This document shows, in pieces, positions 1 through 64,000 of a DNA stretch of 64,000 bases (positions within the stretch are counted from its first letter, which is position 1; every line of letters begins with the position of its first letter). Made by a program: the position numbers and the translations under genes. Source of the DNA: Phycisphaerae bacterium (GTDB lineage: Bacteria; Planctomycetota; Phycisphaerae; UBA1845; Fen-1342); the NCBI GenBank assembly GCA_028279405.1, contig JANQNU010000010.1, positions 62,001 to 126,000 on the forward strand. Direction: 5' to 3'. The notes below the pieces were generated by a model that worked only from the letters and a program-made list of their open reading frames with translations, was not told the origin of the DNA and searched no databases.

Positions 1-1
1 C

Positions 2-952
2 GGCTCATTGTGGCGGATCTCGTTGCGTGAGTTGCTGCGGCCGGTCGTGATCAGCTACCTGCTCATTTTTTCCGGCTTCTGGTTCATGCTGATGGCGTTA
101 TTCGATGTCTTGCCGGCGTACGTCGAGGACTGGGTCGACACACGCGACATCGTCGGCATTTTCAGCACCACCGGCGTGATCGAGTCCGGGTTTTGGCGAC
201 GGTTACTGATCACCGACGAATCCGGATCGCAGATCAAGCCGGAAGGGATCATGAACGTCAACACGTTCGCGATCATGCTGACCTGCTTTCTCGTCACCGG
301 GCTCGCCAGGCGGCTGCCCGCGACAACGACCATGATTGCCGGAACGCTGCTCGCCTCGCTCGCGATGATGATCTGCGGTCACGCATTGGCCGGGCTCGCG
401 GTAATCGTCGGCGTGCTGTTCTTCAGCCTCGGCGAGATGCTTGCGAGCCCGAAGTTCATCGAGTTCATCGCCAACATCGCGCCCGCCGACAAGAAAGCCA
501 TGTACCTCGGTTTCACGCAGATCCCGGTCGCGATCGGCTGGACGCTCGAAGGCAAGCTCGGCCCGACCCTCTACTCGCTTTACTCCGCGAAGGACACGTT
601 GGCACGGCACTGGCTCCTGGACGGACTCCGAACCAACGACCTGCCCACGCCGGAAGTGAACACGCTGCAGGCGCTCGCGACGTCGGTCGCGCCTACCGCC
701 GACCAGCTCGACACGTGGTTCCGGAGCGACCCCGAACGACTCGTCAGCGCCCTGCCGCAGGGGACGGCCTTCGACTGGGCCGTTCGGCTGGGATCGATTC
801 CCGCCGAAACGCTCGAAACGACGCTGTTGGAACAATACTACGCGCCGACCGTCTGGTGGGTGTGCGCCAGCGTCGGAGCAGCTTCCGCCATCGGCATCTG
901 GCTCTACGGTCGGTTCATCCTCAAACCAGCCGCCGAGCAACGCTCCCTGTAA
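2..952 (+). CDS. MFS-type membrane transporter, 3' part
   Basis: The reading frame is open to the left edge, so this is the C-terminal part of a longer gene; the first start-like codon (TTG at 8) is probably internal. The roughly 316 visible residues hold several hydrophobic segments: near residues 14-35, then 85-105, 108-145 with a Gly/Ala-rich helix, and a last one at about 280-305. A long hydrophilic loop (about residues 185-275) separates the last helix from the rest. This resembles major facilitator proteins, possibly peptide-transporter-like ones, but the substrate cannot be inferred. A repeat-rich intergenic stretch follows the stop. Confidence 0.6.
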   Translation, partial: GSLWRISLRELLRPVVISYLLIFSGFWFMLMALFDVLPAYVEDWVDTRDIVGIFSTTGVIESGFWRRLLITDESGSQIKPEGIMNVNTFAIMLTCFLVTGLARRLPATTTMIAGTLLASLAMMICGHALAGLAVIVGVLFFSLGEMLASPKFIEFIANIAPADKKAMYLGFTQIPVAIGWTLEGKLGPTLYSLYSAKDTLARHWLLDGLRTNDLPTPEVNTLQALATSVAPTADQLDTWFRSDPERLVSALPQGTAFDWAVRLGSIPAETLETTLLEQYYAPTVWWVCASVGAASAIGIWLYGRFILKPAAEQRSL

Positions 953-980
953 CGTCGGGATTTCGGCGGCGCGTTCGGAA

Positions 981-1016
981 ACCGCTCGCTCGCGCTCGCC
1001 GCTCGTAGTGTTCTGA
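981..1016. repeat. Dispersed intergenic repeat, copy 1
   Basis: The 33 bases from 981 match 26463-26495 at 29 of 33 positions in the same orientation. Both copies lie between or at the ends of genes. The unit is built from GCTCG-like subrepeats and ends in GTGTTC. It is probably a short dispersed repeat; its function is unknown. Confidence 0.6.
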
Positions 1017-1021
1017 ACACA

Positions 1022-1040
1022 GGCGGGCGAGACGCCCGCC
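1022..1040. repeat. Perfect GC palindrome beside the dispersed repeat
   Basis: GGCGGGCG, a three-base AGA loop and CGCCCGCC form a perfect 8-bp hairpin six bases after repeat copy 1. No T-tract follows on either strand, so it is more likely a REP-like element than an intrinsic terminator, although it lies between the convergent transporter and SprA-like genes. Confidence 0.5.
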
Positions 1041-1107
1041 CCACTTGAGTGTTATTGGATGCGCGGTGCCCCATCTCTTCCGGGGATCGGGACTTCGAAG
1101 GGCCAGC

Positions 1108-2292
1108 CTAGCCGCTGACGTCGAGCAGTCGGCTGATCGAGCTGTCTTGGACGCTCCGATCCTGAGCGGCATAAGCCGCAAGCCGCGCATCCCGCGTATC
1201 GCTGAGTGATTGGGCGGGTGTCGACTCGTCCGACGTCGCCGGGCGAGATGACGAGGTGAACGCCGCACTGCCGTCTGTCGACGCTGGCGCGAACGGTCTC
1301 GGCCGCTCGGCAGCGCCATCGTCTTCGAACGCGCTCTCCGATACGCGTTGCTGCGCGTCGGGAGTGTTCGGCGAATCGAACGCGGGCGTTGTCGGGGCGG
1401 ACTCGAAGGCGGCCGCAGCGCGTTCCTCAGCGGTCGTCTCAGCGCCGTCATCGGTACTGACTTGCTGCGCGGAGAGCCGGTCGGAAGCGCTCTCCTGTTC
1501 GGACTCATCCGGGCTGTTCAATTGCGATTGGGCTTCGCTGATTGCCTGGCGTGCCTGGGCCGCAACCGCACGATCCTGGGCAGACGGCGAAGCCGGTGCC
1601 AGCGCCGCGGAGATCAGCTGCTGCATCTTCTGGATCGTGGCCTGCGGATCATCCGGCACGGCAGACGTGTCGATCTGCACCTCGCCGCCGACCGCGTAGC
1701 GCCGACCGTCCGGTCCCGTCTGATAGTCGTACGAAGCCCCACCGCGTGCATGCCCGCCTGCCGCCGACAGATGAGCCTGTTCGTGGGCACGTACCTCGGC
1801 GTCCCGCTGCTGCAGCTCGCGCACCTGGGCCTCTTCCTCGGCCGTCAGCTCACCATCGCCGGCCGCGGATCGCGTCTCCGCTGGCGCCTGCTCCGGTTCC
1901 TCGGGCTCCGGCTGGCTCGGCGGGCGTCCCGGAACCGGTTCCAGAATCGACCGGTCGATCACGCTCGGCCGACGCGGCGGTTCCTCCGGACGCTCTTCGG
2001 CTTGCGGATCTCGGTCACGATCGCTCGTCGATTCGGACGTACGAGTGGCCTCCGGAGCGCGGCGTGCGTCCGCCGTCGCGGCGTCGGCTTGAGCCGCCCC
2101 GGCAGCGCTAATTTCCACAGAATCGCTCTTGAGCCCGCCTTTACCGCACGTGCAGGTACCGCCGGTACAGTTACAGCCGCCGGACGATTTCAATGAGACG
2201 TCCGGCTTTTCGACCGGTGCGGACCGCCGAACGGGCTCGGCGTTGCCCAGCGAAGCCGTCAGGATTGATGATGTCAGTGCCTCAGTGCTCAT
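1108..2292 (-). CDS. SprA-like putative metalloprotease
   Basis: This 394-residue protein resembles the SprA-related family of putative metallopeptidases. A central segment (about 150-260) carries HEQAH at 170-174, an HExxH zinc-site pattern, followed by a Gly-rich stretch and a YxTGPDGxxYAVGGEV-like segment typical of the family. The N-terminus has a cysteine cluster (residues 40-49, CNCTGGTCTC). The 60-150 and 270-390 regions are acidic, Ala/Pro/Ser-rich and probably disordered. The start at 2292 (MSTEAL) is preferred because residues encoded further upstream look unlike the protein. No signal peptide is apparent, so a cytoplasmic or nonclassical location is possible. The substrate is unknown. 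Confidence 0.7.
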   Translation of the reverse strand: MSTEALTSSILTASLGNAEPVRRSAPVEKPDVSLKSSGGCNCTGGTCTCGKGGLKSDSVEISAAGAAQADAATADARRAPEATRTSESTSDRDRDPQAEERPEEPPRRPSVIDRSILEPVPGRPPSQPEPEEPEQAPAETRSAAGDGELTAEEEAQVRELQQRDAEVRAHEQAHLSAAGGHARGGASYDYQTGPDGRRYAVGGEVQIDTSAVPDDPQATIQKMQQLISAALAPASPSAQDRAVAAQARQAISEAQSQLNSPDESEQESASDRLSAQQVSTDDGAETTAEERAAAAFESAPTTPAFDSPNTPDAQQRVSESAFEDDGAAERPRPFAPASTDGSAAFTSSSRPATSDESTPAQSLSDTRDARLAAYAAQDRSVQDSSISRLLDVSG

Positions 2293-2430
2293 GTTACCGC
2301 TCTTGCTTTCCCACAGACCCCCCACCGTGCGGACGCATCGGCGCATGAATACGGGGAGTTTACAAATCAATCGCCAGTAAGGCACAAAAACATTGCAGCC
2401 ATTACCGGACGACCGTGTGGAGCCGACGTG

Positions 2431-3321
2431 TCAGCGTTCTGCAGAGGGGCAGTCGTTCGCGAGCGGACAACTCGGACAGTCCGGTTGCCGGGCCTTGCAG
2501 ACCTGTCGCCCGTGATCAATCAAGGCATGTGCCAGGTAGGTCCACGACTCACGCGGGAAGAGTTGCATGAGGTCCTGTTCGACGCGGACCGCGTCTTTGT
2601 CGTCCCGGGCCGTCGAGAGCAAACCCAGCCGCGACGCCAACCGACCGACGTGCGTATCAACCACAATGCCCTCATTCTTCCGGAACCATGTTCCGAGTAC
2701 ACAGTTCGCCGTCTTGCGCGCCACACCCGGAAGCTCCAACAACGCCTCCATCGAGTCCGGAATCTCACCGTCATGCGTCGCACAAACCTGCTTCGCCATT
2801 CCAACGATGTTCTTGGCCTTGTTGCGGAAGAACCCTGTGGAACGAATCAGCGTTTCCACGTCTTCCTGCGACGCCGGCGCCAGCGTCTCCGGGTCCGGAT
2901 AACGTGCGAACAACGTCGGCGTGACCATGTTCACGCGTTCGTCCGTGCACTGAGCGGATAGGATCGTCGCGACGAGCAGCTCATACGCACTGCGATGATG
3001 CAGTGCACAATCAGCATCCGGGTGTCGCGTGCGCAGGACGTTCAGGATGCGTCCAGCGCGTGCGAGTCGCTGCTGCGAAGACTCGTCCACTGCGGCAGGC
3101 TGCGGCCGACGAGCGACCGTTGATCGGGCCCGCGATGTAGCGGATCGTGAAGTCGCGCGCTGCGTTGTCCGCTGACCCTTGTCGGTGGTCCTGTTCGCGG
3201 CGCGCGCGGACTTGCCGGCAGATGAACGTGCAGTGGTGGTCTTCTTCTTGGTGGTCTTCTTTTTCGCGCTCTTGGATTTCTTTGACGTCGACGTCTTCCT
3301 GGAGCCAGCTTTCTTGGGCAT
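2431..3321 (-). CDS. nth: Endonuclease III with lysine-rich N-terminal tail
   Basis: This is a base-excision-repair DNA glycosylase/AP lyase acting on oxidised pyrimidines. Residues 90-295 carry the whole fold: the helix-hairpin-helix ELPGVARKTAN with the catalytic lysine, the catalytic aspartate in VVDTHVGR, and a C-terminal 4Fe-4S cluster with cysteine spacing C-x6-C-x2-C-x5-C. The first 80 or so residues are unusual for the family: a highly basic Lys/Ser/Thr/Arg tail with KKKTTKKKTT-like runs, resembling histone H1-like tails and probably binding DNA non-specifically. The gene follows lgt on the same strand after 38 bases. Confidence 0.95.
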   Translation of the reverse strand: MPKKAGSRKTSTSKKSKSAKKKTTKKKTTTARSSAGKSARAANRTTDKGQRTTQRATSRSATSRARSTVARRPQPAAVDESSQQRLARAGRILNVLRTRHPDADCALHHRSAYELLVATILSAQCTDERVNMVTPTLFARYPDPETLAPASQEDVETLIRSTGFFRNKAKNIVGMAKQVCATHDGEIPDSMEALLELPGVARKTANCVLGTWFRKNEGIVVDTHVGRLASRLGLLSTARDDKDAVRVEQDLMQLFPRESWTYLAHALIDHGRQVCKARQPDCPSCPLANDCPSAER

Positions 3322-3359
3322 GTTCCCAGACTACCTCCCGCGGCGTATGGCAGGGCGTA

Positions 3360-4547
3360 TTACGCCGGCTGTGGATCTCCGTCCTGCTTCTCTTCTTCGT
3401 CGTCATCCTCCTCGAACAGTACAGCCGCGGGAGAGCGCGGCGGTTGCGACTGCAACCAAACCAGCCCGATCAGGCCGGTCAGCGTCAGGCAGATTGCGAT
3501 GAACTGCGAGACAGTGAAGCCCAGGGTGTCGATCGGATTGTCGGCTCGAATCACCTCGAGCAGCCAACGACTCACGGGTTCGACGAGCAGCAATGTAAAG
3601 ATCACCTGACCGTCGCGCGATCGTCGCCAATAGACCGCGTTGAGTAGCAAAGCGAGAAAGATCAGCCCCGCCGTCGAATAGAGCTGCGTCGGATGCACGG
3701 ACCGTGAATGGTGAGTCGCGGCGAGCGCTCGAATCTCAGCCGCAGTCATGTTGTAACGCTGCATTTGCGCGCGGATGTCCCGAAACGGTAGGCGCCGTTG
3801 TTGCCGATCGAGCGTGCCGATCTCTCTCTCGAGCGCGGCCCGGTCCCCCTCCTTCGCCTTTATCTGCTGCGCCAGTTCGGTCACCTTCGTGGCGAGTTCG
3901 CGATCTCGCACCGCCTCAGCTTCGATCGCACTGTCGGAAGCCGCGAGGCTCGTCCGGGCGATCGGATGTGGATAGCGGGCGAGTTGATCAACGAACATCA
4001 GTTGCTGCGGCAGGCTGGTACCCGGTACATGATTGGTCCACTGTACGATCGCCGGATTCGACGCGTACGGGAATTCGACGCTCCACGGCAACTCACAGAC
4101 ACCGCCCCAACAGCAGCCGTTCAGGAAGCAACCAACTCGACCGAGCGCCATGCCGACCGCCGCCGACGGGGCCATGATGTCGAAGTACCAGCGGAGCGAG
4201 TGCTTCCAGAAGTACAAGTAGGCGGTCACTGACACCAGGGTCAGCACGAAGCCGCCATAGAACTCGAGTCCACCTTGCGTAAGATCGATGATGCGCCAGA
4301 TGCGCTCGACGCCTTGATATTGAGCGAACTGCGGCCAGTAATGGATGACGTACATGATGCGGCAGCCGACCACACCGGCCACGAGGGAGATGAAGCCGCA
4401 ATTCAGAACCACGTCCGGGTTCGCGCCGGAACGCGTTGCACGCCGAACCGCCCATGCGACCGCGAGCAGGAACCCGATCATCAGCATCAGCCCGTAACCG
4501 GGAACGTCTTTTCCGAGGATCGGAATCCGAAAGAGCACCGGCATCAT
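3360..4547 (-). CDS. lgt: Prolipoprotein diacylglyceryl transferase with insertion
   Basis: Lgt is an inner-membrane enzyme that transfers diacylglycerol from phosphatidylglycerol to the lipobox cysteine of prolipoproteins. Membrane helices fill residues 1-165; the conserved GRVGCFLNGCCWG signature is at 136-148 and HPTQLY at 285-290. At 395 residues it exceeds the roughly 260-290 of typical Lgt. The excess is about 120 residues (165-283) between those two motifs, rich in Glu/Gln/Arg and probably coiled coil, plus an acidic C-terminal tail (EEDDDEEE). The start could be 4547 or the adjacent ATG at 4544. A lipoprotein client, the Wza-like protein, is encoded in this window. Confidence 0.93.
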   Translation of the reverse strand: MMPVLFRIPILGKDVPGYGLMLMIGFLLAVAWAVRRATRSGANPDVVLNCGFISLVAGVVGCRIMYVIHYWPQFAQYQGVERIWRIIDLTQGGLEFYGGFVLTLVSVTAYLYFWKHSLRWYFDIMAPSAAVGMALGRVGCFLNGCCWGGVCELPWSVEFPYASNPAIVQWTNHVPGTSLPQQLMFVDQLARYPHPIARTSLAASDSAIEAEAVRDRELATKVTELAQQIKAKEGDRAALEREIGTLDRQQRRLPFRDIRAQMQRYNMTAAEIRALAATHHSRSVHPTQLYSTAGLIFLALLLNAVYWRRSRDGQVIFTLLLVEPVSRWLLEVIRADNPIDTLGFTVSQFIAICLTLTGLIGLVWLQSQPPRSPAAVLFEEDDDEEEKQDGDPQPA

Positions 4548-4658
4548 GATGCGTTGCGTTCCTTTCTTTGCGCGCTCGCCAACCAGCCTCGTCGAGGCGT
4601 TTCGGAAAGTCGAGGCCGGTCATCTTAAACGACCGCCGATACGACCGCGGGCTAGATG

Positions 4659-5537
4659 CTAGAGCGAATCGGCAGACGGGTCCACCGTCAGGTTGTCGAT
4701 CAGCCGCGTGCCGCCGATGCGGACTGCCAGCGCCAGGAGGACCGGATCCTCGATCCGGGCCACCGGCTGCATCGTCGCCGGTTCAACGATACTGACGTAG
4801 TCGACTTTTGCGGAACCGGCTGGGTCGATGACGGATCGCATGGTACCAATCACGCTCTCCGCATCACGTTCGCCGGAGAGGATCCGGGCCCGACCGGCCT
4901 GCAGCGCGGCGTAGAGCGACTGGGCCCGGACACGCTCGGCGCTGCTGAGGTATGCGTTGCGACTGCTGACCGCAAGACCGCTCTCCTCACGAACGGTTGG
5001 GCAGCCGACAACTTCCGTCGGCATGTCCAGATCAATGACCACTCTGCGAATGACCGCGAGTTGCTGCGCGTCTTTCTCACCAAAGTACGCGCGGTCCGGC
5101 TGCACGATGTTCAAGAGTTTGGCGACGACCGTCGCAACGCCATCGAAGTGGCCAGGTCGGAACGCTCCGCAAAGTCCACTCGTCAAACCGGCGACACGCA
5201 CGGCCGTGACCGCTTCCGGTGCGTACATCTCACCCACTGCCGGGAGGAACACCGCATCGACACCCGCCGACCGGCAGGTCGAAAGATCGGCCGCCTCGTC
5301 GCGCGGGTAGCGCTCGTAATCCTCGTTCGGACCGAACTGGGTCGGATTGACGAAAACGCTCACAACCGTGAAGTCACAGTCGCGCCGGGCCGCGTCCATC
5401 AATGAGACATGAGCGTGGTGCAAGGCCCCCATCGTCGGCACCAGGCCGATCGAGCAACCGTCGGCCCGAGCAGCCGACACCAGCTCCCGGATCGCATCGA
5501 CCGTTCGCACCACTTGCATCGTGCGCGAATCCGCCAC
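4659..5537 (-). CDS. panC: Pantothenate synthetase
   Basis: PanC joins pantoate and beta-alanine with ATP to make pantothenate, the precursor of coenzyme A, in the cytoplasm. The sequence carries PTMGALHHAH (nucleotide-binding HxGH-type motif) near residue 34, FVNPTQF, ERYPRD, GEKDAQQ and the late SGLAVSSRNAYLS segment, all in the expected order. Length (292) is normal. The GTG at 5537 is taken as start because a GGAG lies five bases upstream; an in-frame ATG at 5519 lacks such a site. The gene is 111 bases upstream of lgt on the same strand. Confidence 0.95.
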   Translation of the reverse strand: MADSRTMQVVRTVDAIRELVSAARADGCSIGLVPTMGALHHAHVSLMDAARRDCDFTVVSVFVNPTQFGPNEDYERYPRDEAADLSTCRSAGVDAVFLPAVGEMYAPEAVTAVRVAGLTSGLCGAFRPGHFDGVATVVAKLLNIVQPDRAYFGEKDAQQLAVIRRVVIDLDMPTEVVGCPTVREESGLAVSSRNAYLSSAERVRAQSLYAALQAGRARILSGERDAESVIGTMRSVIDPAGSAKVDYVSIVEPATMQPVARIEDPVLLALAVRIGGTRLIDNLTVDPSADSL

Positions 5538-5636
5538 CGGATCTCCGCCGCCCCCGACTCGTCACGACAGCCGCCCACTGGCCGTCCCACACCCCTGAGG
5601 ATCGTAGGACGGCTGGCGGCTTGCCGCAACGCGCAC

Positions 5637-5666
5637 GGCGCCGCCCCACGATCGCACGGCGGCGCC
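5637..5666 (-). terminator. Possible hairpin terminator after the protease gene
   Basis: GGCGCCGCC and its perfect complement form a 9-bp stem 20 bases past the stop of the minus-strand protease gene. There is no U-tract, so it may stop RNA polymerase poorly or only protect the mRNA end. Confidence 0.3.
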
Positions 5667-5686
5667 CGGCGCTTGCCTGATACGGG

Positions 5687-7870
5687 CTATTCGTTGGCGC
5701 CCGGCGGCGCGAGATGCATCCGCAGAACGAATTCCCGAACCTCGATGCGACCCTCGTCGCCTCGCGGCGCAACGATCAGATTCCACGTGCCCGCAGCCAG
5801 TTCGCCGTTAAACACCTCCAGGCGGCTCTGGCGGTACGGCGGATTCGTGTCATCGTCCCAGATCGTGTCGATGGTATCACCGGGGTCGCCGATCCGGTCT
5901 TCGAACAGTGTGATCTCGGTACCGGTCGGCGAGACCAGCCCCAACCGAAGGCCTCGGAATGCGCCTCCGAGATACTCGAGCTCAACTTCGGCATCGACAT
6001 CGAGCACCTCGAACAACGCCTCCGGAAGATCGACCGGAATCAGCACCGGCTGCTCCGAATTCACCACGACCGGAACGGCCGCTGATGGGAAGAATCGTCG
6101 ACCGATGTCGAGCCGCACCTCCCGGACGATCGGCTCCGGCGAGGGTCCGCTGTCGAACAACGAAACGAACTCCACCTGGCCGACGTGTACGCCGTCTGGC
6201 AGGTCAGTGCCATCCAGCGAAATGCGCGTCTGGGCGGAAGGGCCACCCGGAACCAACTGCTGCTGAGTACCCTGCAACGGCAAGTTGGTGATCGGGTCGA
6301 GCGTGAACGTTTCCGGTCCCGGACCACCGTCGATCAAGATCCACGGATCGCTGGCGCTGACTTGCACGCGCTGCTCGACAAGGTACTTGTTGACCATCAC
6401 GTACGTCTTGTGCCGAGTGTTCACGCCCGGCACGACGCCGGGGCCATCGCCGGCAAACGGCTCATCCGGCAACACATCGAACCCTTCCACACCGACAAAG
6501 ATGCGGTGCGTCCGCAGATCGGTAGCTCGATACGCACCATCGAAGAAAGTCACCTGCGGCTCGTGGAGACCCGCCGGCAACGCGTTGGCCGTCGGCAGCA
6601 GCCCGGTGACGATTCCTTGAACGTCCCCAGGTGCCAACTCACCTTCAATCGGCTCGGGCTGCAAGACGCCACGGCCGGGCCGACGCAAGCCAATGACGCC
6701 GCCATCGTCCGGGGTGATGGTGTAACGCACCGTGCGGCTCGGCAAGAAGCCCGGTTCGGGGGCCGGAACCGCGATTTCGTACGTGAATCCCATTACCAGC
6801 GCCGGCTCGCCGTTGGTGAACGGTCCGCCAGGCGGCCCATGGTGCTCGACCGGCGTGTCCGGCGAGACCTGCATACCGATCGGCGGAATCGCATCCATTG
6901 CCGAAACGAAACTGATCGCGGTCCCTGTCGCGGTGAACGGCGGATCGATACGACAATCACCGACCTCATCGCAGTCATACCCCGTCGGACCCGAGCGAAT
7001 CATTCCCTCGACGCGTCCCGACAACTCATTGATCACCGGCCCACCCGAGTTACCCGGACGTACGAACGCGGGAACGCGCACGAAACCACCTTCCGACGCC
7101 GACTCGACCGCGCTGCGCTCGAGCTTCAACGGGAGCCGATCCGGAAAGCCGATCACGGACACCGGCGTGCCCACGTCCGCGGCCCCCTCGCGACGAATCT
7201 GAAATGGAACGCGCCGGTTCGGGACCGGACGGTCGAGCCGAACGACCACCCAGTCGTTCGTGCCGGCAGCGTTTACTCCCCATGCCACAGCCTCTTTGCA
7301 GAAATAGACGTTCTCTTCGGGGAAGAAGATCCGATCCCCGAATGGCGGGAACCGACGGATCGCATACTGATAATGATCGAACACAAACGCGCGTCCGTTG
7401 GCACAGATCGCCGTTGGATCGCCGTTACCGCCGCCAAACGTGTGCCGAGCGACGAGCACCAGATCGTCGCCGACCAGGAATGCGCTCGAGCCGTTCCACG
7501 GATCGGCGATCGGCTGACCACGAAACCGAACACCCGGACAAAGCATGGTCGATACACCCGGGCAGTTGGCCGGGAACAGGTCCTCCAGCCAAGGCTCCAC
7601 ATTGAAACTGAAAGTACCGTTGCCCTCGTCGGTCAGTCGGTTGCTGAAGGTGTGAAATGCCACCGCGTTCGAGAAACGCGTCAGGAAACGATCGCCAGCA
7701 TACTCGTAGAAGTCGAGACGACTGTCGACGTGGTCGCCAGCCAAGGCCGGCGCGCTCCCCGCAAGTAATGCCGACCATGCAATCGCGGCGCTCAACAAGC
7801 GCGGGGTTAGACTGGATCGTGATGAACCATTTGGAACAACCGGGCAAGACGTCTGTACACTCTTCCTCAT
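5687..7870 (-). CDS. Secreted trypsin-like serine protease with P-domain-like end
   Basis: The start at 7870 has GGAGG seven bases upstream; the longer frame runs back over the promoter. The protein has 727 residues with a signal peptide (hydrophobic 24-44, cut near ALAG). The trypsin-like domain covers about 60-340: candidate triad His143 (VARHTF), Asp206 (NDWVVVRLD) and Ser275 (PGNSGGP). The middle 350-590 looks like beta-sandwich repeats. The last 130 residues, with LVSPTGTEITL, WDDD and FNGELAAGTWNL, match the proprotein-convertase P-domain pattern that often ends secreted proteases. It is likely exported and active on extracellular protein; the substrate is unknown. Confidence 0.85.
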   Translation of the reverse strand: MRKSVQTSCPVVPNGSSRSSLTPRLLSAAIAWSALLAGSAPALAGDHVDSRLDFYEYAGDRFLTRFSNAVAFHTFSNRLTDEGNGTFSFNVEPWLEDLFPANCPGVSTMLCPGVRFRGQPIADPWNGSSAFLVGDDLVLVARHTFGGGNGDPTAICANGRAFVFDHYQYAIRRFPPFGDRIFFPEENVYFCKEAVAWGVNAAGTNDWVVVRLDRPVPNRRVPFQIRREGAADVGTPVSVIGFPDRLPLKLERSAVESASEGGFVRVPAFVRPGNSGGPVINELSGRVEGMIRSGPTGYDCDEVGDCRIDPPFTATGTAISFVSAMDAIPPIGMQVSPDTPVEHHGPPGGPFTNGEPALVMGFTYEIAVPAPEPGFLPSRTVRYTITPDDGGVIGLRRPGRGVLQPEPIEGELAPGDVQGIVTGLLPTANALPAGLHEPQVTFFDGAYRATDLRTHRIFVGVEGFDVLPDEPFAGDGPGVVPGVNTRHKTYVMVNKYLVEQRVQVSASDPWILIDGGPGPETFTLDPITNLPLQGTQQQLVPGGPSAQTRISLDGTDLPDGVHVGQVEFVSLFDSGPSPEPIVREVRLDIGRRFFPSAAVPVVVNSEQPVLIPVDLPEALFEVLDVDAEVELEYLGGAFRGLRLGLVSPTGTEITLFEDRIGDPGDTIDTIWDDDTNPPYRQSRLEVFNGELAAGTWNLIVAPRGDEGRIEVREFVLRMHLAPPGANE

Positions 7871-7921
7871 CGCTGCCTCCGCATGCAAAAAAGAGATGAT
7901 CGTACCGTCCCGGTTGCGGTG

Positions 7922-7950
7922 ATTATCGCGAGACAGCACGGCGAATGCAA
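7922..7950 (-). promoter_or_regulatory. Promoter of the trypsin-like protease gene
   Basis: On the minus strand TTGCAT (7950-7945) and GATAAT (7927-7922) are separated by 17 bases, a good sigma-70-type pair. Transcription would begin near 7915, about 45 bases before the start codon at 7870. Confidence 0.55.
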
Positions 7951-8020
7951 CGGTTGTTTTTGTAGAAGCTTGTCGTGCCGCGCATTTGATCCGTGCGGCA
8001 CACGAGGCGAGCGTTCGGGC

Positions 8021-10231
8021 CTATCGTCCGAGCACGGCCGCTACGAAAGGATTGATGTCGCGCACGGTGACGGCACCGTCGCCGGTGAGATCAGCGATAC
8101 ACTCGTCCGCGAGCGAGCCCTGTCCAGTCAGCGTCCGAACAAACGCGTCGATGTCCTCTTCGCCGACGACGCCACTACGATCCAGATCGCCGGGGACCAT
8201 CGTCACCAGTGTGGATTCGAACGCTCCAACATCCACACGGCAGTTGATGACGCGTGGGTTCTTGGCCAGATCGAGCGTACTCGCAACCGCTTGGTCGTAG
8301 TTGGGATCACCGGCATCGATGCAGGGAGATGCCGGGTCCAAGCCATATTCGCGGTCGACCGGGTTCGAAAACGCTGGGTTGGCGGCAAAGTTGCCTTCGC
8401 CGACACCGCCCCAGCCGCCTTCGATGTTGCAGAATCGGAGCTCCGCAGCACCGCCCCATTCGTCAGCGATCTGCCCGCCCTCGTTGTCCCAGAAGATGCT
8501 GTTCTCGATGACCGGAAAGCTGGTCGCGTTCATGATGGCGCCGCCTGCCAATCCGCTATTCGCAACGAAGGTACAGAAACGAATGGTCGGAAAACAATCG
8601 TAGTTGTTCATGATCGCACCGCCGTTGCGGGAAAACGGTCGATCGCTGGCGACGACGTTGTGGGCAAAGACGCTGTTGACGATCACCGGGCTGGAGTAGA
8701 AGTTTTGAATCGCGCCGCCATCCTCTGCCCGATTGTCCTCGAAGACGCAACTGTCGATCAGCGCATAGTTCCCGGAGGGTGTGCTCGGTCCTTCGCAGTA
8801 AATCGCGCCGCCGACATAGGTCGAGCTGTTTCGCCGAAAGACGCAGTCGCGGATGATCGGCGCACTCAGATAGTTCGCGATGGCACCGCCACTTACGAAC
8901 GGGTTGTCGGAATTGGTCGACGCGCCGTTGTCCTCAAAGAGACATCGTTCGATCAACGGATCACAGTCCGCATTCGAGATACCGCCGCCATTATCATTGA
9001 TGGCTTGGTTGTTACGGAAGAGGCAGTCGCGCACTTCCGCCTGAATCGCATGGCCGAGGTAGAGTCCGGCGCCGTTGAAGCCGACGTTGTCCAGGAAAAC
9101 ATTGTCCGCAACGGTCGCCTCGCCACCGGCGAGCCATACACCCGCACCGCCGTCACCCAACGGCGCGTCGTTCTCGAGCCAGGAGCATTCGTTCAACAAC
9201 ACCAGGCTGTCTGCCGCGTACAACCCGCCACCGGTGCCGGCAAAGTTCAGGCAGTGCATCGTGCGCTCGACGATCGGCGCGGCGTCAGTGACATACTGCC
9301 CGCCTCCCGTCTCCGCACGGTTGTTCGCGAATGTACAATCCACGACCGTCACCGCACTGCCCGTCGCATGGTAGAGCCCGCCGCCGTGATTGTCGGCGAT
9401 GTTCCCGTCGAAGAAGCAGAACGAGAACGTCGCGTCGTCGCTTTGGCAATACGCCCCGGCACCGTCACCGGGCGTCCGGTTGCGCTGAAAGAAGCAGAGT
9501 GTTACGGACGCAGTGACGCCGGCATGGATATAGTGCCCCGCACCGTGTGACCGCGCGTAATTGGCTTCATAGGTGCAGTTGACGACCGTTGCGCCACCGT
9601 GGTCGTTGACCGTGCCGTGGTTGATTGCCCAGTTGTTGCGGAACGTACACTCCCGCAATGTCGGCGTTGAGTGATAGACGTTGACCGCGCTCCCCTGATC
9701 ACGGCTCTCCGGGCTCGGACCAAAATGCGGCCCGTCCGCCCGGCCGCCGACGACCGTTACGCCGTCGAGCACCGCACTCTGGTCGACGTTCAGCGCCGTC
9801 ACGACGTGATAGACGTTCTCTTCCATGCCCGCAAAGTCCGGCCCATCGTTCTGGAGCAGGTCCCCACTCAGCACGGTCTCATGAAGCAACGGATCGCGCT
9901 GGTCCGGCTCATCGGATTGCAGGCCCGCGTACCCGCCGCGAATGGCCAAGCCACTGCGCAGCGAAAAGGTCGCGTCCCGGTCGCCGGTGCCATCGGGCGC
10001 GTCAGCAGAACGGTCGGCGACGTACACCCCCTGGGCAACGCGGATCTCGACGACGCCGACATCGGCCGTCGCGAGCGCGTCCTGTAGATGAACATAGGCC
10101 GTCTGCCACGACAGGCCGTCGCCGCCGGCTGCAGCCGACGCATCAACATAGCGCGTCCCGCCAGCCAGCACATCCTGCGTTGATTGGGCCAGGATGAACG
10201 TTAGTCCGATAATGCGAATCGTCGTGGCCAT
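8021..10231 (-). CDS. Secreted right-handed beta-helix protein with dockerin-like end
   Basis: This 736-residue exported protein begins with a short signal peptide (about 1-23, ending VLAGG) followed by the YVDASAAAGGDGLSW opening seen in many parallel beta-helix proteins. Residues 100-630 are repeated coils with motifs such as CxFxxNxAxxxGGGI, typical of right-handed beta-helix or polymorphic outer-membrane-like proteins, and rich in Asn and Gly. The last 60 residues contain two Ca-binding-like loops (GDLDRSGVVGEEDID and DLTGDGAVTVRDIN), the dockerin-like module also present in two other proteins here. The helix may bind or cleave polysaccharide, or only serve in adhesion; no catalytic residues can be assigned. 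Confidence 0.8.
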   Translation of the reverse strand: MATTIRIIGLTFILAQSTQDVLAGGTRYVDASAAAGGDGLSWQTAYVHLQDALATADVGVVEIRVAQGVYVADRSADAPDGTGDRDATFSLRSGLAIRGGYAGLQSDEPDQRDPLLHETVLSGDLLQNDGPDFAGMEENVYHVVTALNVDQSAVLDGVTVVGGRADGPHFGPSPESRDQGSAVNVYHSTPTLRECTFRNNWAINHGTVNDHGGATVVNCTYEANYARSHGAGHYIHAGVTASVTLCFFQRNRTPGDGAGAYCQSDDATFSFCFFDGNIADNHGGGLYHATGSAVTVVDCTFANNRAETGGGQYVTDAAPIVERTMHCLNFAGTGGGLYAADSLVLLNECSWLENDAPLGDGGAGVWLAGGEATVADNVFLDNVGFNGAGLYLGHAIQAEVRDCLFRNNQAINDNGGGISNADCDPLIERCLFEDNGASTNSDNPFVSGGAIANYLSAPIIRDCVFRRNSSTYVGGAIYCEGPSTPSGNYALIDSCVFEDNRAEDGGAIQNFYSSPVIVNSVFAHNVVASDRPFSRNGGAIMNNYDCFPTIRFCTFVANSGLAGGAIMNATSFPVIENSIFWDNEGGQIADEWGGAAELRFCNIEGGWGGVGEGNFAANPAFSNPVDREYGLDPASPCIDAGDPNYDQAVASTLDLAKNPRVINCRVDVGAFESTLVTMVPGDLDRSGVVGEEDIDAFVRTLTGQGSLADECIADLTGDGAVTVRDINPFVAAVLGR

Positions 10232-10267
10232 ATTGGATATCCCGTCGTTAGAACCAGCGTTGCGGCC

Positions 10268-10296
10268 ATTATGGCGACCCGCACGAACCGTATCAA
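10268..10296 (-). promoter_or_regulatory. Promoter of the beta-helix gene
   Basis: TTGATA (10296-10291) and CATAAT (10273-10268) on the minus strand are spaced by 17 bases. This predicts a transcription start near 10261, about 30 bases before the start codon. Confidence 0.5.
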
Positions 10297-10338
10297 CGAA
10301 AAACTGATCCGACCGACAGCGGCGGATTAATGTGCGTC

Positions 10339-11085
10339 TCAGGCCCGATGTCGACCGCCGTCCACGGGAATGACGGTACCGGTCACGTATGACGCGGAGA
10401 GCAGGTAATGGACCGCTTCGGCGATATCTTCCGCGGTCCCGGCCCGCTGCAGTGGGATTCGTTTGACCAGCTGAGCACGCTGATCGGCTGGGTACGCATC
10501 GGGCCAGACCGCGACGCCGGGCGCTACACCCACCACACGCACGTCAGGTGCCAGCGCACGCGCCAGCACGGCCGTGAGCGTTTCCAGGCCACCTTTCGAA
10601 ACAATGTAGGCCAGGTGGTCGGGCCAGGGCCGCGCCGTGGCCACGTCGCAGAGATTGACGATGCAGCCGCCGGTGCGATTCAGTGCGGGGCGGGCGCCGA
10701 GCGCCAACTGGAGCGGTGCGGTCAGGTTGACCTGCAGCGTCCGATCCCATTCGCTGAGCGATAGGTCGTTCGCCGTCGATCGCTCGAAAATGGAGGCATT
10801 GTTGATCAACGCGTCAAGGCGCCCAAATCGCGTCAGGACCGCGTCGACCAGGGCCGCCGTCGCGGGTCGATCGGCGAGATCGGCGCGAATCGTGTCCGCA
10901 TCGACGCCGCACGCGACGCAATCCTGGCGGGTTTGCTCGGCGTCGTTCGCGGAGGTGTTGTAGTGAATCGCGATCGCAAAGCCGGCCTTCGCAAGACGCA
11001 ATGCGATCGCGCGGCCGACGCGCCGGGCAGCCCCGGTGATGAGCGCCACGGGCGCGGCTTGAGGCTGTTCGGACTGTGCGTTCAA
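10339..11085 (-). CDS. SDR oxidoreductase, pteridine-reductase-like
   Basis: This is a 248-residue NAD(P)-dependent short-chain dehydrogenase. The cofactor site TGAARRVG (residues 18-25), NNAS, and the catalytic Tyr and Lys in AYIVSKGG are present. The TGAAxRxG form, the YNTSAND segment and the NLCDVATARP stretch in place of a normal SDR serine motif resemble bacterial pteridine reductases (PTR1/FolM-like), which reduce dihydropterins or dihydrobiopterin. It overlaps the stop of truA by four bases, so translation is probably coupled. The pteridine substrate is inferred from motifs only; another carbonyl substrate is possible. Confidence 0.8.
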   Translation of the reverse strand: MNAQSEQPQAAPVALITGAARRVGRAIALRLAKAGFAIAIHYNTSANDAEQTRQDCVACGVDADTIRADLADRPATAALVDAVLTRFGRLDALINNASIFERSTANDLSLSEWDRTLQVNLTAPLQLALGARPALNRTGGCIVNLCDVATARPWPDHLAYIVSKGGLETLTAVLARALAPDVRVVGVAPGVAVWPDAYPADQRAQLVKRIPLQRAGTAEDIAEAVHYLLSASYVTGTVIPVDGGRHRA

Positions 11086-11882
11086 CGCAGCAGATCTCCT
11101 TCGGATTGGTCGCTCGCGCTTCCGGAATCATAGTCGATCCACTGGAGGCACAGGCCCTGCGGGGGCGCCGTCGGCCCCGCGCGTCGCCGATCACACGTGG
11201 CGAGGATCTCATCAATCCGTTCGACCGGCCAATGCCCGCGGCCGATCTCGACCAGCGTGCCCACCATATTGCGCACCTGGTTGTACAGGAACCCGTCCCC
11301 AATGACATCGAGTCGCACTTCCAGGCCTCTTCGCCGAACACTGAAATGCTCGATCGTCCGAACGGTTGTCTGCCGCGGACTGCCCGCCGTAGCGAAGCCG
11401 CTAAAATCATGCCGACCGACCAAACGCGCCGCCGCCGCGCGCAAGCGATCCAGCGCCAGCGGATACCAAACGTGCCAGACGCTGCGCACGGCTGTCGGAT
11501 CCGCCGTGACCGGCCGATCGGCCGCATTGTGAATCCGATACCGATATAGCTTGCGCACCGCGCCACGTGAGGCGTCGAAAGCCGACTCCACTTCGACGGC
11601 GTGCACGACCGCCATGTCGCTCGGGAATCGATGCCCAACCGCGAGACGCATACTTTCGATCGGAATCGACGTGGTCGTGCGGACTGTCGCCACCTGACCC
11701 CGAGCGTGTACGCCGGCATCCGTGCGCGAGGCACCGCGCGCATGCAACGGATGCCCCAGCACACGTCGAAGGACAGCCTCCAATTCGCCCTGAACAGTTC
11801 GTAGCCCAGGCTGATGTTGCCAGCCGTGAAAGGCGCTGCCATCGTAAGCAAGTGTCAGTTTGATGTTGCGCTCGACCGCCAA
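11082..11882 (-). CDS. truA: tRNA pseudouridine synthase A
   Basis: TruA converts uridines 38-40 in the tRNA anticodon arm to pseudouridine. The catalytic aspartate is D55 in RTDAGVHA. Also visible are the N-terminal LAYDGSAFHGWQ strand, KLYRYRI, and the C-terminal FLYNQVRNMVG segment, all in normal order; 266 residues is a usual length. The stop overlaps the start of the SDR gene. A strong hairpin upstream (11924-11948) separates this pair from the exopolysaccharide operon, so truA needs its own promoter or read-through. Confidence 0.96.
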   Translation of the reverse strand: MAVERNIKLTLAYDGSAFHGWQHQPGLRTVQGELEAVLRRVLGHPLHARGASRTDAGVHARGQVATVRTTTSIPIESMRLAVGHRFPSDMAVVHAVEVESAFDASRGAVRKLYRYRIHNAADRPVTADPTAVRSVWHVWYPLALDRLRAAAARLVGRHDFSGFATAGSPRQTTVRTIEHFSVRRRGLEVRLDVIGDGFLYNQVRNMVGTLVEIGRGHWPVERIDEILATCDRRRAGPTAPPQGLCLQWIDYDSGSASDQSEGDLLR

Positions 11883-11923
11883 CGGGCCTCCGACGAGCTA
11901 GCGAGAGGGTCTACAAATGAAAC

Positions 11924-11948
11924 AGGCGAGGGCCGAAAGCCCTCGCCT
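11924..11948 (-). terminator. Terminator of the exopolysaccharide operon
   Basis: AGGCGAGGGC, a five-base loop and GCCCTCGCCT form a perfect 10-bp stem 30 bases past the stop of the minus-strand tyrosine-kinase gene. Reading minus-strand, a moderately T-rich stretch (GTTTCATTT) follows. Confidence 0.7.
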
Positions 11949-11978
11949 CGAATGTCGTTCCGGGCCAGCGGCAACGCG

Positions 11979-14291
11979 TCAGGCCTGCTTGCCCTCCAAC
12001 GGATCGTCGTCATCGTCGTCCGGCGTCGTTGGCGGCGCCTCGGGTCGGTCCTCGAGCGAATCCGGCGAAGCGCCAATCAACTCATGCGGAATTGTCTCGT
12101 CACTCATGTAATCGTAGAACTCGCGGTACTGCTCGCGGAAATAGCCACCCGGGTTGGCCTGGACGTCATTGAGAATCGCACCCAGGATCCGCGCCCCAAC
12201 ACGCTGCAGTTGTTCGCGGGCGCGCTTCAACTCGCCCTTTGTGTTCCCTGCGGCGCGCGATACCAGGATGACACCGTCCGCGAGCGTCGCGAGCACGAGC
12301 GCATCGCTGATCAGCAGCGCCGGCGGGCCATCCAGGATCACGCGATCGTAACGGCTGCGGGCCTCCGTCAACAGGTCGTACATGTACTGCGAACTGAGCA
12401 ACTCAGCCGGAGAAGGCGGAGTCGGGCCGCTCGAAACCACGTCCAAGTTCGGCAGTTCGGACGTCGTCACCGCGTCAGCAAACTTCAACTGGCCGATCAG
12501 CACATTGCTAAGGCCATCCGCCTTCGTATTGCGGAACGCACCGCGGAGCGCCGGACGCCGGAAGTTACAGTCGATCAGCAAAACGCGTTGATTGCCCTGC
12601 GCCAGTGTCACCGCGAGGTTCGCCGCCGCAGAAGTCTTCCCATCCTCCGGCCCCGGGCTCGTAATCAACAACACCCGCTGGGTTTCAAGCGGTCCACTGA
12701 AAACCAGGTGCGTTCGCACCTGTCGATACGCCTCAGCAACCAGTGAGTGCGGCGCCTGGCGCGTCGCAAACTCGATGTCCTCGACATCCGCCTCTTCATC
12801 ATCAAGCTTCGGAACCGTTCCCAGAACCGAGAGGTGACCGTAGCGAACGACGTCCATCGGCGTCCGCACTGCTTGATCGGTGAGCTCGATCAGCAGCACC
12901 AGCGCAACCGCCGCCAACGCCGAGAGCACGAAGCCACCGCTGACGTATACCAGGAAATCGGGACGACTGGGCCAGACCTCGCTCTTGGCTTTCTGATACA
13001 AGCGCAACTGCGGTTCCTTGGCCGCCTCATCGACCGCCGCTTGCGCCTCGAGAATCTTGCCTTCGATTTCCTCGAGCGAACGCTCGATCCGCTCCTGCTC
13101 CGTCAACATCAGCCGATACTTGAGCGTTGCATCGTCCAGGTCACGTTGCTTGGCCTCCGCGTCCGCAAGCTGATCCTGCAACGATGCCTGATACTTCTGG
13201 AGCTGCACCACGGATGTTTCGAGTTGCTCGCGCTGTCGCGTTCGAAGCTGATCGATCAACTCCTCGCGACGCTGCGTTTCCTTCGCGAAGTACTCGTCGC
13301 GCCGCGCCCGCAGACGCTTGGTCGTGCGATGCGCGTCACCCAATGCACCGCCCCGTCGAGCCGCATCAATTTCGATGTCGAGCGTCTCGACCTGTTGACG
13401 GTAGTAGCGCAGAATCGGATCCGCCTCGATGATCAACTGCGACTCCGCCGGCAACGGCAGCAACTCCAGGTCAGCTACCCCCCTGAGCGTATCGAGCTCG
13501 AACTGCGTCTGCGCCTCCATCGCCCGCGACTGATTGAGCAGTAGGGTGATTTCGTTGATCTGCGCGATCTGCACATCGCGGACCGTGCCCAATGCCGGGA
13601 CGTCCGTCCGCGAGCGAAAGTCCTCCAGCTCGGCCTGCTTCTGCAAACGCTGATTGTTGAGGTCATCACGCGCCGCTTTGACCGACTCGAGGTTGCTCTG
13701 ACGGTCTCCCTTGTTGTCCGACTTGTACTTCTGCAAGTACTTCGAGACTACCGTGTCAACGATCAGCTCCGCCTCTTTGCGATCCTCGATATCGATCCGC
13801 ACCCGAATAAGGTGCGTATTCGCAATCGGCGTTACCCGAAGATAATCGTCCAACCCTTCAAGCGCCTCGTCGAAAGAGGCGTACCACTTGAAAAAGTTCG
13901 TCGCCTTGATCTGCTGGTCGGACAACACATCCTGCAGAACGAGCGGCTGCTTGATCTTCTTGGCCTCAGTATCGATCTGGTACTGCAACGTCTGCGGCGT
14001 AACCGGAAGCTGCACAGTCGCCCAGATCTCCTCCGGAGGACGATACTCCAGGACTGCCTCGGCCGGATACGCCGGATAGAACTTCCATAACACGAAGGTC
14101 AGCGCCAGGCTCAGCAGAAAGAGCACTACGAAGGTGATCGTCACCAGGATCTTCCGGCGTTTGATCGCCCGCCAGACGTCCCCCGCGTTCAGACCGGCCT
14201 CGGGTGCCGGACCCTCCAGGGCCGTGTTCTGCGCCGCCAGCGGGCCGGGCTGCATTCGCATCAGATCGTGTGCGTTACCAACCGTCGTCAT
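11979..14291 (-). CDS. Wzc-like polysaccharide co-polymerase and tyrosine kinase
   Basis: This 770-residue inner-membrane protein controls chain length and export of exopolysaccharide. The N-terminal Wzz-type domain has a membrane helix near 48-71 and a long periplasmic coiled-coil region (about 180-430). A second helix lies near 440-465. The cytoplasmic BY-kinase domain has Walker A PGPEDGKTSAA (about 540), Walker A' LLIDCNFRRP (about 568) and a Walker B-like VILDGPPAL (about 650). The C-terminal tail after the kinase holds YFREQYREFYDY, a short tyrosine cluster, then an acidic end. It probably autophosphorylates there and partners with the Wza-like lipoprotein of the same operon. Confidence 0.92.
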   Translation of the reverse strand: MTTVGNAHDLMRMQPGPLAAQNTALEGPAPEAGLNAGDVWRAIKRRKILVTITFVVLFLLSLALTFVLWKFYPAYPAEAVLEYRPPEEIWATVQLPVTPQTLQYQIDTEAKKIKQPLVLQDVLSDQQIKATNFFKWYASFDEALEGLDDYLRVTPIANTHLIRVRIDIEDRKEAELIVDTVVSKYLQKYKSDNKGDRQSNLESVKAARDDLNNQRLQKQAELEDFRSRTDVPALGTVRDVQIAQINEITLLLNQSRAMEAQTQFELDTLRGVADLELLPLPAESQLIIEADPILRYYRQQVETLDIEIDAARRGGALGDAHRTTKRLRARRDEYFAKETQRREELIDQLRTRQREQLETSVVQLQKYQASLQDQLADAEAKQRDLDDATLKYRLMLTEQERIERSLEEIEGKILEAQAAVDEAAKEPQLRLYQKAKSEVWPSRPDFLVYVSGGFVLSALAAVALVLLIELTDQAVRTPMDVVRYGHLSVLGTVPKLDDEEADVEDIEFATRQAPHSLVAEAYRQVRTHLVFSGPLETQRVLLITSPGPEDGKTSAAANLAVTLAQGNQRVLLIDCNFRRPALRGAFRNTKADGLSNVLIGQLKFADAVTTSELPNLDVVSSGPTPPSPAELLSSQYMYDLLTEARSRYDRVILDGPPALLISDALVLATLADGVILVSRAAGNTKGELKRAREQLQRVGARILGAILNDVQANPGGYFREQYREFYDYMSDETIPHELIGASPDSLEDRPEAPPTTPDDDDDDPLEGKQA

Positions 14292-14332
14292 CGAAGATCC
14301 TCGTCAAGATCGCATTACAAGGCTCGACCGCT

Positions 14333-17300
14333 TTACTGCAACTTCGACAGCGCTTCCTCGGCAACGCGCAAAGATTGCTCGTCACCGGCTTCCTTGGCAC
14401 GCTCACGCAATTGGCGAAATCGCTGCCGCGCCTCCGCCGCGCGGCCCCGCTCCTGGAACATCTGGGCCAGGTGCTCGATCGTCGGGAGGTATCCGGGATC
14501 GATACTCAGCACTTCCTTCATGATGACCTCCGCTTCATCGTAGCGGCTGTTCTTGTACAGCACCCACGCGTGCGTATCCATCAACGCCAACGGCGGATTG
14601 CCACTCATTAAATCCACGGCACGCTGCGAATACTGCAGCGCCATCTCCGGACGATCCCCTTTGGTAGCGAGCAGGTACGCGAGGTTATTCAGTGCCGAGA
14701 CATTGTCCTGATTCCGTTCAAGCAGTCGCTCATACCCCGAAACAGCTTCCGTCACCTTCCCCGACGCGTCCATCAGCTGGGCCTGGATCACCAGTGCATC
14801 GCCATACTCCGGACTCTGCGGGTCCGCACTCGCCAGGACCTGTTCGACCAACTGCAAACCGGGCGGATACTCGTCCGTCGCCAGATACTTGCTCGCGGCA
14901 GCGTTCTTCAAACGACTCTTCGCAACCGCCGATGAGGTAGCCGCCTCCGCACGAGCGCAGGCGGCACCGAACTCGGCCGCCGAAAGCCGCTCCGACAACG
15001 GAACCAGCGCAACACTCAACGTCGGTCCGCCGCGCTCAGCACCATCCACCAGCCCCTGCTGAATCGCCTCGGACGCGCTACCCGAGTCTCCCAGCGCCTC
15101 GAACGTTTCGGCGATGCTGATGCGCACCTGCGGCGTTCGCTTGTCAGCCGGAAGGCCGTCGAACACCGCACGTGCCTCCAGTGCCCGATTCGATTGGGTC
15201 AACGCCCGCAACCGCTGCGCTTGGCACCGCGCCTCGATGTAGGGGCTGTTGCCCTCGAGCAGGTCGATCGCCTTCTGATAAAAGCTCGCCGCCGCGGAGA
15301 ACTGCTCGCGCTCCATCAGCAGCTCGGCCATCTTGTACGGCCAGTACGCATTCTGCGGGTACTTGGCCATGTACTCGGCCGCCACGTCTTCTGCCTTGCG
15401 CTCCCGGCCGGCCGTCTCGAACAGTCGCAGCAACCGATCGGCGTTGGCCTGTCGCAGGTTCTCCACTCCGACGCGATCACTCAACCACTCCAACAACTCC
15501 CGCAGTTCCGCCTCGGCCAACTCGACTTCGCCCGTCACCTCGAAGAGCCGCGCCAGCCGCGAACGCGTATCGAGTTCGTAGCGGTCGGCCAGGGCCGTTC
15601 CACGCCATTTGACCACCAGTTTCTTCAAATACGCAAGATCGTTGCGAGCCTCGGCATAACGGCGCAGGCGTAGCGCCAGGTCGCCTCGACCGTAGCGCGC
15701 GACAATGTCATCCGGGTTGATCGCCAGCACCGAAGTGAAGTCGGCGTAGGCCTGGTCAGAATCGCCGGTCCGTAGATGGTAATCCGCTCGCAGCATCAAC
15801 CCGCGTGTATCGCGCGGATTGCGCTTGACGTAGTCGTTCAGCTCCTGCTCGCTATCGCCGTACCGCTTCTGGTCGATCAGCGAACTGATCAGCCGCAGCC
15901 GGATCTCGTCCGCCTGGGCATGCTCAGCCGGAACGTCCGGGCGGAGCTGCGCCAGCAACCAACGGGCGGTTTCCTCCGCGGGACCCGACTGCTGCGTCCG
16001 GGTCTGATAGTCGACGAGCTCGAATCCTAGCCGAATGTTCGCGATCCGCTTCTGGTCTTCATTCTCCGCCAGGCGATTCACCATTTCGCGGGCGTCGGCA
16101 AACGCCTTGTCCGTCGCGGCAAGATCCCCCAGCTTCTCGCTGAACCGGGCGAGCATTACCTGCCCTGCGACCTTGCGCATACCCTCTTTCTGTTCGATAA
16201 AGCCGCGAATGGCCGCTATCCCCGGCTCCGCTTCGCGAATCTCCGCGTAGAAGTCCGCAGCCGCCGCGACCGCCATCAGCGAGCCCGGCTCGAGCTTGAG
16301 CGCCTCGCGCAACCGCGCGTCCGCTTTGACCCGAACCGTCTCCGCCATGTCCGGTCGACCCGCCCGCAGTGCCTCGCGACGCAACATGTCGTACAGCTTC
16401 ACCAGGCGCACGAGATTCTCGACGTCGGTTGGGTCCGTTTCGCGGCGCTTCTCGCGAATCCCGATCCCTTTTCGAGGATCCGCCTCCTCATCCATCAGCT
16501 CGCGCTGCCGCAACACCTCGGCGTCATTCGGCGCCAACTTGGCGGCGGAAACGATCGCCTCGTGCGCCAGCGCGGTCTCGCCCTGGTCGCGATAAATCAT
16601 GTAATAGAGCTTGTGCACTTCAGCGTCGCGCGGGTTGGCTTCCTTGGCCCGATTCAACGCCACCAACGCCTCATCGACACGCCCCAACCCGTGATACGAG
16701 CGCGCCAGCTTGACCTGCAACGCAGAATTCACCGGCAGCTGTGCCTGCGCGTCAAGCAACTCCTGAATCGCCTGATCGTACTTCTTCTCAGCCAGGAAGA
16801 CGGCGCCGCGATAGGTCGCACCCCCGGCGCTGTCCGCATTCTGTTGACCCAGCTTCGCTGCGTACTTTTGTGCACGCTCGAACTCCCCGCGGCGCACCGC
16901 CATCGCCATCTGGAACTCGAGCACCTGCCGATCGTCTGGACGATGCTTCTCCGCGTCATCCAGCCACTTCTGCGCCTCTTCCAAGTTGTTTTGGAAGTAA
17001 TACAGGTTGTAGTAGTTGACGGCACGCGTGAACGGATCGGTTTCCTGCGCCGCGATCTGTTCGAGTTGCCCAATTCGCTCTTCCATCGACGTGGTTGTAA
17101 ATCGCGTCGCCAGGCTGTCGAGCCAACGATGGAACTGCTCATCGGGATTGCGCGATTTCAACGCGGCGAGCACTCCCGGGATCTCGCCCCGGCGCTCCCG
17201 TTTATCGAGAAAACCGGCTAGGGCACCGATCACCCGCTGATTCGCAGGGTCGCGATCGAGCAGCTGCTGAAAGGTGCGTTCAGCGTCCTCGTCGGCGCCC

Positions 17301-19084
17301 GCGTCGGCCGCAGTCAGAGCGATCTGCAACAGTGTGTCATCGTCCGGCGCCTTGATTGCGCGCAATGCCTGCAACGCATCATCCGGTCGCTCGAGTTTCA
17401 TGTAGCTGATCGCCATCACGCGCAGAATCCGCGGATCGTTGGCATACTGCTCGACCGGACGAATCCGGTTCAGCAGGTCCAATGCCTCGCGATACTGCTC
17501 GAGCTCGTTCAGGATCTCGGCCTTGTTGAGGTACTGGATGATCGGCGGGTTGAGTTCTAACTTGCCCGTGTAGTCCGAGATCGCCGCATTCGTCCACTTC
17601 AGCGCCTCGCCAATCTGACCCTGCTCGCGGTAGAGCCGTGCCAGGCTCTCCGACGGCAACTGCCCGAAAAGCTTGATGAAACTCTGTGACGTTACCGCCT
17701 CATGGGCTTTGCTCAACGAGACGATCGCTTCGTTGTATTCATTGTTGAACATGTGGAAACGGCCACGCATGAAGTGCGTCAGGGCGTTGTCCGAATAGCG
17801 TCCCTCAGCAATGTCGAGGAACCGCTCGGACCACTCGCGACGTTTCGCAGCGCCGGGCTCGATGTTCTCCGGATCGACCGGATACGTACCCGCGATGTTG
17901 AATCCCTGGACCGCAAACTCGAGCGGCTCCAGCCGATACTCAGCAATCGCGGCCCGCGCACTGCGAACGCCGAGCGACTCTTCAAAACCGCGGACGAAGG
18001 TCTGCAGCGTAGCCTCGAGATCCTCAGCGTCGGGCATGATGCCCGTCGGCGTGACCAGGTTCGTCAACGCCAGCAAGCGGTACCCGGCCAACAACGCCGG
18101 TTCAATGTCGATTACCTTCTGCGCCTCGGCCCGGGCCCGATCGAGCAACGCGTCCAACTCGGCCTGTTCGACCTCGTCCCGACGCACCACCGCACGCTGG
18201 TAGTGGCAGCGCGCTCGATCCAGATGGAACTCCGCCGAATCCGGAACGGCCTGGATCGCGCGATCGATGGCAGCAAGCGCATCATCGAACAGTTTCATCT
18301 CGAGCAAGGTATTGACATAAAGACTGGTCAGGACGACGTTGTCCGGGTGCTGCGCGAGCACCGGCTGGCAAATCGCAATCAGCTTGTCGCGCAACGCCTC
18401 GCGTCGATCCTCATTGTTCGCAAACGGATGTTGCGACAGATACTCGCGCTCGTCCTGCGTTGCCCAGATCAATCGCACGAGCGCCACGCGCGGCGCATCC
18501 GGCTCGAGCGACGCCGCCCGATCCACCGCAGCGTTCGCGACCGCCAGCAGTTCGGGCTCCTCAGTGCGTAACTGGTAGGCACAGATCGCCTTCGAACACA
18601 ACGCGAGCACGTTGTCCGGCGACAACTCGAGCAGCGCCTCGGCATGCTTCAACTCGTCCCGGAGGTTGTTGTTCCCCCAGACTAAATTGAACCGCCGAAG
18701 CTCCCAGTAATAGTCGAGGGTCTTCTCCAACACCTCGGGGTCGGCGGGACGCTCGGCGACGACCCGCCGATACTCCGCTAGGGCCTCGAAGACCATCCCG
18801 GCCTTGTACGCCACGCGCGCAACATGTAGCCGATACCGCGCGTCCTTCTTGCCCGAGCCATCGGGATCCTTACTGACCCGGTAAGCGCGGTCGAAGAACT
18901 GGATAGCGCGCTCGAAGTCGCCCTTATCCTCGCTCAGCTTGGCGCGCGCAACCCAATCTTCCGGATCGCTGCGGTTCAGCGCCGCGCTGGCCACATATGT
19001 GACCCCGACCATGCCGAAAATGCCGAACACCGTCAGCATGGCCACGAGGTTCTTGTTGACCACTTTTTTCTTTTTCCGAGCCAT
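14333..19084 (-). CDS. Giant membrane-anchored TPR protein of the exosortase locus
   Basis: This 1583-residue protein begins with a basic stretch (MARKKKKVVNK) and one membrane helix (about 12-34); the rest is a long array of tetratricopeptide repeats, probably periplasmic, up to the C-terminal ALSKLQ. Repeats are recognisable throughout, for example ALxxFxRAYxxxxD and ALNNLAYLLATKGD late in the chain. It lies six bases after the EpsI-like gene and 41 before the tyrosine kinase. TPR proteins are commonly encoded with exosortases (PEP-CTERM system TPR proteins), but this one is much longer than the usual ones. It is probably a scaffold for polymer assembly or secretion; this is inference from context. 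Confidence 0.88.
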   Translation of the reverse strand: MARKKKKVVNKNLVAMLTVFGIFGMVGVTYVASAALNRSDPEDWVARAKLSEDKGDFERAIQFFDRAYRVSKDPDGSGKKDARYRLHVARVAYKAGMVFEALAEYRRVVAERPADPEVLEKTLDYYWELRRFNLVWGNNNLRDELKHAEALLELSPDNVLALCSKAICAYQLRTEEPELLAVANAAVDRAASLEPDAPRVALVRLIWATQDEREYLSQHPFANNEDRREALRDKLIAICQPVLAQHPDNVVLTSLYVNTLLEMKLFDDALAAIDRAIQAVPDSAEFHLDRARCHYQRAVVRRDEVEQAELDALLDRARAEAQKVIDIEPALLAGYRLLALTNLVTPTGIMPDAEDLEATLQTFVRGFEESLGVRSARAAIAEYRLEPLEFAVQGFNIAGTYPVDPENIEPGAAKRREWSERFLDIAEGRYSDNALTHFMRGRFHMFNNEYNEAIVSLSKAHEAVTSQSFIKLFGQLPSESLARLYREQGQIGEALKWTNAAISDYTGKLELNPPIIQYLNKAEILNELEQYREALDLLNRIRPVEQYANDPRILRVMAISYMKLERPDDALQALRAIKAPDDDTLLQIALTAADAGADEDAERTFQQLLDRDPANQRVIGALAGFLDKRERRGEIPGVLAALKSRNPDEQFHRWLDSLATRFTTTSMEERIGQLEQIAAQETDPFTRAVNYYNLYYFQNNLEEAQKWLDDAEKHRPDDRQVLEFQMAMAVRRGEFERAQKYAAKLGQQNADSAGGATYRGAVFLAEKKYDQAIQELLDAQAQLPVNSALQVKLARSYHGLGRVDEALVALNRAKEANPRDAEVHKLYYMIYRDQGETALAHEAIVSAAKLAPNDAEVLRQRELMDEEADPRKGIGIREKRRETDPTDVENLVRLVKLYDMLRREALRAGRPDMAETVRVKADARLREALKLEPGSLMAVAAAADFYAEIREAEPGIAAIRGFIEQKEGMRKVAGQVMLARFSEKLGDLAATDKAFADAREMVNRLAENEDQKRIANIRLGFELVDYQTRTQQSGPAEETARWLLAQLRPDVPAEHAQADEIRLRLISSLIDQKRYGDSEQELNDYVKRNPRDTRGLMLRADYHLRTGDSDQAYADFTSVLAINPDDIVARYGRGDLALRLRRYAEARNDLAYLKKLVVKWRGTALADRYELDTRSRLARLFEVTGEVELAEAELRELLEWLSDRVGVENLRQANADRLLRLFETAGRERKAEDVAAEYMAKYPQNAYWPYKMAELLMEREQFSAAASFYQKAIDLLEGNSPYIEARCQAQRLRALTQSNRALEARAVFDGLPADKRTPQVRISIAETFEALGDSGSASEAIQQGLVDGAERGGPTLSVALVPLSERLSAAEFGAACARAEAATSSAVAKSRLKNAAASKYLATDEYPPGLQLVEQVLASADPQSPEYGDALVIQAQLMDASGKVTEAVSGYERLLERNQDNVSALNNLAYLLATKGDRPEMALQYSQRAVDLMSGNPPLALMDTHAWVLYKNSRYDEAEVIMKEVLSIDPGYLPTIEHLAQMFQERGRAAEARQRFRQLRERAKEAGDEQSLRVAEEALSKLQ

Positions 19085-19090
19085 GCGTTC

Positions 19091-19909
19091 TTACCCTTCC
19101 GATCCCGCGTCCGATTGATCGCCCGTTGCCGAGGCACCCGTCACCTCGTCCCACGCGATGTGTTCCTCCATGAGGAGCGGAATCAGCTTGTCCAACAATC
19201 GGGGCAGCGCCGCCAGCGACGGCTCGCGACCGGCACCCTCATTCCGCAAATTCGAGAACCGAAACTCCAGCTTTGCAAAGTACGCATAACGCAGCAGCGG
19301 GTTCGCCAGACCGCGACGAACCTCCATACGCGACGTCGCATACTCCCCGTTCACGTGAAACAGATACAGGACCGTCATTGTCCCGCCGCGCGGTGCCGAA
19401 TAATCGGCCACCTTAACCGGAACTTCCGTCCCGTCCGCCAGCTCAACGGACACGGTCTTTGGCGGCCCCAGCGGGGCGTAGCCCGATGCCGCCAGGCACT
19501 CCTCCGGAACGTGCGGCACCACGTCCGGCGAACCCGTGTAGTAGGTGATGACGATGTCCGCGATCCGCACGGGGTCATTCGGAGCAACCGTGTCGTCAAT
19601 CAGACGCCACTGAAGAATCTCGTGGGTCCCGAGCTGAGCGATGACCTCCTTCGAGACCTCCGCCGGCTGCTTCGGGCTCCACCGATAGGCCGGTGCCATG
19701 CGCGTCCAGTCCGCGCGCGCCAGCGACTTCTTCAACGGCACCGGATCCTTCTGGATGTAATAGTCAAATATCGCGAGCACGCCGCGCATGCCGACGATTC
19801 CCGCCACCAGCAGCGCGACGCAGAGCACATAGCGCCCACTGATGATCGACCCGGCCGATGCCCGACGACCGGAGAGACTCACAGACTCGGTCTGGGGGGT
19901 TGTCGCCAT
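19091..19909 (-). CDS. Exosortase-associated EpsI-like protein
   Basis: This 272-residue protein has a membrane helix at about 27-48 and a periplasmic domain of the EpsI/DUF3485 type: near residues 120-150, ITYYTGSPDVVPHVPEECL aligns with the family's HxPExCxxxxGW signature, here with Tyr in place of Trp after the Gly. Such proteins occur beside exosortases in exopolysaccharide loci. It starts eight bases after the exosortase stop and ends six before the TPR gene, so the three are surely one transcript. The biochemical role of EpsI proteins is not established. Confidence 0.9.
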   Translation of the reverse strand: MATTPQTESVSLSGRRASAGSIISGRYVLCVALLVAGIVGMRGVLAIFDYYIQKDPVPLKKSLARADWTRMAPAYRWSPKQPAEVSKEVIAQLGTHEILQWRLIDDTVAPNDPVRIADIVITYYTGSPDVVPHVPEECLAASGYAPLGPPKTVSVELADGTEVPVKVADYSAPRGGTMTVLYLFHVNGEYATSRMEVRRGLANPLLRYAYFAKLEFRFSNLRNEGAGREPSLAALPRLLDKLIPLLMEEHIAWDEVTGASATGDQSDAGSEG

Positions 19910-19917
19910 GCCCGCAC

Positions 19918-20916
19918 CTACTCCCGTCCGCCGGCGGCCTGGGGAACGTCATCCAGGTCGTCCTCTTCCACCGTTACGAAGAGATTCGCCAGGATCCAGC
20001 CGACACCGTTGAACAGACCAAAGGCCAGCAACAGCACGGCGAACCCCAACATCATATGGTAGTTTCCTTCGGCATACTTGGGATCGACGAAGATGTGCAG
20101 CCAGCAGGTGATCACAACGCGGATCATGTTGCAGAACGTAGCAATCGGGATGCACATCAGCACGAGAACCACCCGATGCCAGAGCGGTCGCTCCGCCAGG
20201 AACGCAACCGCAACGCCCAAGGCGCACAACGTAATCGTGCTGCGCATGCCGCTACACGCGTCCGCAACGCCGATCATGCCACTGGTCGAACCATAGCTGT
20301 ACTCGATGATCGAAGAGAACCGCTCGATACTCAAGTCCGGCACGAAGCTCAGCAAGCTTGTGGCCACCCGTGCCGCAAGTTCGCGCAGCGGATTCGTCAA
20401 CGCAAAGTAAATCCCCTTCGGCAACGGGATCGCAAACAGCAGATAGGCGATGGGCAACCAGGCGAAACGCATGACCGGCAACCCGCATAGCAAGATCACC
20501 ACGCCCGCCAGGCACAACAGCATCAAGTAAGGCTGGGCGCGCCCCAACAAAATGACGCCCCACTCGGTCATCGAATAGACATACAGCAGGAAGGAGAGCA
20601 GGATCACCGGCACGCCCACCCAAGTCCCCTCGATCGGGCAGCGCCGAATCTGATCCCACCGCATGTACACCAAGTAGGCGCTGAAGATCGGGATCAACGG
20701 ACCGTGAGACCAGTCCGCACTGCCCGTCCACCCGCGAACCAACGACCCGATTCCCAGGAAGGACTGCACCGAGGCCGGCAAGAACGACAACTCCGGAATG
20801 AACCCGATCTGGTTCCAGAACAAGACGATAAACAGAACCGTGACGATTCCGGCCTTGATCTGCGCAGTGCGATCGAAGCTGATTCGCCAGTTCAGCGATG
20901 CCGCCGCGCGGTCCAT
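19918..20916 (-). CDS. Exosortase, membrane cysteine transpeptidase
   Basis: This 332-residue protein has about eight membrane helices and the exosortase/archaeosortase active site: Cys221 in VADACSGMRS, Arg266 in NMIRVV and His287 in GNYHMML. Exosortases cut PEP-CTERM-type C-terminal anchors and are thought to transfer the proteins to another carrier, in step with exopolysaccharide production. Directly downstream come the EpsI-like and TPR genes. The one clear PEP-CTERM protein in the window (37387-37911) is a plausible substrate, though further genes surely lie elsewhere. The exosortase subtype cannot be decided by eye. Confidence 0.93.
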   Translation of the reverse strand: MDRAAASLNWRISFDRTAQIKAGIVTVLFIVLFWNQIGFIPELSFLPASVQSFLGIGSLVRGWTGSADWSHGPLIPIFSAYLVYMRWDQIRRCPIEGTWVGVPVILLSFLLYVYSMTEWGVILLGRAQPYLMLLCLAGVVILLCGLPVMRFAWLPIAYLLFAIPLPKGIYFALTNPLRELAARVATSLLSFVPDLSIERFSSIIEYSYGSTSGMIGVADACSGMRSTITLCALGVAVAFLAERPLWHRVVLVLMCIPIATFCNMIRVVITCWLHIFVDPKYAEGNYHMMLGFAVLLLAFGLFNGVGWILANLFVTVEEDDLDDVPQAAGGRE

Positions 20917-21030
20917 GTCGCAGTCAACCCTCTCCCGCCAGCGCGGTCTCGTTGAAGTCCCAAGTGCCCAACTGCCTACACTCCTGCAATGAGCGGCTCA
21001 GGACCGCCACCGGTCGCGATCGCGCACTGC

Positions 21031-22548
21031 CTAGAACGGCAACCCGCGCGTTGCGCGCTGCTGCTGCCGTCGAATCTCGGGGTTCAGCCGCGCACCAAAG
21101 GAGTCCTTGTCCGCAAAGTTGCGGTCATACACAAAACCAAAACCATAGGTGAACCGGAACGAGTTGCGAACCACGAATAGAAACGGCGCGATGAAGTGCG
21201 TGCCGACATTCACGATGTCGTCGGCGCGCAGGAACACATCCTCTTCGAGACCGGCGAAAATCGCGTCCAGGTTCACCGGAATCGTCAACTGCTTGTCCGT
21301 TCCCTGCTCGCGCCGAATGATCTCCACCCGCTGCGGCCAAGCCAACGGCGAGAGACCACCAGTCATCGCAACCGCTTGCTTCAACGTGATCTCGCGGCCG
21401 CCGAACGCATAGACGCCCGGACGGCTAACCTCGCCCATCATGTAGAAGATGCCCGTGTCAACCGGGACTTGAATGACGTCACGATTGCGAACCACCACGT
21501 TGTACCGGTGGTCTCCGTTCCGAAGCGCCTTCACGTCGATCTCGATGACGCGCTGCTCCAATTCCAACTCAGGTACGTCATCCCAGTCCATCGCCTCCGG
21601 CGTCGGCGGATCGCTCGTCCGCGGCGCAGGGGTGTCATCCGCACGATTCGGTTCGGTATCCGCCAGCGAATCGAAGATCAACGGCTTCGGACGCTCCGGC
21701 TCTTCGATCATCGGCTCGTCGACCTTGGCCTCGTTGAACAACGCGTCGATCTCCCGCAACGTATTCGGGTCGTTATTCGCCGGCGGCGTGCTCTGCGCGA
21801 AGTACTCCGTCGAAAAGAGGTCGCCCTGGCTCGTGTCTTCGTCCGGCGGCGGGATCACCAACCCGCCCCGCCCCGTCGGCGCGTCGATCTCTCGCAGGAA
21901 ACCGTTGGCCGTTTCGCGCGGCCGGCGAATGATGTAAAGTCGCGAAACCTCCGCCCCCAACCCACGCGCTAAGCTGATCGCATCCAGCAACCGAAAATCA
22001 GGCATCGTGATCGGATACGGCCCGGCCGCCGCAACCGAACCGAGAATCGAGAACTGGCGACCGCGCCGATTCACCGTCACCAGCTGAACCAGCGGATCCG
22101 GAAGGATGTCCGCCTCGATCAGCCGCGACGAAACCTCACGCTCGGCCTCTTCTTCGGTCAGGCCGGCGAGCTTCACGTTCCCGAGCATCGGCAACCGCAG
22201 AAACCCCGCCGGGTTGATCTCCAGCTGCGCGGAGTATTGCGCCCCGGTCGTCGTCAGTTCCTCGATCTGAACGAGAACGGAGTCGCCACCGATCAGACGG
22301 TAGTCTTCGAAATCCGCCACGAGATCCTCGGCGGTCGGCTCCACGGCGTTCGGAATACCCGGCGGCGTGTCCCGCGGCGTCAATACGCTTCGAATCCCGT
22401 TCTCTTTGAACTCGAGCGGGAACTGACCCACCGCGGTCGGGTCGACGAAGCTGTTCGGCGGCAAAGCGGCGCAGCCACCCATCACCGTCGCGCAAAGTAT
22501 GCACGTCAACCACTGTAAAAACTGTCTCCGTTTGCGCGAAAAACGCAT
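21031..22548 (-). CDS. Wza-like polysaccharide export lipoprotein
   Basis: This outer-membrane polysaccharide export protein has 505 residues. The start at 22548 is fixed by GGGAGGAG six bases upstream; the longer frame to 22638 would begin inside the promoter -10 box. The signal peptide ends in the lipobox-like MGGC, so it is a probable Lgt client. The Poly_export domain follows (about 85-165, DSVLVQIEELT to PDPLVQLVTV), then SLBB-type soluble ligand-binding beta-grasp domains (about 165-205 and 370-440, GRQFSILGSVAAAGPYPI and FYMMGEVSRPGVYA). An Asp/Glu/Pro-rich linker separates them (about 240-330). It heads the operon. Confidence 0.9.
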   Translation of the reverse strand: MRFSRKRRQFLQWLTCILCATVMGGCAALPPNSFVDPTAVGQFPLEFKENGIRSVLTPRDTPPGIPNAVEPTAEDLVADFEDYRLIGGDSVLVQIEELTTTGAQYSAQLEINPAGFLRLPMLGNVKLAGLTEEEAEREVSSRLIEADILPDPLVQLVTVNRRGRQFSILGSVAAAGPYPITMPDFRLLDAISLARGLGAEVSRLYIIRRPRETANGFLREIDAPTGRGGLVIPPPDEDTSQGDLFSTEYFAQSTPPANNDPNTLREIDALFNEAKVDEPMIEEPERPKPLIFDSLADTEPNRADDTPAPRTSDPPTPEAMDWDDVPELELEQRVIEIDVKALRNGDHRYNVVVRNRDVIQVPVDTGIFYMMGEVSRPGVYAFGGREITLKQAVAMTGGLSPLAWPQRVEIIRREQGTDKQLTIPVNLDAIFAGLEEDVFLRADDIVNVGTHFIAPFLFVVRNSFRFTYGFGFVYDRNFADKDSFGARLNPEIRRQQQRATRGLPF

Positions 22549-22636
22549 CCGGTTCTCCTCCCACATAGGGGTAAACCAACCCATCTCAAACCGACAGACC
22601 CGGGTCGCGATCGCGGCATTCTCCGGCAGATCAGGC

Positions 22637-22666
22637 AATGTACCCGGCGCTCTCCAACGCTGTCAA
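22637..22666 (-). promoter_or_regulatory. Promoter of the exopolysaccharide/exosortase operon
   Basis: A consensus TTGACA (22666-22661) and TACATT (22642-22637) are spaced by 18 bases on the minus strand. Transcription would start near 22630, leaving a leader of about 80 bases before the export-protein gene. Confidence 0.65.
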
Positions 22667-22859
22667 ATCCAGCATCCGGCTTGAGTTATCGCCGCGCCCA
22701 ACGCTCTGTACGCTCGCTGACGACCCGCGGTTCCGCCAAGCAGATGCTTCTGCTCGATTTATCGGCACAGCAGCCGGATAGCCTTGTGCCCAACCGGCCG
22801 CAGACCCGCGCCCATCCCCGCCGATAGAAAAGGCGATCGATTGGTAATCGGGGCAGCAA

Positions 22860-23609
22860 ATGCGACAGCCACACCACAAAACCCTGATCCTCGGCGCCGG
22901 AGGCCACGGCAGGGTGGTCCTCGACATCCTCCTCCACGCCGGCGACACCTCGATCGTCGGCTTTCTCGACAACAACCGCTCGATCCACGGTCGCTCCATC
23001 GACGGCTATCCCGTGCTCGGCGCCATCGATGACCTGGGCCCGCTGGCAAAGGAACATGCGGTGGACGGTGCGATCATCGCGATCGGCGACAACGGCACCC
23101 GGCGTCGACTAGCACGCCAGGTCGACGCCGAAGGGCTCCCTCTGGTCTCCGCAATCCACCCCGCGACGAGCATCGCATCCAACGCCGCGATCGGGCGAAA
23201 TGCCGTAATTGCCGCTGGATCAGTCGTTTGCGCGCATTGCCAGATCGGCGACTCGGTCATTCTCAACACCGGCTGCATCGTGGATCACCAGACCATGATC
23301 GGCGAAGGCGTCCACGTGTGTCCCGGCGTGCGCATGGCCGGTCGCGTCAAGGTCGAATCCGGAGCGTTCATCGGCATTAGCGCCACGATCATCCCCAGCG
23401 TCACCATCGGCTGCGAGGCAAGCATCGGCGCCGGCGCCGTGGTCCTCGAAAGCGTTCCTCCCCTAGCCACGGCGGTAGGCGTCCCCGCCCGCGTAATCGG
23501 GCTCGATCGGGCTGACGAGGACGAACTCGCGATGCTGCAGCCAGTGGCCGCCATGGCCCGCCAGCCGGCACCACACGCCGCGACCGAGTCTGCGGACCGG
23601 AACGACTAG
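22860..23609 (+). CDS. NeuD/PglD-type sugar O/N-acyltransferase
   Basis: This 249-residue protein starts with a Rossmann-like segment ILGAGGHGRVVLDIL, the signature of the NeuD/PglD sugar acyltransferases, and continues with left-handed beta-helix hexapeptide repeats (about 105-215, with IGRNAVIAAG, IGDSVILNTG and SIGAGAVV). These enzymes transfer an acetyl group from acetyl-CoA to an amino sugar or sialic acid on a nucleotide carrier. It is divergent from the exopolysaccharide operon, so a role in modifying that polymer is plausible. Its last four bases overlap the 3' end of the convergent dockerin-protein gene. Confidence 0.85.
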   Translation: MRQPHHKTLILGAGGHGRVVLDILLHAGDTSIVGFLDNNRSIHGRSIDGYPVLGAIDDLGPLAKEHAVDGAIIAIGDNGTRRRLARQVDAEGLPLVSAIHPATSIASNAAIGRNAVIAAGSVVCAHCQIGDSVILNTGCIVDHQTMIGEGVHVCPGVRMAGRVKVESGAFIGISATIIPSVTIGCEASIGAGAVVLESVPPLATAVGVPARVIGLDRADEDELAMLQPVAAMARQPAPHAATESADRND

Positions 23610-25459
23610 CCGTCGGCGATCAACGCCACAAAGCAGTTGATGTCGCCTACCGTGACCGCGCCGTCCCCGGAACAGTCGCCATTCTCCGGCTCACAATCGG
23701 GGAATTGTGACGCGTACGCGACCGGATCGGTCAGCAACAGAACGAAGGGGTTGATGTCCCCGACCGAAACCTGCCCGTCACAATTGACGTCACCGAGCAG
23801 CCCGTCGGTCGGCGCCGCAAGGACCGCCAACGCCGTCGAGCCGTCGGTGAAGAACAGTTCCAGCACCACTTCGTCGGCATCGCTGACGCCAAATCCAACC
23901 CCGAAGGTCGCCAGCACTCGTACGTCACTTCCGTCCCCCCCTACGTCGATCTCCTGTCCGGTCCGCAGCAATTGCCGAATCGTCCCGGATGGCTCGGCGA
24001 GGAAGTACCCGAAGTTGTTTCCGGGCCCGATCCCGGGACCCTGAATCATGTGACTGAAAAAGAGCCGACCGCCGTCCGTCAGTCGAAGGAAATCGCTACG
24101 CCCAACGAACGCCACGCCCGGATCTGCGTCCGGGACCGGAAGCCCCTCGTGAATCACGAGTTCGAGTTGGCCGGGAACATCCCACCAGATTCCCTCGGTC
24201 AGATCGAGCGGGTTCAGGTCTTCGCTCGCCAGGCCGCGAAACACGACCCGATGCTGGCGGTTGAACTCTCCGCCCAGAAATCCGGCGAACGTGAAGTTCT
24301 CCGCCATGCCCGGCGGACGGTCGCCCGGCGCCGAATCCTGCAACGGCAGCGTTCCCTTGACGATCAGCTCCAGCGCTCCGCCGCGATTGGTCCAGATCCC
24401 GCGCATAAACGGCCCCAGGTCACCGTTGGCCATCCGAGACGAAAAAACGACCGCACCATCTCGCATCAACAACGAGAATGTCTCCGTGAACGGAAGGATG
24501 CCATTGTTGTTCCCGAACCGAGCGCCGGGAAACCCGGGAACCGGGTCACCCTCGCGTACGAGGCGGCGCAGCTCCGCACCTTCTTGAATCCAGATCCCCT
24601 GATTGTTGAACTCGTTGACACCAGGCCCCGCAAGGTTGCCGATCAGCGCCAGTCCGCCGACGCGCGGATCGGTCGCCATCACGGCCAACGCGTCCACGTC
24701 GGTAAACAGCCCGCTCTCGCCGAACACCACTCCCGGCTCGGTGTCCGGCGCACTCGCGCCCGCGATCACAAAGAGCGCCAGCGTGTCCGCCGTATCGCCG
24801 ACGAAGACCGCGGGAACCACCTCCTGCGAGTGCGTGAGCTCTATGTTCATGAATGCTCGAATCGTCCCCTGTTCGTCGATCGCTGGTCGTAACGACCGTG
24901 CACTACGCCAAACGGCACCCATCCCGGGAACTGCATCCCCTTCGCGCAAGATGCGCCGCAACATCCCTGACCGATCGGTCCAGAAACCTTCGTTGTTGGT
25001 TCCGAACACCTCGTCGACGCCGGGCCCACGCAGGCCGCCGGCAATTACGACGCCGCCGTCGCTGCCTGTCGGGAAGACCGTGCTCAGTCCGCTGGGAAAA
25101 CCGACGAACGTGATCCCGGCCGCCGTGTCGGGGGCGGGGTCGCCACTTCGCGCCACGGCGACCAGTCCTGTCGCATCCTCTTTCCAGATGCCCAGCGCGT
25201 TGGGCTCGATCGTGTTCGGATCGCCTTCGCCGACGAAGGCGTGGAACGAAACGCGGCCGACGTTGTCAATGTTCGGCGGCGCGAACAGCGACCCGCCGAT
25301 ACCCGGATGACTACCGAAATGCTCGAAGACGATTCCGTCCGGCGCACTCGGCGCCGATTGACCGCGCAGTGCGACAATGCGGATCTCCGACGCGGCCGCC
25401 GATATGGAAAGAAGCCCCCAAACGCACGAAGCCAGCGCCAGCCACCGTGTGCCGTCCAT
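23606..25459 (-). CDS. Secreted tandem NxxG repeat protein with dockerin-like end
   Basis: This 617-residue protein has a signal peptide (about 1-22) and, through 40-540, tandem blocks with a NxxGxxxF core (for instance DNVGRVSFHAF) followed by GIW and LVREGDPVPG-like strands, resembling the choice-of-anchor tandem NxxGxxxAxxN repeat family. Its final 60 residues have two EF-hand-like loops (GDVNCDGQVSVGDIN and GDCSGDGAVTVGDIN), again dockerin-like. It is likely exported and surface-bound. A GGGAAGG lies upstream of the start. No enzymatic motif was seen, so the role is unknown. Confidence 0.75.
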   Translation of the reverse strand: MDGTRWLALASCVWGLLSISAAASEIRIVALRGQSAPSAPDGIVFEHFGSHPGIGGSLFAPPNIDNVGRVSFHAFVGEGDPNTIEPNALGIWKEDATGLVAVARSGDPAPDTAAGITFVGFPSGLSTVFPTGSDGGVVIAGGLRGPGVDEVFGTNNEGFWTDRSGMLRRILREGDAVPGMGAVWRSARSLRPAIDEQGTIRAFMNIELTHSQEVVPAVFVGDTADTLALFVIAGASAPDTEPGVVFGESGLFTDVDALAVMATDPRVGGLALIGNLAGPGVNEFNNQGIWIQEGAELRRLVREGDPVPGFPGARFGNNNGILPFTETFSLLMRDGAVVFSSRMANGDLGPFMRGIWTNRGGALELIVKGTLPLQDSAPGDRPPGMAENFTFAGFLGGEFNRQHRVVFRGLASEDLNPLDLTEGIWWDVPGQLELVIHEGLPVPDADPGVAFVGRSDFLRLTDGGRLFFSHMIQGPGIGPGNNFGYFLAEPSGTIRQLLRTGQEIDVGGDGSDVRVLATFGVGFGVSDADEVVLELFFTDGSTALAVLAAPTDGLLGDVNCDGQVSVGDINPFVLLLTDPVAYASQFPDCEPENGDCSGDGAVTVGDINCFVALIADG

Positions 25460-25564
25460 TCAGACACCTTCCCTTTCAGGCGGCCCGCCGAGCGATCGAT
25501 GGTAAATATCTAACGGTGCAGGATCAAGGAATTTCCTCGCACGGGGCGTTGGTCGATCGCGCAA

Positions 25565-25915
25565 TCAGCGTCGCGCGGTCCGGACCGAAGGCTTGCGCCC
25601 AGACCGCTCCCAGGCACGCACTACCCGGTGCTCAGGTGTGTCGGTCTGATGTTGGCGCGTCGATTCGACCAGCCCCCGCCGGTGCAGAATGCGCAATGCC
25701 TGCTGCACGGCGCTCTTGGACAGACCGGTTTCGTTGGCGATTCCCTGATGGCTGACCCGTAGCGGCTCGCGCCGGCGCTGCCCCAGCGTGTGGCGCCACA
25801 AGAAGAGGTAAACGAGAAAAGCCGCAGGCGAACGATCGTGCCCGGCCAAGTCGCGAAGCAGGACGTCAACGACATAACCGTCGACGGCGATGGGATTGCG
25901 CGCTGTCATGTTCAT
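25565..25915 (-). CDS. Small winged-helix transcriptional regulator
   Basis: This 116-residue basic protein has a helix-turn-helix: SHQGIANETGLSKSAVQQALRILHRRGLV (residues 55-83) is a typical winged-helix arrangement as in replication-initiator-like and MarR/GntR-like HTH modules. The N-terminal half (about 15-50) is predicted helical and the C-terminal 25 residues are basic. No effector domain is present, so it may sense nothing or act with a partner. The regulated genes are unknown; the VOC-family gene 107 bases away runs in the opposite direction. Confidence 0.7.
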   Translation of the reverse strand: MNMTARNPIAVDGYVVDVLLRDLAGHDRSPAAFLVYLFLWRHTLGQRRREPLRVSHQGIANETGLSKSAVQQALRILHRRGLVESTRQHQTDTPEHRVVRAWERSGRKPSVRTARR

Positions 25916-26022
25916 TACTATAGCGGAAGATCCCTCCCTTGAACCGGGCGCGCCCGCTCGGCAATATCGACGCGACCGATCGAACCCAAACGCGACGTTA
26001 CGAAATGGGAAGGAGTGACCTC

Positions 26023-26379
26023 ATGTTGAAACGAATCAAGTTCCAGGCAGTGCCCGTGCAAGATCAGGACCGCGCGCTGGCGTTCTACACAACCAAGCTC
26101 GGGTTGCAGGTGTTCACAGACCAGACAGTCGGCCCGATGCGCTGGATCGAGTTGCAGATCCCTGGCGCGGAGACGCTGCTGGTGCTCCATCACAGACCGG
26201 AGCATGAGCCCGCGGCGCTACCCGCGGTTTCCTTCCACACCGAGGACGTCAACGCTACCTACGATGAGTTACAGGCTCGCGGCGTCGCGTTCACGCAGCC
26301 CCCGACCAAGGAACACTGGGGCGAATACGCCGCTTTCAAAGATAGCGAGGGAAACTTGCTGATGATCTCGAAGGGGTGA
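26023..26379 (+). CDS. VOC/glyoxalase-family protein
   Basis: This 118-residue single-module VOC-superfamily protein has KFQAVPVQDQDRALAFYTTKLG at the start, WIELQIPG and TLLVLHH strands, and a C-terminal EEVTYDELQARGV-like helix and FKDSEGNLLMIS strand. These are the paired beta-alpha-beta-beta-beta halves of glyoxalase/extradiol-type folds. The start at 26023 has GGAAGGAG nine bases before it; the longer frame upstream lacks homology. Two candidate metal ligands (His and Glu) are present, but the reaction cannot be named. Confidence 0.8.
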   Translation: MLKRIKFQAVPVQDQDRALAFYTTKLGLQVFTDQTVGPMRWIELQIPGAETLLVLHHRPEHEPAALPAVSFHTEDVNATYDELQARGVAFTQPPTKEHWGEYAAFKDSEGNLLMISKG

Positions 26380-26462
26380 CCGAGCGCCCCGCGCACGAGG
26401 GACTTGGGTGAACCAGATGATCATGAGAGAACGGACACCGCTCCGGGTGGCATAGTCACACG

Positions 26463-26495
26463 ACCGCTCGCTTGCGCTCGGGGCTCGTTGTGTTC
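26463..26495. repeat. Dispersed intergenic repeat, copy 2
   Basis: This 33-base segment matches 981-1013 at 29 positions, in the same orientation. It lies just past the 3' end of the minus-strand GT-C gene, between the convergent VOC and GT-C genes. A set of small palindromes lies within 300 bases. Confidence 0.6.
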
Positions 26496-26549
26496 GATGC
26501 CTTAGCGAGCCAAACCATGTCAAGACGAGCCTGGAGCGCAAGCGACCGA

Positions 26550-28142
26550 TCAGTCCCCCACCCCAAGATGGGATGGGGCACCGCACTGGCTCGCGATCTG
26601 GCCAGCGCCATACGCTCGGCCGAGCGACCGGGTGGCACTGGCGGCTTGTCCGCCAGTGTTCGGAACGTGAGTCTGATCAAGCCCATTGTCGAGGTAACGA
26701 TTCCCGTTCCAGTACCCTCTTAGACACCGGCAGCAAGCTGCCAGTGCCGCTCGCAACGTGCCCTTCCCGTGATCGCTCAACGATGGGCGACGCGCCTCTT
26801 CCGTATCAGGGTACCGTCGCAAGCGCGGCGTACTCCGCGCCGCGCGTGGCGGGCCCGCGTAGCGCGTCCAAAACACGCAACCACCCCAGACCGCGGCAAT
26901 CGAAATCAGCGGCACACCCACAGCCCGCGCAACCGGTACCGCCAGGCTGACCACGCCGATCCCCCAAATCGCCAGCGGGATCAACGCCGCCGGATGGCTC
27001 CGCTGGTCAGCGCGCCGACCGCGCTCCGCGATATCACAGAGCAACGCCACAGGCCAGTAGAGCACGGCCAAATAGTGCGTCCAGACCAACGGCGACGCCA
27101 ACAGCATCAGGCAGCACCAAACCGCGTACTGGGCACGTAACGATCGCAGCTCGTCGACCTCGTCAGCAGGCCAGCGGGTGCGCGGCGCTACGGCGGCCCA
27201 GCAACTTCCAGTGATGATGCCGGCCATCAACACAAGGTAGATGCCCCACACCGCGCCCCGCGGCAATTCGACCGCGTTGACCAGCATTGGCGGGTGATCC
27301 TCCCGCGGGTATGCGTCCGTCGCGGTCAGCAAACGGCGAAGCACGATCGGAAGAGAGTTGTTGCTGTACTTCGCCTTGCGCGGCTTCTCGATCATGATCG
27401 TGGTTCGTGCCGAATGCTCGATGACCGCGCCTTCGCGGAACGCCCGATGCTGCGCGACGGTTTCCGACCAGCCCACCGATGCCACCGGCAGCGTGACGCC
27501 GAGCACGAGCGCCGTGGCCACCGCCGCCCCGGCGATCCGCCAGCGACGCTTCAACACGAAAAAGACGATCAGCGCCGCCGGAAACACCTTGATCAATGCC
27601 GCGAGGCCCAGCGCTACGCCGGCCTCGTATTCACGCCCATGCTCAGCGAGGAACCAGACGGCAACAACGAGAAACAGCAGCAGCAGGCCGAGTTGTCCCA
27701 AGACACCGCTGTCGCTGACGTAGATGAACATCAACGCCAATGCGACGAGCGTCGCCACCCGCGGCCGGCCGCCGAGTCGATGATTCAGCAATGATTCAAT
27801 CATCACCACTGCCGCTGCGAGGCACGCTACGGACATCAATGTGAACAGCACCGCCGCAATCGGCAACGGCAAGAAACTCCACGGCAACATGAAAATCGTG
27901 AAGAACGGAAGATAGTTGTGCACGCCGAGTTCGGTCGAGAAGGTGCCCGACTCGCGAAAGTGGACGGCGGTCAACCAGAAGTCACGGAAATCGAGCGTGC
28001 TCTCGTCGCGTGACGTGCTCCGCGCGCGATACGCCACAACCGCCGAAAGCACGAGCGCGTAGATGATCGCGCCTGTCACCAGGGGCTGCCAGCCCGAAGA
28101 CCCCGGCCGCGGCCTCTTATTGTTACCGTGAGACGACGTCAT
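26550..28142 (-). CDS. GT87-like membrane glycosyltransferase with repeat-derived tail
   Basis: This 530-residue polytopic membrane protein resembles GT87/DUF2029 family GT-C glycosyltransferases, which use polyprenyl-phosphate sugars such as polyprenyl-phosphomannose. Helices occupy roughly 20-430. The loop near 50-80 carries DFRDFW, a plausible position for the metal-binding acidic residues of GT-C enzymes. The start at 28142 overlaps the previous gene's stop by four bases, so translation is coupled. The last 80 or so residues look unlike the family; the DNA there holds two small hairpin repeats (26634-26660 and 26723-26748), suggesting an extension from repeat DNA. It works with the next gene, a polyprenol mannosyl transferase. 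Confidence 0.72.
   Translation of the reverse strand: MTSSHGNNKRPRPGSSGWQPLVTGAIIYALVLSAVVAYRARSTSRDESTLDFRDFWLTAVHFRESGTFSTELGVHNYLPFFTIFMLPWSFLPLPIAAVLFTLMSVACLAAAVVMIESLLNHRLGGRPRVATLVALALMFIYVSDSGVLGQLGLLLLFLVVAVWFLAEHGREYEAGVALGLAALIKVFPAALIVFFVLKRRWRIAGAAVATALVLGVTLPVASVGWSETVAQHRAFREGAVIEHSARTTIMIEKPRKAKYSNNSLPIVLRRLLTATDAYPREDHPPMLVNAVELPRGAVWGIYLVLMAGIITGSCWAAVAPRTRWPADEVDELRSLRAQYAVWCCLMLLASPLVWTHYLAVLYWPVALLCDIAERGRRADQRSHPAALIPLAIWGIGVVSLAVPVARAVGVPLISIAAVWGGCVFWTRYAGPPRAARSTPRLRRYPDTEEARRPSLSDHGKGTLRAALAACCRCLRGYWNGNRYLDNGLDQTHVPNTGGQAASATRSLGRAYGAGQIASQCGAPSHLGVGD
26634..26660. repeat. Hairpin repeat in the tail of the GT-C gene
   Basis: CACTGGCGG pairs with CCGCCAGTG across a five-base loop. 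It shares design with 26723-26748: a stem of CACTGGCRG type and a CTTG-like loop. The two are about 60 bases apart, within the coding frame of the GT-C gene. Confidence 0.55.
26723..26748. repeat. Second hairpin repeat in the GT-C gene tail
   Basis: GACACCGGCAG and CTGCCAGTGCC pair over 11 bp (two G-T pairs) around a four-base loop. It is related to the hairpin at 26634-26660 and is probably part of the same dispersed repeat family. Confidence 0.5.
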
Positions 28143-28915
28143 TCGCGAGGTTGCCGTTTCCGAGTCAGCACGTGTGCGTAGAGGCGAGCGAGGTGCCGCA
28201 GGTAGCGCCACTGCTCCGCCATATTCAGCTTCGTCGCGCCCGCCTGCCGATCCGCGAACGCGATCGGAATCTCGACCACATTCGTCCAGCCGTGCCGAAC
28301 GATCAACTCCAACGCGATCTTGTATCCGATCGGTCGCAACGCGCCGAGCTTCAGCCCGGCCTTCCGAACCGCGAAAAAGCCCGCCATCATGTCCTTCGTC
28401 CGGGTCAGCGGGCGCGCCAGCATGCGTGCCACCCAGCTGTTGAGCCGCCGATGCAACGGCCAGTGCAGGTCAACGCGTCCGCCGGGCACGAATCGGCTGC
28501 CGATCGCCATCTCGACGGCCGGGTCCCCGAGCGACTCGAGTAACGCCGGAATCTCCTCGGGCGGATGCGACAAGTCGGCGTCCATGGAGACCAGCAACGC
28601 TGCTTCAGTGTGCGCGAAGCCGGCGATGACGGCCGTCGCCAGGCCGCGCTCGGCCTTGCGAACCAGGCAGCGCACGGGATACTGCTCGGCCAGCGCGTGC
28701 GCGACGTCGGCCGTCCCGTCCGGCGAGTCGTCATCGACGATCAGCAGTTCCACGCCCTCGCGCTCCAACACCGCAAAAATACGCTGGGCGAGCGGACCGA
28801 GGTTGTCCCGTTCGTTATATGTAGGAACGACGATCGCGGTGGGCTGCCGAACACGGTACCGCTCCGCGGGCACGGCGGACGGGCGATCACGTGAACCGGG
28901 ATCAGACACTGGCAT
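28139..28915 (-). CDS. Polyprenol-phosphate mannosyltransferase-like GT2
   Basis: This 258-residue enzyme has a GT-A fold: the start VVPTYNERDNL, DDDSPDGTAD (nucleotide sugar), VSMDADLSHPPEEI with the DxD metal motif, and the acceptor-facing C-terminal helices. It resembles dolichyl/polyprenol-phosphate mannosyltransferases (DPM1-like), making polyprenyl-phosphate sugar as donor for GT-C enzymes. Such a product would feed the coupled GT87-like gene downstream. The start at 28915 follows the upstream GT2 stop by 52 bases; the longer frame would run into that gene. No C-terminal membrane helix is evident. Confidence 0.85.
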   Translation of the reverse strand: MPVSDPGSRDRPSAVPAERYRVRQPTAIVVPTYNERDNLGPLAQRIFAVLEREGVELLIVDDDSPDGTADVAHALAEQYPVRCLVRKAERGLATAVIAGFAHTEAALLVSMDADLSHPPEEIPALLESLGDPAVEMAIGSRFVPGGRVDLHWPLHRRLNSWVARMLARPLTRTKDMMAGFFAVRKAGLKLGALRPIGYKIALELIVRHGWTNVVEIPIAFADRQAGATKLNMAEQWRYLRHLARLYAHVLTRKRQPRE

Positions 28916-28967
28916 CGCGACATTGTGCGCCGCCGACGGCTTGCTGTCAGCCGTGACGGGACCCGAC

Positions 28968-29669
28968 CTACTCGAACAACCCGTAACGCACGATGCAGAA
29001 GATCGCCTTGACGCCGTCGCGCCACGTGATCTTCTTGCCCTCTTCATACGAGCGACCCGAGTAGCTGATACCGACTTCGTAGATCCGCCAGCGGCCACGG
29101 GCAATCTTGGCTGTCATCTCCGGCTCGACGCCGAAACGGTTGCTGTTGAGCTTGATCGGCTTGATCACATCCGATTTGAAGACCTTGTAGCAGGTCTCCA
29201 TGTCGGTGAGGTTGAGGTTCGTGAACATGTTGCTGAGCGTCGTCAGGAAGCGGTTCCCGACGTAATGCCAATAGTACAGGACCCGATGCGCATCACCGCC
29301 GACGAACCGTGAGCCGTAGACGACGTCTGCCCGCCCGTCGAGAATCGGCCCCAGCAGTTTGGGATACTCGGCAGGGTCGTATTCGAGGTCAGCATCCTGT
29401 ACCAGAAGAATATCACCCTCCGCTGCCGCGAACCCGGTGCGTAGCGCCGCCCCCTTCCCCTGGTTCTTTTCGTGGCGGATGACGCGGATCCGCGCGTTCG
29501 GAAACCGCGTATCGAGTTGCCCGTACAACTCGCGGGTCCCATCCTTCGAGAAGTCGTCCACGATCACCAGTTCACGATCGAGGTCGAGCCGCACCGCAAG
29601 CACGCGCCCGATGATCTCGAACAACGTCTCCTTCTCGTTGTAAACCGGCATAATGATCGACAGCAGCAT
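28968..29669 (-). CDS. Family 2 glycosyltransferase
   Basis: This 233-residue GT-A-fold glycosyltransferase carries [30 protein letters not shown] with the DxD motif, and GSRF, the pattern of polyprenyl-phosphate-glucose/mannose synthases and DPM1-like proteins. It is short, without membrane segments, and is the first of three clustered glycosyltransferase genes. Sugar and lipid acceptor are unknown; its neighbours suggest lipid-linked sugar synthesis. Confidence 0.85.
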
Positions 29670-29724
29670 CCGTTTCCCTGACTACGGCATGTGAAAAACA
29701 ACTCGAGCCGGCCCCGAACGCCGG

Positions 29725-30222
29725 TCAGGCCGGCGCCGCCAGGATCGGATACAGGCCCGCGTCCCGCGACACGATCGCCTCCCGAATCTGACCACGGAGC
29801 CCACGGATCGGCAGCCGCCATAACCGCCGAGCCAACGGGCCAAAGGGCGTCGGGCCCGGATCCGGCTCATGAAACGCGTCGAGCAGCTGACGCTCGCGCG
29901 GGTAGCGATCGAAGCCCGGCCGACGAAACTCCTCCCACGTCTCCAGCAGGACCGGCAGCAAAGGACGCTCCGTCGCTGCCGCCCAATTCAGCCCGGCGAA
30001 CACGAGCAGCGCCGCCGACTGATACTGCGGCTCCACCCGGTGCGCTACCATCAGGTGCCGCACGGCCGTCGCGGCGGCACCGCGATCGAACCAATGACAC
30101 CCAAGCAGATAGCGCGCCACCGGGCAGCGCGGGTGGCTGACGACCCGAGCCTCCAAACCGTCGCGCAGCGCCGCAGGCGGCTCAGCAGCCAGACGCTCGA
30201 TGATGGTCCTGTATCGAAACAT
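29725..30222 (-). CDS. Hypothetical TPR-like small protein
   Basis: This 165-residue protein starts at 30222 (MFRYRT); the frame continues upstream without homology. Residues 5-85 look helical, with PAALRDGLEARV and VARYLLGCHWFDRGAAATAV resembling a pair of tetratricopeptide repeats. The C-terminal half has no recognisable motif. No signal peptide. It is tightly placed before the GT2 genes and after the isoprenylcysteine-methyltransferase-like gene on the same strand, so co-transcription is likely. I do not recognise a family. Confidence 0.45.
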   Translation of the reverse strand: MFRYRTIIERLAAEPPAALRDGLEARVVSHPRCPVARYLLGCHWFDRGAAATAVRHLMVAHRVEPQYQSAALLVFAGLNWAAATERPLLPVLLETWEEFRRPGFDRYPRERQLLDAFHEPDPGPTPFGPLARRLWRLPIRGLRGQIREAIVSRDAGLYPILAAPA

Positions 30223-30311
30223 AGTCGCTCGACACGCGAGGACGGGAACCGGCACAATCGTCGAAACGCTACCGGTCGAGCCGCTCGGCGTCAAACGCGG
30301 CATCCCACGCC

Positions 30312-30902
30312 CTAACGCGTTCGGAAACGCGGAAACAATCGGCCGGTGCGTCGCACATAGTCCTGATACGCGTCACCAAACACAGACTGAAGCAACCGCT
30401 CTTCTCGCGGCGTTCGCAGAAAGTACATCGGCGCAAACGTCGCAAGCGCCGACCAGCCGGCAACCCAGTTGTGAAACAACAGTGCCTGGGCCAGCCCGAA
30501 AAGCCAGATCGCGGCATACATCGGATGCCGAACGCGGCCATAGATGCCGTTGGTGACGAGCTCGTGACCCGCGCGAATCTCGAGACTGACCGACCAATTC
30601 CGCCCCAGGTCCGCGTGGGCCCGCCAGAACAACCAGATCGCGATACACATCAGCCCGGAACCGACCCAGATCGTCCCCGGCGCCGACCAATAGTCGGCAA
30701 ACGAAAACAAGGGGGTGAACACGTGGACCACAGGAACCAGCAGATTTCCGAGCATGACCAGCGCCAGTAGCACCTGCTCCTGCCGATCGATCTCGACGCG
30801 GGTCGGCGGCTCGTTTCGCGTCCGCTTGCCGTACACGTGCCGAATGGCCGTGTAGATCACAAACCCCACCAAAAAGATGATCTTTGCGGGCTCGTTCAGC
30901 AT
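30312..30902 (-). CDS. Isoprenylcysteine carboxyl methyltransferase-like protein
   Basis: This 196-residue integral membrane protein has about four to five helices (about 5-25, 43-68, 78-98, 125-155). GIYGRVRHPMYAA (residues 118-130) and EERLLQSVFGDAYQDY at 165-180 match the SAM-binding end of isoprenylcysteine carboxyl methyltransferases and the related phospholipid methyltransferases. The bacterial substrate is unknown. It follows gpmI on the same strand after about 25 bases. Confidence 0.8.
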   Translation of the reverse strand: MLNEPAKIIFLVGFVIYTAIRHVYGKRTRNEPPTRVEIDRQEQVLLALVMLGNLLVPVVHVFTPLFSFADYWSAPGTIWVGSGLMCIAIWLFWRAHADLGRNWSVSLEIRAGHELVTNGIYGRVRHPMYAAIWLFGLAQALLFHNWVAGWSALATFAPMYFLRTPREERLLQSVFGDAYQDYVRRTGRLFPRFRTR

Positions 30903-30927
30903 CGCACCGGACTCCGCAGGCGCCCGA

Positions 30928-32547
30928 TCACGCGATCAGCGACCGGCCCGTCATCTCCTCTACCGGCTCGATACCCAGCATCGCGAACGCCGTCGGCATC
31001 ACGTCGGCCAGACGGCCACCCTCGCGTAACGCGACACCCTCGAAACCGCTCCCGTAGACGTACAACGGAACGGGATAGGTCGTATGGGCCGTGTGCGGGC
31101 CCCCGGTCTCCGGATCAATCATCTGCTCCGAATTGCCGTGGTCCGCCGTCACGATCGCACAACCGCCGACCCGGTCGATGGCATCCAACACGCGACCCAC
31201 ACAGGTATCAACCACCTGGCACGCTTTGACGGCGGCATCGATCGAACCCGTGTGACCGATCATGTCAGGATTCGCGTAGTTGAGCACGATCAAGTCGTCG
31301 ATGCCCGCCTCGACCCGCTCGACGAGCTTGTCCGTCAACGGTCCGGCACTCATCTCCGGCTGCTGATCGTACGTCGAGACCTTCGGCGACGGAACGAGCA
31401 GCCGCTCTTCGCCGTCGAACGGCTCTTCGCGATAGTCGTTGAAGAAGAATGTGACGTGCGCGTACTTCTCGGTCTCAGCAGCCCGAAACTGACGCAGCCC
31501 GCTCCGGCTGATGACCTCGCCGGCAATGTTCTTCATCCGCGCCGGCTTGGGAAACGCGACCTGCACCGGCAATCCCGCCTCATAACCCGTGAGCGTCACG
31601 AAAAACACGTCGCGCTTGGGGCCACGATCGAACCCGAGCGTCCGGGTTTCGCCGGTCTTGTCAACGCCGGCGAACGGGAACGTATCCAAGGTGAATGCCT
31701 TGACCAGCTGGCGCGGACGATCGCCACGAAAGTTGAAGAATACGATCGCATCCCCGTCACGAACGGTCGCTACCGGCGTACGTCCATCCTCAGTGATCAC
31801 CGTCGGAGGGACGAACTCGTCGCCACGCATTGTCGGTTCGCTCGGATTCTCATAGTAGCGCTCGACCGCTTCGATGGCCGACGGCGCCGCTTGGGCTTCG
31901 CCCTCCGCCAGCATGCGATAGGCCATCTCCGTTCGCTGCCAGCGATTGTCGCGATCCATCGCGTAAAACCGCCCACAAACGCTCGCGATCTGGCCGACCC
32001 CGAGGCTGCGCAGATTCTGCTCGATCTGTCGCAAATAGCCTGCGCCGCTGGTCGGCGGCGAGTCCCGTCCATCCGTGAAACAATGAACGACCACGTCCTT
32101 CAAGCCACGCTTCGCCGCGAGTTGCACGCAGGCATAGAGGTGCTCCAGCCGAGAGTGCACTCCCTCGTCGCTGCACAAGCCCATCACGTGCAAGCGACTG
32201 CCACGCGCCAAGCACTTCTCAACCGCCGCCACCAACTCGGCGTTCTGAAAGAACTCCCCGCTCTCGATCGCACGTGTGATACGCACGGATTCCTGGTCCA
32301 CGATTCGGCCGGCGCCAATGTTCTGGTGCCCCACCTCGCTGTTTCCCATCGTTCCTGCGGGCAACCCGACATCGCGGCCACTGGTCGCGATCAACGCCAT
32401 CGGCCACGTCGCCCGCAACCGCGCATCGATCGGCGGCGCCGCAAGCTTCACAGCGTTCGCGTGGTCCCATTCCGCATGGGGATTCTCACCCCAACCATCT
32501 CGAATGATGACGACACAAGGTCGGTTCGTCGGCTTGCGCTCAGCCAT
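30928..32547 (-). CDS. gpmI: Cofactor-independent phosphoglycerate mutase
   Basis: This glycolytic enzyme interconverts 3- and 2-phosphoglycerate without 2,3-bisphosphoglycerate and uses two Mn ions. The 539 residues carry RDGWGENP, Ser70 in MGNSEVGHQNIGAG (phosphoserine nucleophile), CFTDGRDSPPTS, HVTFFFND and the C-terminal VTADHGNSEQM metal site, as expected for the alkaline-phosphatase-like iPGM fold. The length is typical. It is the first of a minus-strand run that continues into the methyltransferase-like and GT genes. Confidence 0.96.
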   Translation of the reverse strand: MAERKPTNRPCVVIIRDGWGENPHAEWDHANAVKLAAPPIDARLRATWPMALIATSGRDVGLPAGTMGNSEVGHQNIGAGRIVDQESVRITRAIESGEFFQNAELVAAVEKCLARGSRLHVMGLCSDEGVHSRLEHLYACVQLAAKRGLKDVVVHCFTDGRDSPPTSGAGYLRQIEQNLRSLGVGQIASVCGRFYAMDRDNRWQRTEMAYRMLAEGEAQAAPSAIEAVERYYENPSEPTMRGDEFVPPTVITEDGRTPVATVRDGDAIVFFNFRGDRPRQLVKAFTLDTFPFAGVDKTGETRTLGFDRGPKRDVFFVTLTGYEAGLPVQVAFPKPARMKNIAGEVISRSGLRQFRAAETEKYAHVTFFFNDYREEPFDGEERLLVPSPKVSTYDQQPEMSAGPLTDKLVERVEAGIDDLIVLNYANPDMIGHTGSIDAAVKACQVVDTCVGRVLDAIDRVGGCAIVTADHGNSEQMIDPETGGPHTAHTTYPVPLYVYGSGFEGVALREGGRLADVMPTAFAMLGIEPVEEMTGRSLIA

Positions 32548-32636
32548 CGGCGGTACTCCTCAAGCTCGTCGGACACCCCAATCATAAGTTCAATCGCACT
32601 TGCCAGCGAGCGAATCGCCGCCGATGATCGTACGCC

Positions 32637-34001
32637 GTGCGACGAAAACGAGACAACTCCAGGCAATCACCGCAATCGCCGCGGAAGGCTCCTGTGGCCC
32701 GCAACAACTGGCCACGAAGAGGAGGGACTGCGCGCTTCGGCGTCGTCGACCCACAGCGCGCGCCAGATGACGCAGGCCGCACTGCCGCATCGGCCGAAGA
32801 CAATGCGTTCGAGTCGCCGTGGGTCCAGGTCCGCTCCATGCGATACCACCCGTTCCTTTTCGAACGGATGATCCAGCGCGCCGATCCTGCTGCTCGACCC
32901 GGCGACATCGTCGCTATCTACGATCGCGCCGGGCAGTTCGTCGGACGCGGCTTCTTCAATCCGAAGTCGCAGATCGCGCTGCGCGTGCTCAGCTTCGAGA
33001 ACGTCCCCATCGACGATGCGTTCTGGTCCGCGCGCCTGGATCGCGCCGTCGGACTACGAACGACGCTGCGTTTGGCGGATTCGAGCGACGCGTGCCGGCT
33101 GGTGCATAGCGAAGGCGACGACCTGAGCGGACTGGTCGTCGAACGCTACAACGACTGTCTGGTGTTCGAGTTGTTCTCGCGCGGATTCTACGAACGACGA
33201 GCGGAAATCGCTCGAGCGGTCATCGCGGCGATTCAAGCACAGTCCGCCTTTAGCGCCGCACAGGCGGAAGACTGGCGCGTCTACTACCGTGCCGACGAAC
33301 ACGTCGAACGGCTCGAAGGCTTCCACGTTACGCCGGAAGACAATCCCGCAGCGCCCGGCAGACTGATCATCCGCGAGCACGGCGTCCGCTACCGGGTGGA
33401 CGTCGCTAGGGGACACAAGACCGGTTTCTTCTGCGATCAGCGCGACAATCGGCGTGCGTTCGCCCAGTACTGCCAGGGGAAAGACGTCCTCGACCTGTGC
33501 TGCTACACCGGCGGTTTCGGCCTCTGCGCCAAGCAACTCGGCGACGCCGCCCAAGTCACGTCCGTCGATCTCGACGAAGCCGCACTCGCGATCGCGAAGG
33601 AGAATGCCAATCTCAACCAGCTCCGTATCCAACATGTTCACGCCGACGTGTTCATCTACCTTCGCCAGCTCCTCGCCAATAAGCGACGCTACGATGCTGT
33701 CGTGCTCGACCCGCCGAAATTCGCCCGAAGCCGCGCCGAGGTCGAAGAAGCGCTACGCAAGTACAACGACTGCAATATGCTGGCGATGCAAGTCGTCAAA
33801 CCGGGCGGCCTGCTGCTGACGTGCAGTTGCAGCGGCCTGGTCAGCCCCGAGGCGTTCCAACGCGTGATCACCGCGGCTGCACGGCGCGCCAACCGCAGCG
33901 TCCAGATCCTCTCAACGACCGGCGCCGCCCCGGACCATCCGGTCGCACTGCATTGCCCGGAATCGGCCTACCTCAAAGCGTTCTGGCTCCGAATCAACTG
34001 A
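32637..34001 (+). CDS. rlmI: 23S rRNA (cytosine-C5) methyltransferase, RlmI type
   Basis: This is a PUA plus class I methyltransferase: N-terminal PUA-like residues (about 60-150, WVQVRSMRYHPFLFERMI and GDIVAIYDRAGQFVGRGFF), then the SAM motif DLCCYTGGFGL (about 283), DPPKFARS, and the LLTCSCSG catalytic cysteine region. RlmI methylates C1962 of 23S rRNA in E. coli. The first 55 residues from the GTG at 32637 are basic and disordered, so the real start may be further in; no Shine-Dalgarno site fixes it. It is divergent from gpmI. Confidence 0.88.
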   Translation: MRRKRDNSRQSPQSPRKAPVARNNWPRRGGTARFGVVDPQRAPDDAGRTAASAEDNAFESPWVQVRSMRYHPFLFERMIQRADPAARPGDIVAIYDRAGQFVGRGFFNPKSQIALRVLSFENVPIDDAFWSARLDRAVGLRTTLRLADSSDACRLVHSEGDDLSGLVVERYNDCLVFELFSRGFYERRAEIARAVIAAIQAQSAFSAAQAEDWRVYYRADEHVERLEGFHVTPEDNPAAPGRLIIREHGVRYRVDVARGHKTGFFCDQRDNRRAFAQYCQGKDVLDLCCYTGGFGLCAKQLGDAAQVTSVDLDEAALAIAKENANLNQLRIQHVHADVFIYLRQLLANKRRYDAVVLDPPKFARSRAEVEEALRKYNDCNMLAMQVVKPGGLLLTCSCSGLVSPEAFQRVITAAARRANRSVQILSTTGAAPDHPVALHCPESAYLKAFWLRIN

Positions 34002-34027
34002 CGATCCGTCCAGGGACAGTCGCTCGA

Positions 34028-34765
34028 CTATTCTGCGCGATCCGGGTGACATCGCCGGCAGGGCTCCAATCCGCCCCGCCGCGCGTCCGCGCGTGAAACG
34101 GCCGTAGCGCCCCGTCGACACGAGGAACAATCGGCGCGGTGATACTTGCGGCCCGTTCGCGTCTTGTAGACCGTGCCGGACAAGTCGGCGCCAACGACTC
34201 CATCACGCTCGACGGGTGCCGTGACGGTCTCGGGTGCCGCCGGTGCGGCGTCTCCCGAAACTGGGCTATGCCAGAGCCCTTTGCCCGCCGTGCGCGCGCG
34301 CTTCTCGTAAATGTCGAACAGCGACCGTTGCGGCTCTTCCAAGGCTGGGTGCACACGCGCATATCCTTGCCGCACACACTCGAGATTCACGAACAACCCA
34401 TCGGGAACGCGAAATACGCGTACGCGCCCCGATAGCTCGCCCTCGGCGGACTCGATCAGCTGCACCCGCTCGCCTTCCAGCAGGTTCCGTAGGAAGACCT
34501 GCGCCGCGCGCCCCGCGACGGTATTGCCCGCGGCTGCCTTTACGCCCAGCAGGTGAACCCGGTGCGTCTTACCGCCCGACCGCACCAGCAGTGTGTCGCC
34601 ATCGACGATCCGCAGAACGTCCGCTGCGGGAACGTCGGTCAAATCAAATCGCGGATAAATCGCTGCGGCGGGTGCCGCGGGAGGTTCGCCCGGATGAATC
34701 AGCGCCACCACTGTGAGCGGTGCCAGCAACGCCAGACCGCGTACGAAACCCCACATAGTTGTCAC
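34028..34765 (-). CDS. Secreted thermonuclease-like protein with Cys-rich end
   Basis: This 245-residue exported nuclease-like protein has a signal peptide (about 1-22), then a thermonuclease (SNase) barrel from about 45-165 with RIVDGDTLLV and GYARVHPAL, which carry the acidic calcium site and the arginine positions of the family. The end (about 200-245) is YHRADCSSCRRGATAVS to EPCRRCHPD, like the Ada/MucBP-type metal-binding DxxC pattern often attached to thermonucleases. It probably degrades nucleic acid outside the cell. Its stop lies 26 bases from that of rlmI, convergently. Confidence 0.8.
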   Translation of the reverse strand: MTTMWGFVRGLALLAPLTVVALIHPGEPPAAPAAAIYPRFDLTDVPAADVLRIVDGDTLLVRSGGKTHRVHLLGVKAAAGNTVAGRAAQVFLRNLLEGERVQLIESAEGELSGRVRVFRVPDGLFVNLECVRQGYARVHPALEEPQRSLFDIYEKRARTAGKGLWHSPVSGDAAPAAPETVTAPVERDGVVGADLSGTVYKTRTGRKYHRADCSSCRRGATAVSRADARRGGLEPCRRCHPDRAE

Positions 34766-34935
34766 CCCGATGTTGTGCGCCCGATTCGAGAGGGCCAGTC
34801 AGCCCGGCCGGGCCACGAGTTTCAGTGAAGCAAGACAAGATGCGCCGGGGCGAATCGTATCTTGTCAATAAGGTGATTACCAGTCATTTTGATAAGACAT
34901 CAAGCTGTTAGCAAACGGGATCTACGAGCGCACGG

Positions 34936-34964
34936 AAAAGGGCCGCCGAATATGGCGACCCTTT
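34936..34964 (-). terminator. Terminator of the secreted helical repeat gene
   Basis: AAAGGG(T/C)CGCC and GGCG(G/A)CCCTTT form an 11-bp stem with one wobble, 35 bases past the minus-strand stop at 34999, followed by TTTT on that strand. This is a good intrinsic terminator. Confidence 0.7.
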
Positions 34965-34998
34965 GCCCATGAGTAATCTGTGATGATTCGCGGTGCGT

Positions 34999-36186
34999 CT
35001 AGCGGTCGCGCGGACCCGGTCCCCGGCCGTCCTGCGGACCGGCGCCCCGTTCGGCCCGACGTCGGGGACGCTCGCGCCGACCGTCGCGTTCGAGCAGACG
35101 CTCGAGTTCCGCTTTCTGGTCAGCGTTCAGGACCTCGAGAATCTTGGTCTTGGTGTCTTGCACAAGTGCCTGGTTGCCCTCGCGCCGGGACTTGCGATCT
35201 TCCCGGCCAAGACGCATGGCATCGCGCACGATGTCGTTGATGCTGTCGCGCTGCGTGCTTTCGAGATCGAGGCGACGGACGGCCTGCGCGAGTGTCTGCA
35301 AGGTCTGTCCGCGTCCGCGACGACCGCGCTCACGTCGACCGGCGCCGTCACGTCCTCGACGCATCTCGGTCGGATGCGGAGGTGCCAGGACGCGCTCCTC
35401 GATACCGGCCAACTGGGTTCGCTGTTCGTCGGTCAGGGTCGGTTCCAACTGATCGAAGAACGACTTCAGCGGCGCCATCGGATCTTCGGGACGCATCTCC
35501 TCGACCTGGGCGCGCAAGCTCTCGGCCGTCTCGGTATCGCCGGCGTTCTCGGCAGCCCGGATTTCGCCGAACATTCGGCGAGCTTCCATACGCAACTCGC
35601 GCTGAGCCGTCATTTCCTCGCGAAGCTGCGCCCGTGCCGCGTCGAAGGCCTCCTGCTGCGACTGATCGAAGCCAAGCTGCTGCGGAAGCTGCTCGACGGT
35701 CCGACTCGTCCGCCCGCCCAAGAGCCAACGGTCCTGCTGGCGGGTTTGGAATGCGTCCAGGCGTTCCAGTTGATCCTCGGCGAGCATCGGCTTGATCTCA
35801 TCGAAGAAGGGGGCAAAAACGGCACCCGGCCGACGTCGCATTCGCGGCTCGCGCGGTGTGGCTGCCACTCGCTCTTCCAATTCAGCAACCGTCGCCTCGT
35901 CGCCAGCCTCCTTGGCGTCCCGCAGCTCTCGACGGAGCTCTCGCATCTGCCGACGCTCGCGCATCTGGGCTTGGAGTCGGGTTTGATGCGTTTCGACCGC
36001 CGCCCAGTAGTCCTCTTCCTGGTCCGTGGTCAACTGCAGCTCGGACGCCAGGTCACGTGCGATCGCATGCAAGCGTGAACGTGGCATCCCGCGTCGTCGA
36101 GAACGCTCGCCGTCAGCCTGCTGCGCGAAGAGCGGGGCGGACAGCGCCATACACGTCATGATCACAATCGAGAGTCGCGGAAACAT
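34999..36186 (-). CDS. Secreted helical repeat protein, LTxxQ-like
   Basis: This 395-residue exported protein has a signal peptide (about 1-21, LFAQQA) and then a very Arg/Glu-rich, helical chain. Three loosely repeated blocks are visible, each with LTxxQ- or LxxxQ-like elements resembling Spy/CpxP-type periplasmic proteins (LQLTTDQEEDY, PTLTDEQRTQL, VLNADQKAELERL). The final 30 residues are Arg/Gly/Pro-rich. It may be a periplasmic chaperone or sensor. GAAGGAGA precedes the start by nine bases. The terminator at 34936-34964 follows, so it is monocistronic. Confidence 0.65.
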   Translation of the reverse strand: MFPRLSIVIMTCMALSAPLFAQQADGERSRRRGMPRSRLHAIARDLASELQLTTDQEEDYWAAVETHQTRLQAQMRERRQMRELRRELRDAKEAGDEATVAELEERVAATPREPRMRRRPGAVFAPFFDEIKPMLAEDQLERLDAFQTRQQDRWLLGGRTSRTVEQLPQQLGFDQSQQEAFDAARAQLREEMTAQRELRMEARRMFGEIRAAENAGDTETAESLRAQVEEMRPEDPMAPLKSFFDQLEPTLTDEQRTQLAGIEERVLAPPHPTEMRRGRDGAGRRERGRRGRGQTLQTLAQAVRRLDLESTQRDSINDIVRDAMRLGREDRKSRREGNQALVQDTKTKILEVLNADQKAELERLLERDGRRERPRRRAERGAGPQDGRGPGPRDR

Positions 36187-36402
36187 GAGTCAGTCTCCTT
36201 CAGTCAGTACTACTTCAGTATATCGCCTGTCGGCACCCACCGCCCGTCGGCCTCACAGCAAGCCAAACGTCAACCCCGACCGCGCGATTGCCGGTAAGCC
36301 CAATTCGCCGTAATCCAACCTACATTATCGGACAAATATACGGCGATGGTGATGTGGACTGGTCGGCGGCGCGAATCGGTCCGGTCGGATCCGCGGCGCC
36401 GA

Positions 36403-36431
36403 TTGACCGGCCACCCGATAATCTTTATAGT
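36403..36431 (+). promoter_or_regulatory. Promoter of infA
   Basis: TTGACC (36403-36408) and TATAGT (36426-36431) are separated by 17 bases. The predicted start near 36438 leaves about 95 bases of leader before the TTG start codon of infA. Confidence 0.6.
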
Positions 36432-36533
36432 GCTCGGGGGTGGTCCGTGCGTAGCTGTCCGGTCGGCGCGGCGGAGAGCGTTTATCGCGAGTTTGTTCCG
36501 AGCCGTGCAGCCGTGAATGTGAAAGGAGCGCCT

Positions 36534-36761
36534 TTGGCGTCGCAAGAAACGATTGAAATGGAAGCGATTGTGCTGAAGGCACTTCCCAATGCCACCTTCC
36601 TCGTAGAAGCCGATTTGGGGGAGTCCAAGCACGAAGTACTGGCGCATGTATCCGGCAAGATGCGGAAGCACTTCATCCGCATTCTCCCGGGAGATCGGGT
36701 CACGGTCGAACTCTCACCGTATGACCTGAAGCGCGGCCGAATCACGTATCGCCAGAAATAA
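36534..36761 (+). CDS. infA: Translation initiation factor IF-1, TTG start
   Basis: IF-1 occupies the A site of the small ribosomal subunit during initiation. The 75-residue chain ([18 protein letters not shown] onwards, with [19 protein letters not shown] and the end RGRITYRQK) is an OB fold in the normal order. The start is TTG at 36534 with AGGAG five bases upstream; a larger frame to 36288 is not supported because it crosses the promoter. It is convergent with the STAS gene and separated by seven bases. Confidence 0.93.
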
Positions 36762-36768
36762 CAATCAC

Positions 36769-37143
36769 TTACGACTGACTGGGGGGCTCGACACCGAAAT
36801 GAGCGAGCGCGTCTTCGCGCCCCTCGAAAAGCTTGAACATCTCGTCGAGGTTGGTGATCTTGAACACGCGGGCCAGCTCGGGCCGCAGTTCGGCGAGGAC
36901 GACCTCCGCACCCGCCTTCTCTGCCTTTCGGCGAAGGGTCAGGAGCACGCCGAGGGCCTGGGACGACAGAAACCGCACCATCTGGAAGTTGAGCAGGATC
37001 TTCTTCCGCTCGTCGGCTTCGACCAGATCGTAGAGTTCCTTCCCAATCCGCTGAATGGTCATCACGTCCAGGATGGAATTGTCGCGGAAACTGACGATCG
37101 TAACCTCGCCGTTTTCCTCGATTGTGAGCGACGTCGCCGACAT
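36769..37143 (-). CDS. STAS-domain anti-sigma-factor antagonist
   Basis: This 124-residue protein is a single STAS domain: LTIEENGEVTIVSFRD, LVEADERKKILLNF and the phosphorylation-site region VRFLSSQALGVLL with the two serines usual in SpoIIAA/RsbV-like antagonists, one possibly phosphorylated by a partner kinase. Such proteins bind anti-sigma kinases to release a sigma factor. Start chosen at 37143 with a GGGAG about eight bases upstream; a longer frame reaches 37197. No partner HPK gene is near. Confidence 0.85.
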   Translation of the reverse strand: MSATSLTIEENGEVTIVSFRDNSILDVMTIQRIGKELYDLVEADERKKILLNFQMVRFLSSQALGVLLTLRRKAEKAGAEVVLAELRPELARVFKITNLDEMFKLFEGREDALAHFGVEPPSQS

Positions 37144-37247
37144 ACCGATAACTCCCAAACCGCCCCCGGTCTGCCCTTCAGTATAGTGATCGGCCAATCG
37201 GCCGTCGAAGCCTCGGATCCGGGAATTTGCGTTTTTTGGAGAATCTG

Positions 37248-37277
37248 TTGACTCGCTGACGGGCCCCGGGGTACAGT
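37248..37277 (+). promoter_or_regulatory. Promoter of the PEP-CTERM protein gene
   Basis: TTGACT (37248-37253) and TACAGT (37272-37277) are spaced by 18 bases. Transcription from near 37284 gives a leader of about 100 bases that contains a hairpin (37344-37361). Confidence 0.55.
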
Positions 37278-37343
37278 ACCGGAGAAGTCACGGGCGTATG
37301 CGCCCACATCGTGAGGTTATTGGCGAAAGAAGCATTTCGGAGG

Positions 37344-37361
37344 CGCAGTCGAGAGACTGCG
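37344..37361 (+). promoter_or_regulatory. Leader hairpin with GAGA loop before the PEP-CTERM gene
   Basis: CGCAGTC pairs perfectly with GACTGCG around the GNRA-type tetraloop GAGA, 26 bases before the start codon at 37387. It may stabilise the mRNA or form part of a larger structure. Confidence 0.45.
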
Positions 37362-37386
37362 GCAGAAAGGAGCAGCGGAGGCTATT

Positions 37387-37911
37387 ATGCAGAAACTGAT
37401 TGCCACCGTTGGTGTCCTTGCACTTTCAACCGCTGCGTTCGCGCAGTTCCCGCTGTCTGAGACCGAGCCGAATGATACGGTCGGCAGCGCGAACTTCATC
37501 AGCTCGGCGTTCTACCCGTTTGGGGCCGTGGCTGTTGAAGGTACGTTGGATGTCGAGGATGTCGACTACTACTCATTTGACCTGACTGAGGGTCAACTGG
37601 TGACGGCAGCCGTCTACGACTTCACCCCAGATCTGGGTATCGACAACGATAGCCTGCTGGGCGTGTTCGGTCCGGGCGGTGCGTTCTTCGACGAAGACGA
37701 TGATGATGGTCCGGGGCGTCTGTCCTCGATCCACTTCTTCGTTCCGTCGAGCGGTCGCTGGACGTTCGCCGTCACCGGCTTCGGTGACGACGACTACAAC
37801 GGCACGGGCCACGACGACAATTTCGACTATCGTTTTGTCGTTTCGGTTCCGGAGCCGGCCTCGCTCGGCCTTCTCCTGGCCGGCATGGTCTTTGCGATCC
37901 GTCGTCGCTAA
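37387..37911 (+). CDS. PEP-CTERM sorted secreted protein
   Basis: This 174-residue protein has a signal peptide (1-19, ending AFAQ), then a beta-rich region resembling the bacterial pre-peptidase C-terminal (PPC) type (EPNDTVGSANFI, DVDYYSFDLTEGQLVTAAV) and rich in Asp, and finally VPEPASLGLLLAGMVFAIRRR: the PEP motif, a hydrophobic stretch and a basic tail. It is thus a candidate substrate of the exosortase encoded at 19918-20916. The start has AAGGAG upstream. A strong terminator lies 34 bases after the stop. The domain's ligand is unknown. Confidence 0.9.
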   Translation: MQKLIATVGVLALSTAAFAQFPLSETEPNDTVGSANFISSAFYPFGAVAVEGTLDVEDVDYYSFDLTEGQLVTAAVYDFTPDLGIDNDSLLGVFGPGGAFFDEDDDDGPGRLSSIHFFVPSSGRWTFAVTGFGDDDYNGTGHDDNFDYRFVVSVPEPASLGLLLAGMVFAIRRR

Positions 37912-37944
37912 TCGACAGACCTGATCGGGTCAACACGATCAACG

Positions 37945-37980
37945 AGAGCCGTGAACCTTTGGGTTCGCGGCTCTTTTTGT
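37945..37980 (+). terminator. Terminator of the PEP-CTERM gene
   Basis: AGAGCCGTGAACC and GGTTCGCGGCTCT form a 13-bp stem with one wobble and a four-base loop, followed by five T's. A textbook intrinsic terminator 34 bases past the stop. Confidence 0.85.
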
Positions 37981-38044
37981 TTGCGCGGACCTTCGATACG
38001 ATCGGGGACCGAAACGGCAACAGGCGACATAGGGCGAGGGCAAT

Positions 38045-38533
38045 TTGATCGTGACGAAGATCCGCACGGGTATCGGCTATGATCTGCACCGTCTGGTGCC
38101 CGATCGCACGTTGCTGCTTGGCGGAGTCCGGATTGACTACCCGCTTGGCCTGCTGGGCCACAGCGACGGAGACGTCGTGCTCCACGCGGTCGGCGACGCG
38201 CTCCTGGGAGCAGCGGCGCTCGGTGACATCGGCGAGCACTTCCCGGACACGGACCCGCGCTTCAAGGACGCCGACAGTAAGGAGCTGCTTGCAAGCGTCT
38301 GTGCCCAGGTACGGACCGCGGGCTGGAACCTGGTCAACGCCGACGTCATCATTCATGCCGAACGTCCCCGTTTGACCACCTACAAAGATGCGATTCGCGA
38401 ATCGTTGCACACGATCCTGCAGGTTCCCGTCGACGCGATCAATGTCAAAGCAACGACCAATGAAGGGCTTGGCCCGATCGGGCGCAATGAAGCGATTGCC
38501 TGCTGGGCATCGGTGCTGCTGACGTCCGAATAG
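38045..38533 (+). CDS. ispF: 2-C-methyl-D-erythritol 2,4-cyclodiphosphate synthase
   Basis: IspF cyclises CDP-methylerythritol phosphate in the non-mevalonate isoprenoid pathway. The 162 residues carry the zinc site DLH near 13-15, the HSDGDVVLHAVGDALLG segment, GDIGEHFPDTDP, and the end KATTNEGLGPIGRNEA, in the proper order. The TTG at 38045 is used as start with a purine-rich GCGAGGG upstream; a GTG at 38051 is equally possible. The gene is monocistronic between the terminator at 37945-37980 and the sigma-factor gene. Confidence 0.95.
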   Translation: MIVTKIRTGIGYDLHRLVPDRTLLLGGVRIDYPLGLLGHSDGDVVLHAVGDALLGAAALGDIGEHFPDTDPRFKDADSKELLASVCAQVRTAGWNLVNADVIIHAERPRLTTYKDAIRESLHTILQVPVDAINVKATTNEGLGPIGRNEAIACWASVLLTSE

Positions 38534-38664
38534 ACGGAAGCGTTCCGGGTTCGCGATCTCACGCCTTTCGACACGAATTCCGTGGGGGATCCGCACGTTG
38601 CGCGTTATCTACGGTGATGGGCCGGCAGCGGCCCGATCACTCGTGTGACGTGATTGGAGGACAC

Positions 38665-39234
38665 GTGTCCGGAACGGCAGCGCCAGTGCCCAGAACCGCC
38701 GCTCAGTTGCCGGAGAACCCGGTCGAGTCGGCCTTCGGACGCTTTGGCGACGCGCTGTATCGCTACGTGTTCGTCCGCACGGGGGGCAACGCCGATTTGT
38801 CGGCGGATGTCATGCAGCAGGTCTGGGTGCAGGCTTGCGGCGCCGACCTCGGCCGGATTGTCGAGGATGATCGTGAGCGCTGGCTCCGCCGGGTGGCCAA
38901 GAACGTGCTCATCACGCACTGGCGAACGGCCCGGCGACGACCGCAGTCCGTTCCGCTCGTGGACGTCGAGCTGGCTGCGGCGCTCTCGAACCGACTCGCG
39001 ACGGAAGAGATTCCCCCGACCCTGCTTACACGTAAGGAAGTCCGCGATCAGCTGCTGCTCGCGATCACGCAGCTATCGACGGACGACCAACAGGTAATCG
39101 TCGGGCATTACTTCTCAGGACATTCACACGCCCTGCTGGCCGACGAACTCGGCTTGTCGGTGCGTGCGGTGGAAGGACGGCTCTATCGGGCCCGAGCGTC
39201 CTTGCGCGCTGCGTTGCTCCACCTCGACGGGTGA
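38665..39234 (+). CDS. ECF sigma factor
   Basis: This 189-residue sigma-70 family protein has region 2 (about 25-85, ESAFGRFGDALYRYVFVRTGG and WLRRVAKNVLITHWRTARRR) and region 4 (about 120-185, LSTDDQQVIVGHYFSGHSHALLADELGLSVRAVEGRLYRAR), an HTH that would bind the -35 box. GTG at 38665 has GGAGG four bases upstream; an earlier ATG at 38617 lacks one. It would direct a specialised regulon, probably released from the membrane partner encoded next. Confidence 0.85.
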   Translation: MSGTAAPVPRTAAQLPENPVESAFGRFGDALYRYVFVRTGGNADLSADVMQQVWVQACGADLGRIVEDDRERWLRRVAKNVLITHWRTARRRPQSVPLVDVELAAALSNRLATEEIPPTLLTRKEVRDQLLLAITQLSTDDQQVIVGHYFSGHSHALLADELGLSVRAVEGRLYRARASLRAALLHLDG

Positions 39235-39305
39235 GCGGCGCCTTGTGGTCGGTCACGTGACCGATCCAGTTTCGTTCCTTGTGGGAAACCTTCGGCAGGT
39301 GTGCC

Positions 39306-40556
39306 ATGAATCGGCATTTACAAGACGACGATCAGACGTTCGACCAGAATCTGCGCCTCATCGGACGGCATCTGCAATTGCCGCCGCTGCCAAGCGATGC
39401 GCAGCGCTCGGCGTGGTATCGTGAGCCGGCCGAAGCGCGACCACAGCCAACCAAGGGAGTTACCATGCGTTCGCGCTTCTGGAAAATCGGGCCCGTCATC
39501 GCCGCCGCCGCGATCATCAGCCTGGCGTTTCTGCTGCCGGCCGGCCAGCCGCGGGTCGAGGCCGCGACCATCTTCAAGAGCCTGCGGCAGACGGAATGGC
39601 ACGGGCTTCGAATGATCCTCGACAATCTCGTGGTCGAGGGCATTGCCATCGACGGCCAGATTCACGCCCGTTTCGGCGAACCGATTACGCTCGCAAGCCT
39701 GGCTGACGGAGGCTCGGCGAGCGCCGTCGAGGCTGCCACCATGGACGTGAGCATCGCGGCGGACGACACCGCTGAGCCGGAAATCGCCGGTCTCGATATC
39801 GAGGTCGACAGCGGCCTGACTGTGGACGGAGCGTGGATGTTCGTCCGCATCGGAGCGATGCCGTCGAAACTCCTCGCAGCCCATCCCGAGTTGGGCCTCG
39901 TTCAAATGATGTTCGGCAAGGGCGTGCTGATCGACCTCGGCGATATGGTCAATCTCGGGTCCATGTTGCAGGTCGGCGGCGACGGCCCGGGCGGTCCTGC
40001 AAACGCACAGTCTTCCGGCGTCACGACCGAACTCGTCGCGAAAATCGCGACGGAACGCAATGACCGTGCGTCGTCGCCGGACGACAGTTCGAACACCGGT
40101 AGCATGAGTGTCCGGATCGATCCGGTAACCATCAATCTTGGTACCGACGAGGACGGCCAATCCGACGAGCTACAACAAGTGCTGGAGTCGGTTCTCGCGG
40201 GCAACGCTTCACATGAGCAGCTCGAGCGACTCGTTACCGAACTCGAGCGTGAGGCCGGCGACGTGCGGATCGAAACACTGGAGCCAGGACTGCACGTGCT
40301 CTACGCAAGCGGCTTCGACGCCGACGATGAAGTGATTCGACCGGACTCGCAGGTGGAGATCAGCTATCGCGAGGGCACCGGGGTCGAACGTATCGACGTC
40401 ACGTCGATCGGCTCGGCGGCCGGCCGAATCACCATCGAGTTTACGGACGATCTCGTGGACGCGATGGCGGGACGCGAGAAATGGCAGGAGGCCGGCGTCC
40501 CGGTGATGGACGTCCCGGGTCTGATGAAAATGGGAGCTGGACTCGCCAAGCCCTGA
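39306..40556 (+). CDS. Membrane protein, possible anti-sigma partner
   Basis: This 416-residue protein is encoded 71 bases after the ECF sigma gene. A short cytoplasmic N-terminus (1-60) precedes one membrane helix (61-79, GPVIAAAAIISLAFLLPAG), so the large remaining part is likely periplasmic. No ZAS-type His-Cys motif is visible, so its link to the sigma factor rests on position. The periplasmic part is Asp/Glu/Ser-rich with alpha/beta alternation; it could be a sensor. Downstream a strong terminator ends the pair. Confidence 0.55.
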   Translation: MNRHLQDDDQTFDQNLRLIGRHLQLPPLPSDAQRSAWYREPAEARPQPTKGVTMRSRFWKIGPVIAAAAIISLAFLLPAGQPRVEAATIFKSLRQTEWHGLRMILDNLVVEGIAIDGQIHARFGEPITLASLADGGSASAVEAATMDVSIAADDTAEPEIAGLDIEVDSGLTVDGAWMFVRIGAMPSKLLAAHPELGLVQMMFGKGVLIDLGDMVNLGSMLQVGGDGPGGPANAQSSGVTTELVAKIATERNDRASSPDDSSNTGSMSVRIDPVTINLGTDEDGQSDELQQVLESVLAGNASHEQLERLVTELEREAGDVRIETLEPGLHVLYASGFDADDEVIRPDSQVEISYREGTGVERIDVTSIGSAAGRITIEFTDDLVDAMAGREKWQEAGVPVMDVPGLMKMGAGLAKP

Positions 40557-40608
40557 GCGATTTATCGAGGCAACATCCGATAATCGGCGCAGCTGATTTT
40601 CGCGTTCG

Positions 40609-40642
40609 AACGCCGACGAGGCAATCGTCGGCGTTTTTTTTC
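40609..40642 (+). terminator. Terminator after the ECF/membrane pair
   Basis: AACGCCGACGA and TCGTCGGCGTT pair over 11 bp around a five-base loop and are followed by eight T's, about 50 bases past the stop at 40556. Confidence 0.85.
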
Positions 40643-40673
40643 GGTCGCGGACACTTCAAAAGATTGGGTTCGG

Positions 40674-40703
40674 TTGAGACTAACAGAGCCCGCGGAGTAT
40701 ACT
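40674..40703 (+). promoter_or_regulatory. Promoter of the sugar-dehydrogenase-like gene
   Basis: TTGAGA (40674-40679) and TATACT (40698-40703) are separated by 18 bases; this is the promoter of the long leader starting near 40710. Confidence 0.6.
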
Positions 40704-40709
40704 CCCTGA

Positions 40710-40855
40710 GGCGATGTCGGGATGGAGCGGAGGGAGAGAGTCCGACCTCCTTTCAGGGCATTGAAGCAGTTAATTGAGCCGGAAACCGCTTGGCGATGGG
40801 TGCCGGAGGTCCATCGTGATTCCGGCGTATGTTTTCCACAGAGGAGAGTGTATCG
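40710..40855 (+). promoter_or_regulatory. Long structured 5' leader, possible regulatory RNA
   Basis: About 146 bases lie between the predicted transcription start and the ATG. CCCTGA near 40704 pairs with TCAGGG around 40755. Further on, CGATGG pairs with CCATCG, but GCCGGA just inside it pairs alternatively with TCCGGC, so the two hairpins exclude one another. They sit just before the Shine-Dalgarno GAGGAG at 40841-40846. This arrangement resembles riboswitch-like or attenuator leaders, but no known class was recognised. Confidence 0.4.
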
Positions 40856-42256
40856 ATGAAACGCCATCATTGGATGCTGTGTAGCTGTCTTGCATTTGCA
40901 ACCGGGACTGCACTGGCAGACACGGATCTGACCACGGTCCGTGTAGCCTCGGGCCTCGCGCGCCCCGTGTACGTCACGGCGCCCCCCGGGGACACCGATC
41001 GACTGTTCGTTGTCGAGCAGCGCAGCGGCTCGACGGGCCGAATCCGAATCCTCGACCTGACGAACGACCCCCCGACCCCGTTGTTCACCCCGTTCCTCAA
41101 CGTCACCGTGTCGACCGGTAGCGAGCAGGGCCTGCTCGGTCTGGCGTTCCACCCGGACTACGCCAACAACCGCACGTTCTTCATCAACTATACCAACTCC
41201 GGCGGCACGACCGTTGTCGAGAAGATTCAGGCGTCGGCCGCGAACCCGGACGTCGCTGATGTTTCGACGCGCGACGTCATCCTCCAGGTGGGCCAGTTCG
41301 CTCCCAACCACAACGGCGGTTGGATTGGGTTCGGTCCGGACGGCTACCTCTACGTCCCCATGGGCGACGGTGGTGGCGGCGGCGACCCGGGCAATCACGG
41401 TCAGCGCAACACGACCCTGCTCGGTACCATGCTGCGACTCGACGTCGACAACGATGACTTCCCCGGCGACCCCAATCGCGACTACGCGATCCCGGCCGAC
41501 AACCCACTCGTCGGCGTGGCCGGACTGGATGAGGTTTGGGCCTGGGGCCTGCGGAATCCGTGGCGTCCGTCGTTCGACCGCGCAACCGGCGACCTCTACA
41601 TCGCCGACGTCGGCCAGGGTGCCGTCGAGGAAATCAGCTTCCAGCCCGCCGCCAGCACCGGCGGTGAGAACTACGGCTGGCATTGCTACGAAGGAAACTC
41701 TCCCTTCGACCTCAGCGGTTGCGGACCGGCATCCACCTTCACGTTCCCAATCCAGACCTACCCGCGGAGCGGCGGCAACTGCTCGATCACCGGCGGATTC
41801 GTCTACCGCGGCTGCGACATCCCCGACCTGCAGGGCACCTACTTCTACGCGGACTTCTGCAGCAACCGAATCTGGTCGCTCCGCTACGACCCGATCGACG
41901 GTGTCTCGGAATTCCAGCTGCGCAGCAGCGAACTCGCGCCTGGTGGCGGCCTGTTCATCAGCAGCATCTCCTCCTTCGGTGAAGATGCCGCGGGCGAAAT
42001 GTACATCTGCGACATCGGCGGCGAGGTCTTCAAGATCGTCGCCGACGGCGTGTTGGACGGCGACCTCAACTGCGATGGGAACATCAGCGTTGGGGACATC
42101 AACCCGTTCGTGCTCGCCATCACGGATGCGGCCGCCTATGAGGCCGCTTTCCCGGATTGCGATATCGACGCCGCAGACATCAACGGCGACAACATGACCT
42201 CGGTCGGCGACATCAATGGCTTCGTCGCCTTGGTCACCGGCGGCCCCTGCCCGTAG
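40856..42256 (+). CDS. Secreted PQQ-type sugar dehydrogenase with dockerin-like end
   Basis: This 466-residue exported protein has a signal peptide (1-22) and a GSDH-type beta-propeller (about 25-400) with EQGLLGLAFHPDY, FGPDGYLYVPMGDGG, LRNPWRPSFDRATGDLYIADVGQ and GENYGWHCYEG, the signature of soluble aldose sugar dehydrogenases and related PQQ-binding propellers. The final 55 residues are two EF-hand-like loops (GDLNCDGNISVGDIN and ADINGDNMTSVGDIN). It likely oxidises a sugar outside the cell; whether PQQ is bound cannot be judged. GAGGAG lies nine bases before the ATG. Confidence 0.85.
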   Translation: MKRHHWMLCSCLAFATGTALADTDLTTVRVASGLARPVYVTAPPGDTDRLFVVEQRSGSTGRIRILDLTNDPPTPLFTPFLNVTVSTGSEQGLLGLAFHPDYANNRTFFINYTNSGGTTVVEKIQASAANPDVADVSTRDVILQVGQFAPNHNGGWIGFGPDGYLYVPMGDGGGGGDPGNHGQRNTTLLGTMLRLDVDNDDFPGDPNRDYAIPADNPLVGVAGLDEVWAWGLRNPWRPSFDRATGDLYIADVGQGAVEEISFQPAASTGGENYGWHCYEGNSPFDLSGCGPASTFTFPIQTYPRSGGNCSITGGFVYRGCDIPDLQGTYFYADFCSNRIWSLRYDPIDGVSEFQLRSSELAPGGGLFISSISSFGEDAAGEMYICDIGGEVFKIVADGVLDGDLNCDGNISVGDINPFVLAITDAAAYEAAFPDCDIDAADINGDNMTSVGDINGFVALVTGGPCP

Positions 42257-42300
42257 CTGATCGTTAGTGGTGCCGCGAGGCGCCGCCTGCGAGAATCATG

Positions 42301-42333
42301 GAGCCCGCGATCGGCTAGTCCGAACGCGGGCTT
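42301..42333 (+). terminator. Possible terminator between convergent genes
   Basis: AGCCCGCG and CGCGGGCT form an 8-bp stem with a long loop 45 bases past the stop of the dehydrogenase gene. The T-tract is only TTCT, so the call is weak. Confidence 0.4.
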
Positions 42334-42470
42334 CTCGCATTCTGAAGCCAACAAACCAGCTCAACTCGCGCGCCAATTGACGCGACGTCAGCCCATTCCG
42401 GGAAAAACCACGTTGGAATGAACGTCGCCTGAAATGCAACGGGCACGTAGTCGCAACAACCCGCGGCGTG

Positions 42471-43427
42471 CTAGGACGCCAACGCGCCGTCGAACCCGCG
42501 GATCAGTGAATCCTGACGCCGATGATAGCCGACGCACGCCAGCGGCCCGATCGCACGCGCCAGACGACGAGCGGCCGTGTAGTACAGACGCCGACCCCAC
42601 GTTTCGGCTTCAGACACCCGTCGATCCACCTCTTGTTGGATGATCATCCACACGTCCTCGTGCAGCTTCTGGGGGGTGCCCCACTCCCCAACCATTGCCG
42701 TCTGGCCGCTACGGATGCTCGCTAGTACCTCCGCCCGGCTGGTCCCCACGGTACGTGTGTAGGTGGACCCAACCCGGTTGGTGTGCGAGTCGCTACCCGC
42801 CACCAGCACCTTGTCATGATCCCGGGTGGCATACCACGTAAAGGCGTTATGCGCGTAACTCCGGGTCCCATTGATGCCCTCGAACACCGGAAACAACCCG
42901 AGCATCGCCTCGATCTGCCACCCCTTCAGCACGCGATGCTGCATGGTCCAGGTCATATGGTTGAGAACGAAGAGCTTATCGATCGAACGCAGATAGTCGA
43001 CGATCTCATAGATGTTGCCGCGCAGCCGCTGCAATTCGCGATGCTGGTCTTCGTCATGATCGAAAACGTTGACGTGAATGATGGTGCCGTCCTGCGGAAA
43101 CTGAACCGACACTTCCTCGCCAATGATGAAGTCCGGCAAATCGCCCCGCTCATCCAACAATGCCTTACAACCGTCAATCGTGTCGTGATCCGTGATGGTG
43201 ACGTAGTCCATCCCTCGTGATTTGGCGAGGTCATAGACTGCCCCCGGCGTCAACAGCGGATGGAACAACACCCCCGGGAGAAAACTCAGCGTCTCATCCG
43301 AAAACGAGCTGTGGCAATGGAGATCGACGCGAACGCCGTCGCGCTCCGGAATCCGCTCCGCATGTGCGGCACGATATCCCTCGGCTGACCGACGAATCCA
43401 CTGGATTGCTTCCGATTTCCGCCTCAT
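42471..43427 (-). CDS. PHP-domain metal-dependent phosphoesterase
   Basis: This 318-residue protein (from ATG 43427; the frame reaches 43484) contains the PHP metal-site motifs in order: DLHCHSSFSDE, TDHDTIDG, EEVSV, LNHMTW and GSDSHTN. PHP proteins hydrolyse phosphoesters or nucleotides with three metal ions. The C-terminal 80 residues are basic and unlike the core. A role in nucleotide or oligonucleotide breakdown is inferred by family only. It follows the znuB-like gene after 148 bases on the same strand. Confidence 0.75.
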   Translation of the reverse strand: MRRKSEAIQWIRRSAEGYRAAHAERIPERDGVRVDLHCHSSFSDETLSFLPGVLFHPLLTPGAVYDLAKSRGMDYVTITDHDTIDGCKALLDERGDLPDFIIGEEVSVQFPQDGTIIHVNVFDHDEDQHRELQRLRGNIYEIVDYLRSIDKLFVLNHMTWTMQHRVLKGWQIEAMLGLFPVFEGINGTRSYAHNAFTWYATRDHDKVLVAGSDSHTNRVGSTYTRTVGTSRAEVLASIRSGQTAMVGEWGTPQKLHEDVWMIIQQEVDRRVSEAETWGRRLYYTAARRLARAIGPLACVGYHRRQDSLIRGFDGALAS

Positions 43428-43574
43428 GGGGGCGTTATCGGCTCGCCATGTAAACCCCAGGCTTCCAGATGAAGAATTGTTCATGAATTGTGGAAAAGCT
43501 GTCGAGAATCCGGCCGGCAGTCCGCCCGTCGTTTCCGCCGATCGAGCAGTCTGGAGGGTCTTGGCGGACCTTGG

Positions 43575-44438
43575 TCAGGGTGCCACCGAATCCCAGATGT
43601 AACGGGCTACCGCCGCAAACACGAGCAGGACGCTGAGCAGCGCTACGACGAGCTGACCCGGTGGGAGGTCCCACACGTACGACAACCAAAGGCCCGCGAA
43701 CGCAAAGAGCCCGGCGATGACTGGACTAGCCCAAAACAACGAGCGGACTTCGCCGCAGAACTGTTTGGCAATCATGACGGGGAGTGCCAGGCAGCCGAAT
43801 GCAAAGAGCATGCCGGTAGAACGGACGCCCAGGCCGACGCACATGCCACTGAAGACCGCGATCGCGATGTTCCAGTTGGTTACACGCATACCGATCGCCG
43901 ACGCCATCACCGGATCGGCCAGCAGCAAAACCAGTGACCGTCCGAACCGAATCAAGATGCCGACGAGTATGACCAATATCGCTGCGAACAGGGCCACGTC
44001 GAGCGTTGTGGCGCCGATCACGGACGAAGCCTGCATGCGTCGAAACTGCTCCATTCCAGCCGGCGCATGGGCCAAGACGAGGATCGCCCCCGCCCCGGCC
44101 ACGATGAATACCCAGGCGGTCCGTTCATGGCCATCGAGTCGGCTGCCTTGTGTTTGCCGGCCGTCGCCGAACATGGTCAGGAGCGCGGCGGCGACCGCCG
44201 AACCGATCACGACGACATCACGTAGCCCGCCTTCCAGCTGGGTGGCGGCAGTCCCCGCGAACACTGCGAACACTGCAAAGCCGAAGGTCGATGCTTGGGC
44301 CACCGCGGCGGCCATGAACATCTGTCGTCGGGCTGACATGATCACGCCGAGGATAGCCAGAACCGTCGCCGCCAGAATAGTAAGCGTGTACGGCTTTGCG
44401 AAGAGGTTCCAGGAGACCAGAAAGTTCCAGAGGTTCAA
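43575..44438 (-). CDS. Zinc/manganese-type ABC transporter permease
   Basis: This 287-residue permease of the ABC-3 (ZnuB/TroC/MntB) type has about eight helices starting NLWNFLVSWNLF; GMCVGLGVRSTGMLFAFGCLALP is a typical segment. The start is TTG at 44438 overlapping the stop of the ATPase gene as TTGA, with GGGAGG four bases upstream. This is the last of three minus-strand genes forming a metal importer; the metal is inferred only by the Fur/Zur-like operator. Confidence 0.9.
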   Translation of the reverse strand: MNLWNFLVSWNLFAKPYTLTILAATVLAILGVIMSARRQMFMAAAVAQASTFGFAVFAVFAGTAATQLEGGLRDVVVIGSAVAAALLTMFGDGRQTQGSRLDGHERTAWVFIVAGAGAILVLAHAPAGMEQFRRMQASSVIGATTLDVALFAAILVILVGILIRFGRSLVLLLADPVMASAIGMRVTNWNIAIAVFSGMCVGLGVRSTGMLFAFGCLALPVMIAKQFCGEVRSLFWASPVIAGLFAFAGLWLSYVWDLPPGQLVVALLSVLLVFAAVARYIWDSVAP

Positions 44439-45244
44439 TTGGCCTCCCTCGCGGCGCCTTGACCGACAAGAAAACGTCCGTGCTCGTCGCATTGCAGGTT
44501 GACCGGAACCCCGAACGTTTCATGCAATCTCTCGGCCGTGAGTACCTCGCCCTTAGGGCCAGCGATGACCTTGCCGTGGCGAAAAAAAGCCAGGTGCGTG
44601 GCGTGCTCGGCGGCGATGCCCAGGTCATGGGTGACGAAAACGATCGTGACGCCGTATCGCGTGTACAACTCGTGCATCGTCTTGAGAACCGCTTCGACCG
44701 CTGCATAATCCAAGCCGGCTGTCGGTTCATCGACGATCAGGAGGCCCGGATCGCGCACGAGGGCGCGCGCAACAAGTGCACGCTGTTTCTGGCCACCCGA
44801 GAGCGTCCAGTAGTTGCGATCCTTCGCAGCCCGCAAACCAACCAGATCAAGCACACGCTCCAGACGATGGCGACGCATGAGCGCGGTACTGGGGACGCCA
44901 GACAGCCCCGAGAGGACAAACTCACGCACCGAGGTGGGCAGCACGGGGTTCAGCTCCAATCGCTGGGGCACGTAGCTGACTTTTCCCTGCCGGAACATCT
45001 TCGCCTGCCGATAGATGGCGCCGCGCTGTGGGCGTATCGCGCCCAGCAGGGCCTTGATGAGTGTGGTCTTGCCCTCACCATTGGGGCCCAGGAAGCACCA
45101 GAATTCTCCGGCGTTGATGTTGAACTCCACATCGCGCAGCACCACCCGCCTTCCATAACCGAGCGTCGCTTTGATCAACGAGAGTTGTGGCACTGACTGG
45201 ACGTTCGCCGGCGTGCTGCTGTTGGCGGTATCCGACTCGATCAT
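44435..45244 (-). CDS. Zinc/manganese-type ABC transporter ATPase
   Basis: This 269-residue ATPase has Walker A GPNGEGKTT, the signature LSGGQKQR and Walker B LLIVDEP with the catalytic Glu and the H-loop HDLG, in the usual order. The start (ATG 45244) overlaps the substrate-binding-protein stop as ATGA. The frame extends further upstream but overlaps the coding region of the binding protein. It energises metal import together with the adjacent permease. Confidence 0.93.
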   Translation of the reverse strand: MIESDTANSSTPANVQSVPQLSLIKATLGYGRRVVLRDVEFNINAGEFWCFLGPNGEGKTTLIKALLGAIRPQRGAIYRQAKMFRQGKVSYVPQRLELNPVLPTSVREFVLSGLSGVPSTALMRRHRLERVLDLVGLRAAKDRNYWTLSGGQKQRALVARALVRDPGLLIVDEPTAGLDYAAVEAVLKTMHELYTRYGVTIVFVTHDLGIAAEHATHLAFFRHGKVIAGPKGEVLTAERLHETFGVPVNLQCDEHGRFLVGQGAAREAN

Positions 45245-46326
45245 GGTGTCGACGCCGGTTGCGCAGCCTTCGCTTCCTTCAAGGCCTCCGTTAGCACACG
45301 CGCGTTGTAGCGGAGCAGGTCGAGATACGACCGGGTGTTTGGTCGGCTGTCGGGGTTGTTCGCCATCGCAACAACGATCCCATTCGTCGCGTCGGCGACG
45401 AATCGAGCATGGCGAGGGTCGAAGTACTGCACCGTCAAAATCAACCGCGCATCCTGTTTCTTCATCTTGGTGATGAGCTTCTGAAGGTGCGGCGCGGTGG
45501 GCGGGACCCCGGGCTTGGGTTCGAGATAACCAAGAATCCGCACGCCATAGCGTCTGGCGAGATAGGGCCAAAGATCATGATCACCAACAACGGGTGTATC
45601 GCGGTACGGCTCAAATGCAGCGAGCTGCCCACCGAGAGGAGTCTTCGCAGCACCGTGTTCGGCCATATGCTTATCGAACTCGCCGTGTTCGATGGCAATG
45701 GCGATCCCCTCGAAATCTTCCGGACCATGCTTGGAAGCGACCGACTCGCCAAGCATCTCGATCATGACCTCTCGGGCGAAGGCCCGGTACGCCTGCGCAA
45801 ACTGCTCGGCTCGTTGCGGCCGAAGTGCTCCGAGTTTCTTAGCGATCGCCCCTGCCGCTTTGACGCCCTCGACCGCGTCCACGAGAAAGTGCGGGTTGTC
45901 CTCAGGGTGGAAAGACCCTCGAACACCTCGACCTTCAGGCCCAACGATCGTGCGCAGGTTCTTTGAAAGGTCCAGGTGCCGTGAGCCGCGAGGCATCAAT
46001 TCCGGCTTGCCCACTTGCCTGAGCATCTCGGGTAACCAGGCCTCTTCCAGCCCGTTGCCCACGATTACCAGCAGATCTGCCGATGCGAGATTCTCGATCA
46101 TTCTGCGGGTTGGCTTGATAACATGCGGGTCCTCCGTTCCTTTGACGAACCCCGTTACCTGGACGCCGTCAACGCCAACAGCCCCGACGAGCATCCGTAC
46201 ATCCGTCGATGACACGCACACCCGCAACGGATCGGAAGAACTCTGGGCCCTCGCTGACGTGCTGAGCGTGCACAGCCAGCAAGAGGCGAGCAACACCGCC
46301 CAGCGGCCGAGAACCGTGCATTTCAT
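45241..46326 (-). CDS. Zinc/manganese-type periplasmic binding protein
   Basis: This 361-residue binding protein of the ZnuA/TroA type has a signal peptide (about 1-27) and metal-ligand candidates in order: DPHVIKP, HPEDNPHFLVD, IEHGEF and the C-terminal ILTVQYFDPR. Unlike many ZnuA proteins it has no long His-rich loop. AAAGGTAG precedes the start. The promoter and an 18-bp palindrome about 100 bases upstream suggest zinc- or iron-responsive repression. Confidence 0.92.
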   Translation of the reverse strand: MKCTVLGRWAVLLASCWLCTLSTSARAQSSSDPLRVCVSSTDVRMLVGAVGVDGVQVTGFVKGTEDPHVIKPTRRMIENLASADLLVIVGNGLEEAWLPEMLRQVGKPELMPRGSRHLDLSKNLRTIVGPEGRGVRGSFHPEDNPHFLVDAVEGVKAAGAIAKKLGALRPQRAEQFAQAYRAFAREVMIEMLGESVASKHGPEDFEGIAIAIEHGEFDKHMAEHGAAKTPLGGQLAAFEPYRDTPVVGDHDLWPYLARRYGVRILGYLEPKPGVPPTAPHLQKLITKMKKQDARLILTVQYFDPRHARFVADATNGIVVAMANNPDSRPNTRSYLDLLRYNARVLTEALKEAKAAQPASTP

Positions 46327-46415
46327 CTTGATGCTACCTTTAACAACTCACCCTGGCGGATGCGGGACGTTCGTACAACAAGGAGAGACTTCGCCTTTGC
46401 ATGTGCCAGGATGGA

Positions 46416-46444
46416 AGAATAGCGTATTGAGAATGCATTCGCAA
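46416..46444 (-). promoter_or_regulatory. Promoter with overlapping Fur/Zur-like operator
   Basis: TTGCGA (46444-46439), 17 bases, then TATTCT (46421-46416) form the promoter. The 18-base palindrome TTGAGAATGCATTCGCAA (46427-46444 on the plus strand) covers the -35 box and part of the spacer. It agrees with its own complement at all but one base pair and has the AAT-spacer-ATT core of Fur-family boxes. The predicted start is near 46409, about 85 bases before the ATG at 46326. Confidence 0.65.
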
Positions 46445-46616
46445 GTGCGTTTGGCGCTAGCGTCGGGACTCGTGGCATGACGCGAGTTTCGGACGCACCG
46501 GGAGCGGTTCTGATTCCGAAGAGTGTGTTAACCGCGAGAGGGGACGGAAAGTCAGGGGCGGATCTGCGCCGCAACCGAATCGTTTGGCGTGCCCCCCATG
46601 TCGATTCATCATAGTC

Positions 46617-46643
46617 GAGAGCGGCGGTAGGCTTGCCGCTCTC
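46617..46643. terminator. Hairpin after the arsC-like gene
   Basis: GAGAGCGGC and GCCGCTCTC form a perfect 9-bp stem around a nine-base loop, 24 bases past the arsC-like stop. There is no T-run, so termination is uncertain. Confidence 0.35.
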
Positions 46644-46666
46644 CACCCCTGCGGGCCCGTTTGCAC

Positions 46667-47386
46667 TCAACCAGCGGACGCGGGAGCGCGGCGTGCCGCC
46701 ACGCGTGAGAACACGTACAGCATTTCGCGCGCGATCTGTCGGCAGCGCTCATCGTAGCGGGTAGCCTCGGCTGGTGTGCCGTCGGCGACCTTCGGATCCT
46801 CGTAAGCGATAGCCAACCGAGCTGCTGCCCCGTGGACGACCGGGCACGCCTGATCCGCTTGTGCACACGTCATGACCGCGCAGAACGCCGACTTGGGATT
46901 TGGTGACTGATTGAAGACCTTCGAGAAGCAGGTCAGCGGAGCCGCCGCATCGCTGTACGAGACATGGTAGACCGGATTCGTGTCCTCAGTCGTCTTCCGA
47001 ACCTGGAACCCGGCACGTTTGATCGCCGCTACGGCACGCGGGTTGAATGCCGTTGCCTCGGTCCCACCTGAATAGGTCCATACGCCAGTGAGACCATACT
47101 GAGCAGCCGAAGTCGCTGCCCAAAGCTGAGCGAGGTGGCTCCGTCGAGAGTTGTGCGTGCAGATGAAGTTCAGCCGACACGGCTTCTTTGCCTGCAAACA
47201 TTCCTCGACGTAGCCAGCCAATCCATCAAGCTCGGTCCGCCGACTTGCGGGAATCTGGCCGAACTCAGCTTGCCGGGCTTGCACGTAGGTGGCAAGTTTG
47301 GCGTGCATTTTGGCGGTCTTGATCGGCTCCTCCGCAAGTCCCTGAACACTGAGCAGAATGCTCGCCAACACTACACCGCGTTTCAT
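46667..47386 (-). CDS. Arsenate-reductase-like low-molecular-weight phosphatase, exported
   Basis: This 239-residue protein has the ArsC/low-Mr phosphatase loop CTHNSRRS and the family's SGGTEATAFNPRAVAAIKRAGF segment, and extra cysteines (AFCAVMTCAQADQACP) as in thioredoxin-linked arsenate reductases. A signal-peptide-like N-terminus (about 1-19, RGVVLASILLSVQGLAE) is unusual for an enzyme that normally works in the cytoplasm. ATG at 47386 has GGAGG four bases upstream. It is encoded after the arsR gene. Confidence 0.8.
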   Translation of the reverse strand: MKRGVVLASILLSVQGLAEEPIKTAKMHAKLATYVQARQAEFGQIPASRRTELDGLAGYVEECLQAKKPCRLNFICTHNSRRSHLAQLWAATSAAQYGLTGVWTYSGGTEATAFNPRAVAAIKRAGFQVRKTTEDTNPVYHVSYSDAAAPLTCFSKVFNQSPNPKSAFCAVMTCAQADQACPVVHGAAARLAIAYEDPKVADGTPAEATRYDERCRQIAREMLYVFSRVAARRAPASAG

Positions 47387-47429
47387 CACGCCTCCACCCT
47401 CTCACTCTCAGGTCATCAAGCGCACAACG

Positions 47430-47452
47430 CCCCGCCCGCAAGAATGGCGGGG
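47430..47452. repeat. Hairpin between arsR and arsC-like genes
   Basis: CCCCGCC and GGCGGGG form a 7-bp stem with a nine-base loop in the 77-base gap. It may lower read-through from arsR into the arsC-like gene or stabilise the upstream mRNA. Confidence 0.3.
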
Positions 47453-47466
47453 CCGTTCACCACCGA

Positions 47467-47823
47467 TCAGCAGGCGCAATCGCCGCTAGGCGCCGCTTCT
47501 TCCAGCGCGGAGAGAAGTGCCGTGAAGGCGGCGCCCAGGCGGCGAATGGTCTGCGGATCGAGACAGTAACAGACTTTTGTGCCGTCGACGGTTCCCTGGA
47601 TCAGACCGGCATCGCGAAGCGCACGCAGATGCTGGGAGACCGTCGATTGTGCCAGCGGCAGCTTGTCGACAATCCGACCGCAAAAGCACTCGTCCTGAGT
47701 TGCCAGGAACCGCAAGATCGCAACCCGCGCCGGGTGCCCCAGCGCCTTCGCAAACAAGGCCAAATCGCGCTCCGTCTCGGAGAACTGCTGCGATTGTTTG
47801 GCACGGGACAAGATCTCAAGCAA
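47467..47823 (-). CDS. ArsR-family metalloregulator
   Basis: This 118-residue winged-helix repressor has [15 protein letters not shown], the metal-site-like [12 protein letters not shown] (analogue of the ELCVCDL motif) and the recognition helix [16 protein letters not shown]. The C-terminus carries a GDCAC cysteine pair. The TTG at 47823 is used as the start: GGAGA lies seven bases upstream, and the longer frame to 47901 would span its own operator. It presumably represses itself and the following arsC-like gene until arsenite or another thiophilic ion binds. Confidence 0.88.
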
Positions 47824-47845
47824 CTGGACATCTCCATAATCGTTA

Positions 47846-47861
47846 ATCGCAAATATACGAT
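47846..47861. promoter_or_regulatory. ArsR-type operator upstream of arsR
   Basis: ATCGCAAATATACGAT is an AT-rich inverted repeat (ATCG arms) 23 bases before the arsR start and sits inside the putative 5' extension of the frame. Its layout matches ArsR/SmtB-type operators. A second partial ATCG half-site lies just to its left. Confidence 0.6.
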
Positions 47862-48290
47862 GAATAGGCCTTTCGCACAAGAACCCGCTAGTTTGCGCCA
47901 ATTCTCAGCAATGAACGTTGGTTGGTTGGTGGTGGACGACAGCAAGACCGACCACCTGCGACACCAAGACTCGACCGATTCATGACCCGGAGGTCGGATT
48001 TCGTCGCTGAGCTGCCCCTGCTCGCAAACACGCGGCGACCATACCAACGCTCGGAGAAGGCCAACGACGCCATCTCTGGAATCATTCACCCAACGATGCC
48101 GGCATGATGGTGGAGATGCGGAGCTATCGCGAGAAGCCAGCTAACCGATACAAGGACACCACCAACGAAGACTCGATCGGCCTCCGACGTTCTACGGCTA
48201 CGATTGGCGAATGCGCGAGGTCTTCGCAGCGCGCCAGGACGAACTCGGCACCGCCATTGGCACGACCATCAGGACTTGGAGAACGCTTGC
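47862..48290. other. Intergenic stretch between the kinase 3' end and arsR promoter
   Basis: Apart from the ArsR operator beside it, I see nothing recognisable in these 430 bases: no gene with homology, and no clear hairpin. Short frames here are antisense shadows. The minus-strand kinase gene ends at 48291. Confidence 0.6.
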
Positions 48291-51092
48291 TCACTCTCGG
48301 GAGGCTAGGCAACGATCGTAAAGATGCTGGCATGCAGTGGTCAGACTGTGCTGACGCCCCAGTACACCGAGTCGGATATCGAGGCATTCGCAAAGAACAG
48401 ACGCGCCCTCCTCGAATCGCGCTTGAGCAACAAGAACCTCTCCGAGCACGAACAGCCCATCGGCAAGTCTCGCGTCGTCCTCTGCCAAGAAGCGACGGAG
48501 TATGGAAAGGCCGTGCTGAGCGGCATGCTCGGCATCATCGAGACTCATACGGGCCGCAAGACTCCTTGCCGACCCCAGCAATAGCAGCGCATGCACAACG
48601 TCCACTTCGCGATTTGGAAACAACGAGAACGCCAATTGGTAGTACCGATCGGCATTCGAATAGTCCTCGGCGGCGCAGTAGGCATCTCCAATGAGTACGA
48701 GATGCATCTTGTCCCAATGCACAGGGTTTTCTTTCGCGCGCTGAATCAGTCCACCCATGATGTCAATCGCACCGGAGACATTGCCTTCCGCCGCATACAG
48801 CCTGCAAAGCCTGCGCCGATACTTGTCTGCGCTTCTGCGGAATCGCTCGCTTTCTGTAAAATTCTCCCGAATTCCTAGTGCTTCAAGATAGAGCGCTTCG
48901 CTTTCCTCGACGTTCTCAAGCTTCTGCAGCAGGAAATCGGCAAAGCGATTCAGCGACATCGCCAGATTCGGATGGCGGTTTCCCAAGAATCTCCGTTGCC
49001 ACTCAAGCGACGCTCGGAACATCGTTTCCGCCGCTTCAAATTCACAGCGTGCCTCAAGTAGCTGGGCGTACTCGAATCGGACAAACGCCTCGGCCAGGCT
49101 GTCTTGGCCGAACTGCTGTTGTGCTGCCTGAATTCCCCTGACATAGGCGGTTTCGCCGGCCGAGTACTTTCTCTGACGCTGCAATGCCATGCCCAGGTCC
49201 ATGAAGTACGATGCAGGGACCACCTTCCCGTGCTCCCAAAGAATCGCAATTGCCTCCGAAATCGCCGTTTCGGCGGCGAGGTAAAGATCTTGTGCCCGCA
49301 TGTTCCCCCAGTAAGCGTGGCCGTTGTAGCACGCGTGATTGTAGGCGGCGACGCCCAGGCCATGCAGGCTTCGCGCGACAGCCGGATGACGCACTCCCAA
49401 CTGGCGACGATAGACCTTCAAACTTTCCTGAAACAGAAACGTGGCGCGCATGTAGTCGTACTGTGTATTGGCCAACTCCCCCAAGTCGGACAGGCTCTCA
49501 GCAAATTCGAGGCTGTACTCGCCGAAATGATCGCGGCGAAGATCACATGCTGCTTGCAGCTGGACCTCCGCACTTCGGTACGCACCCTGACCCAAATAGC
49601 TTAGCCCGAGCGTGCGATGAAGGGACGCACGAGTTGCAGGTTGATCAGAGAATTTCGATTCTATCTGGAGTGCTACGTCATCCAGCGTCGTTCGATGCGT
49701 CAGCCCGCTGCCCCTATGCAGCGGGTGCGCCGATTCGAGAATGTGCCTTAGAACATCTCCAACGCGCGTGGCCCTGTCTGCTTCCGCTACTGCCCTTTCG
49801 GTCTCGGAACGGGCTTGCAGAAGCCCAAACACCGCAAGGCCCGCCCCGCTAACCAGCGATAGGAACACCAGGGCCGTTGCCACGACTCCGACCGTGTTTC
49901 GACGAATGAACTTTCCGACGCGATAACGGAGCGTATCCGGCCTCGCGGAAACCGTCTTACCCTCCAAGTGTCGAACGATGTCGTTGGACAGTTGTAGAAC
50001 GGTGGAGTACCGGCGCTGCGGGTCCCTTTGCAATGCAGTTAAGACAATGTTATCGAGATCACCCTGAAGGCGATTCCGCAGTCTCTCAGGGCGCGTCGCC
50101 CATGATGGGAAATCGCCCACCTTGATTGCGGCACTAGGTTTCTGAGGAGTTGCGTCACACACGAGCCGCTCCAACTCCAGGCGTGACAATTGGTGTGTGC
50201 CGTACGGGCTGCGTCCAGTAAGCAACTCGTAAAGAACCACGCCCAGGGAGTAGGAGTCACTTGCTGTCGTGATTGCCTTGCCGGACACCTGCTCGGGGCT
50301 GGCGTATCGCAGGGTCATCATCCTGGAAGTCGAAAACGTCGTTGCGAGCGCCGGCATGTCGTTGCCGTCGAGCAGTTTCGAGATGCCAAAATCGAGCAGT
50401 TTCGGTGTGCCGTCATCGGTCACCAGGATGTTTGCCGGTTTCAGATCACGGTGCACGACGAGGTTATGATGCGCATAGTGTACCGCTGCACACACCTTCA
50501 AGAAGAGCCGCAATCGCTGCCCGACTGACAACTGGTGCTCATCGCAGTACTGGTCGATCGCTCGTCCGTGAACGAACTCCATCACCAAGAACGGCTGACC
50601 ACTTTCGACGGTTCCGCCGTCGATCAATCGAGCAATGTTCGGGTGGTCCAGGTTCGCCAGCGTCTGCCGTTCGCGATGAAATCGCTGGACAATCTGCTCT
50701 GTGTCCATGCCCCGCTTGATCAGCTTCACAGCAACGGTTTGATCGAACTCTCCGTCACCACGCACCGCCCGGTAGACTCGTCCCATGCCTCCAGTGCTGA
50801 TACGCTCAAGCAACCGGTAACGGCCTACCCACTCCGGATCGCCGGATGTTTCTTCTCGCAGTACTGATTTCAGCGATTGCAATTCTATTCCGCGCGGAGG
50901 CTCCAGAAACGAGCCCAGTTCTTGTTCGAATTGAAGGAGCGACTCGACTTCACTCTGAAGAAGCGCATCGCCGTTGCAGACATGTGCCAGAAAGCGCGCT
51001 CGGTCCTTTGGGTCGACCAAGAGGGCATTCTCGCACAAGACCGCGACGCGCCTCCAACGAGCTGAGTCCATCTCCGCCGATTCGGACATCAT
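48291..51092 (-). CDS. Serine/threonine kinase with TPR sensor domain
   Basis: This 933-residue protein starts with a small helical N-domain (about 10-70, with RARFLAHVC and LQSEVESLL) common in planctomycete and acidobacterial kinases. The kinase domain (about 90-355) has STGGMGRVYRA, the AVKLIKRG lysine, HRDLKPANIL and DFGISKLL. One membrane helix (about 400-425, VGVVATALVFLSLVSGAGLAVF) separates it from a C-terminal tetratricopeptide-repeat array (about 470-925), probably extracytoplasmic. The start at 51092 follows the ECF sigma stop by 28 bases and could equally be 51128. The kinase probably controls that sigma factor or an export process. Confidence 0.9.
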   Translation of the reverse strand: MMSESAEMDSARWRRVAVLCENALLVDPKDRARFLAHVCNGDALLQSEVESLLQFEQELGSFLEPPRGIELQSLKSVLREETSGDPEWVGRYRLLERISTGGMGRVYRAVRGDGEFDQTVAVKLIKRGMDTEQIVQRFHRERQTLANLDHPNIARLIDGGTVESGQPFLVMEFVHGRAIDQYCDEHQLSVGQRLRLFLKVCAAVHYAHHNLVVHRDLKPANILVTDDGTPKLLDFGISKLLDGNDMPALATTFSTSRMMTLRYASPEQVSGKAITTASDSYSLGVVLYELLTGRSPYGTHQLSRLELERLVCDATPQKPSAAIKVGDFPSWATRPERLRNRLQGDLDNIVLTALQRDPQRRYSTVLQLSNDIVRHLEGKTVSARPDTLRYRVGKFIRRNTVGVVATALVFLSLVSGAGLAVFGLLQARSETERAVAEADRATRVGDVLRHILESAHPLHRGSGLTHRTTLDDVALQIESKFSDQPATRASLHRTLGLSYLGQGAYRSAEVQLQAACDLRRDHFGEYSLEFAESLSDLGELANTQYDYMRATFLFQESLKVYRRQLGVRHPAVARSLHGLGVAAYNHACYNGHAYWGNMRAQDLYLAAETAISEAIAILWEHGKVVPASYFMDLGMALQRQRKYSAGETAYVRGIQAAQQQFGQDSLAEAFVRFEYAQLLEARCEFEAAETMFRASLEWQRRFLGNRHPNLAMSLNRFADFLLQKLENVEESEALYLEALGIRENFTESERFRRSADKYRRRLCRLYAAEGNVSGAIDIMGGLIQRAKENPVHWDKMHLVLIGDAYCAAEDYSNADRYYQLAFSLFPNREVDVVHALLLLGSARSLAARMSLDDAEHAAQHGLSILRRFLAEDDARLADGLFVLGEVLVAQARFEEGASVLCECLDIRLGVLGRQHSLTTACQHLYDRCLASRE

Positions 51093-51120
51093 ACAACTCT
51101 TCGAGAAAGCCGCGTTTCCT

Positions 51121-51645
51121 TTACGCACGTTCTATTTCACGGAGCAGCCAGAGACGAATCGCGCCCCAACTACGCTCAATCGTACGGCTGGAGACGTCGA
51201 GTACCTTGGCTGTTTCTTCGACGCCTAACCCTGCGAAGAAGCGTAGTTCAACGATTTGGCATTGTTGTGGGTCAACGGAAGCCAACTTCGTGAGTGCTTC
51301 ATCAAGCGCAAGCAGATCGATTGCTTGTACTTCGAAGGCACTCACAACATCATCAAGCCGCAACTTCCGTCGGCCGCCACCGCGTTTCAGTCGTCCACGG
51401 TCTCGCGCATGGTCTACGAGAATCCGCCGCATGACCGTCGCAGCCATACGAAAGAACCGCTCGCGGCTGATCACGTCGTCTCGACTTGCGAGGCGAATGT
51501 AAGCCTCGTGAATCAGTGCCGTGGTCTGAAACATGTGGTCGCTGCGCTCGTTCGCGAGCAAGCGGCTGGCCCTTGTCCGGAGTTCGTCATAGACCTCGGG
51601 GATCAGCTCAGCGACTGACATCGGCTCGTCTTTGGAATCATGCAT
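51121..51645 (-). CDS. ECF sigma factor of the TIGR02999 type
   Basis: This 174-residue sigma-70 protein has region 2 (about 1-80, MSVAELIPEVYDELRTRASRLLAN, HEAYIRL and RRILVDHARDR) and region 4 with PQQCQIVELRFFAGLGVEETAKVLDVSSRTIERSW (about 115-160). Such ECF factors commonly precede TPR serine/threonine kinases, as here. ATG 51645 (MHDSKDEP) is preferred; a longer frame starts at 51744 but is not homologous. The kinase downstream probably regulates it by phosphorylation. Confidence 0.88.
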   Translation of the reverse strand: MHDSKDEPMSVAELIPEVYDELRTRASRLLANERSDHMFQTTALIHEAYIRLASRDDVISRERFFRMAATVMRRILVDHARDRGRLKRGGGRRKLRLDDVVSAFEVQAIDLLALDEALTKLASVDPQQCQIVELRFFAGLGVEETAKVLDVSSRTIERSWGAIRLWLLREIERA

Positions 51646-52064
51646 GTGACAAATTTGCGTCAAACCAAAGAATCTTGTCGGAATCCGGGGCTCGATGTCG
51701 CCCTTTACTGTGGCTGCTCTTCGTTCGCATTCTATGCCGCCCATACAGGGGCTGGCAAACTAGCAATGCGTCACGGTGGATTGCCAGTGATCCGCGCGTG
51801 GATCGGGCCCGGGGCTTGCTCCGCAGGGGTTCCCCATCATGGCCGATGGGCCTTGTGTGGTGGGCGCGGTGATCGGACATTTGTGCGCGGCTTTCGCAGC
51901 GGCGTGTGAATCAGCTTGCAAAGCAGGGTTCACGCCGGAGCGCGGTCGCGCAGTGCAGCCCGTTTGGCAAGTGGGCGCGCCTGTTCACGGTTGCTTCGCC
52001 GACGCTCGTGGCGCCCACAGGCATTCTCTGAGTATCGCGAACCGTCGAAGAAAGGTGCCTAAAC
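51646..52064. other. Intergenic region of the ECF/kinase and DUF1800 genes
   Basis: The two flanking genes are divergent, so their promoters must be here, but no -35/-10 pair stands out by eye. AAAGGTG 16-10 bases before the DUF1800 start is a plausible Shine-Dalgarno site. No open reading frame with homology was found. Confidence 0.55.
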
Positions 52065-53885
52065 ATGCATGCGTCCCCCCAATCGACAGCGTCATGTACC
52101 TCCACGAATGCTGCCGTCCTTCAAGCTCACGACGACAAGGTGTCGCAAACAGCCGGCGCGCCGCAACCCGATAGCGCACCAATCGCAGCCGATCCTGCAC
52201 CTGTCGCGTCCGAATTGCTAACTTCCCGGCGAACGATGCTCGGAACCCTCACGGCAGTGACAGCCGGCGCCCTCCTCGGAAAAAACGCCGTTGCTAGCTG
52301 CGGCACAAGCGTGGTGGCCTCCTGCACGTGCCCTGGTACGCCGGACTACTGGGCCGTCAATCTCGCGAACAAGGCGACGTTTGGGTACACGCCGGAAGTG
52401 CTGGACTGCATCTGCAGTAGCTACAATGGCTGGCTCTACGAGCAGCTCTATTTTCAATCCGACCCCGTGGCATATCAAAACCTGTATGACGCTTGGGAAG
52501 ACTTTGAATGTCAAATGGTCTCTGAATACCCGCTTCTTGCCCAAACGCAGCAGGACTGGTTCATGAACGGCGCAGGAAACTCCAACTACGCAAGGGAACT
52601 CATCGAGGCGCGCATCCGCCGTGCCATTGAGAGCCCCGCGCAGCTATTGGAACGCACAGTCGAGTTTTGGACAGACCACTTCAACGTGCCGCTGAACGGA
52701 ATCGCCCTGAATCCGAGCAAGATCATCGACGACAACATGATCCGCGAAAACGCCCACGGGAGCTTGTCAACTTTGCTTCTCGGCAGCGCGCTCAGTCCCG
52801 CGATGCTCGCATACCTGAATGGAGACAAGAACACCAAAAACAGCGTCAATGAGAACTACGCACGCGAGCTGCTCGAGCTGCACACCCTTGGCGTCAACAA
52901 CGGCTACGACCAGAACACGATCAATCAACTCGCACTGGCCCTTACCGGCTGGTACATTGACTCGTCCAACCATACCCACGAGGTGAAGTTCGACGTCAAC
53001 AGGCACTACAGCGGCTCATCCTTGGTCATAAAGTTCCCGCTCGACCCAAGTGACCCTGATATTTCACATCTCACTCTCAACAGCAACGACGAATACGAGC
53101 TCGATCTCACCAACATCTCGAAGAGCAAGCGCGTTGCCGAGGTGGTTGGCGCGCTCACCGATCCGTCCAAACTTGGCAAGAAGACAGCGAGATATGTCGG
53201 CATGAAGCTTGCCCGGCACTTCCTTGGTTACGATGCCGACACCATTGTGATGCCGTCGCGCGGCCCGATCGACGATGTCATTGTCGACACATATGCGCAA
53301 AGCTCAACGAATAACATCGCCGCAATGCTTGCTGAGATTCTCAGCGAAGAGGCAATGAAACAAGCAACACCGAAACTCAAGCGGCCGCTTCACTTGCTTG
53401 CATCCACGTGCCGAGCGTTCAATCCGTGGATGCCTATTTACTACTTTAATGGACAGATTGCCGGTTCAAGCACGCCAAGCCAAATCAATACGTACTTTCT
53501 TTCCCCGGCCGGCCACTCCCCGTTTGGTTGGCCGGCGCCAAACGGCTATCCCGACACCGCCGAGTTCTGGTCTGCCCTTTTTCACCGCTGGTCTTTTGGA
53601 GCGCGAATCAGCTCGAGCCAATTGACGATTGGCAGTGTCCTGGGTCGATACGGCCACGTGAAGATCGACGTATCCGCGGCAGATTCAACGTCAACGCCTC
53701 AAGACACCTTCGACTACTTCGAGCGCTTGATGCTCGCCGGCGGATTCACGCAAGACGAAAGGGAAACGATTGTCGACTATATCGCCGAACTGAATGCCGA
53801 TCCGAGCAATTGCTACAGCGACGAATACAAGAAGCGAATGATGCTCGGCCTCATGATCGGTGCTCCGAGTTTCCAGTGGTATTAG
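52065..53885 (+). CDS. DUF1800-family exported protein
   Basis: This 606-residue protein has a twin-arginine signal (SRRTMLGTL, near 55-85, followed by a hydrophobic AVTAGALLG stretch) and a DUF1800-type body with KATFGYTPEVL, FWTDHFNV, NEXYARELLELHTLGV-like and YDQNTINQLALALTGW stretches. The DUF1800 family is of unknown function and very commonly encoded next to DUF1501, as here. Signal and context imply a periplasmic or outer-surface location. The GC content appears lower than in the 10-47 kb region. Confidence 0.85.
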   Translation: MHASPQSTASCTSTNAAVLQAHDDKVSQTAGAPQPDSAPIAADPAPVASELLTSRRTMLGTLTAVTAGALLGKNAVASCGTSVVASCTCPGTPDYWAVNLANKATFGYTPEVLDCICSSYNGWLYEQLYFQSDPVAYQNLYDAWEDFECQMVSEYPLLAQTQQDWFMNGAGNSNYARELIEARIRRAIESPAQLLERTVEFWTDHFNVPLNGIALNPSKIIDDNMIRENAHGSLSTLLLGSALSPAMLAYLNGDKNTKNSVNENYARELLELHTLGVNNGYDQNTINQLALALTGWYIDSSNHTHEVKFDVNRHYSGSSLVIKFPLDPSDPDISHLTLNSNDEYELDLTNISKSKRVAEVVGALTDPSKLGKKTARYVGMKLARHFLGYDADTIVMPSRGPIDDVIVDTYAQSSTNNIAAMLAEILSEEAMKQATPKLKRPLHLLASTCRAFNPWMPIYYFNGQIAGSSTPSQINTYFLSPAGHSPFGWPAPNGYPDTAEFWSALFHRWSFGARISSSQLTIGSVLGRYGHVKIDVSAADSTSTPQDTFDYFERLMLAGGFTQDERETIVDYIAELNADPSNCYSDEYKKRMMLGLMIGAPSFQWY

Positions 53886-53951
53886 GCGAATCTTGCGAAC
53901 ATTCCGTTGAGGCAATGTAGCGTTTCCTGAAGCAACAAGTAGAGGTGCGCC

Positions 53952-55439
53952 ATGGCAAACTATGACAAGAATGCATGCGACGACTATAACTACACGATCA
54001 ATCGCCGACAGCTCATGGGCGCGTCAGCGGCCACGCTTGCGGCCTCGGCCGCGGGCGTCGCTTTGCTGGGTGGCGTCGCCAAGAAAGCGGCGGGAAAAAC
54101 GCTGGGCGACTGCCCGCCGTTGCCCACTTCGGGCAACCACGTCTTCATTTTCTTACACTTGGCGGGGGGCGCCGACACACTCGGCATGATCACACCTCCG
54201 CTGGGACCGGGTACGACGTATGATGCGCTGCGCGGCGGCACGGCCGTGGAATTGACAAGTGCGGAGACAATGCCACTTCATTCTGGGTCCAATGACTATT
54301 TCCGATATGTCTCAGAATTGGACGTCATGATCAATGGCAACAGTTCGCTCGATGGTATCTGGAGCGATGGAAAACTGGTGATCTCGCCTGCGACTTCGTT
54401 GCCAAATCAGTCATATTCCCATTTTCAGGCAACTGATTGGTTAAGCCGTATGCTCGAAGGTGATTGCGGCGACCAATACGACGGCTTCCTCGCGAGATTC
54501 CTGAATACGACTTCCGGAACGACGAACGGCCGACTGCGCGGCTTGAGCATCAGCCCGGGCATTCTGGGTCCGCTGGCCAACAGTGATCCGTCAAACATCC
54601 GAGACACGCTCGCGATCAATGATCTTTGCACGTCGGGCATTGGTGGGCTGTTCGATCGCACCGTTAGCTGTCTCCTCAACAGTGAGCCAGAACGTCGCGA
54701 GAAGCTTCTCCAAATGTATGATGCCCAGCTTTCCTACGACGCTTGGCCTGGAATTGCGCTGGCAACGGCCTGTTCCGTGGACACACTTCAGAATGCTGTT
54801 GATTGCAGCCAGCCAATTCCGGCAGGGTACGATCCCACGCACCCGCTCGACGTCAAGTTGATGAACCTCGCGAGACTATTGAAATCCAACTCCGGCAATG
54901 GCATTGGTGTACAAGTTGTGGCCTTGGAATACGGCGGTTGGGATACGCACAACAATCAAAAGTCGCGCATGCTCGGTGCGAACGGTCTCGTAGCGAACCT
55001 CGCCCGCGCACTAACGTCCTTCTACAATGACATGAAAGACTGCCCCGTCGATTTCACGCTCGCCTCCGTGACCGAGTTCGGGCGCAATCTCGATCCCGGC
55101 GGATCGACCGGGACCGAGCATGGCCACGGAGGACCCGCGTTCATCTTTGGCTCAAACATCAACGGCGGTCCGTTGGCGCTAACGCAATTCGGCAACATTC
55201 CCGGAGTCGCCGGACCCTGGGGTGTGAGCGGTTACGACGCGCTGGATCACCTGCACGACGTCCAGTCCACCGAATGCACCGGCAGTCGCGACATCTGTGG
55301 CCTGGTCGATCCGCGCGATCTCCTTGTTGAGATATTTGATGAAAACATGAATGCCAACGTCACACAATTGTTCGAACCGGCCCCCACCCAATGCGCGTAC
55401 GAGGTCAGCTCGGCGACGAACTATGGGCTCATCATTTAA
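53952..55439 (+). CDS. DUF1501-family exported protein
   Basis: This 495-residue protein begins with INRRQLMGASAATLAASAAGVALLGG, a twin-arginine signal, and continues as DUF1501 (VFIFLHLAGGADTLGM, then VVALEYGGWDTHNNQ and FTLASVTEFGRNLDP), a sulfatase-like or phosphatase-like fold. It begins 66 bases after the DUF1800 gene with AGAGGTG upstream and probably shares its transcript. The pair is widespread but uncharacterised; a role in modifying or anchoring surface molecules is speculation. Confidence 0.85.
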   Translation: MANYDKNACDDYNYTINRRQLMGASAATLAASAAGVALLGGVAKKAAGKTLGDCPPLPTSGNHVFIFLHLAGGADTLGMITPPLGPGTTYDALRGGTAVELTSAETMPLHSGSNDYFRYVSELDVMINGNSSLDGIWSDGKLVISPATSLPNQSYSHFQATDWLSRMLEGDCGDQYDGFLARFLNTTSGTTNGRLRGLSISPGILGPLANSDPSNIRDTLAINDLCTSGIGGLFDRTVSCLLNSEPERREKLLQMYDAQLSYDAWPGIALATACSVDTLQNAVDCSQPIPAGYDPTHPLDVKLMNLARLLKSNSGNGIGVQVVALEYGGWDTHNNQKSRMLGANGLVANLARALTSFYNDMKDCPVDFTLASVTEFGRNLDPGGSTGTEHGHGGPAFIFGSNINGGPLALTQFGNIPGVAGPWGVSGYDALDHLHDVQSTECTGSRDICGLVDPRDLLVEIFDENMNANVTQLFEPAPTQCAYEVSSATNYGLII

Positions 55440-56125
55440 GGACCTGTTTCCTGGATGTTGCACCGTCCAAGGCCAATCGTACGAGCGACGCGAACCACCA
55501 CGCGAAGAAGCCTCCCTTCGATTGGCTAATGGACAAAGCTAACGGACAAGGACGTCCTCTGCGTTATCTGATGTGCCAACCAAACACCACCGTGACGCGA
55601 ATCGCGGAGGATGACGTAAGTTGCATTTTTGAACTTCAGCGGCGAATCAGGTTCGCTCGAGATAGCAGTCGGTGACGACGGGCAACTGCACAGCTCGCAA
55701 CCACCGGATCGCCGCCCAGGCAGTGTCCCATTGACCTGCGCAGCGCCCGTCCGCCTCTTATTCGTTGACGACAGCGGACAGTAGCTGGTCAAGGCCGACT
55801 GCGAATCGGCGTCTATCGCAGATCGCCTACACAGGCGAGGGCTGCATAGCATCGCATTGCACCCAAAATCGGTCTGTATTCAACTAACTGGTATCACCGC
55901 AGTGATGATTGCGACAATCGTTAACGTCACGGACGGTATCTGGATACTGCAATGATGACTTTGTAACATAAGACCGAGAAGGGCACCGGTGCTCGTCCGT
56001 CAGCGGGTATAGAGTGCCATGCCGTCGGCGCTCAGTGTCGGCATGATGTGGAGGGGGCGGGGCTGAAGGACAATGCCAAACAACGTGGCGGAATCAGGAC
56101 GATCAATCCGAGGAGAACGGCCGCA
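55440..56125. other. Intergenic region before the DUF4132 gene
   Basis: This 686-base stretch shows no gene with homology. Near 55893-55906 (ATCAC-CGCA-GTGAT) and 55907-55919 (GATTG-CGA-CAATC) two short inverted repeats stand back to back, in a relatively AT-rich part, possibly a control site. AGGAG at 56111-56115 is the Shine-Dalgarno site of the next gene. Confidence 0.45.
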
Positions 56126-59065
56126 ATGGATCGATTGGACGACGTCTTAGCCAAGCTCAAGAAACAGAGCTGGACGAACTACTCTGGGTTCGACGGCATC
56201 GCCAAGTACGTGCGGAATGGAGATGACGCCACGCTGCGCGCCCTTCCGGCGCCCGGTCAATACTCGTACTGGACTGCTGACCTGACACGTGCATTGTCCG
56301 ATCCGGACAAGTGGACCGAACAGGATGCGCGATTGGCCCAGATCCTGTTCAAACTAGGGGCGGAGTATCCGCTTTGGGAGTGGCTTGGCCGGTTCCTGAG
56401 CCGTGAACCCCAAGGTGGAGAGTTCTTCGACAAGATTGCCGGCTCATGTAAGGGCTGGTCGGCGAGCAAGGTAGCTGCGAGTGCGATTGGCCACTTGCAC
56501 CAGTTCGTTTCGGACAACGGCCCCACGTCGCTCGGACGGTATCTCCTCGCGTTGAGTGCGAAGGATCTTGCTCGAGCGGTCAAAGGCGCCCGGTTCACCA
56601 ACTCTGCTCCTGAGTTCGTTGAACTGTTCCTGGATCACGCGCCCGACCGGTTGGATGCGGTCCTACCCTTGGTTCTGGATCGTCTTCGATGGAGATCCGG
56701 ACAAGCGGAAGTGCTCGCTGTTCTGCTACAAAAGAACGGCGTTCGCTACGAGAAATTCGTTTCGAAGCGGATCCAGAAAGAGAAGGACATCTGGGCCAAG
56801 TTTCGTGCAATGCAGGTACTCCACGCCTTTGCCCCGGATCGACACAGGACCGCTGCGCTCGCGGTATCGCGTGAAGCACTGTCGAGCAATCCATCGAAGG
56901 TTAATCAGAATCAGGTGGCCGAGTGGATGGCTGACAAGCTCGGCGAGGACGTCGTGCAAGATCTGACTGGCTTTGCTCGGAAGGCTACGTCGGACGGGCT
57001 CGTAGCCGGAATGGCACAGGTCGCTGAGTCGCGGCTGGGAGACCACGCCGTGCCGATTCTCGAAGCCCTGTTGACTAATGCGCATGCCGATGTTCGGGCC
57101 GTGGGGGTCGAGTCTCTGATTCGACGCGGAGACGCCAGGCACGAGACTCCCATTGAAGCGGAACTAAGAGAGGGACTTGGAGAAAAAGATGCCGGGCAGG
57201 TGCTCAGCGCCCTCGCGTTGGCGAGCAAGTGGAAGCCGGCCAAGCTGCTGGACGTACTATGGGGATTGCTTGAGCACCAGTCCAAATCAGTTCGGCAGGC
57301 AACCGGGCGTGTCCTTGCAAGTCTCGGCGAAAGCACTGTCGATGAACTGGCGACCCGGCTAACGCATAAGAAGGCGGATGTCCGTCTGGCTGCCGCCGAG
57401 GCACTTGCTGCTGCTGGGTCAGGGGCGGCATTGGCTGCACTTGAGGACCGGCTTGATAAGGAACCCAACGAAGACGTGCGCGATCAAATGCTCTTCGGTC
57501 TCGAGACCGCCTGGGCGAAGCAAGGACGCGAAGTCTCAAAGGCGGACATCGCCGCTCGGATGAAACGCATCAGTGGCAAACTTGAACAGCCAGTTGCGGA
57601 CTGGCTCCCGGAGCAGACTCTGCCTGCGTTGAAATGGACGGACGGAGAGCGACTTTCGATTCGCGACATCCGTTACATGCTCTATCGCCAGTCGCGAGCC
57701 AAGGAGACAAGACCTGATCCGGAAGCCGCGGCCGTCTATCGATTGCTTGATCGCTCGAACGCGGGGCCCTTCGCCGCCGCCGTTCTAACTGCGTTCTTAA
57801 AGAGCAAGCAGGACGCTTCAGACCACTGGGCGTTGTCGATCGCAGGCGTGCTCGGAGACGACTCATTGGTCCCCGCCCTCGCGCCGCAGGTCAGAACCTG
57901 GGTAGAGAATAGTCGAGGGAAGATGGCCGAGCGGGCCGTCCAAGCCTTGGCATTGCTTGGGACAGACAGCGCGCTACTGGCAGTGGATGCCTTCGCGATC
58001 CGGTATCGCTCCAAGATGAAGAACGTCGGGCGGGCGGCCGCGGAGTCGTTCGCCCAAGCAGCCGAACGAATGGGGATTACTCCGGACGAACTCGGTGACC
58101 GGGTAGTGCCCTGGCTTTGTTTCTCCCCGGACAAACCTCGTCACATCGATGCCGGACAAGCTCAGTACGAGGTTCGGATCGGACCCGACTTCAAATTGCG
58201 ATACCACGACGCCAAGAAGGGCAAGACCGCAAAGAGCCTGCCAAAAAGTGCATCCATTGAAGTAAGAGCAGCGATGAAGGAAGTCGCGGCCACTCTCCGC
58301 GAGGTGATCAAGGCACAAACGCTGCGGCTGGAGAACCTGCTCGTTCGGCAACGGCGTTGGCCACTGAAGCGGTGGCGTGAGTTGTTCCTGCAGCACCCTG
58401 TTCTGTTACCGTTTGCCACGCGCCTCATTTGGGGTGTCTACGACAACGAGGACAAACCGGCAGGGCTGTTCCGGGCCCTGGAGGATCGAACACTCACAAC
58501 GAGTACTGATGACGCATACAACGCACCCGAGGACTCGGACATCGGGCTCGTGCATCCGTTGGAAATCGACGATGCGGCGCGGTCAGAGTGGCTGACTCAC
58601 CTGGCTGACTACGAAATCGAGCCACCATTCCCTCAGTTCGACAGAGAAGTGGTTCTCATCTCAGATGACCAGCACGATCAAAAGAGCTACGTCGCTCTTG
58701 ATGGCACGTCGCTTAATGGCATGACGTTCAAGGGACGTGCCGAGCGGCTCGGTTGGGTGCGGGGCTCTGTAGTAGATGCAGGCGGGGTAAGCAGCTACCA
58801 CAAGAGCTTCCCGGCGGCGAATGTGGACGTCCTGATCGGGATAGAGGGAATGTTCATGGGGATGGACATGTACGACGAAATCACACTCGGTCCGGTCTAT
58901 TTTGTCCGAGATGGAGAAGTGACGTACGGTAGCTACGAATATGACGAGCCGGGCGACGAGACCGATGGCCGAGTCCTGCGCTTCGGAGATGTCCCTGCAA
59001 TTGCCTTCTCTGAGGCCATGGGGGACCTGCGACGCATCGCCGGCGACAAATCGGACGAAGCCTAG
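56126..59065 (+). CDS. DUF4132 (MolR/YehI-like) HEAT-repeat protein
   Basis: This 979-residue protein begins at ATG 56126 with AGGAG ten bases upstream. Residues 180-500 resemble HEAT-like helical repeats (KKADVRLAAAEALAAAGSGA, SVRQATGRVLASLG). The C-terminal half has the DUF4132 pattern WPLKRWRELFLQHPVL and FATRLIWGVYD (about 750-780). E. coli YehI (once called MolR) belongs to this family. No membrane helix or signal is seen, so it is cytoplasmic. It is convergent with the SWIM gene, with 15 bases between the stops, and likely acts with that gene's cluster. Confidence 0.85.
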   Translation: MDRLDDVLAKLKKQSWTNYSGFDGIAKYVRNGDDATLRALPAPGQYSYWTADLTRALSDPDKWTEQDARLAQILFKLGAEYPLWEWLGRFLSREPQGGEFFDKIAGSCKGWSASKVAASAIGHLHQFVSDNGPTSLGRYLLALSAKDLARAVKGARFTNSAPEFVELFLDHAPDRLDAVLPLVLDRLRWRSGQAEVLAVLLQKNGVRYEKFVSKRIQKEKDIWAKFRAMQVLHAFAPDRHRTAALAVSREALSSNPSKVNQNQVAEWMADKLGEDVVQDLTGFARKATSDGLVAGMAQVAESRLGDHAVPILEALLTNAHADVRAVGVESLIRRGDARHETPIEAELREGLGEKDAGQVLSALALASKWKPAKLLDVLWGLLEHQSKSVRQATGRVLASLGESTVDELATRLTHKKADVRLAAAEALAAAGSGAALAALEDRLDKEPNEDVRDQMLFGLETAWAKQGREVSKADIAARMKRISGKLEQPVADWLPEQTLPALKWTDGERLSIRDIRYMLYRQSRAKETRPDPEAAAVYRLLDRSNAGPFAAAVLTAFLKSKQDASDHWALSIAGVLGDDSLVPALAPQVRTWVENSRGKMAERAVQALALLGTDSALLAVDAFAIRYRSKMKNVGRAAAESFAQAAERMGITPDELGDRVVPWLCFSPDKPRHIDAGQAQYEVRIGPDFKLRYHDAKKGKTAKSLPKSASIEVRAAMKEVAATLREVIKAQTLRLENLLVRQRRWPLKRWRELFLQHPVLLPFATRLIWGVYDNEDKPAGLFRALEDRTLTTSTDDAYNAPEDSDIGLVHPLEIDDAARSEWLTHLADYEIEPPFPQFDREVVLISDDQHDQKSYVALDGTSLNGMTFKGRAERLGWVRGSVVDAGGVSSYHKSFPAANVDVLIGIEGMFMGMDMYDEITLGPVYFVRDGEVTYGSYEYDEPGDETDGRVLRFGDVPAIAFSEAMGDLRRIAGDKSDEA

Positions 59066-59080
59066 TGCGGCTCTCCTGAT

Positions 59081-61117
59081 TCATGCGTACTGCTGGCTCC
59101 AGATTGCCGTGACCTCTTTATGGAGCGCCAATCGGAGCACATAGCTCGATTCGAGCAGGCACCCTGGCGCGTCGGAGCGATCACTTCCGCGGCGAAGATG
59201 TTCGAGTGCTTCAATCGTCCGCCGAACGGCGTCCCGGCAAGTAACGAGACTCAACATATCAAAGGCATCGCCCGTGGCGTGCAAGGGGGCAAGGTCGCGA
59301 TGCACGCGCAGACCAGCCGCGGCAACATCTTCGAGCTGGTCCAGGGCCGTCCTGAGCATCATTCCGACACTCGACCCGGGTATGTCCGTACTATCGAATT
59401 CATGCTCGGATGGGACTTCGATGGCCTCTCCAGCAGCCGAGCTGGCCTGCGATGGCGCAGTAGCCGATAATCCGTCTCCGTCGAGGGTTGTATGGACGAG
59501 TCGCCCTCCCGCGACGAGCGTGATTGGCTCAAGGTACACGCCATCCGGACCGGCGCGCAGTTGACCGAAAACGGCCTCCAGTCGCCGCACGGATTCAACA
59601 TGCTCCACGGCGCGCGGCATGTTCTCATCGAACACCACGCGCAATGGCAGAACGCAACCATCCGTGTCAATCAGCTCCCGGTGCAAGACCTGATCGACCT
59701 CATCGTACGTCGCGTCGCCCAGGTTCGCAGGCGCCAGGAACACAAGGTTCTCATTCTCCGTCTGATCGGTAAGCCCACCGCCGAAGGCCCGTTCCACCTT
59801 TGAGCGCAGATCACGCCACGACTTCACGCTGGGTACATGCGCGAGATTGGTGTCACCCATCCGAACGGCACGAGGTCCCTGACGCCCGGATAGCCTGCCC
59901 ACCGGGTTGCGAAAGACACCGGCGACTCGGTAACGGGAGCGGCTCGCCTCACGCGGATCGCGTACACCTGACCATGGAAACTCCTGTGTGTAGCGGACCC
60001 GCGGATCAAACGGCTGGCCCAAGGGACGCGTATCCGTCCAGGTGTTCCAGCACTGGGAACCAACCTCCCAAAAGTAGACGGTTAGACCCTCAAAACCGCT
60101 TTGCGTCCGCCACCGACGCGCCCCGATCCCAATCAACTCCAGTTCGCCGACAGCCTGCTCATACTTCGAACGGTGCACGCCAACAAGTGCGGGCACAGGC
60201 TGCACCAGCGCCACCGCAAGGGCCCAAGCCAGTCCGGCCGCGCGCAATACGCGCGCCGAATCGCCGTGGGCGTCGCGTGTGAGCAGCAACCCTGTTTCGG
60301 TCGCGAGGACATTCAGTACGCGTTCCAGACGCGGAAGATCAACACCATGCGCGGACACCGCCAGAGTCTTCAGGCGATCTCGCGTGGCATCGGACACACG
60401 CTCAATGCCGATCATGACCATTTCGCTCAGTATCTGACGTACCGATGTCAGCACTTCATCACGTGTCCGCGGAGACCCGGAGGAGGCCTCCAGGGCACCC
60501 TTGGCCGACTGCGGAAGTGGACGCCCCTGACGCGACCAGAACGCCAGCACTGCGGTCACTTTGTGCTTGCAGGGGCCCGACGCGTGGCAGGTACACAGCA
60601 TGCCGTCCAATCCCCGGGCCGCGAGCCACCGGACGGTGGCGTTCTGGAACGGGAGCGTGATGATGATCGTCGCATCAACGTCGCATTGGGCGTCGCCGTG
60701 AGGGGTTCCCACAGCTTGGCGGAAGAGCGCCTTGCCGGCCCACTTCTCAAGCGCCTCCGGCGTGACCGCCATGATCTCGCCTACGGGATCGACATCCGTT
60801 TGAGTGGTCGAATCAACATCGGCAGGCGGCAGCTTGTCGCGCAGATACAACAGGACGGTGAGCACGTGGCGACAGACGGCGCTCGCCCCGCAGTCGCATC
60901 TCGCGGCTGTTGGTACCGCCCCTAGCCGCACCACTTGTCCCTCAACGTCGAACGTCAGTTGGTCCCCTTCAGAACCGATGTGCCGGGGAGCGGATCGCTG
61001 AACGTCCTTGTGTGCACGGCGAACGAGACCCTTGTTGGCCAGGGCAGCCAACGCGTCATCGTCAAGAACGGCGAGTTGCCGCGCAAGCACACCTAGCTCA
61101 GGGCTTTCGCCAGCCAC
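59081..61117 (-). CDS. SWIM zinc-finger protein (YehQ-like)
   Basis: This 678-residue protein from GTG 61117 (AGAGG eight bases upstream; 61090 or 61171 are alternatives) carries two SWIM-type zinc sites: RCDCGASAVCRH and, about 100 residues later, CTCHASGPCKHK, with the CxC-n-CxH spacing. SWIM domains bind zinc and act in protein or nucleic-acid contacts. The rest (about 190-650) has alpha/beta alternation without recognisable enzymatic motif. Its order matches the E. coli yehQ-type partner of the VWA protein encoded upstream, with which it overlaps by 25 bases. Confidence 0.85.
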   Translation of the reverse strand: MAGESPELGVLARQLAVLDDDALAALANKGLVRRAHKDVQRSAPRHIGSEGDQLTFDVEGQVVRLGAVPTAARCDCGASAVCRHVLTVLLYLRDKLPPADVDSTTQTDVDPVGEIMAVTPEALEKWAGKALFRQAVGTPHGDAQCDVDATIIITLPFQNATVRWLAARGLDGMLCTCHASGPCKHKVTAVLAFWSRQGRPLPQSAKGALEASSGSPRTRDEVLTSVRQILSEMVMIGIERVSDATRDRLKTLAVSAHGVDLPRLERVLNVLATETGLLLTRDAHGDSARVLRAAGLAWALAVALVQPVPALVGVHRSKYEQAVGELELIGIGARRWRTQSGFEGLTVYFWEVGSQCWNTWTDTRPLGQPFDPRVRYTQEFPWSGVRDPREASRSRYRVAGVFRNPVGRLSGRQGPRAVRMGDTNLAHVPSVKSWRDLRSKVERAFGGGLTDQTENENLVFLAPANLGDATYDEVDQVLHRELIDTDGCVLPLRVVFDENMPRAVEHVESVRRLEAVFGQLRAGPDGVYLEPITLVAGGRLVHTTLDGDGLSATAPSQASSAAGEAIEVPSEHEFDSTDIPGSSVGMMLRTALDQLEDVAAAGLRVHRDLAPLHATGDAFDMLSLVTCRDAVRRTIEALEHLRRGSDRSDAPGCLLESSYVLRLALHKEVTAIWSQQYA

Positions 61118-62235
61118 TCGGCTAACCTCTGCGGAGTCAGTGCTGCAACTTCGGCGCCCATGTCCACGCATTGCGCTGCGAGCGCGTGGTCGTAGACCGG
61201 CTCCGCGGTCGCGTCGAGCGCCGCGAGGCCGAGCACGCGCGTGCCCGATTCACGCAATCTCTTGATCGCTCCTAACATTCGATTCGTCGGTGCGCCTTCG
61301 TAGAAGTCCGTGACGAACACGACAACGGTGCGCGTTGGATGCCGCACCAGTGATTCGCAGTAAGCCAGTGCGCGTCCGATGTCGGTTCCGCCTCCGAGCT
61401 GAACACTCATCAGCACCTCGACCGGATCACTGGCCGCCTCCGTCAAATCGACAATCTCCGTGTCGAATGCGACCAGGCTGACGCGCATCGCCGGCAGGCC
61501 CTTGAATATGCCCGCCATGACCGCCGCGTGAATAACGGAGTCCATCATCGACCCACTGCAATCAACGGCCATGATGATGTGCCACTTGATATGGTGCTGG
61601 ATGCGCGAGTTAAAGAACAACGCGCTGAGTACCAGTCGTTTGTGCTCCCGGTCGAAGTGCTTCAGATTCGCCCGAATCGTGCGGCGAACATCGAGATTCT
61701 TCGCCACCTTGAGCAGGCTGCGCCGTTGCCGGTTCAACCGTCCCCAGAGTGCCTGCCGAACGTCCTTTGCCAGCTTGCGGGTCAGCTCATCGACAATCTG
61801 CCGCACGATGCGCCGTGCCGATTCGAGCACGTCACTGTTCATCATGCCGCGATAGGTCAGGACCGCCTTGAGCAATTCGTAGCTTGGCTCGAGCTTGTCG
61901 AGCACTTCGCGATCCGTCACCAGTTCGGTCATGCCATAGCGATCCAGGGCGTGTCGTTCGACGACTTCCACAGTCTCTCGCGGAAACAGATCGCGCACTT
62001 CCGCAAGCCAGTCTGGCAGAACGAGGGCGCTTGGATCAAGACTGCCCTGGCGACCCGCCCCCGGCCGCACGCCGCGAGCAGCGTATTCACGCCCATAGAG
62101 GTACTCGAGCACGCGGTCCATCCGGGCGTACTCTGCCCTCTCAGCGCCGCCCAGCTTCTTCTCAGCGAAACGGCCAAGAACCAGCCGCCACCGCTGCATC
62201 GCCAGCTTGTCTTGAGGTGTCGGCGCTGCGCTCAT
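61093..62235 (-). CDS. VWA-domain protein (YehP-like)
   Basis: This 380-residue protein has a helical N-terminal half and a von Willebrand factor A-type domain from about 215 with the MIDAS signature DCSGSMMDS and, further on, GGGTDIGRAL and VTDFYEG. It resembles CoxE and the MoxR-linked VWA proteins that work with AAA+ chaperones of the MoxR type. Its ATG overlaps the stop of the upstream DUF5682 gene as ATGA and its end overlaps the SWIM gene, so the three are translated together. No signal peptide. Confidence 0.9.
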   Translation of the reverse strand: MSAAPTPQDKLAMQRWRLVLGRFAEKKLGGAERAEYARMDRVLEYLYGREYAARGVRPGAGRQGSLDPSALVLPDWLAEVRDLFPRETVEVVERHALDRYGMTELVTDREVLDKLEPSYELLKAVLTYRGMMNSDVLESARRIVRQIVDELTRKLAKDVRQALWGRLNRQRRSLLKVAKNLDVRRTIRANLKHFDREHKRLVLSALFFNSRIQHHIKWHIIMAVDCSGSMMDSVIHAAVMAGIFKGLPAMRVSLVAFDTEIVDLTEAASDPVEVLMSVQLGGGTDIGRALAYCESLVRHPTRTVVVFVTDFYEGAPTNRMLGAIKRLRESGTRVLGLAALDATAEPVYDHALAAQCVDMGAEVAALTPQRLAEWLAKALS

Positions 62236-64000
62236 GAGATTCTTCCTTCCGGTGCAAACGCGCCCAAGCCATCGCGTTCGAGAGTGCGTTTCAGACGCGC
62301 CTCGATGTCGATGCCCAGCAGGAAGTCTTGCTCGGAAAACTGCTCCGTCATGGGAATGCGTTCGGGCTCGACACCAACAAGCCCTGCTACCGTGGTGGAG
62401 AGTTCATTGCACTCGCGAGGAGTGAGCTCGGCAAACGCCAGACGCAGATCGGGAATCTGTCGAAGGAACTGTGCTTCCGGCCATGACTCCAGGACCTCGT
62501 GAATCGCAGCCGTGGCTTCCGGCAGCTGCCAGAGAACACTCCGGGCTGTCCGCATCAGTCCCCGCAAGAATGCCGGGCCATCGGATGTGTGTGCGCCGAG
62601 CATGTGGCCACGCAGGCTTCGCACGACATCTGAAGCTGGAAGTTCGCCATCGCCATACAATGACCCGGCAGCCGCCCCGCGCATAGCGGCGTTACCTCCG
62701 GTACTGTCCAGGACCTCACGTAGCGCGCCGTGCCGAAGCTCGCGACGCTCATCTGTATCGCCAATGGTTGTGGCCGATTGGGTGAGGGCATTGAGCGCGT
62801 TGAGTACAGTCTCAGTTTGCGCTGCTGGAGTGGCGGTGAGCTGCGGCAGGACGTAGACAGCTCTCTGGTACGCTTGATTCGCCAGTGCGTCTACGCCGGT
62901 GAGATGGTTGGCCTCCAGTGGTTCGCGCGAGACGTGCAACGCAAGCAGCGTTTCAATCGCGGCAACCAGCGAGACAAAGTCGGCATCCTCAGCTACAAGG
63001 GCCTGAGTTCGCTCGAACAAATCCTGAGTGTGTCGATGAAGGCCCATACGGCAAGCCTCGAGCAGCAACGATGTGGCCACATCGGCGCGCCGCCCCTGAC
63101 CCTGTGCTTCGGCTTGCGCAAATCGTTCCTGAAGCAGCGCGGTGGCCGCCTCCTCGAGGCTGGCACCGTAAACACTTCGCTCAATCAAGGTTGATTCAGC
63201 TGCCGGCGACCAATGATACCGCCATACTTCCTGGATGCGTTCCAAGTCCTTTCCATGGACGTAGTCTGGGCCGCGAACCAGATCGGCGAACGGTATCTCA
63301 AGGAAACGGAGTCGATAGAAAAACCTCGATAGCGCACGATGTCGCGTCTTGCGATAAAGGTCCAGGATTGATTCTCGTGCCGTAATCACCTCAAGATCGA
63401 TTCTGAGACGGTGCGCGGTGGCTCGAAAATCCTCGACGATCGGCGGCTGGCCGGCGTCAGCGGGGACGTCGCCAACCGTATCGCCCGCCAGAAGTTGCCG
63501 GGCGAGTGCAAGGACCAGGACGCCTTCAACGTCGACCGAACCCTTCACGAAGCACGAGCGTACCGCGTCAAGGGCGTCTTCGCGCGCTGGTCGTGTGTGA
63601 CCCCGTAGCTGAGCGAGTCGGCGGCAATGCTCCAGTGCCCCAATCTCATCAGCCACGGATATCTCGATCCGTCGCTCGCGACACCTTCGTCCGAGCTTGA
63701 CGAATATGTCGGCCAGATCTTCCTTGTCCCATGCTCGCTGATAAAAACCTGGCGAGGGCATTCCAGACGCGTACCCGTTCAAGCGATCAAGTTGTTCGAA
63801 ACCGTATCGCATTAAGACAACGAGGGCATCCTGCTCAGCAACGTGCACCTCCGGCGCGACGAGCGGATCAGTGGCGGGCAAAACGACCGTGTGAAATCCA
63901 CCGGTCACGACAACGACTCGCTTACCGGCCTCCTGCTGCACAGCCGCAGCCATGGCCCGTTCTCGCGCAAGTGTTCCATCGACTCTGAGCGCGTCGGAGG
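62232..64000 (-). CDS. DUF5682-like protein (YehM-like), partial
   Basis: The reading frame is open to the right edge, so the start lies outside the window; the ATG at 63953 is not necessarily the real one. The roughly 589 visible residues begin with RERAMAAAVQQEAGKRVVVVTGGFHT, a strand-turn resembling TraB/PrgY-like or erythromycin-esterase-type folds, and carry a long helical remainder with no catalytic motif I recognise. It resembles DUF5682, which is encoded with MoxR AAA+, VWA and SWIM genes. The AAA+ gene should lie just beyond 64000. Confidence 0.78.
   Translation of the reverse strand, partial: SDALRVDGTLARERAMAAAVQQEAGKRVVVVTGGFHTVVLPATDPLVAPEVHVAEQDALVVLMRYGFEQLDRLNGYASGMPSPGFYQRAWDKEDLADIFVKLGRRCRERRIEISVADEIGALEHCRRLAQLRGHTRPAREDALDAVRSCFVKGSVDVEGVLVLALARQLLAGDTVGDVPADAGQPPIVEDFRATAHRLRIDLEVITARESILDLYRKTRHRALSRFFYRLRFLEIPFADLVRGPDYVHGKDLERIQEVWRYHWSPAAESTLIERSVYGASLEEAATALLQERFAQAEAQGQGRRADVATSLLLEACRMGLHRHTQDLFERTQALVAEDADFVSLVAAIETLLALHVSREPLEANHLTGVDALANQAYQRAVYVLPQLTATPAAQTETVLNALNALTQSATTIGDTDERRELRHGALREVLDSTGGNAAMRGAAAGSLYGDGELPASDVVRSLRGHMLGAHTSDGPAFLRGLMRTARSVLWQLPEATAAIHEVLESWPEAQFLRQIPDLRLAFAELTPRECNELSTTVAGLVGVEPERIPMTEQFSEQDFLLGIDIEARLKRTLERDGLGAFAPEGRIS

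What the first reader, a model, noticed from the sequence alone, without database searches (positions are those of the whole stretch)
56126..64000. DUF4132-SWIM-VWA-DUF5682 cluster resembling the E. coli yehI-L-M-P-Q group
Four families with no settled function occur together: DUF4132, double SWIM, VWA with MIDAS, and DUF5682. The last three are translationally coupled: ATGA overlap between DUF5682 and VWA, and a 25-base overlap between VWA and SWIM. This set is found as yehI/M/P/Q in E. coli and in many other genomes with a MoxR AAA+ ATPase, but its purpose is not established. Inference: a chaperone/co-factor-loading or conflict-type machine. The prediction is testable because the AAA+ partner should sit just right of 64000.
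Basis: partly seen in the sequence, partly recalled or inferred. Interest (0 to 1): 0.78.

Follow-up and report, generated by a model that had tools for sequence, protein, structure and literature searches.

The report
YehL-type AAA+ gene cluster
This is a conserved bacterial gene cluster, also part of the E. coli core genome as yehL-M-P-Q with yehI, that encodes an ATP-driven protein machine of unknown job; sequence profiles now suggest that one part (DUF5682) is a hydrolase of the Tiki/ChaN/TraB superfamily.

Summary
Confirmed. The four genes are real, and the predicted AAA+ gene exists: past 64000, DUF5682 is complete (806 aa) and shares one base with a MoxR AAA+ ATPase 51% identical to E. 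coli YehL. The order AAA+, DUF5682, VWA, SWIM equals E. coli yehL-M-P-Q; DUF4132 (YehI) lies convergent at the far end. A remnant of a second DUF4132 gene lies just upstream of the AAA+ gene, where E. coli has yehI. In 63 sufficiently long loci from about ten phyla, DUF5682 is present in 63, VWA in 61, SWIM in 61, DUF4132 in 50; nothing else recurs. DUF5682 and VWA are fused in 9. New here: the DUF5682 N-terminal domain matches the Tiki superfamily (ChaN, TraB), with invariant His, Glu, Arg and His; a sister variant carries HEAT protein DUF5691 instead of DUF4132; DUF4132-family genes are under DNA-damage repressors in E. coli and Deinococcus (literature). Best reading: a MoxR/VWA motor that remodels or gates a Tiki-type hydrolase, with SWIM and HEAT subunits choosing the target, perhaps in genotoxic stress. 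Identity is shown; mechanism is inferred. A new member of a known, functionally unassigned kind (YehL subfamily).

The parts
56126..59065 (+). DUF4132 protein (YehI relative): N-terminal HEAT repeats, C-terminal DUF4132 domain (residues 725-903 of the 1005-aa ORF from GTG 56048); convergent to the operon
   Evidence: Pfam PF13569 1.2e-39, HEAT_2 8.8e-15; 31% to YehI over 370 aa; domain model pLDDT 93.2, pTM 0.87, no PDB match at E<=0.001
59081..61117 (-). SWIM zinc-finger protein (YehQ relative), two CxC..CxH motifs (C92 C94 C100 H102, numbering from ATG 61171; second motif further on); GTG start at 61117 overlaps VWA by 25 nt
   Evidence: SWIM1 ligands invariant in 37 homologs, SWIM2 not universal; weak BLAST match to YehQ over the first 190 aa, 2e-12
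61093..62235 (-). VWA protein (YehP relative), CoxE-type VWA with full MIDAS (D225, S227, S229, T284, D310)
   Evidence: PF05762 3.1e-53; 47% to YehP; MIDAS conservation
62232..64000 (-). DUF5682 protein (YehM relative), cut by the window end; whole gene L002:7233-9653 (-), 806 aa: N-terminal Tiki-superfamily domain (residues ~30-300) plus C-terminal helical solenoid. Beyond the window follow the MoxR AAA+ gene (L002:9653-10810, -, YehL relative, 385 aa, overlapping the DUF5682 start by one base) and a remnant of a second DUF4132 gene (L002 ~10814-10942, -)
   Evidence: PF18934 2.9e-106; 29% to YehM; profile match to ChaN and TraB; model pLDDT 89.7, pTM 0.85; AAA+; remnant:

Best explanation
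The locus encodes a YehL-subfamily MoxR AAA+ machine. Shown here: five gene families in one conserved cluster, with the same order as E. coli yehL-M-P-Q plus yehI. Inferred: the AAA+ (L) forms a ring and the VWA protein (P) docks on it, as NorD docks on NorQ; ATP hydrolysis moves P and the attached DUF5682 protein (M, fused to P in some lineages). M carries a Tiki/ChaN/TraB-type domain with conserved His44, Glu68, Arg230 and His254, so the motor probably gates or feeds a hydrolase (protein or ester bond cleavage). SWIM (Q) and the HEAT-repeat protein (I: DUF4132 type, or DUF5691 type in the sister variant) select the target or anchor the complex, possibly on nucleic acid. It most likely serves a stress, perhaps DNA-damage, function rather than loading a cofactor into a dedicated enzyme.
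For: Orthology and order. Cluster conservation: 63/63 M, 61/63 P, 61/63 Q, 50/63 I, and nothing else recurs. M-P fusion in 9 of those loci and in phylum loci L010, L017, L018. Sister variant SWIM-DUF5691-AAA-DUF5682-VWA in the window's phylum and in Deinococcus, and a SWIM-HEAT fusion. Tiki domain: hhalign 91.8% to ChaN (E 9e-8) and 91.3% to TraB; two subsets alone give 64-91%; reversed, VWA, AAA and C-terminal controls all at or below 0.41%; single-sequence Pfam hits to ChaN, TraB and DUF5694. H44, E68, R230, H254 identical in 59 of 59. Co-occurrence of DUF5682 and DUF4132 in 195 phylum genomes: 9 seen, 1.8 expected, p 4e-6. MoxR-VWA mechanism: NorQD (PMC13036017). DNA damage: E. coli molR (yehF-yehH, beside yehI) listed as LexA-regulated (PMC11039860), yehF raised about 1 log2 unit in SOS (PMC11002266); D. 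radiodurans DRA0166 (DUF4132) and DR2173 (WGR) are under DdrO/IrrE control and rise on mitomycin C (PMC8533742).
Against: No biochemical data. The first Glu of the Tiki 2His/2Glu set is V/I in DUF5682 (the TraB rows collected here also have T rather than E there). Foldseek with the whole DUF5682 model returned only solenoids and no Tiki structure. The DNA-damage link concerns DUF4132/WGR relatives, not the L-M-P-Q operon itself, and LexA-like boxes in the E. coli region are at chance level. Some loci lack DUF4132.
Confidence: 0.45

Rival explanations
1. Cofactor- or metal-insertion chaperone in the manner of NorQD, CoxDE or CbbQO: AAA+ and VWA remodel a client enzyme so that a metal centre can be inserted; the other subunits are adaptors.
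For: The AAA+ and VWA parts belong to the families that do this (PMC13036017, PMC3893208). The old name MolR ties a DUF4132-family gene to molybdate use (cited in PMC8533742).
Against: Known metal-insertion pairs usually sit with their client (established knowledge); here 97 adjacent ORFs show no recurrent enzyme. In D. radiodurans molybdate genes did not change together with the DUF4132 genes.
Confidence: 0.2
2. Biological-conflict (immune or programmed-death) system, related in logic to the vWA-MoxR-VMAP ternary systems, in which the Tiki hydrolase is the effector.
For: Patchy distribution (22 of 195 phylum genomes), YehL spread across phyla (own phylum needs at least 4 changes on the tree; E. 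coli YehL groups with Myxococcota and the window's phylum), a candidate effector enzyme domain, relics and duplications of DUF4132.
Against: Core and mostly single-copy in E. coli; no PADLOC match of the five proteins, none recurrent among neighbours except AriA twice; one phage record of 50,697; parts vary little in architecture; no SWIM or YehL in the VMAP paper.
Confidence: 0.2
3. The Tiki-like domain of DUF5682 is not catalytic (ChaN-like ligand or haem binding, or purely structural), and the machine only remodels protein complexes.
For: ChaN itself is a haem-binding member (Pfam name); V or I replaces the first Glu of the 2His/2Glu motif.
Against: H44, E68, R230 and H254 are identical in 59 of 59 homologs across phyla, as expected of an active site.
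Confidence: 0.15

Closest known systems
E. coli yehI-yehK-yehL-yehM-yehP-yehQ (YehL subfamily of MoxR AAA+ ATPases)
   Same: Same families, same L-M-P-Q order, overlapping genes; 51, 29 and 47% identity for L, M and P
   Different: DUF4132 gene convergent downstream instead of upstream; only a remnant upstream; no yehK; SWIM protein diverged
SWIM-DUF5691-AAA-DUF5682-VWA operon (Deinococcus taeanensis plasmid; several genomes of the window's phylum)
   Same: SWIM, HEAT protein, AAA+, DUF5682, VWA all present
   Different: Order Q-I'-L-M-P; the HEAT protein is DUF5691 without a DUF4132 domain
NorQ-NorD, RavA-ViaA, CbbQ-CbbO
   Same: MoxR AAA+ with a VWA partner
   Different: Other MoxR subfamilies; no SWIM, DUF5682 or DUF4132 partner known to me; clients known or proposed
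vWA-MoxR-VMAP ternary conflict systems
   Same: MoxR and VWA core
   Different: No VMAP part or recognisable effector-associated domain in the five proteins; bpMoxR hit below cut-off (21.6 against 27 bits)
Tiki superfamily (ChaN, TraB/GumN, EreA/B)
   Same: N-terminal domain of DUF5682 by profile comparison, with His, Glu, Arg and GxxH conserved
   Different: Fused to a large helical solenoid; first Glu replaced by V/I; sits in an AAA+ operon

Membership tests
YehL-type MoxR operon | MoxR AAA+ most similar to YehL, with intact Walker A/B, sensor 1 and arginines | tested here: met
   51% to YehL; invariant G104, P106-K110, E177-E178, N224, R239-R240
YehL-type MoxR operon | Adjacent DUF5682, VWA and SWIM genes in the order L-M-P-Q | tested here: met
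YehL-type MoxR operon | DUF4132 (YehI) neighbour | tested here: met
   present but convergent; upstream remnant
Tiki superfamily (for DUF5682 N-domain) | Profile similarity to known members above controls | tested here: met
   91.8 and 91.3% against at most 0.41% for controls
Tiki superfamily (for DUF5682 N-domain) | 2His/2Glu catalytic set plus a basic residue (PMC6254334) | tested here: inconclusive
   H44, E68, H254 and R230 invariant; first Glu is V/I
Tiki superfamily (for DUF5682 N-domain) | Parallel beta-sheet core flanked by helices, shown by structure match | tested here: inconclusive
   alternating strand/helix order in the model, but Foldseek of the whole chain found only solenoids; the domain was not folded alone
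vWA-MoxR-VMAP conflict systems | VMAP protein and effector domains in the locus | tested here: not met
   none among the Pfam hits of the five proteins
NorQD-type metal insertion | Client metalloenzyme in the neighbourhood | tested here: not met
   no recurrent enzyme next to the cluster
NorQD-type metal insertion | AAA+ ring binds the VWA protein and remodels it | not testable with these tools
   needs biochemistry

The most novel reading that the evidence does not exclude
A widespread, previously unassigned class of AAA+ machine in which a MoxR-VWA motor drives or gates a Tiki-fold hydrolase (DUF5682), targeted by SWIM and HEAT/DUF4132 subunits and deployed under DNA damage in bacteria as different as E. 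coli and Deinococcus.
Probability: 0.25. Interest if true: 0.8.

Novelty: new member of a known kind. Interest (0 to 1): 0.52.

Why it matters
YehL is one of only two MoxR ATPases of E. coli K-12 (PMC3893208) and its operon is in about 95% of complete E. coli genomes, yet its function is unassigned in the papers found. A predicted hydrolase domain with named residues, a conserved five-part composition, a second natural variant and a DNA-damage lead turn 'four DUFs in a row' into a set of direct experiments in a laboratory E. coli strain.

Tried and rejected
Defence system by PADLOC: none of the five proteins matches (a REase_II hit at 0.04 is noise). Recurrent neighbours as client or effector: none beyond the five families; WGR twice. 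PDB sequence search with the DUF5682 profile: only designed helical proteins. Foldseek of the whole DUF5682 model: weak solenoid matches, the Tiki part swamped. Foldseek of the DUF4132 domain: no match at E<=0.001, despite a confident model. LexA-like boxes in the E. coli region: 10 found, 8.6 expected. VMAP membership: not supported. Literature: none of the listed papers names DUF5682 or DUF5691. The Tiki test was checked with reversed and unrelated profiles.

Full report
Observation. The window is contig C69:62001-126000 of a 5.6-Mb, 92-contig genome. Pfam confirms DUF4132 with HEAT repeats, a marginal SWIM, a CoxE-type VWA and DUF5682. SWIM is marginal in Pfam, but two CxC..CxH motifs are visible; the first is invariant in 37 homologs, the second is not universal. 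The stated overlaps are right: 4 nt for DUF5682/VWA, 25 nt for VWA/SWIM with a GTG start at 61117. A start codon at exactly this 25-nt overlap is found in 23 of 66 loci, a 4-nt one in 26 (all in-frame start codons near the stop were counted, so a locus may count in both).

Reading on past 64000 (L002), DUF5682 is complete at 806 aa, and an AAA+ gene of 385 aa ends one base into its start codon. It is AAA_5 at 1.2e-33 and 51% identical to YehL of E. coli. VWA is 47% identical to YehP, DUF5682 29% to YehM over its length, SWIM is related to the first part of YehQ and DUF4132 to the C-terminal part of YehI. E. coli has yehI-K-L-M-P-Q in this order. The window differs in that its DUF4132 gene lies convergent at the far end. 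Directly upstream of the AAA+ gene is a remnant of another DUF4132 C-terminus, 59% identical over 41 residues to the gene that holds this place in Sphingomonas (L062), which also has a convergent second DUF4132 gene. So the window's locus looks like the Sphingomonas arrangement with the upstream copy decayed (inference).

How general it is. A scan of one genome per species with a YehL alignment gave 80 loci, chosen by similarity to the window's AAA+ and therefore biased. Of 63 with at least 6.5 kb downstream of the AAA+ gene, DUF5682 is in 63, VWA in 61, SWIM in 61, DUF4132 in 50 (26 upstream, 21 downstream, 3 with a copy on the other strand); DUF5682 and VWA form one reading frame in 9. No other gene family recurs widely, and a Pfam scan of 97 adjacent ORFs finds at most two of anything. 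In Actinobacteria and a few others some loci have a stand-alone DUF4132 and a giant protein of about 1780 aa without Pfam domains. Within the window's phylum DUF5682 is in 22 of 195 genomes, DUF4132 in 16, both in 9 against 1.8 expected, p 4e-6. A divergent clade has SWIM, a HEAT protein (DUF5691 or unnamed), AAA+, DUF5682, VWA instead, and one genome fuses SWIM to HEAT. Deinococcus taeanensis has the same SWIM-DUF5691-AAA-DUF5682-VWA operon. The constant set is thus SWIM, a HEAT protein, MoxR, DUF5682 and VWA; the DUF4132 domain is an optional end of the HEAT protein (inference from these loci). A tree of 99 YehL sequences (quick search) needs at least 4 changes for the window's phylum and puts E. 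coli YehL with Myxococcota and members of the window's phylum, away from Proteus and Gilliamella: transfer between phyla is likely. The nearest named relative of the window's AAA+ is Aquisphaera (Planctomycetota), so the organism is probably a planctomycete, but this was not proved. Within E. coli the operon is core (5181 of 5426 genomes with at least 80% of it). It is dispensable: the reduced strain DGF-298 lacks it (PMC10652928), and Shigella sonnei lineages lost yehL and yehM (PMC12795559).

What DUF5682 is. The N-terminal third reads xRHHSP, LIEGP, RExxM, GGFH. Single sequences give weak hits to ChaN, TraB/PrgY/GumN and DUF5694. An alignment of 59 homologs against profiles of ChaN (30 sequences) and TraB (8), both collected here, gives hhalign probabilities of 91.8 and 91.3%, above ChaN against TraB (80.8%); unrelated profiles, reversed profiles and the C-terminal part give at most 0.41%, and each half of the alignment alone gives 64-91%. 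H44, E68, R230 and H254 are identical in all 59. In the superfamily two His, two Glu and a basic residue matter (PMC6254334); here the first Glu is V or I. The rest of the protein is a helical solenoid. The fold was not confirmed by a structure match, because the only Foldseek search used the whole chain. DUF4132 gives a confident model without a PDB relative.

Function. MoxR ATPases work with VWA partners; in NorQD a finger of the VWA protein enters the AAA+ pore and a linker is twisted (PMC13036017). The YehL subfamily is recognised but not studied in the papers found (PMC3893208). DUF4132/WGR relatives are under DNA-damage control in two unrelated regulons: molR, listed as LexA-regulated in E. 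coli (PMC11039860; that it corresponds to yehF-yehH beside yehI is my own knowledge together with the map), and DRA0166/DR2173 under DdrO in D. radiodurans (PMC8533742). Hence the proposal: motor (L), VWA coupler (P), hydrolase plus scaffold (M), zinc-finger and HEAT/DUF4132 targeting subunits (Q, I), used under stress. Shown: composition, order, conservation, domain relationship. Inferred: complex, catalysis, target, stress.

Verdict. The locus is a new member of a known but functionally unassigned kind. The additions are the Tiki assignment of DUF5682, the DUF5691 variant, the fusions, the DUF4132 remnant and the DNA-damage lead.

Noticed in passing
L002:11292-11762 (-), just right of the window beyond the AAA+ gene: A PAAR-motif protein gene (PF05488, 1.7e-23); its expected C-terminal end seems to continue in another frame, so it may be frameshifted; it sits beside the DUF4132 remnant.
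   Followed up: partly
window 48291-51744 and L002:12696-16321, 17797-19998: Paired ECF sigma factor and Ser/Thr kinase-TPR genes on both sides of the cluster, plus a third kinase-TPR gene.
   Followed up: no
window 52065-55439: DUF1800 and DUF1501 gene pair (PF08811 4e-75, PF07394 3e-13) next to the cluster.
   Followed up: no
L099:4614-9944, L092:3128-8482 and 9 similar loci: Giant proteins of about 1680-2070 aa without Pfam domains (two scanned) directly upstream of the AAA+ gene in Actinobacteria and some Planctomycetota, some next to a stand-alone DUF4132 gene.
   Followed up: partly
L003:9531-10685 and the tree: E. coli YehL is closer to Myxococcota and to members of the window's phylum than to Proteus, Providencia or Gilliamella YehL.
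   Followed up: yes
L156:7959-10799: SWIM and HEAT repeats in one 946-aa protein downstream of AAA+, DUF5682, VWA.
   Followed up: partly
MT835988.1 (phages collection), 12858-13925: The only phage-collection record with a YehL relative, a 14-kb unannotated faecal contig; may be bacterial DNA.
   Followed up: no
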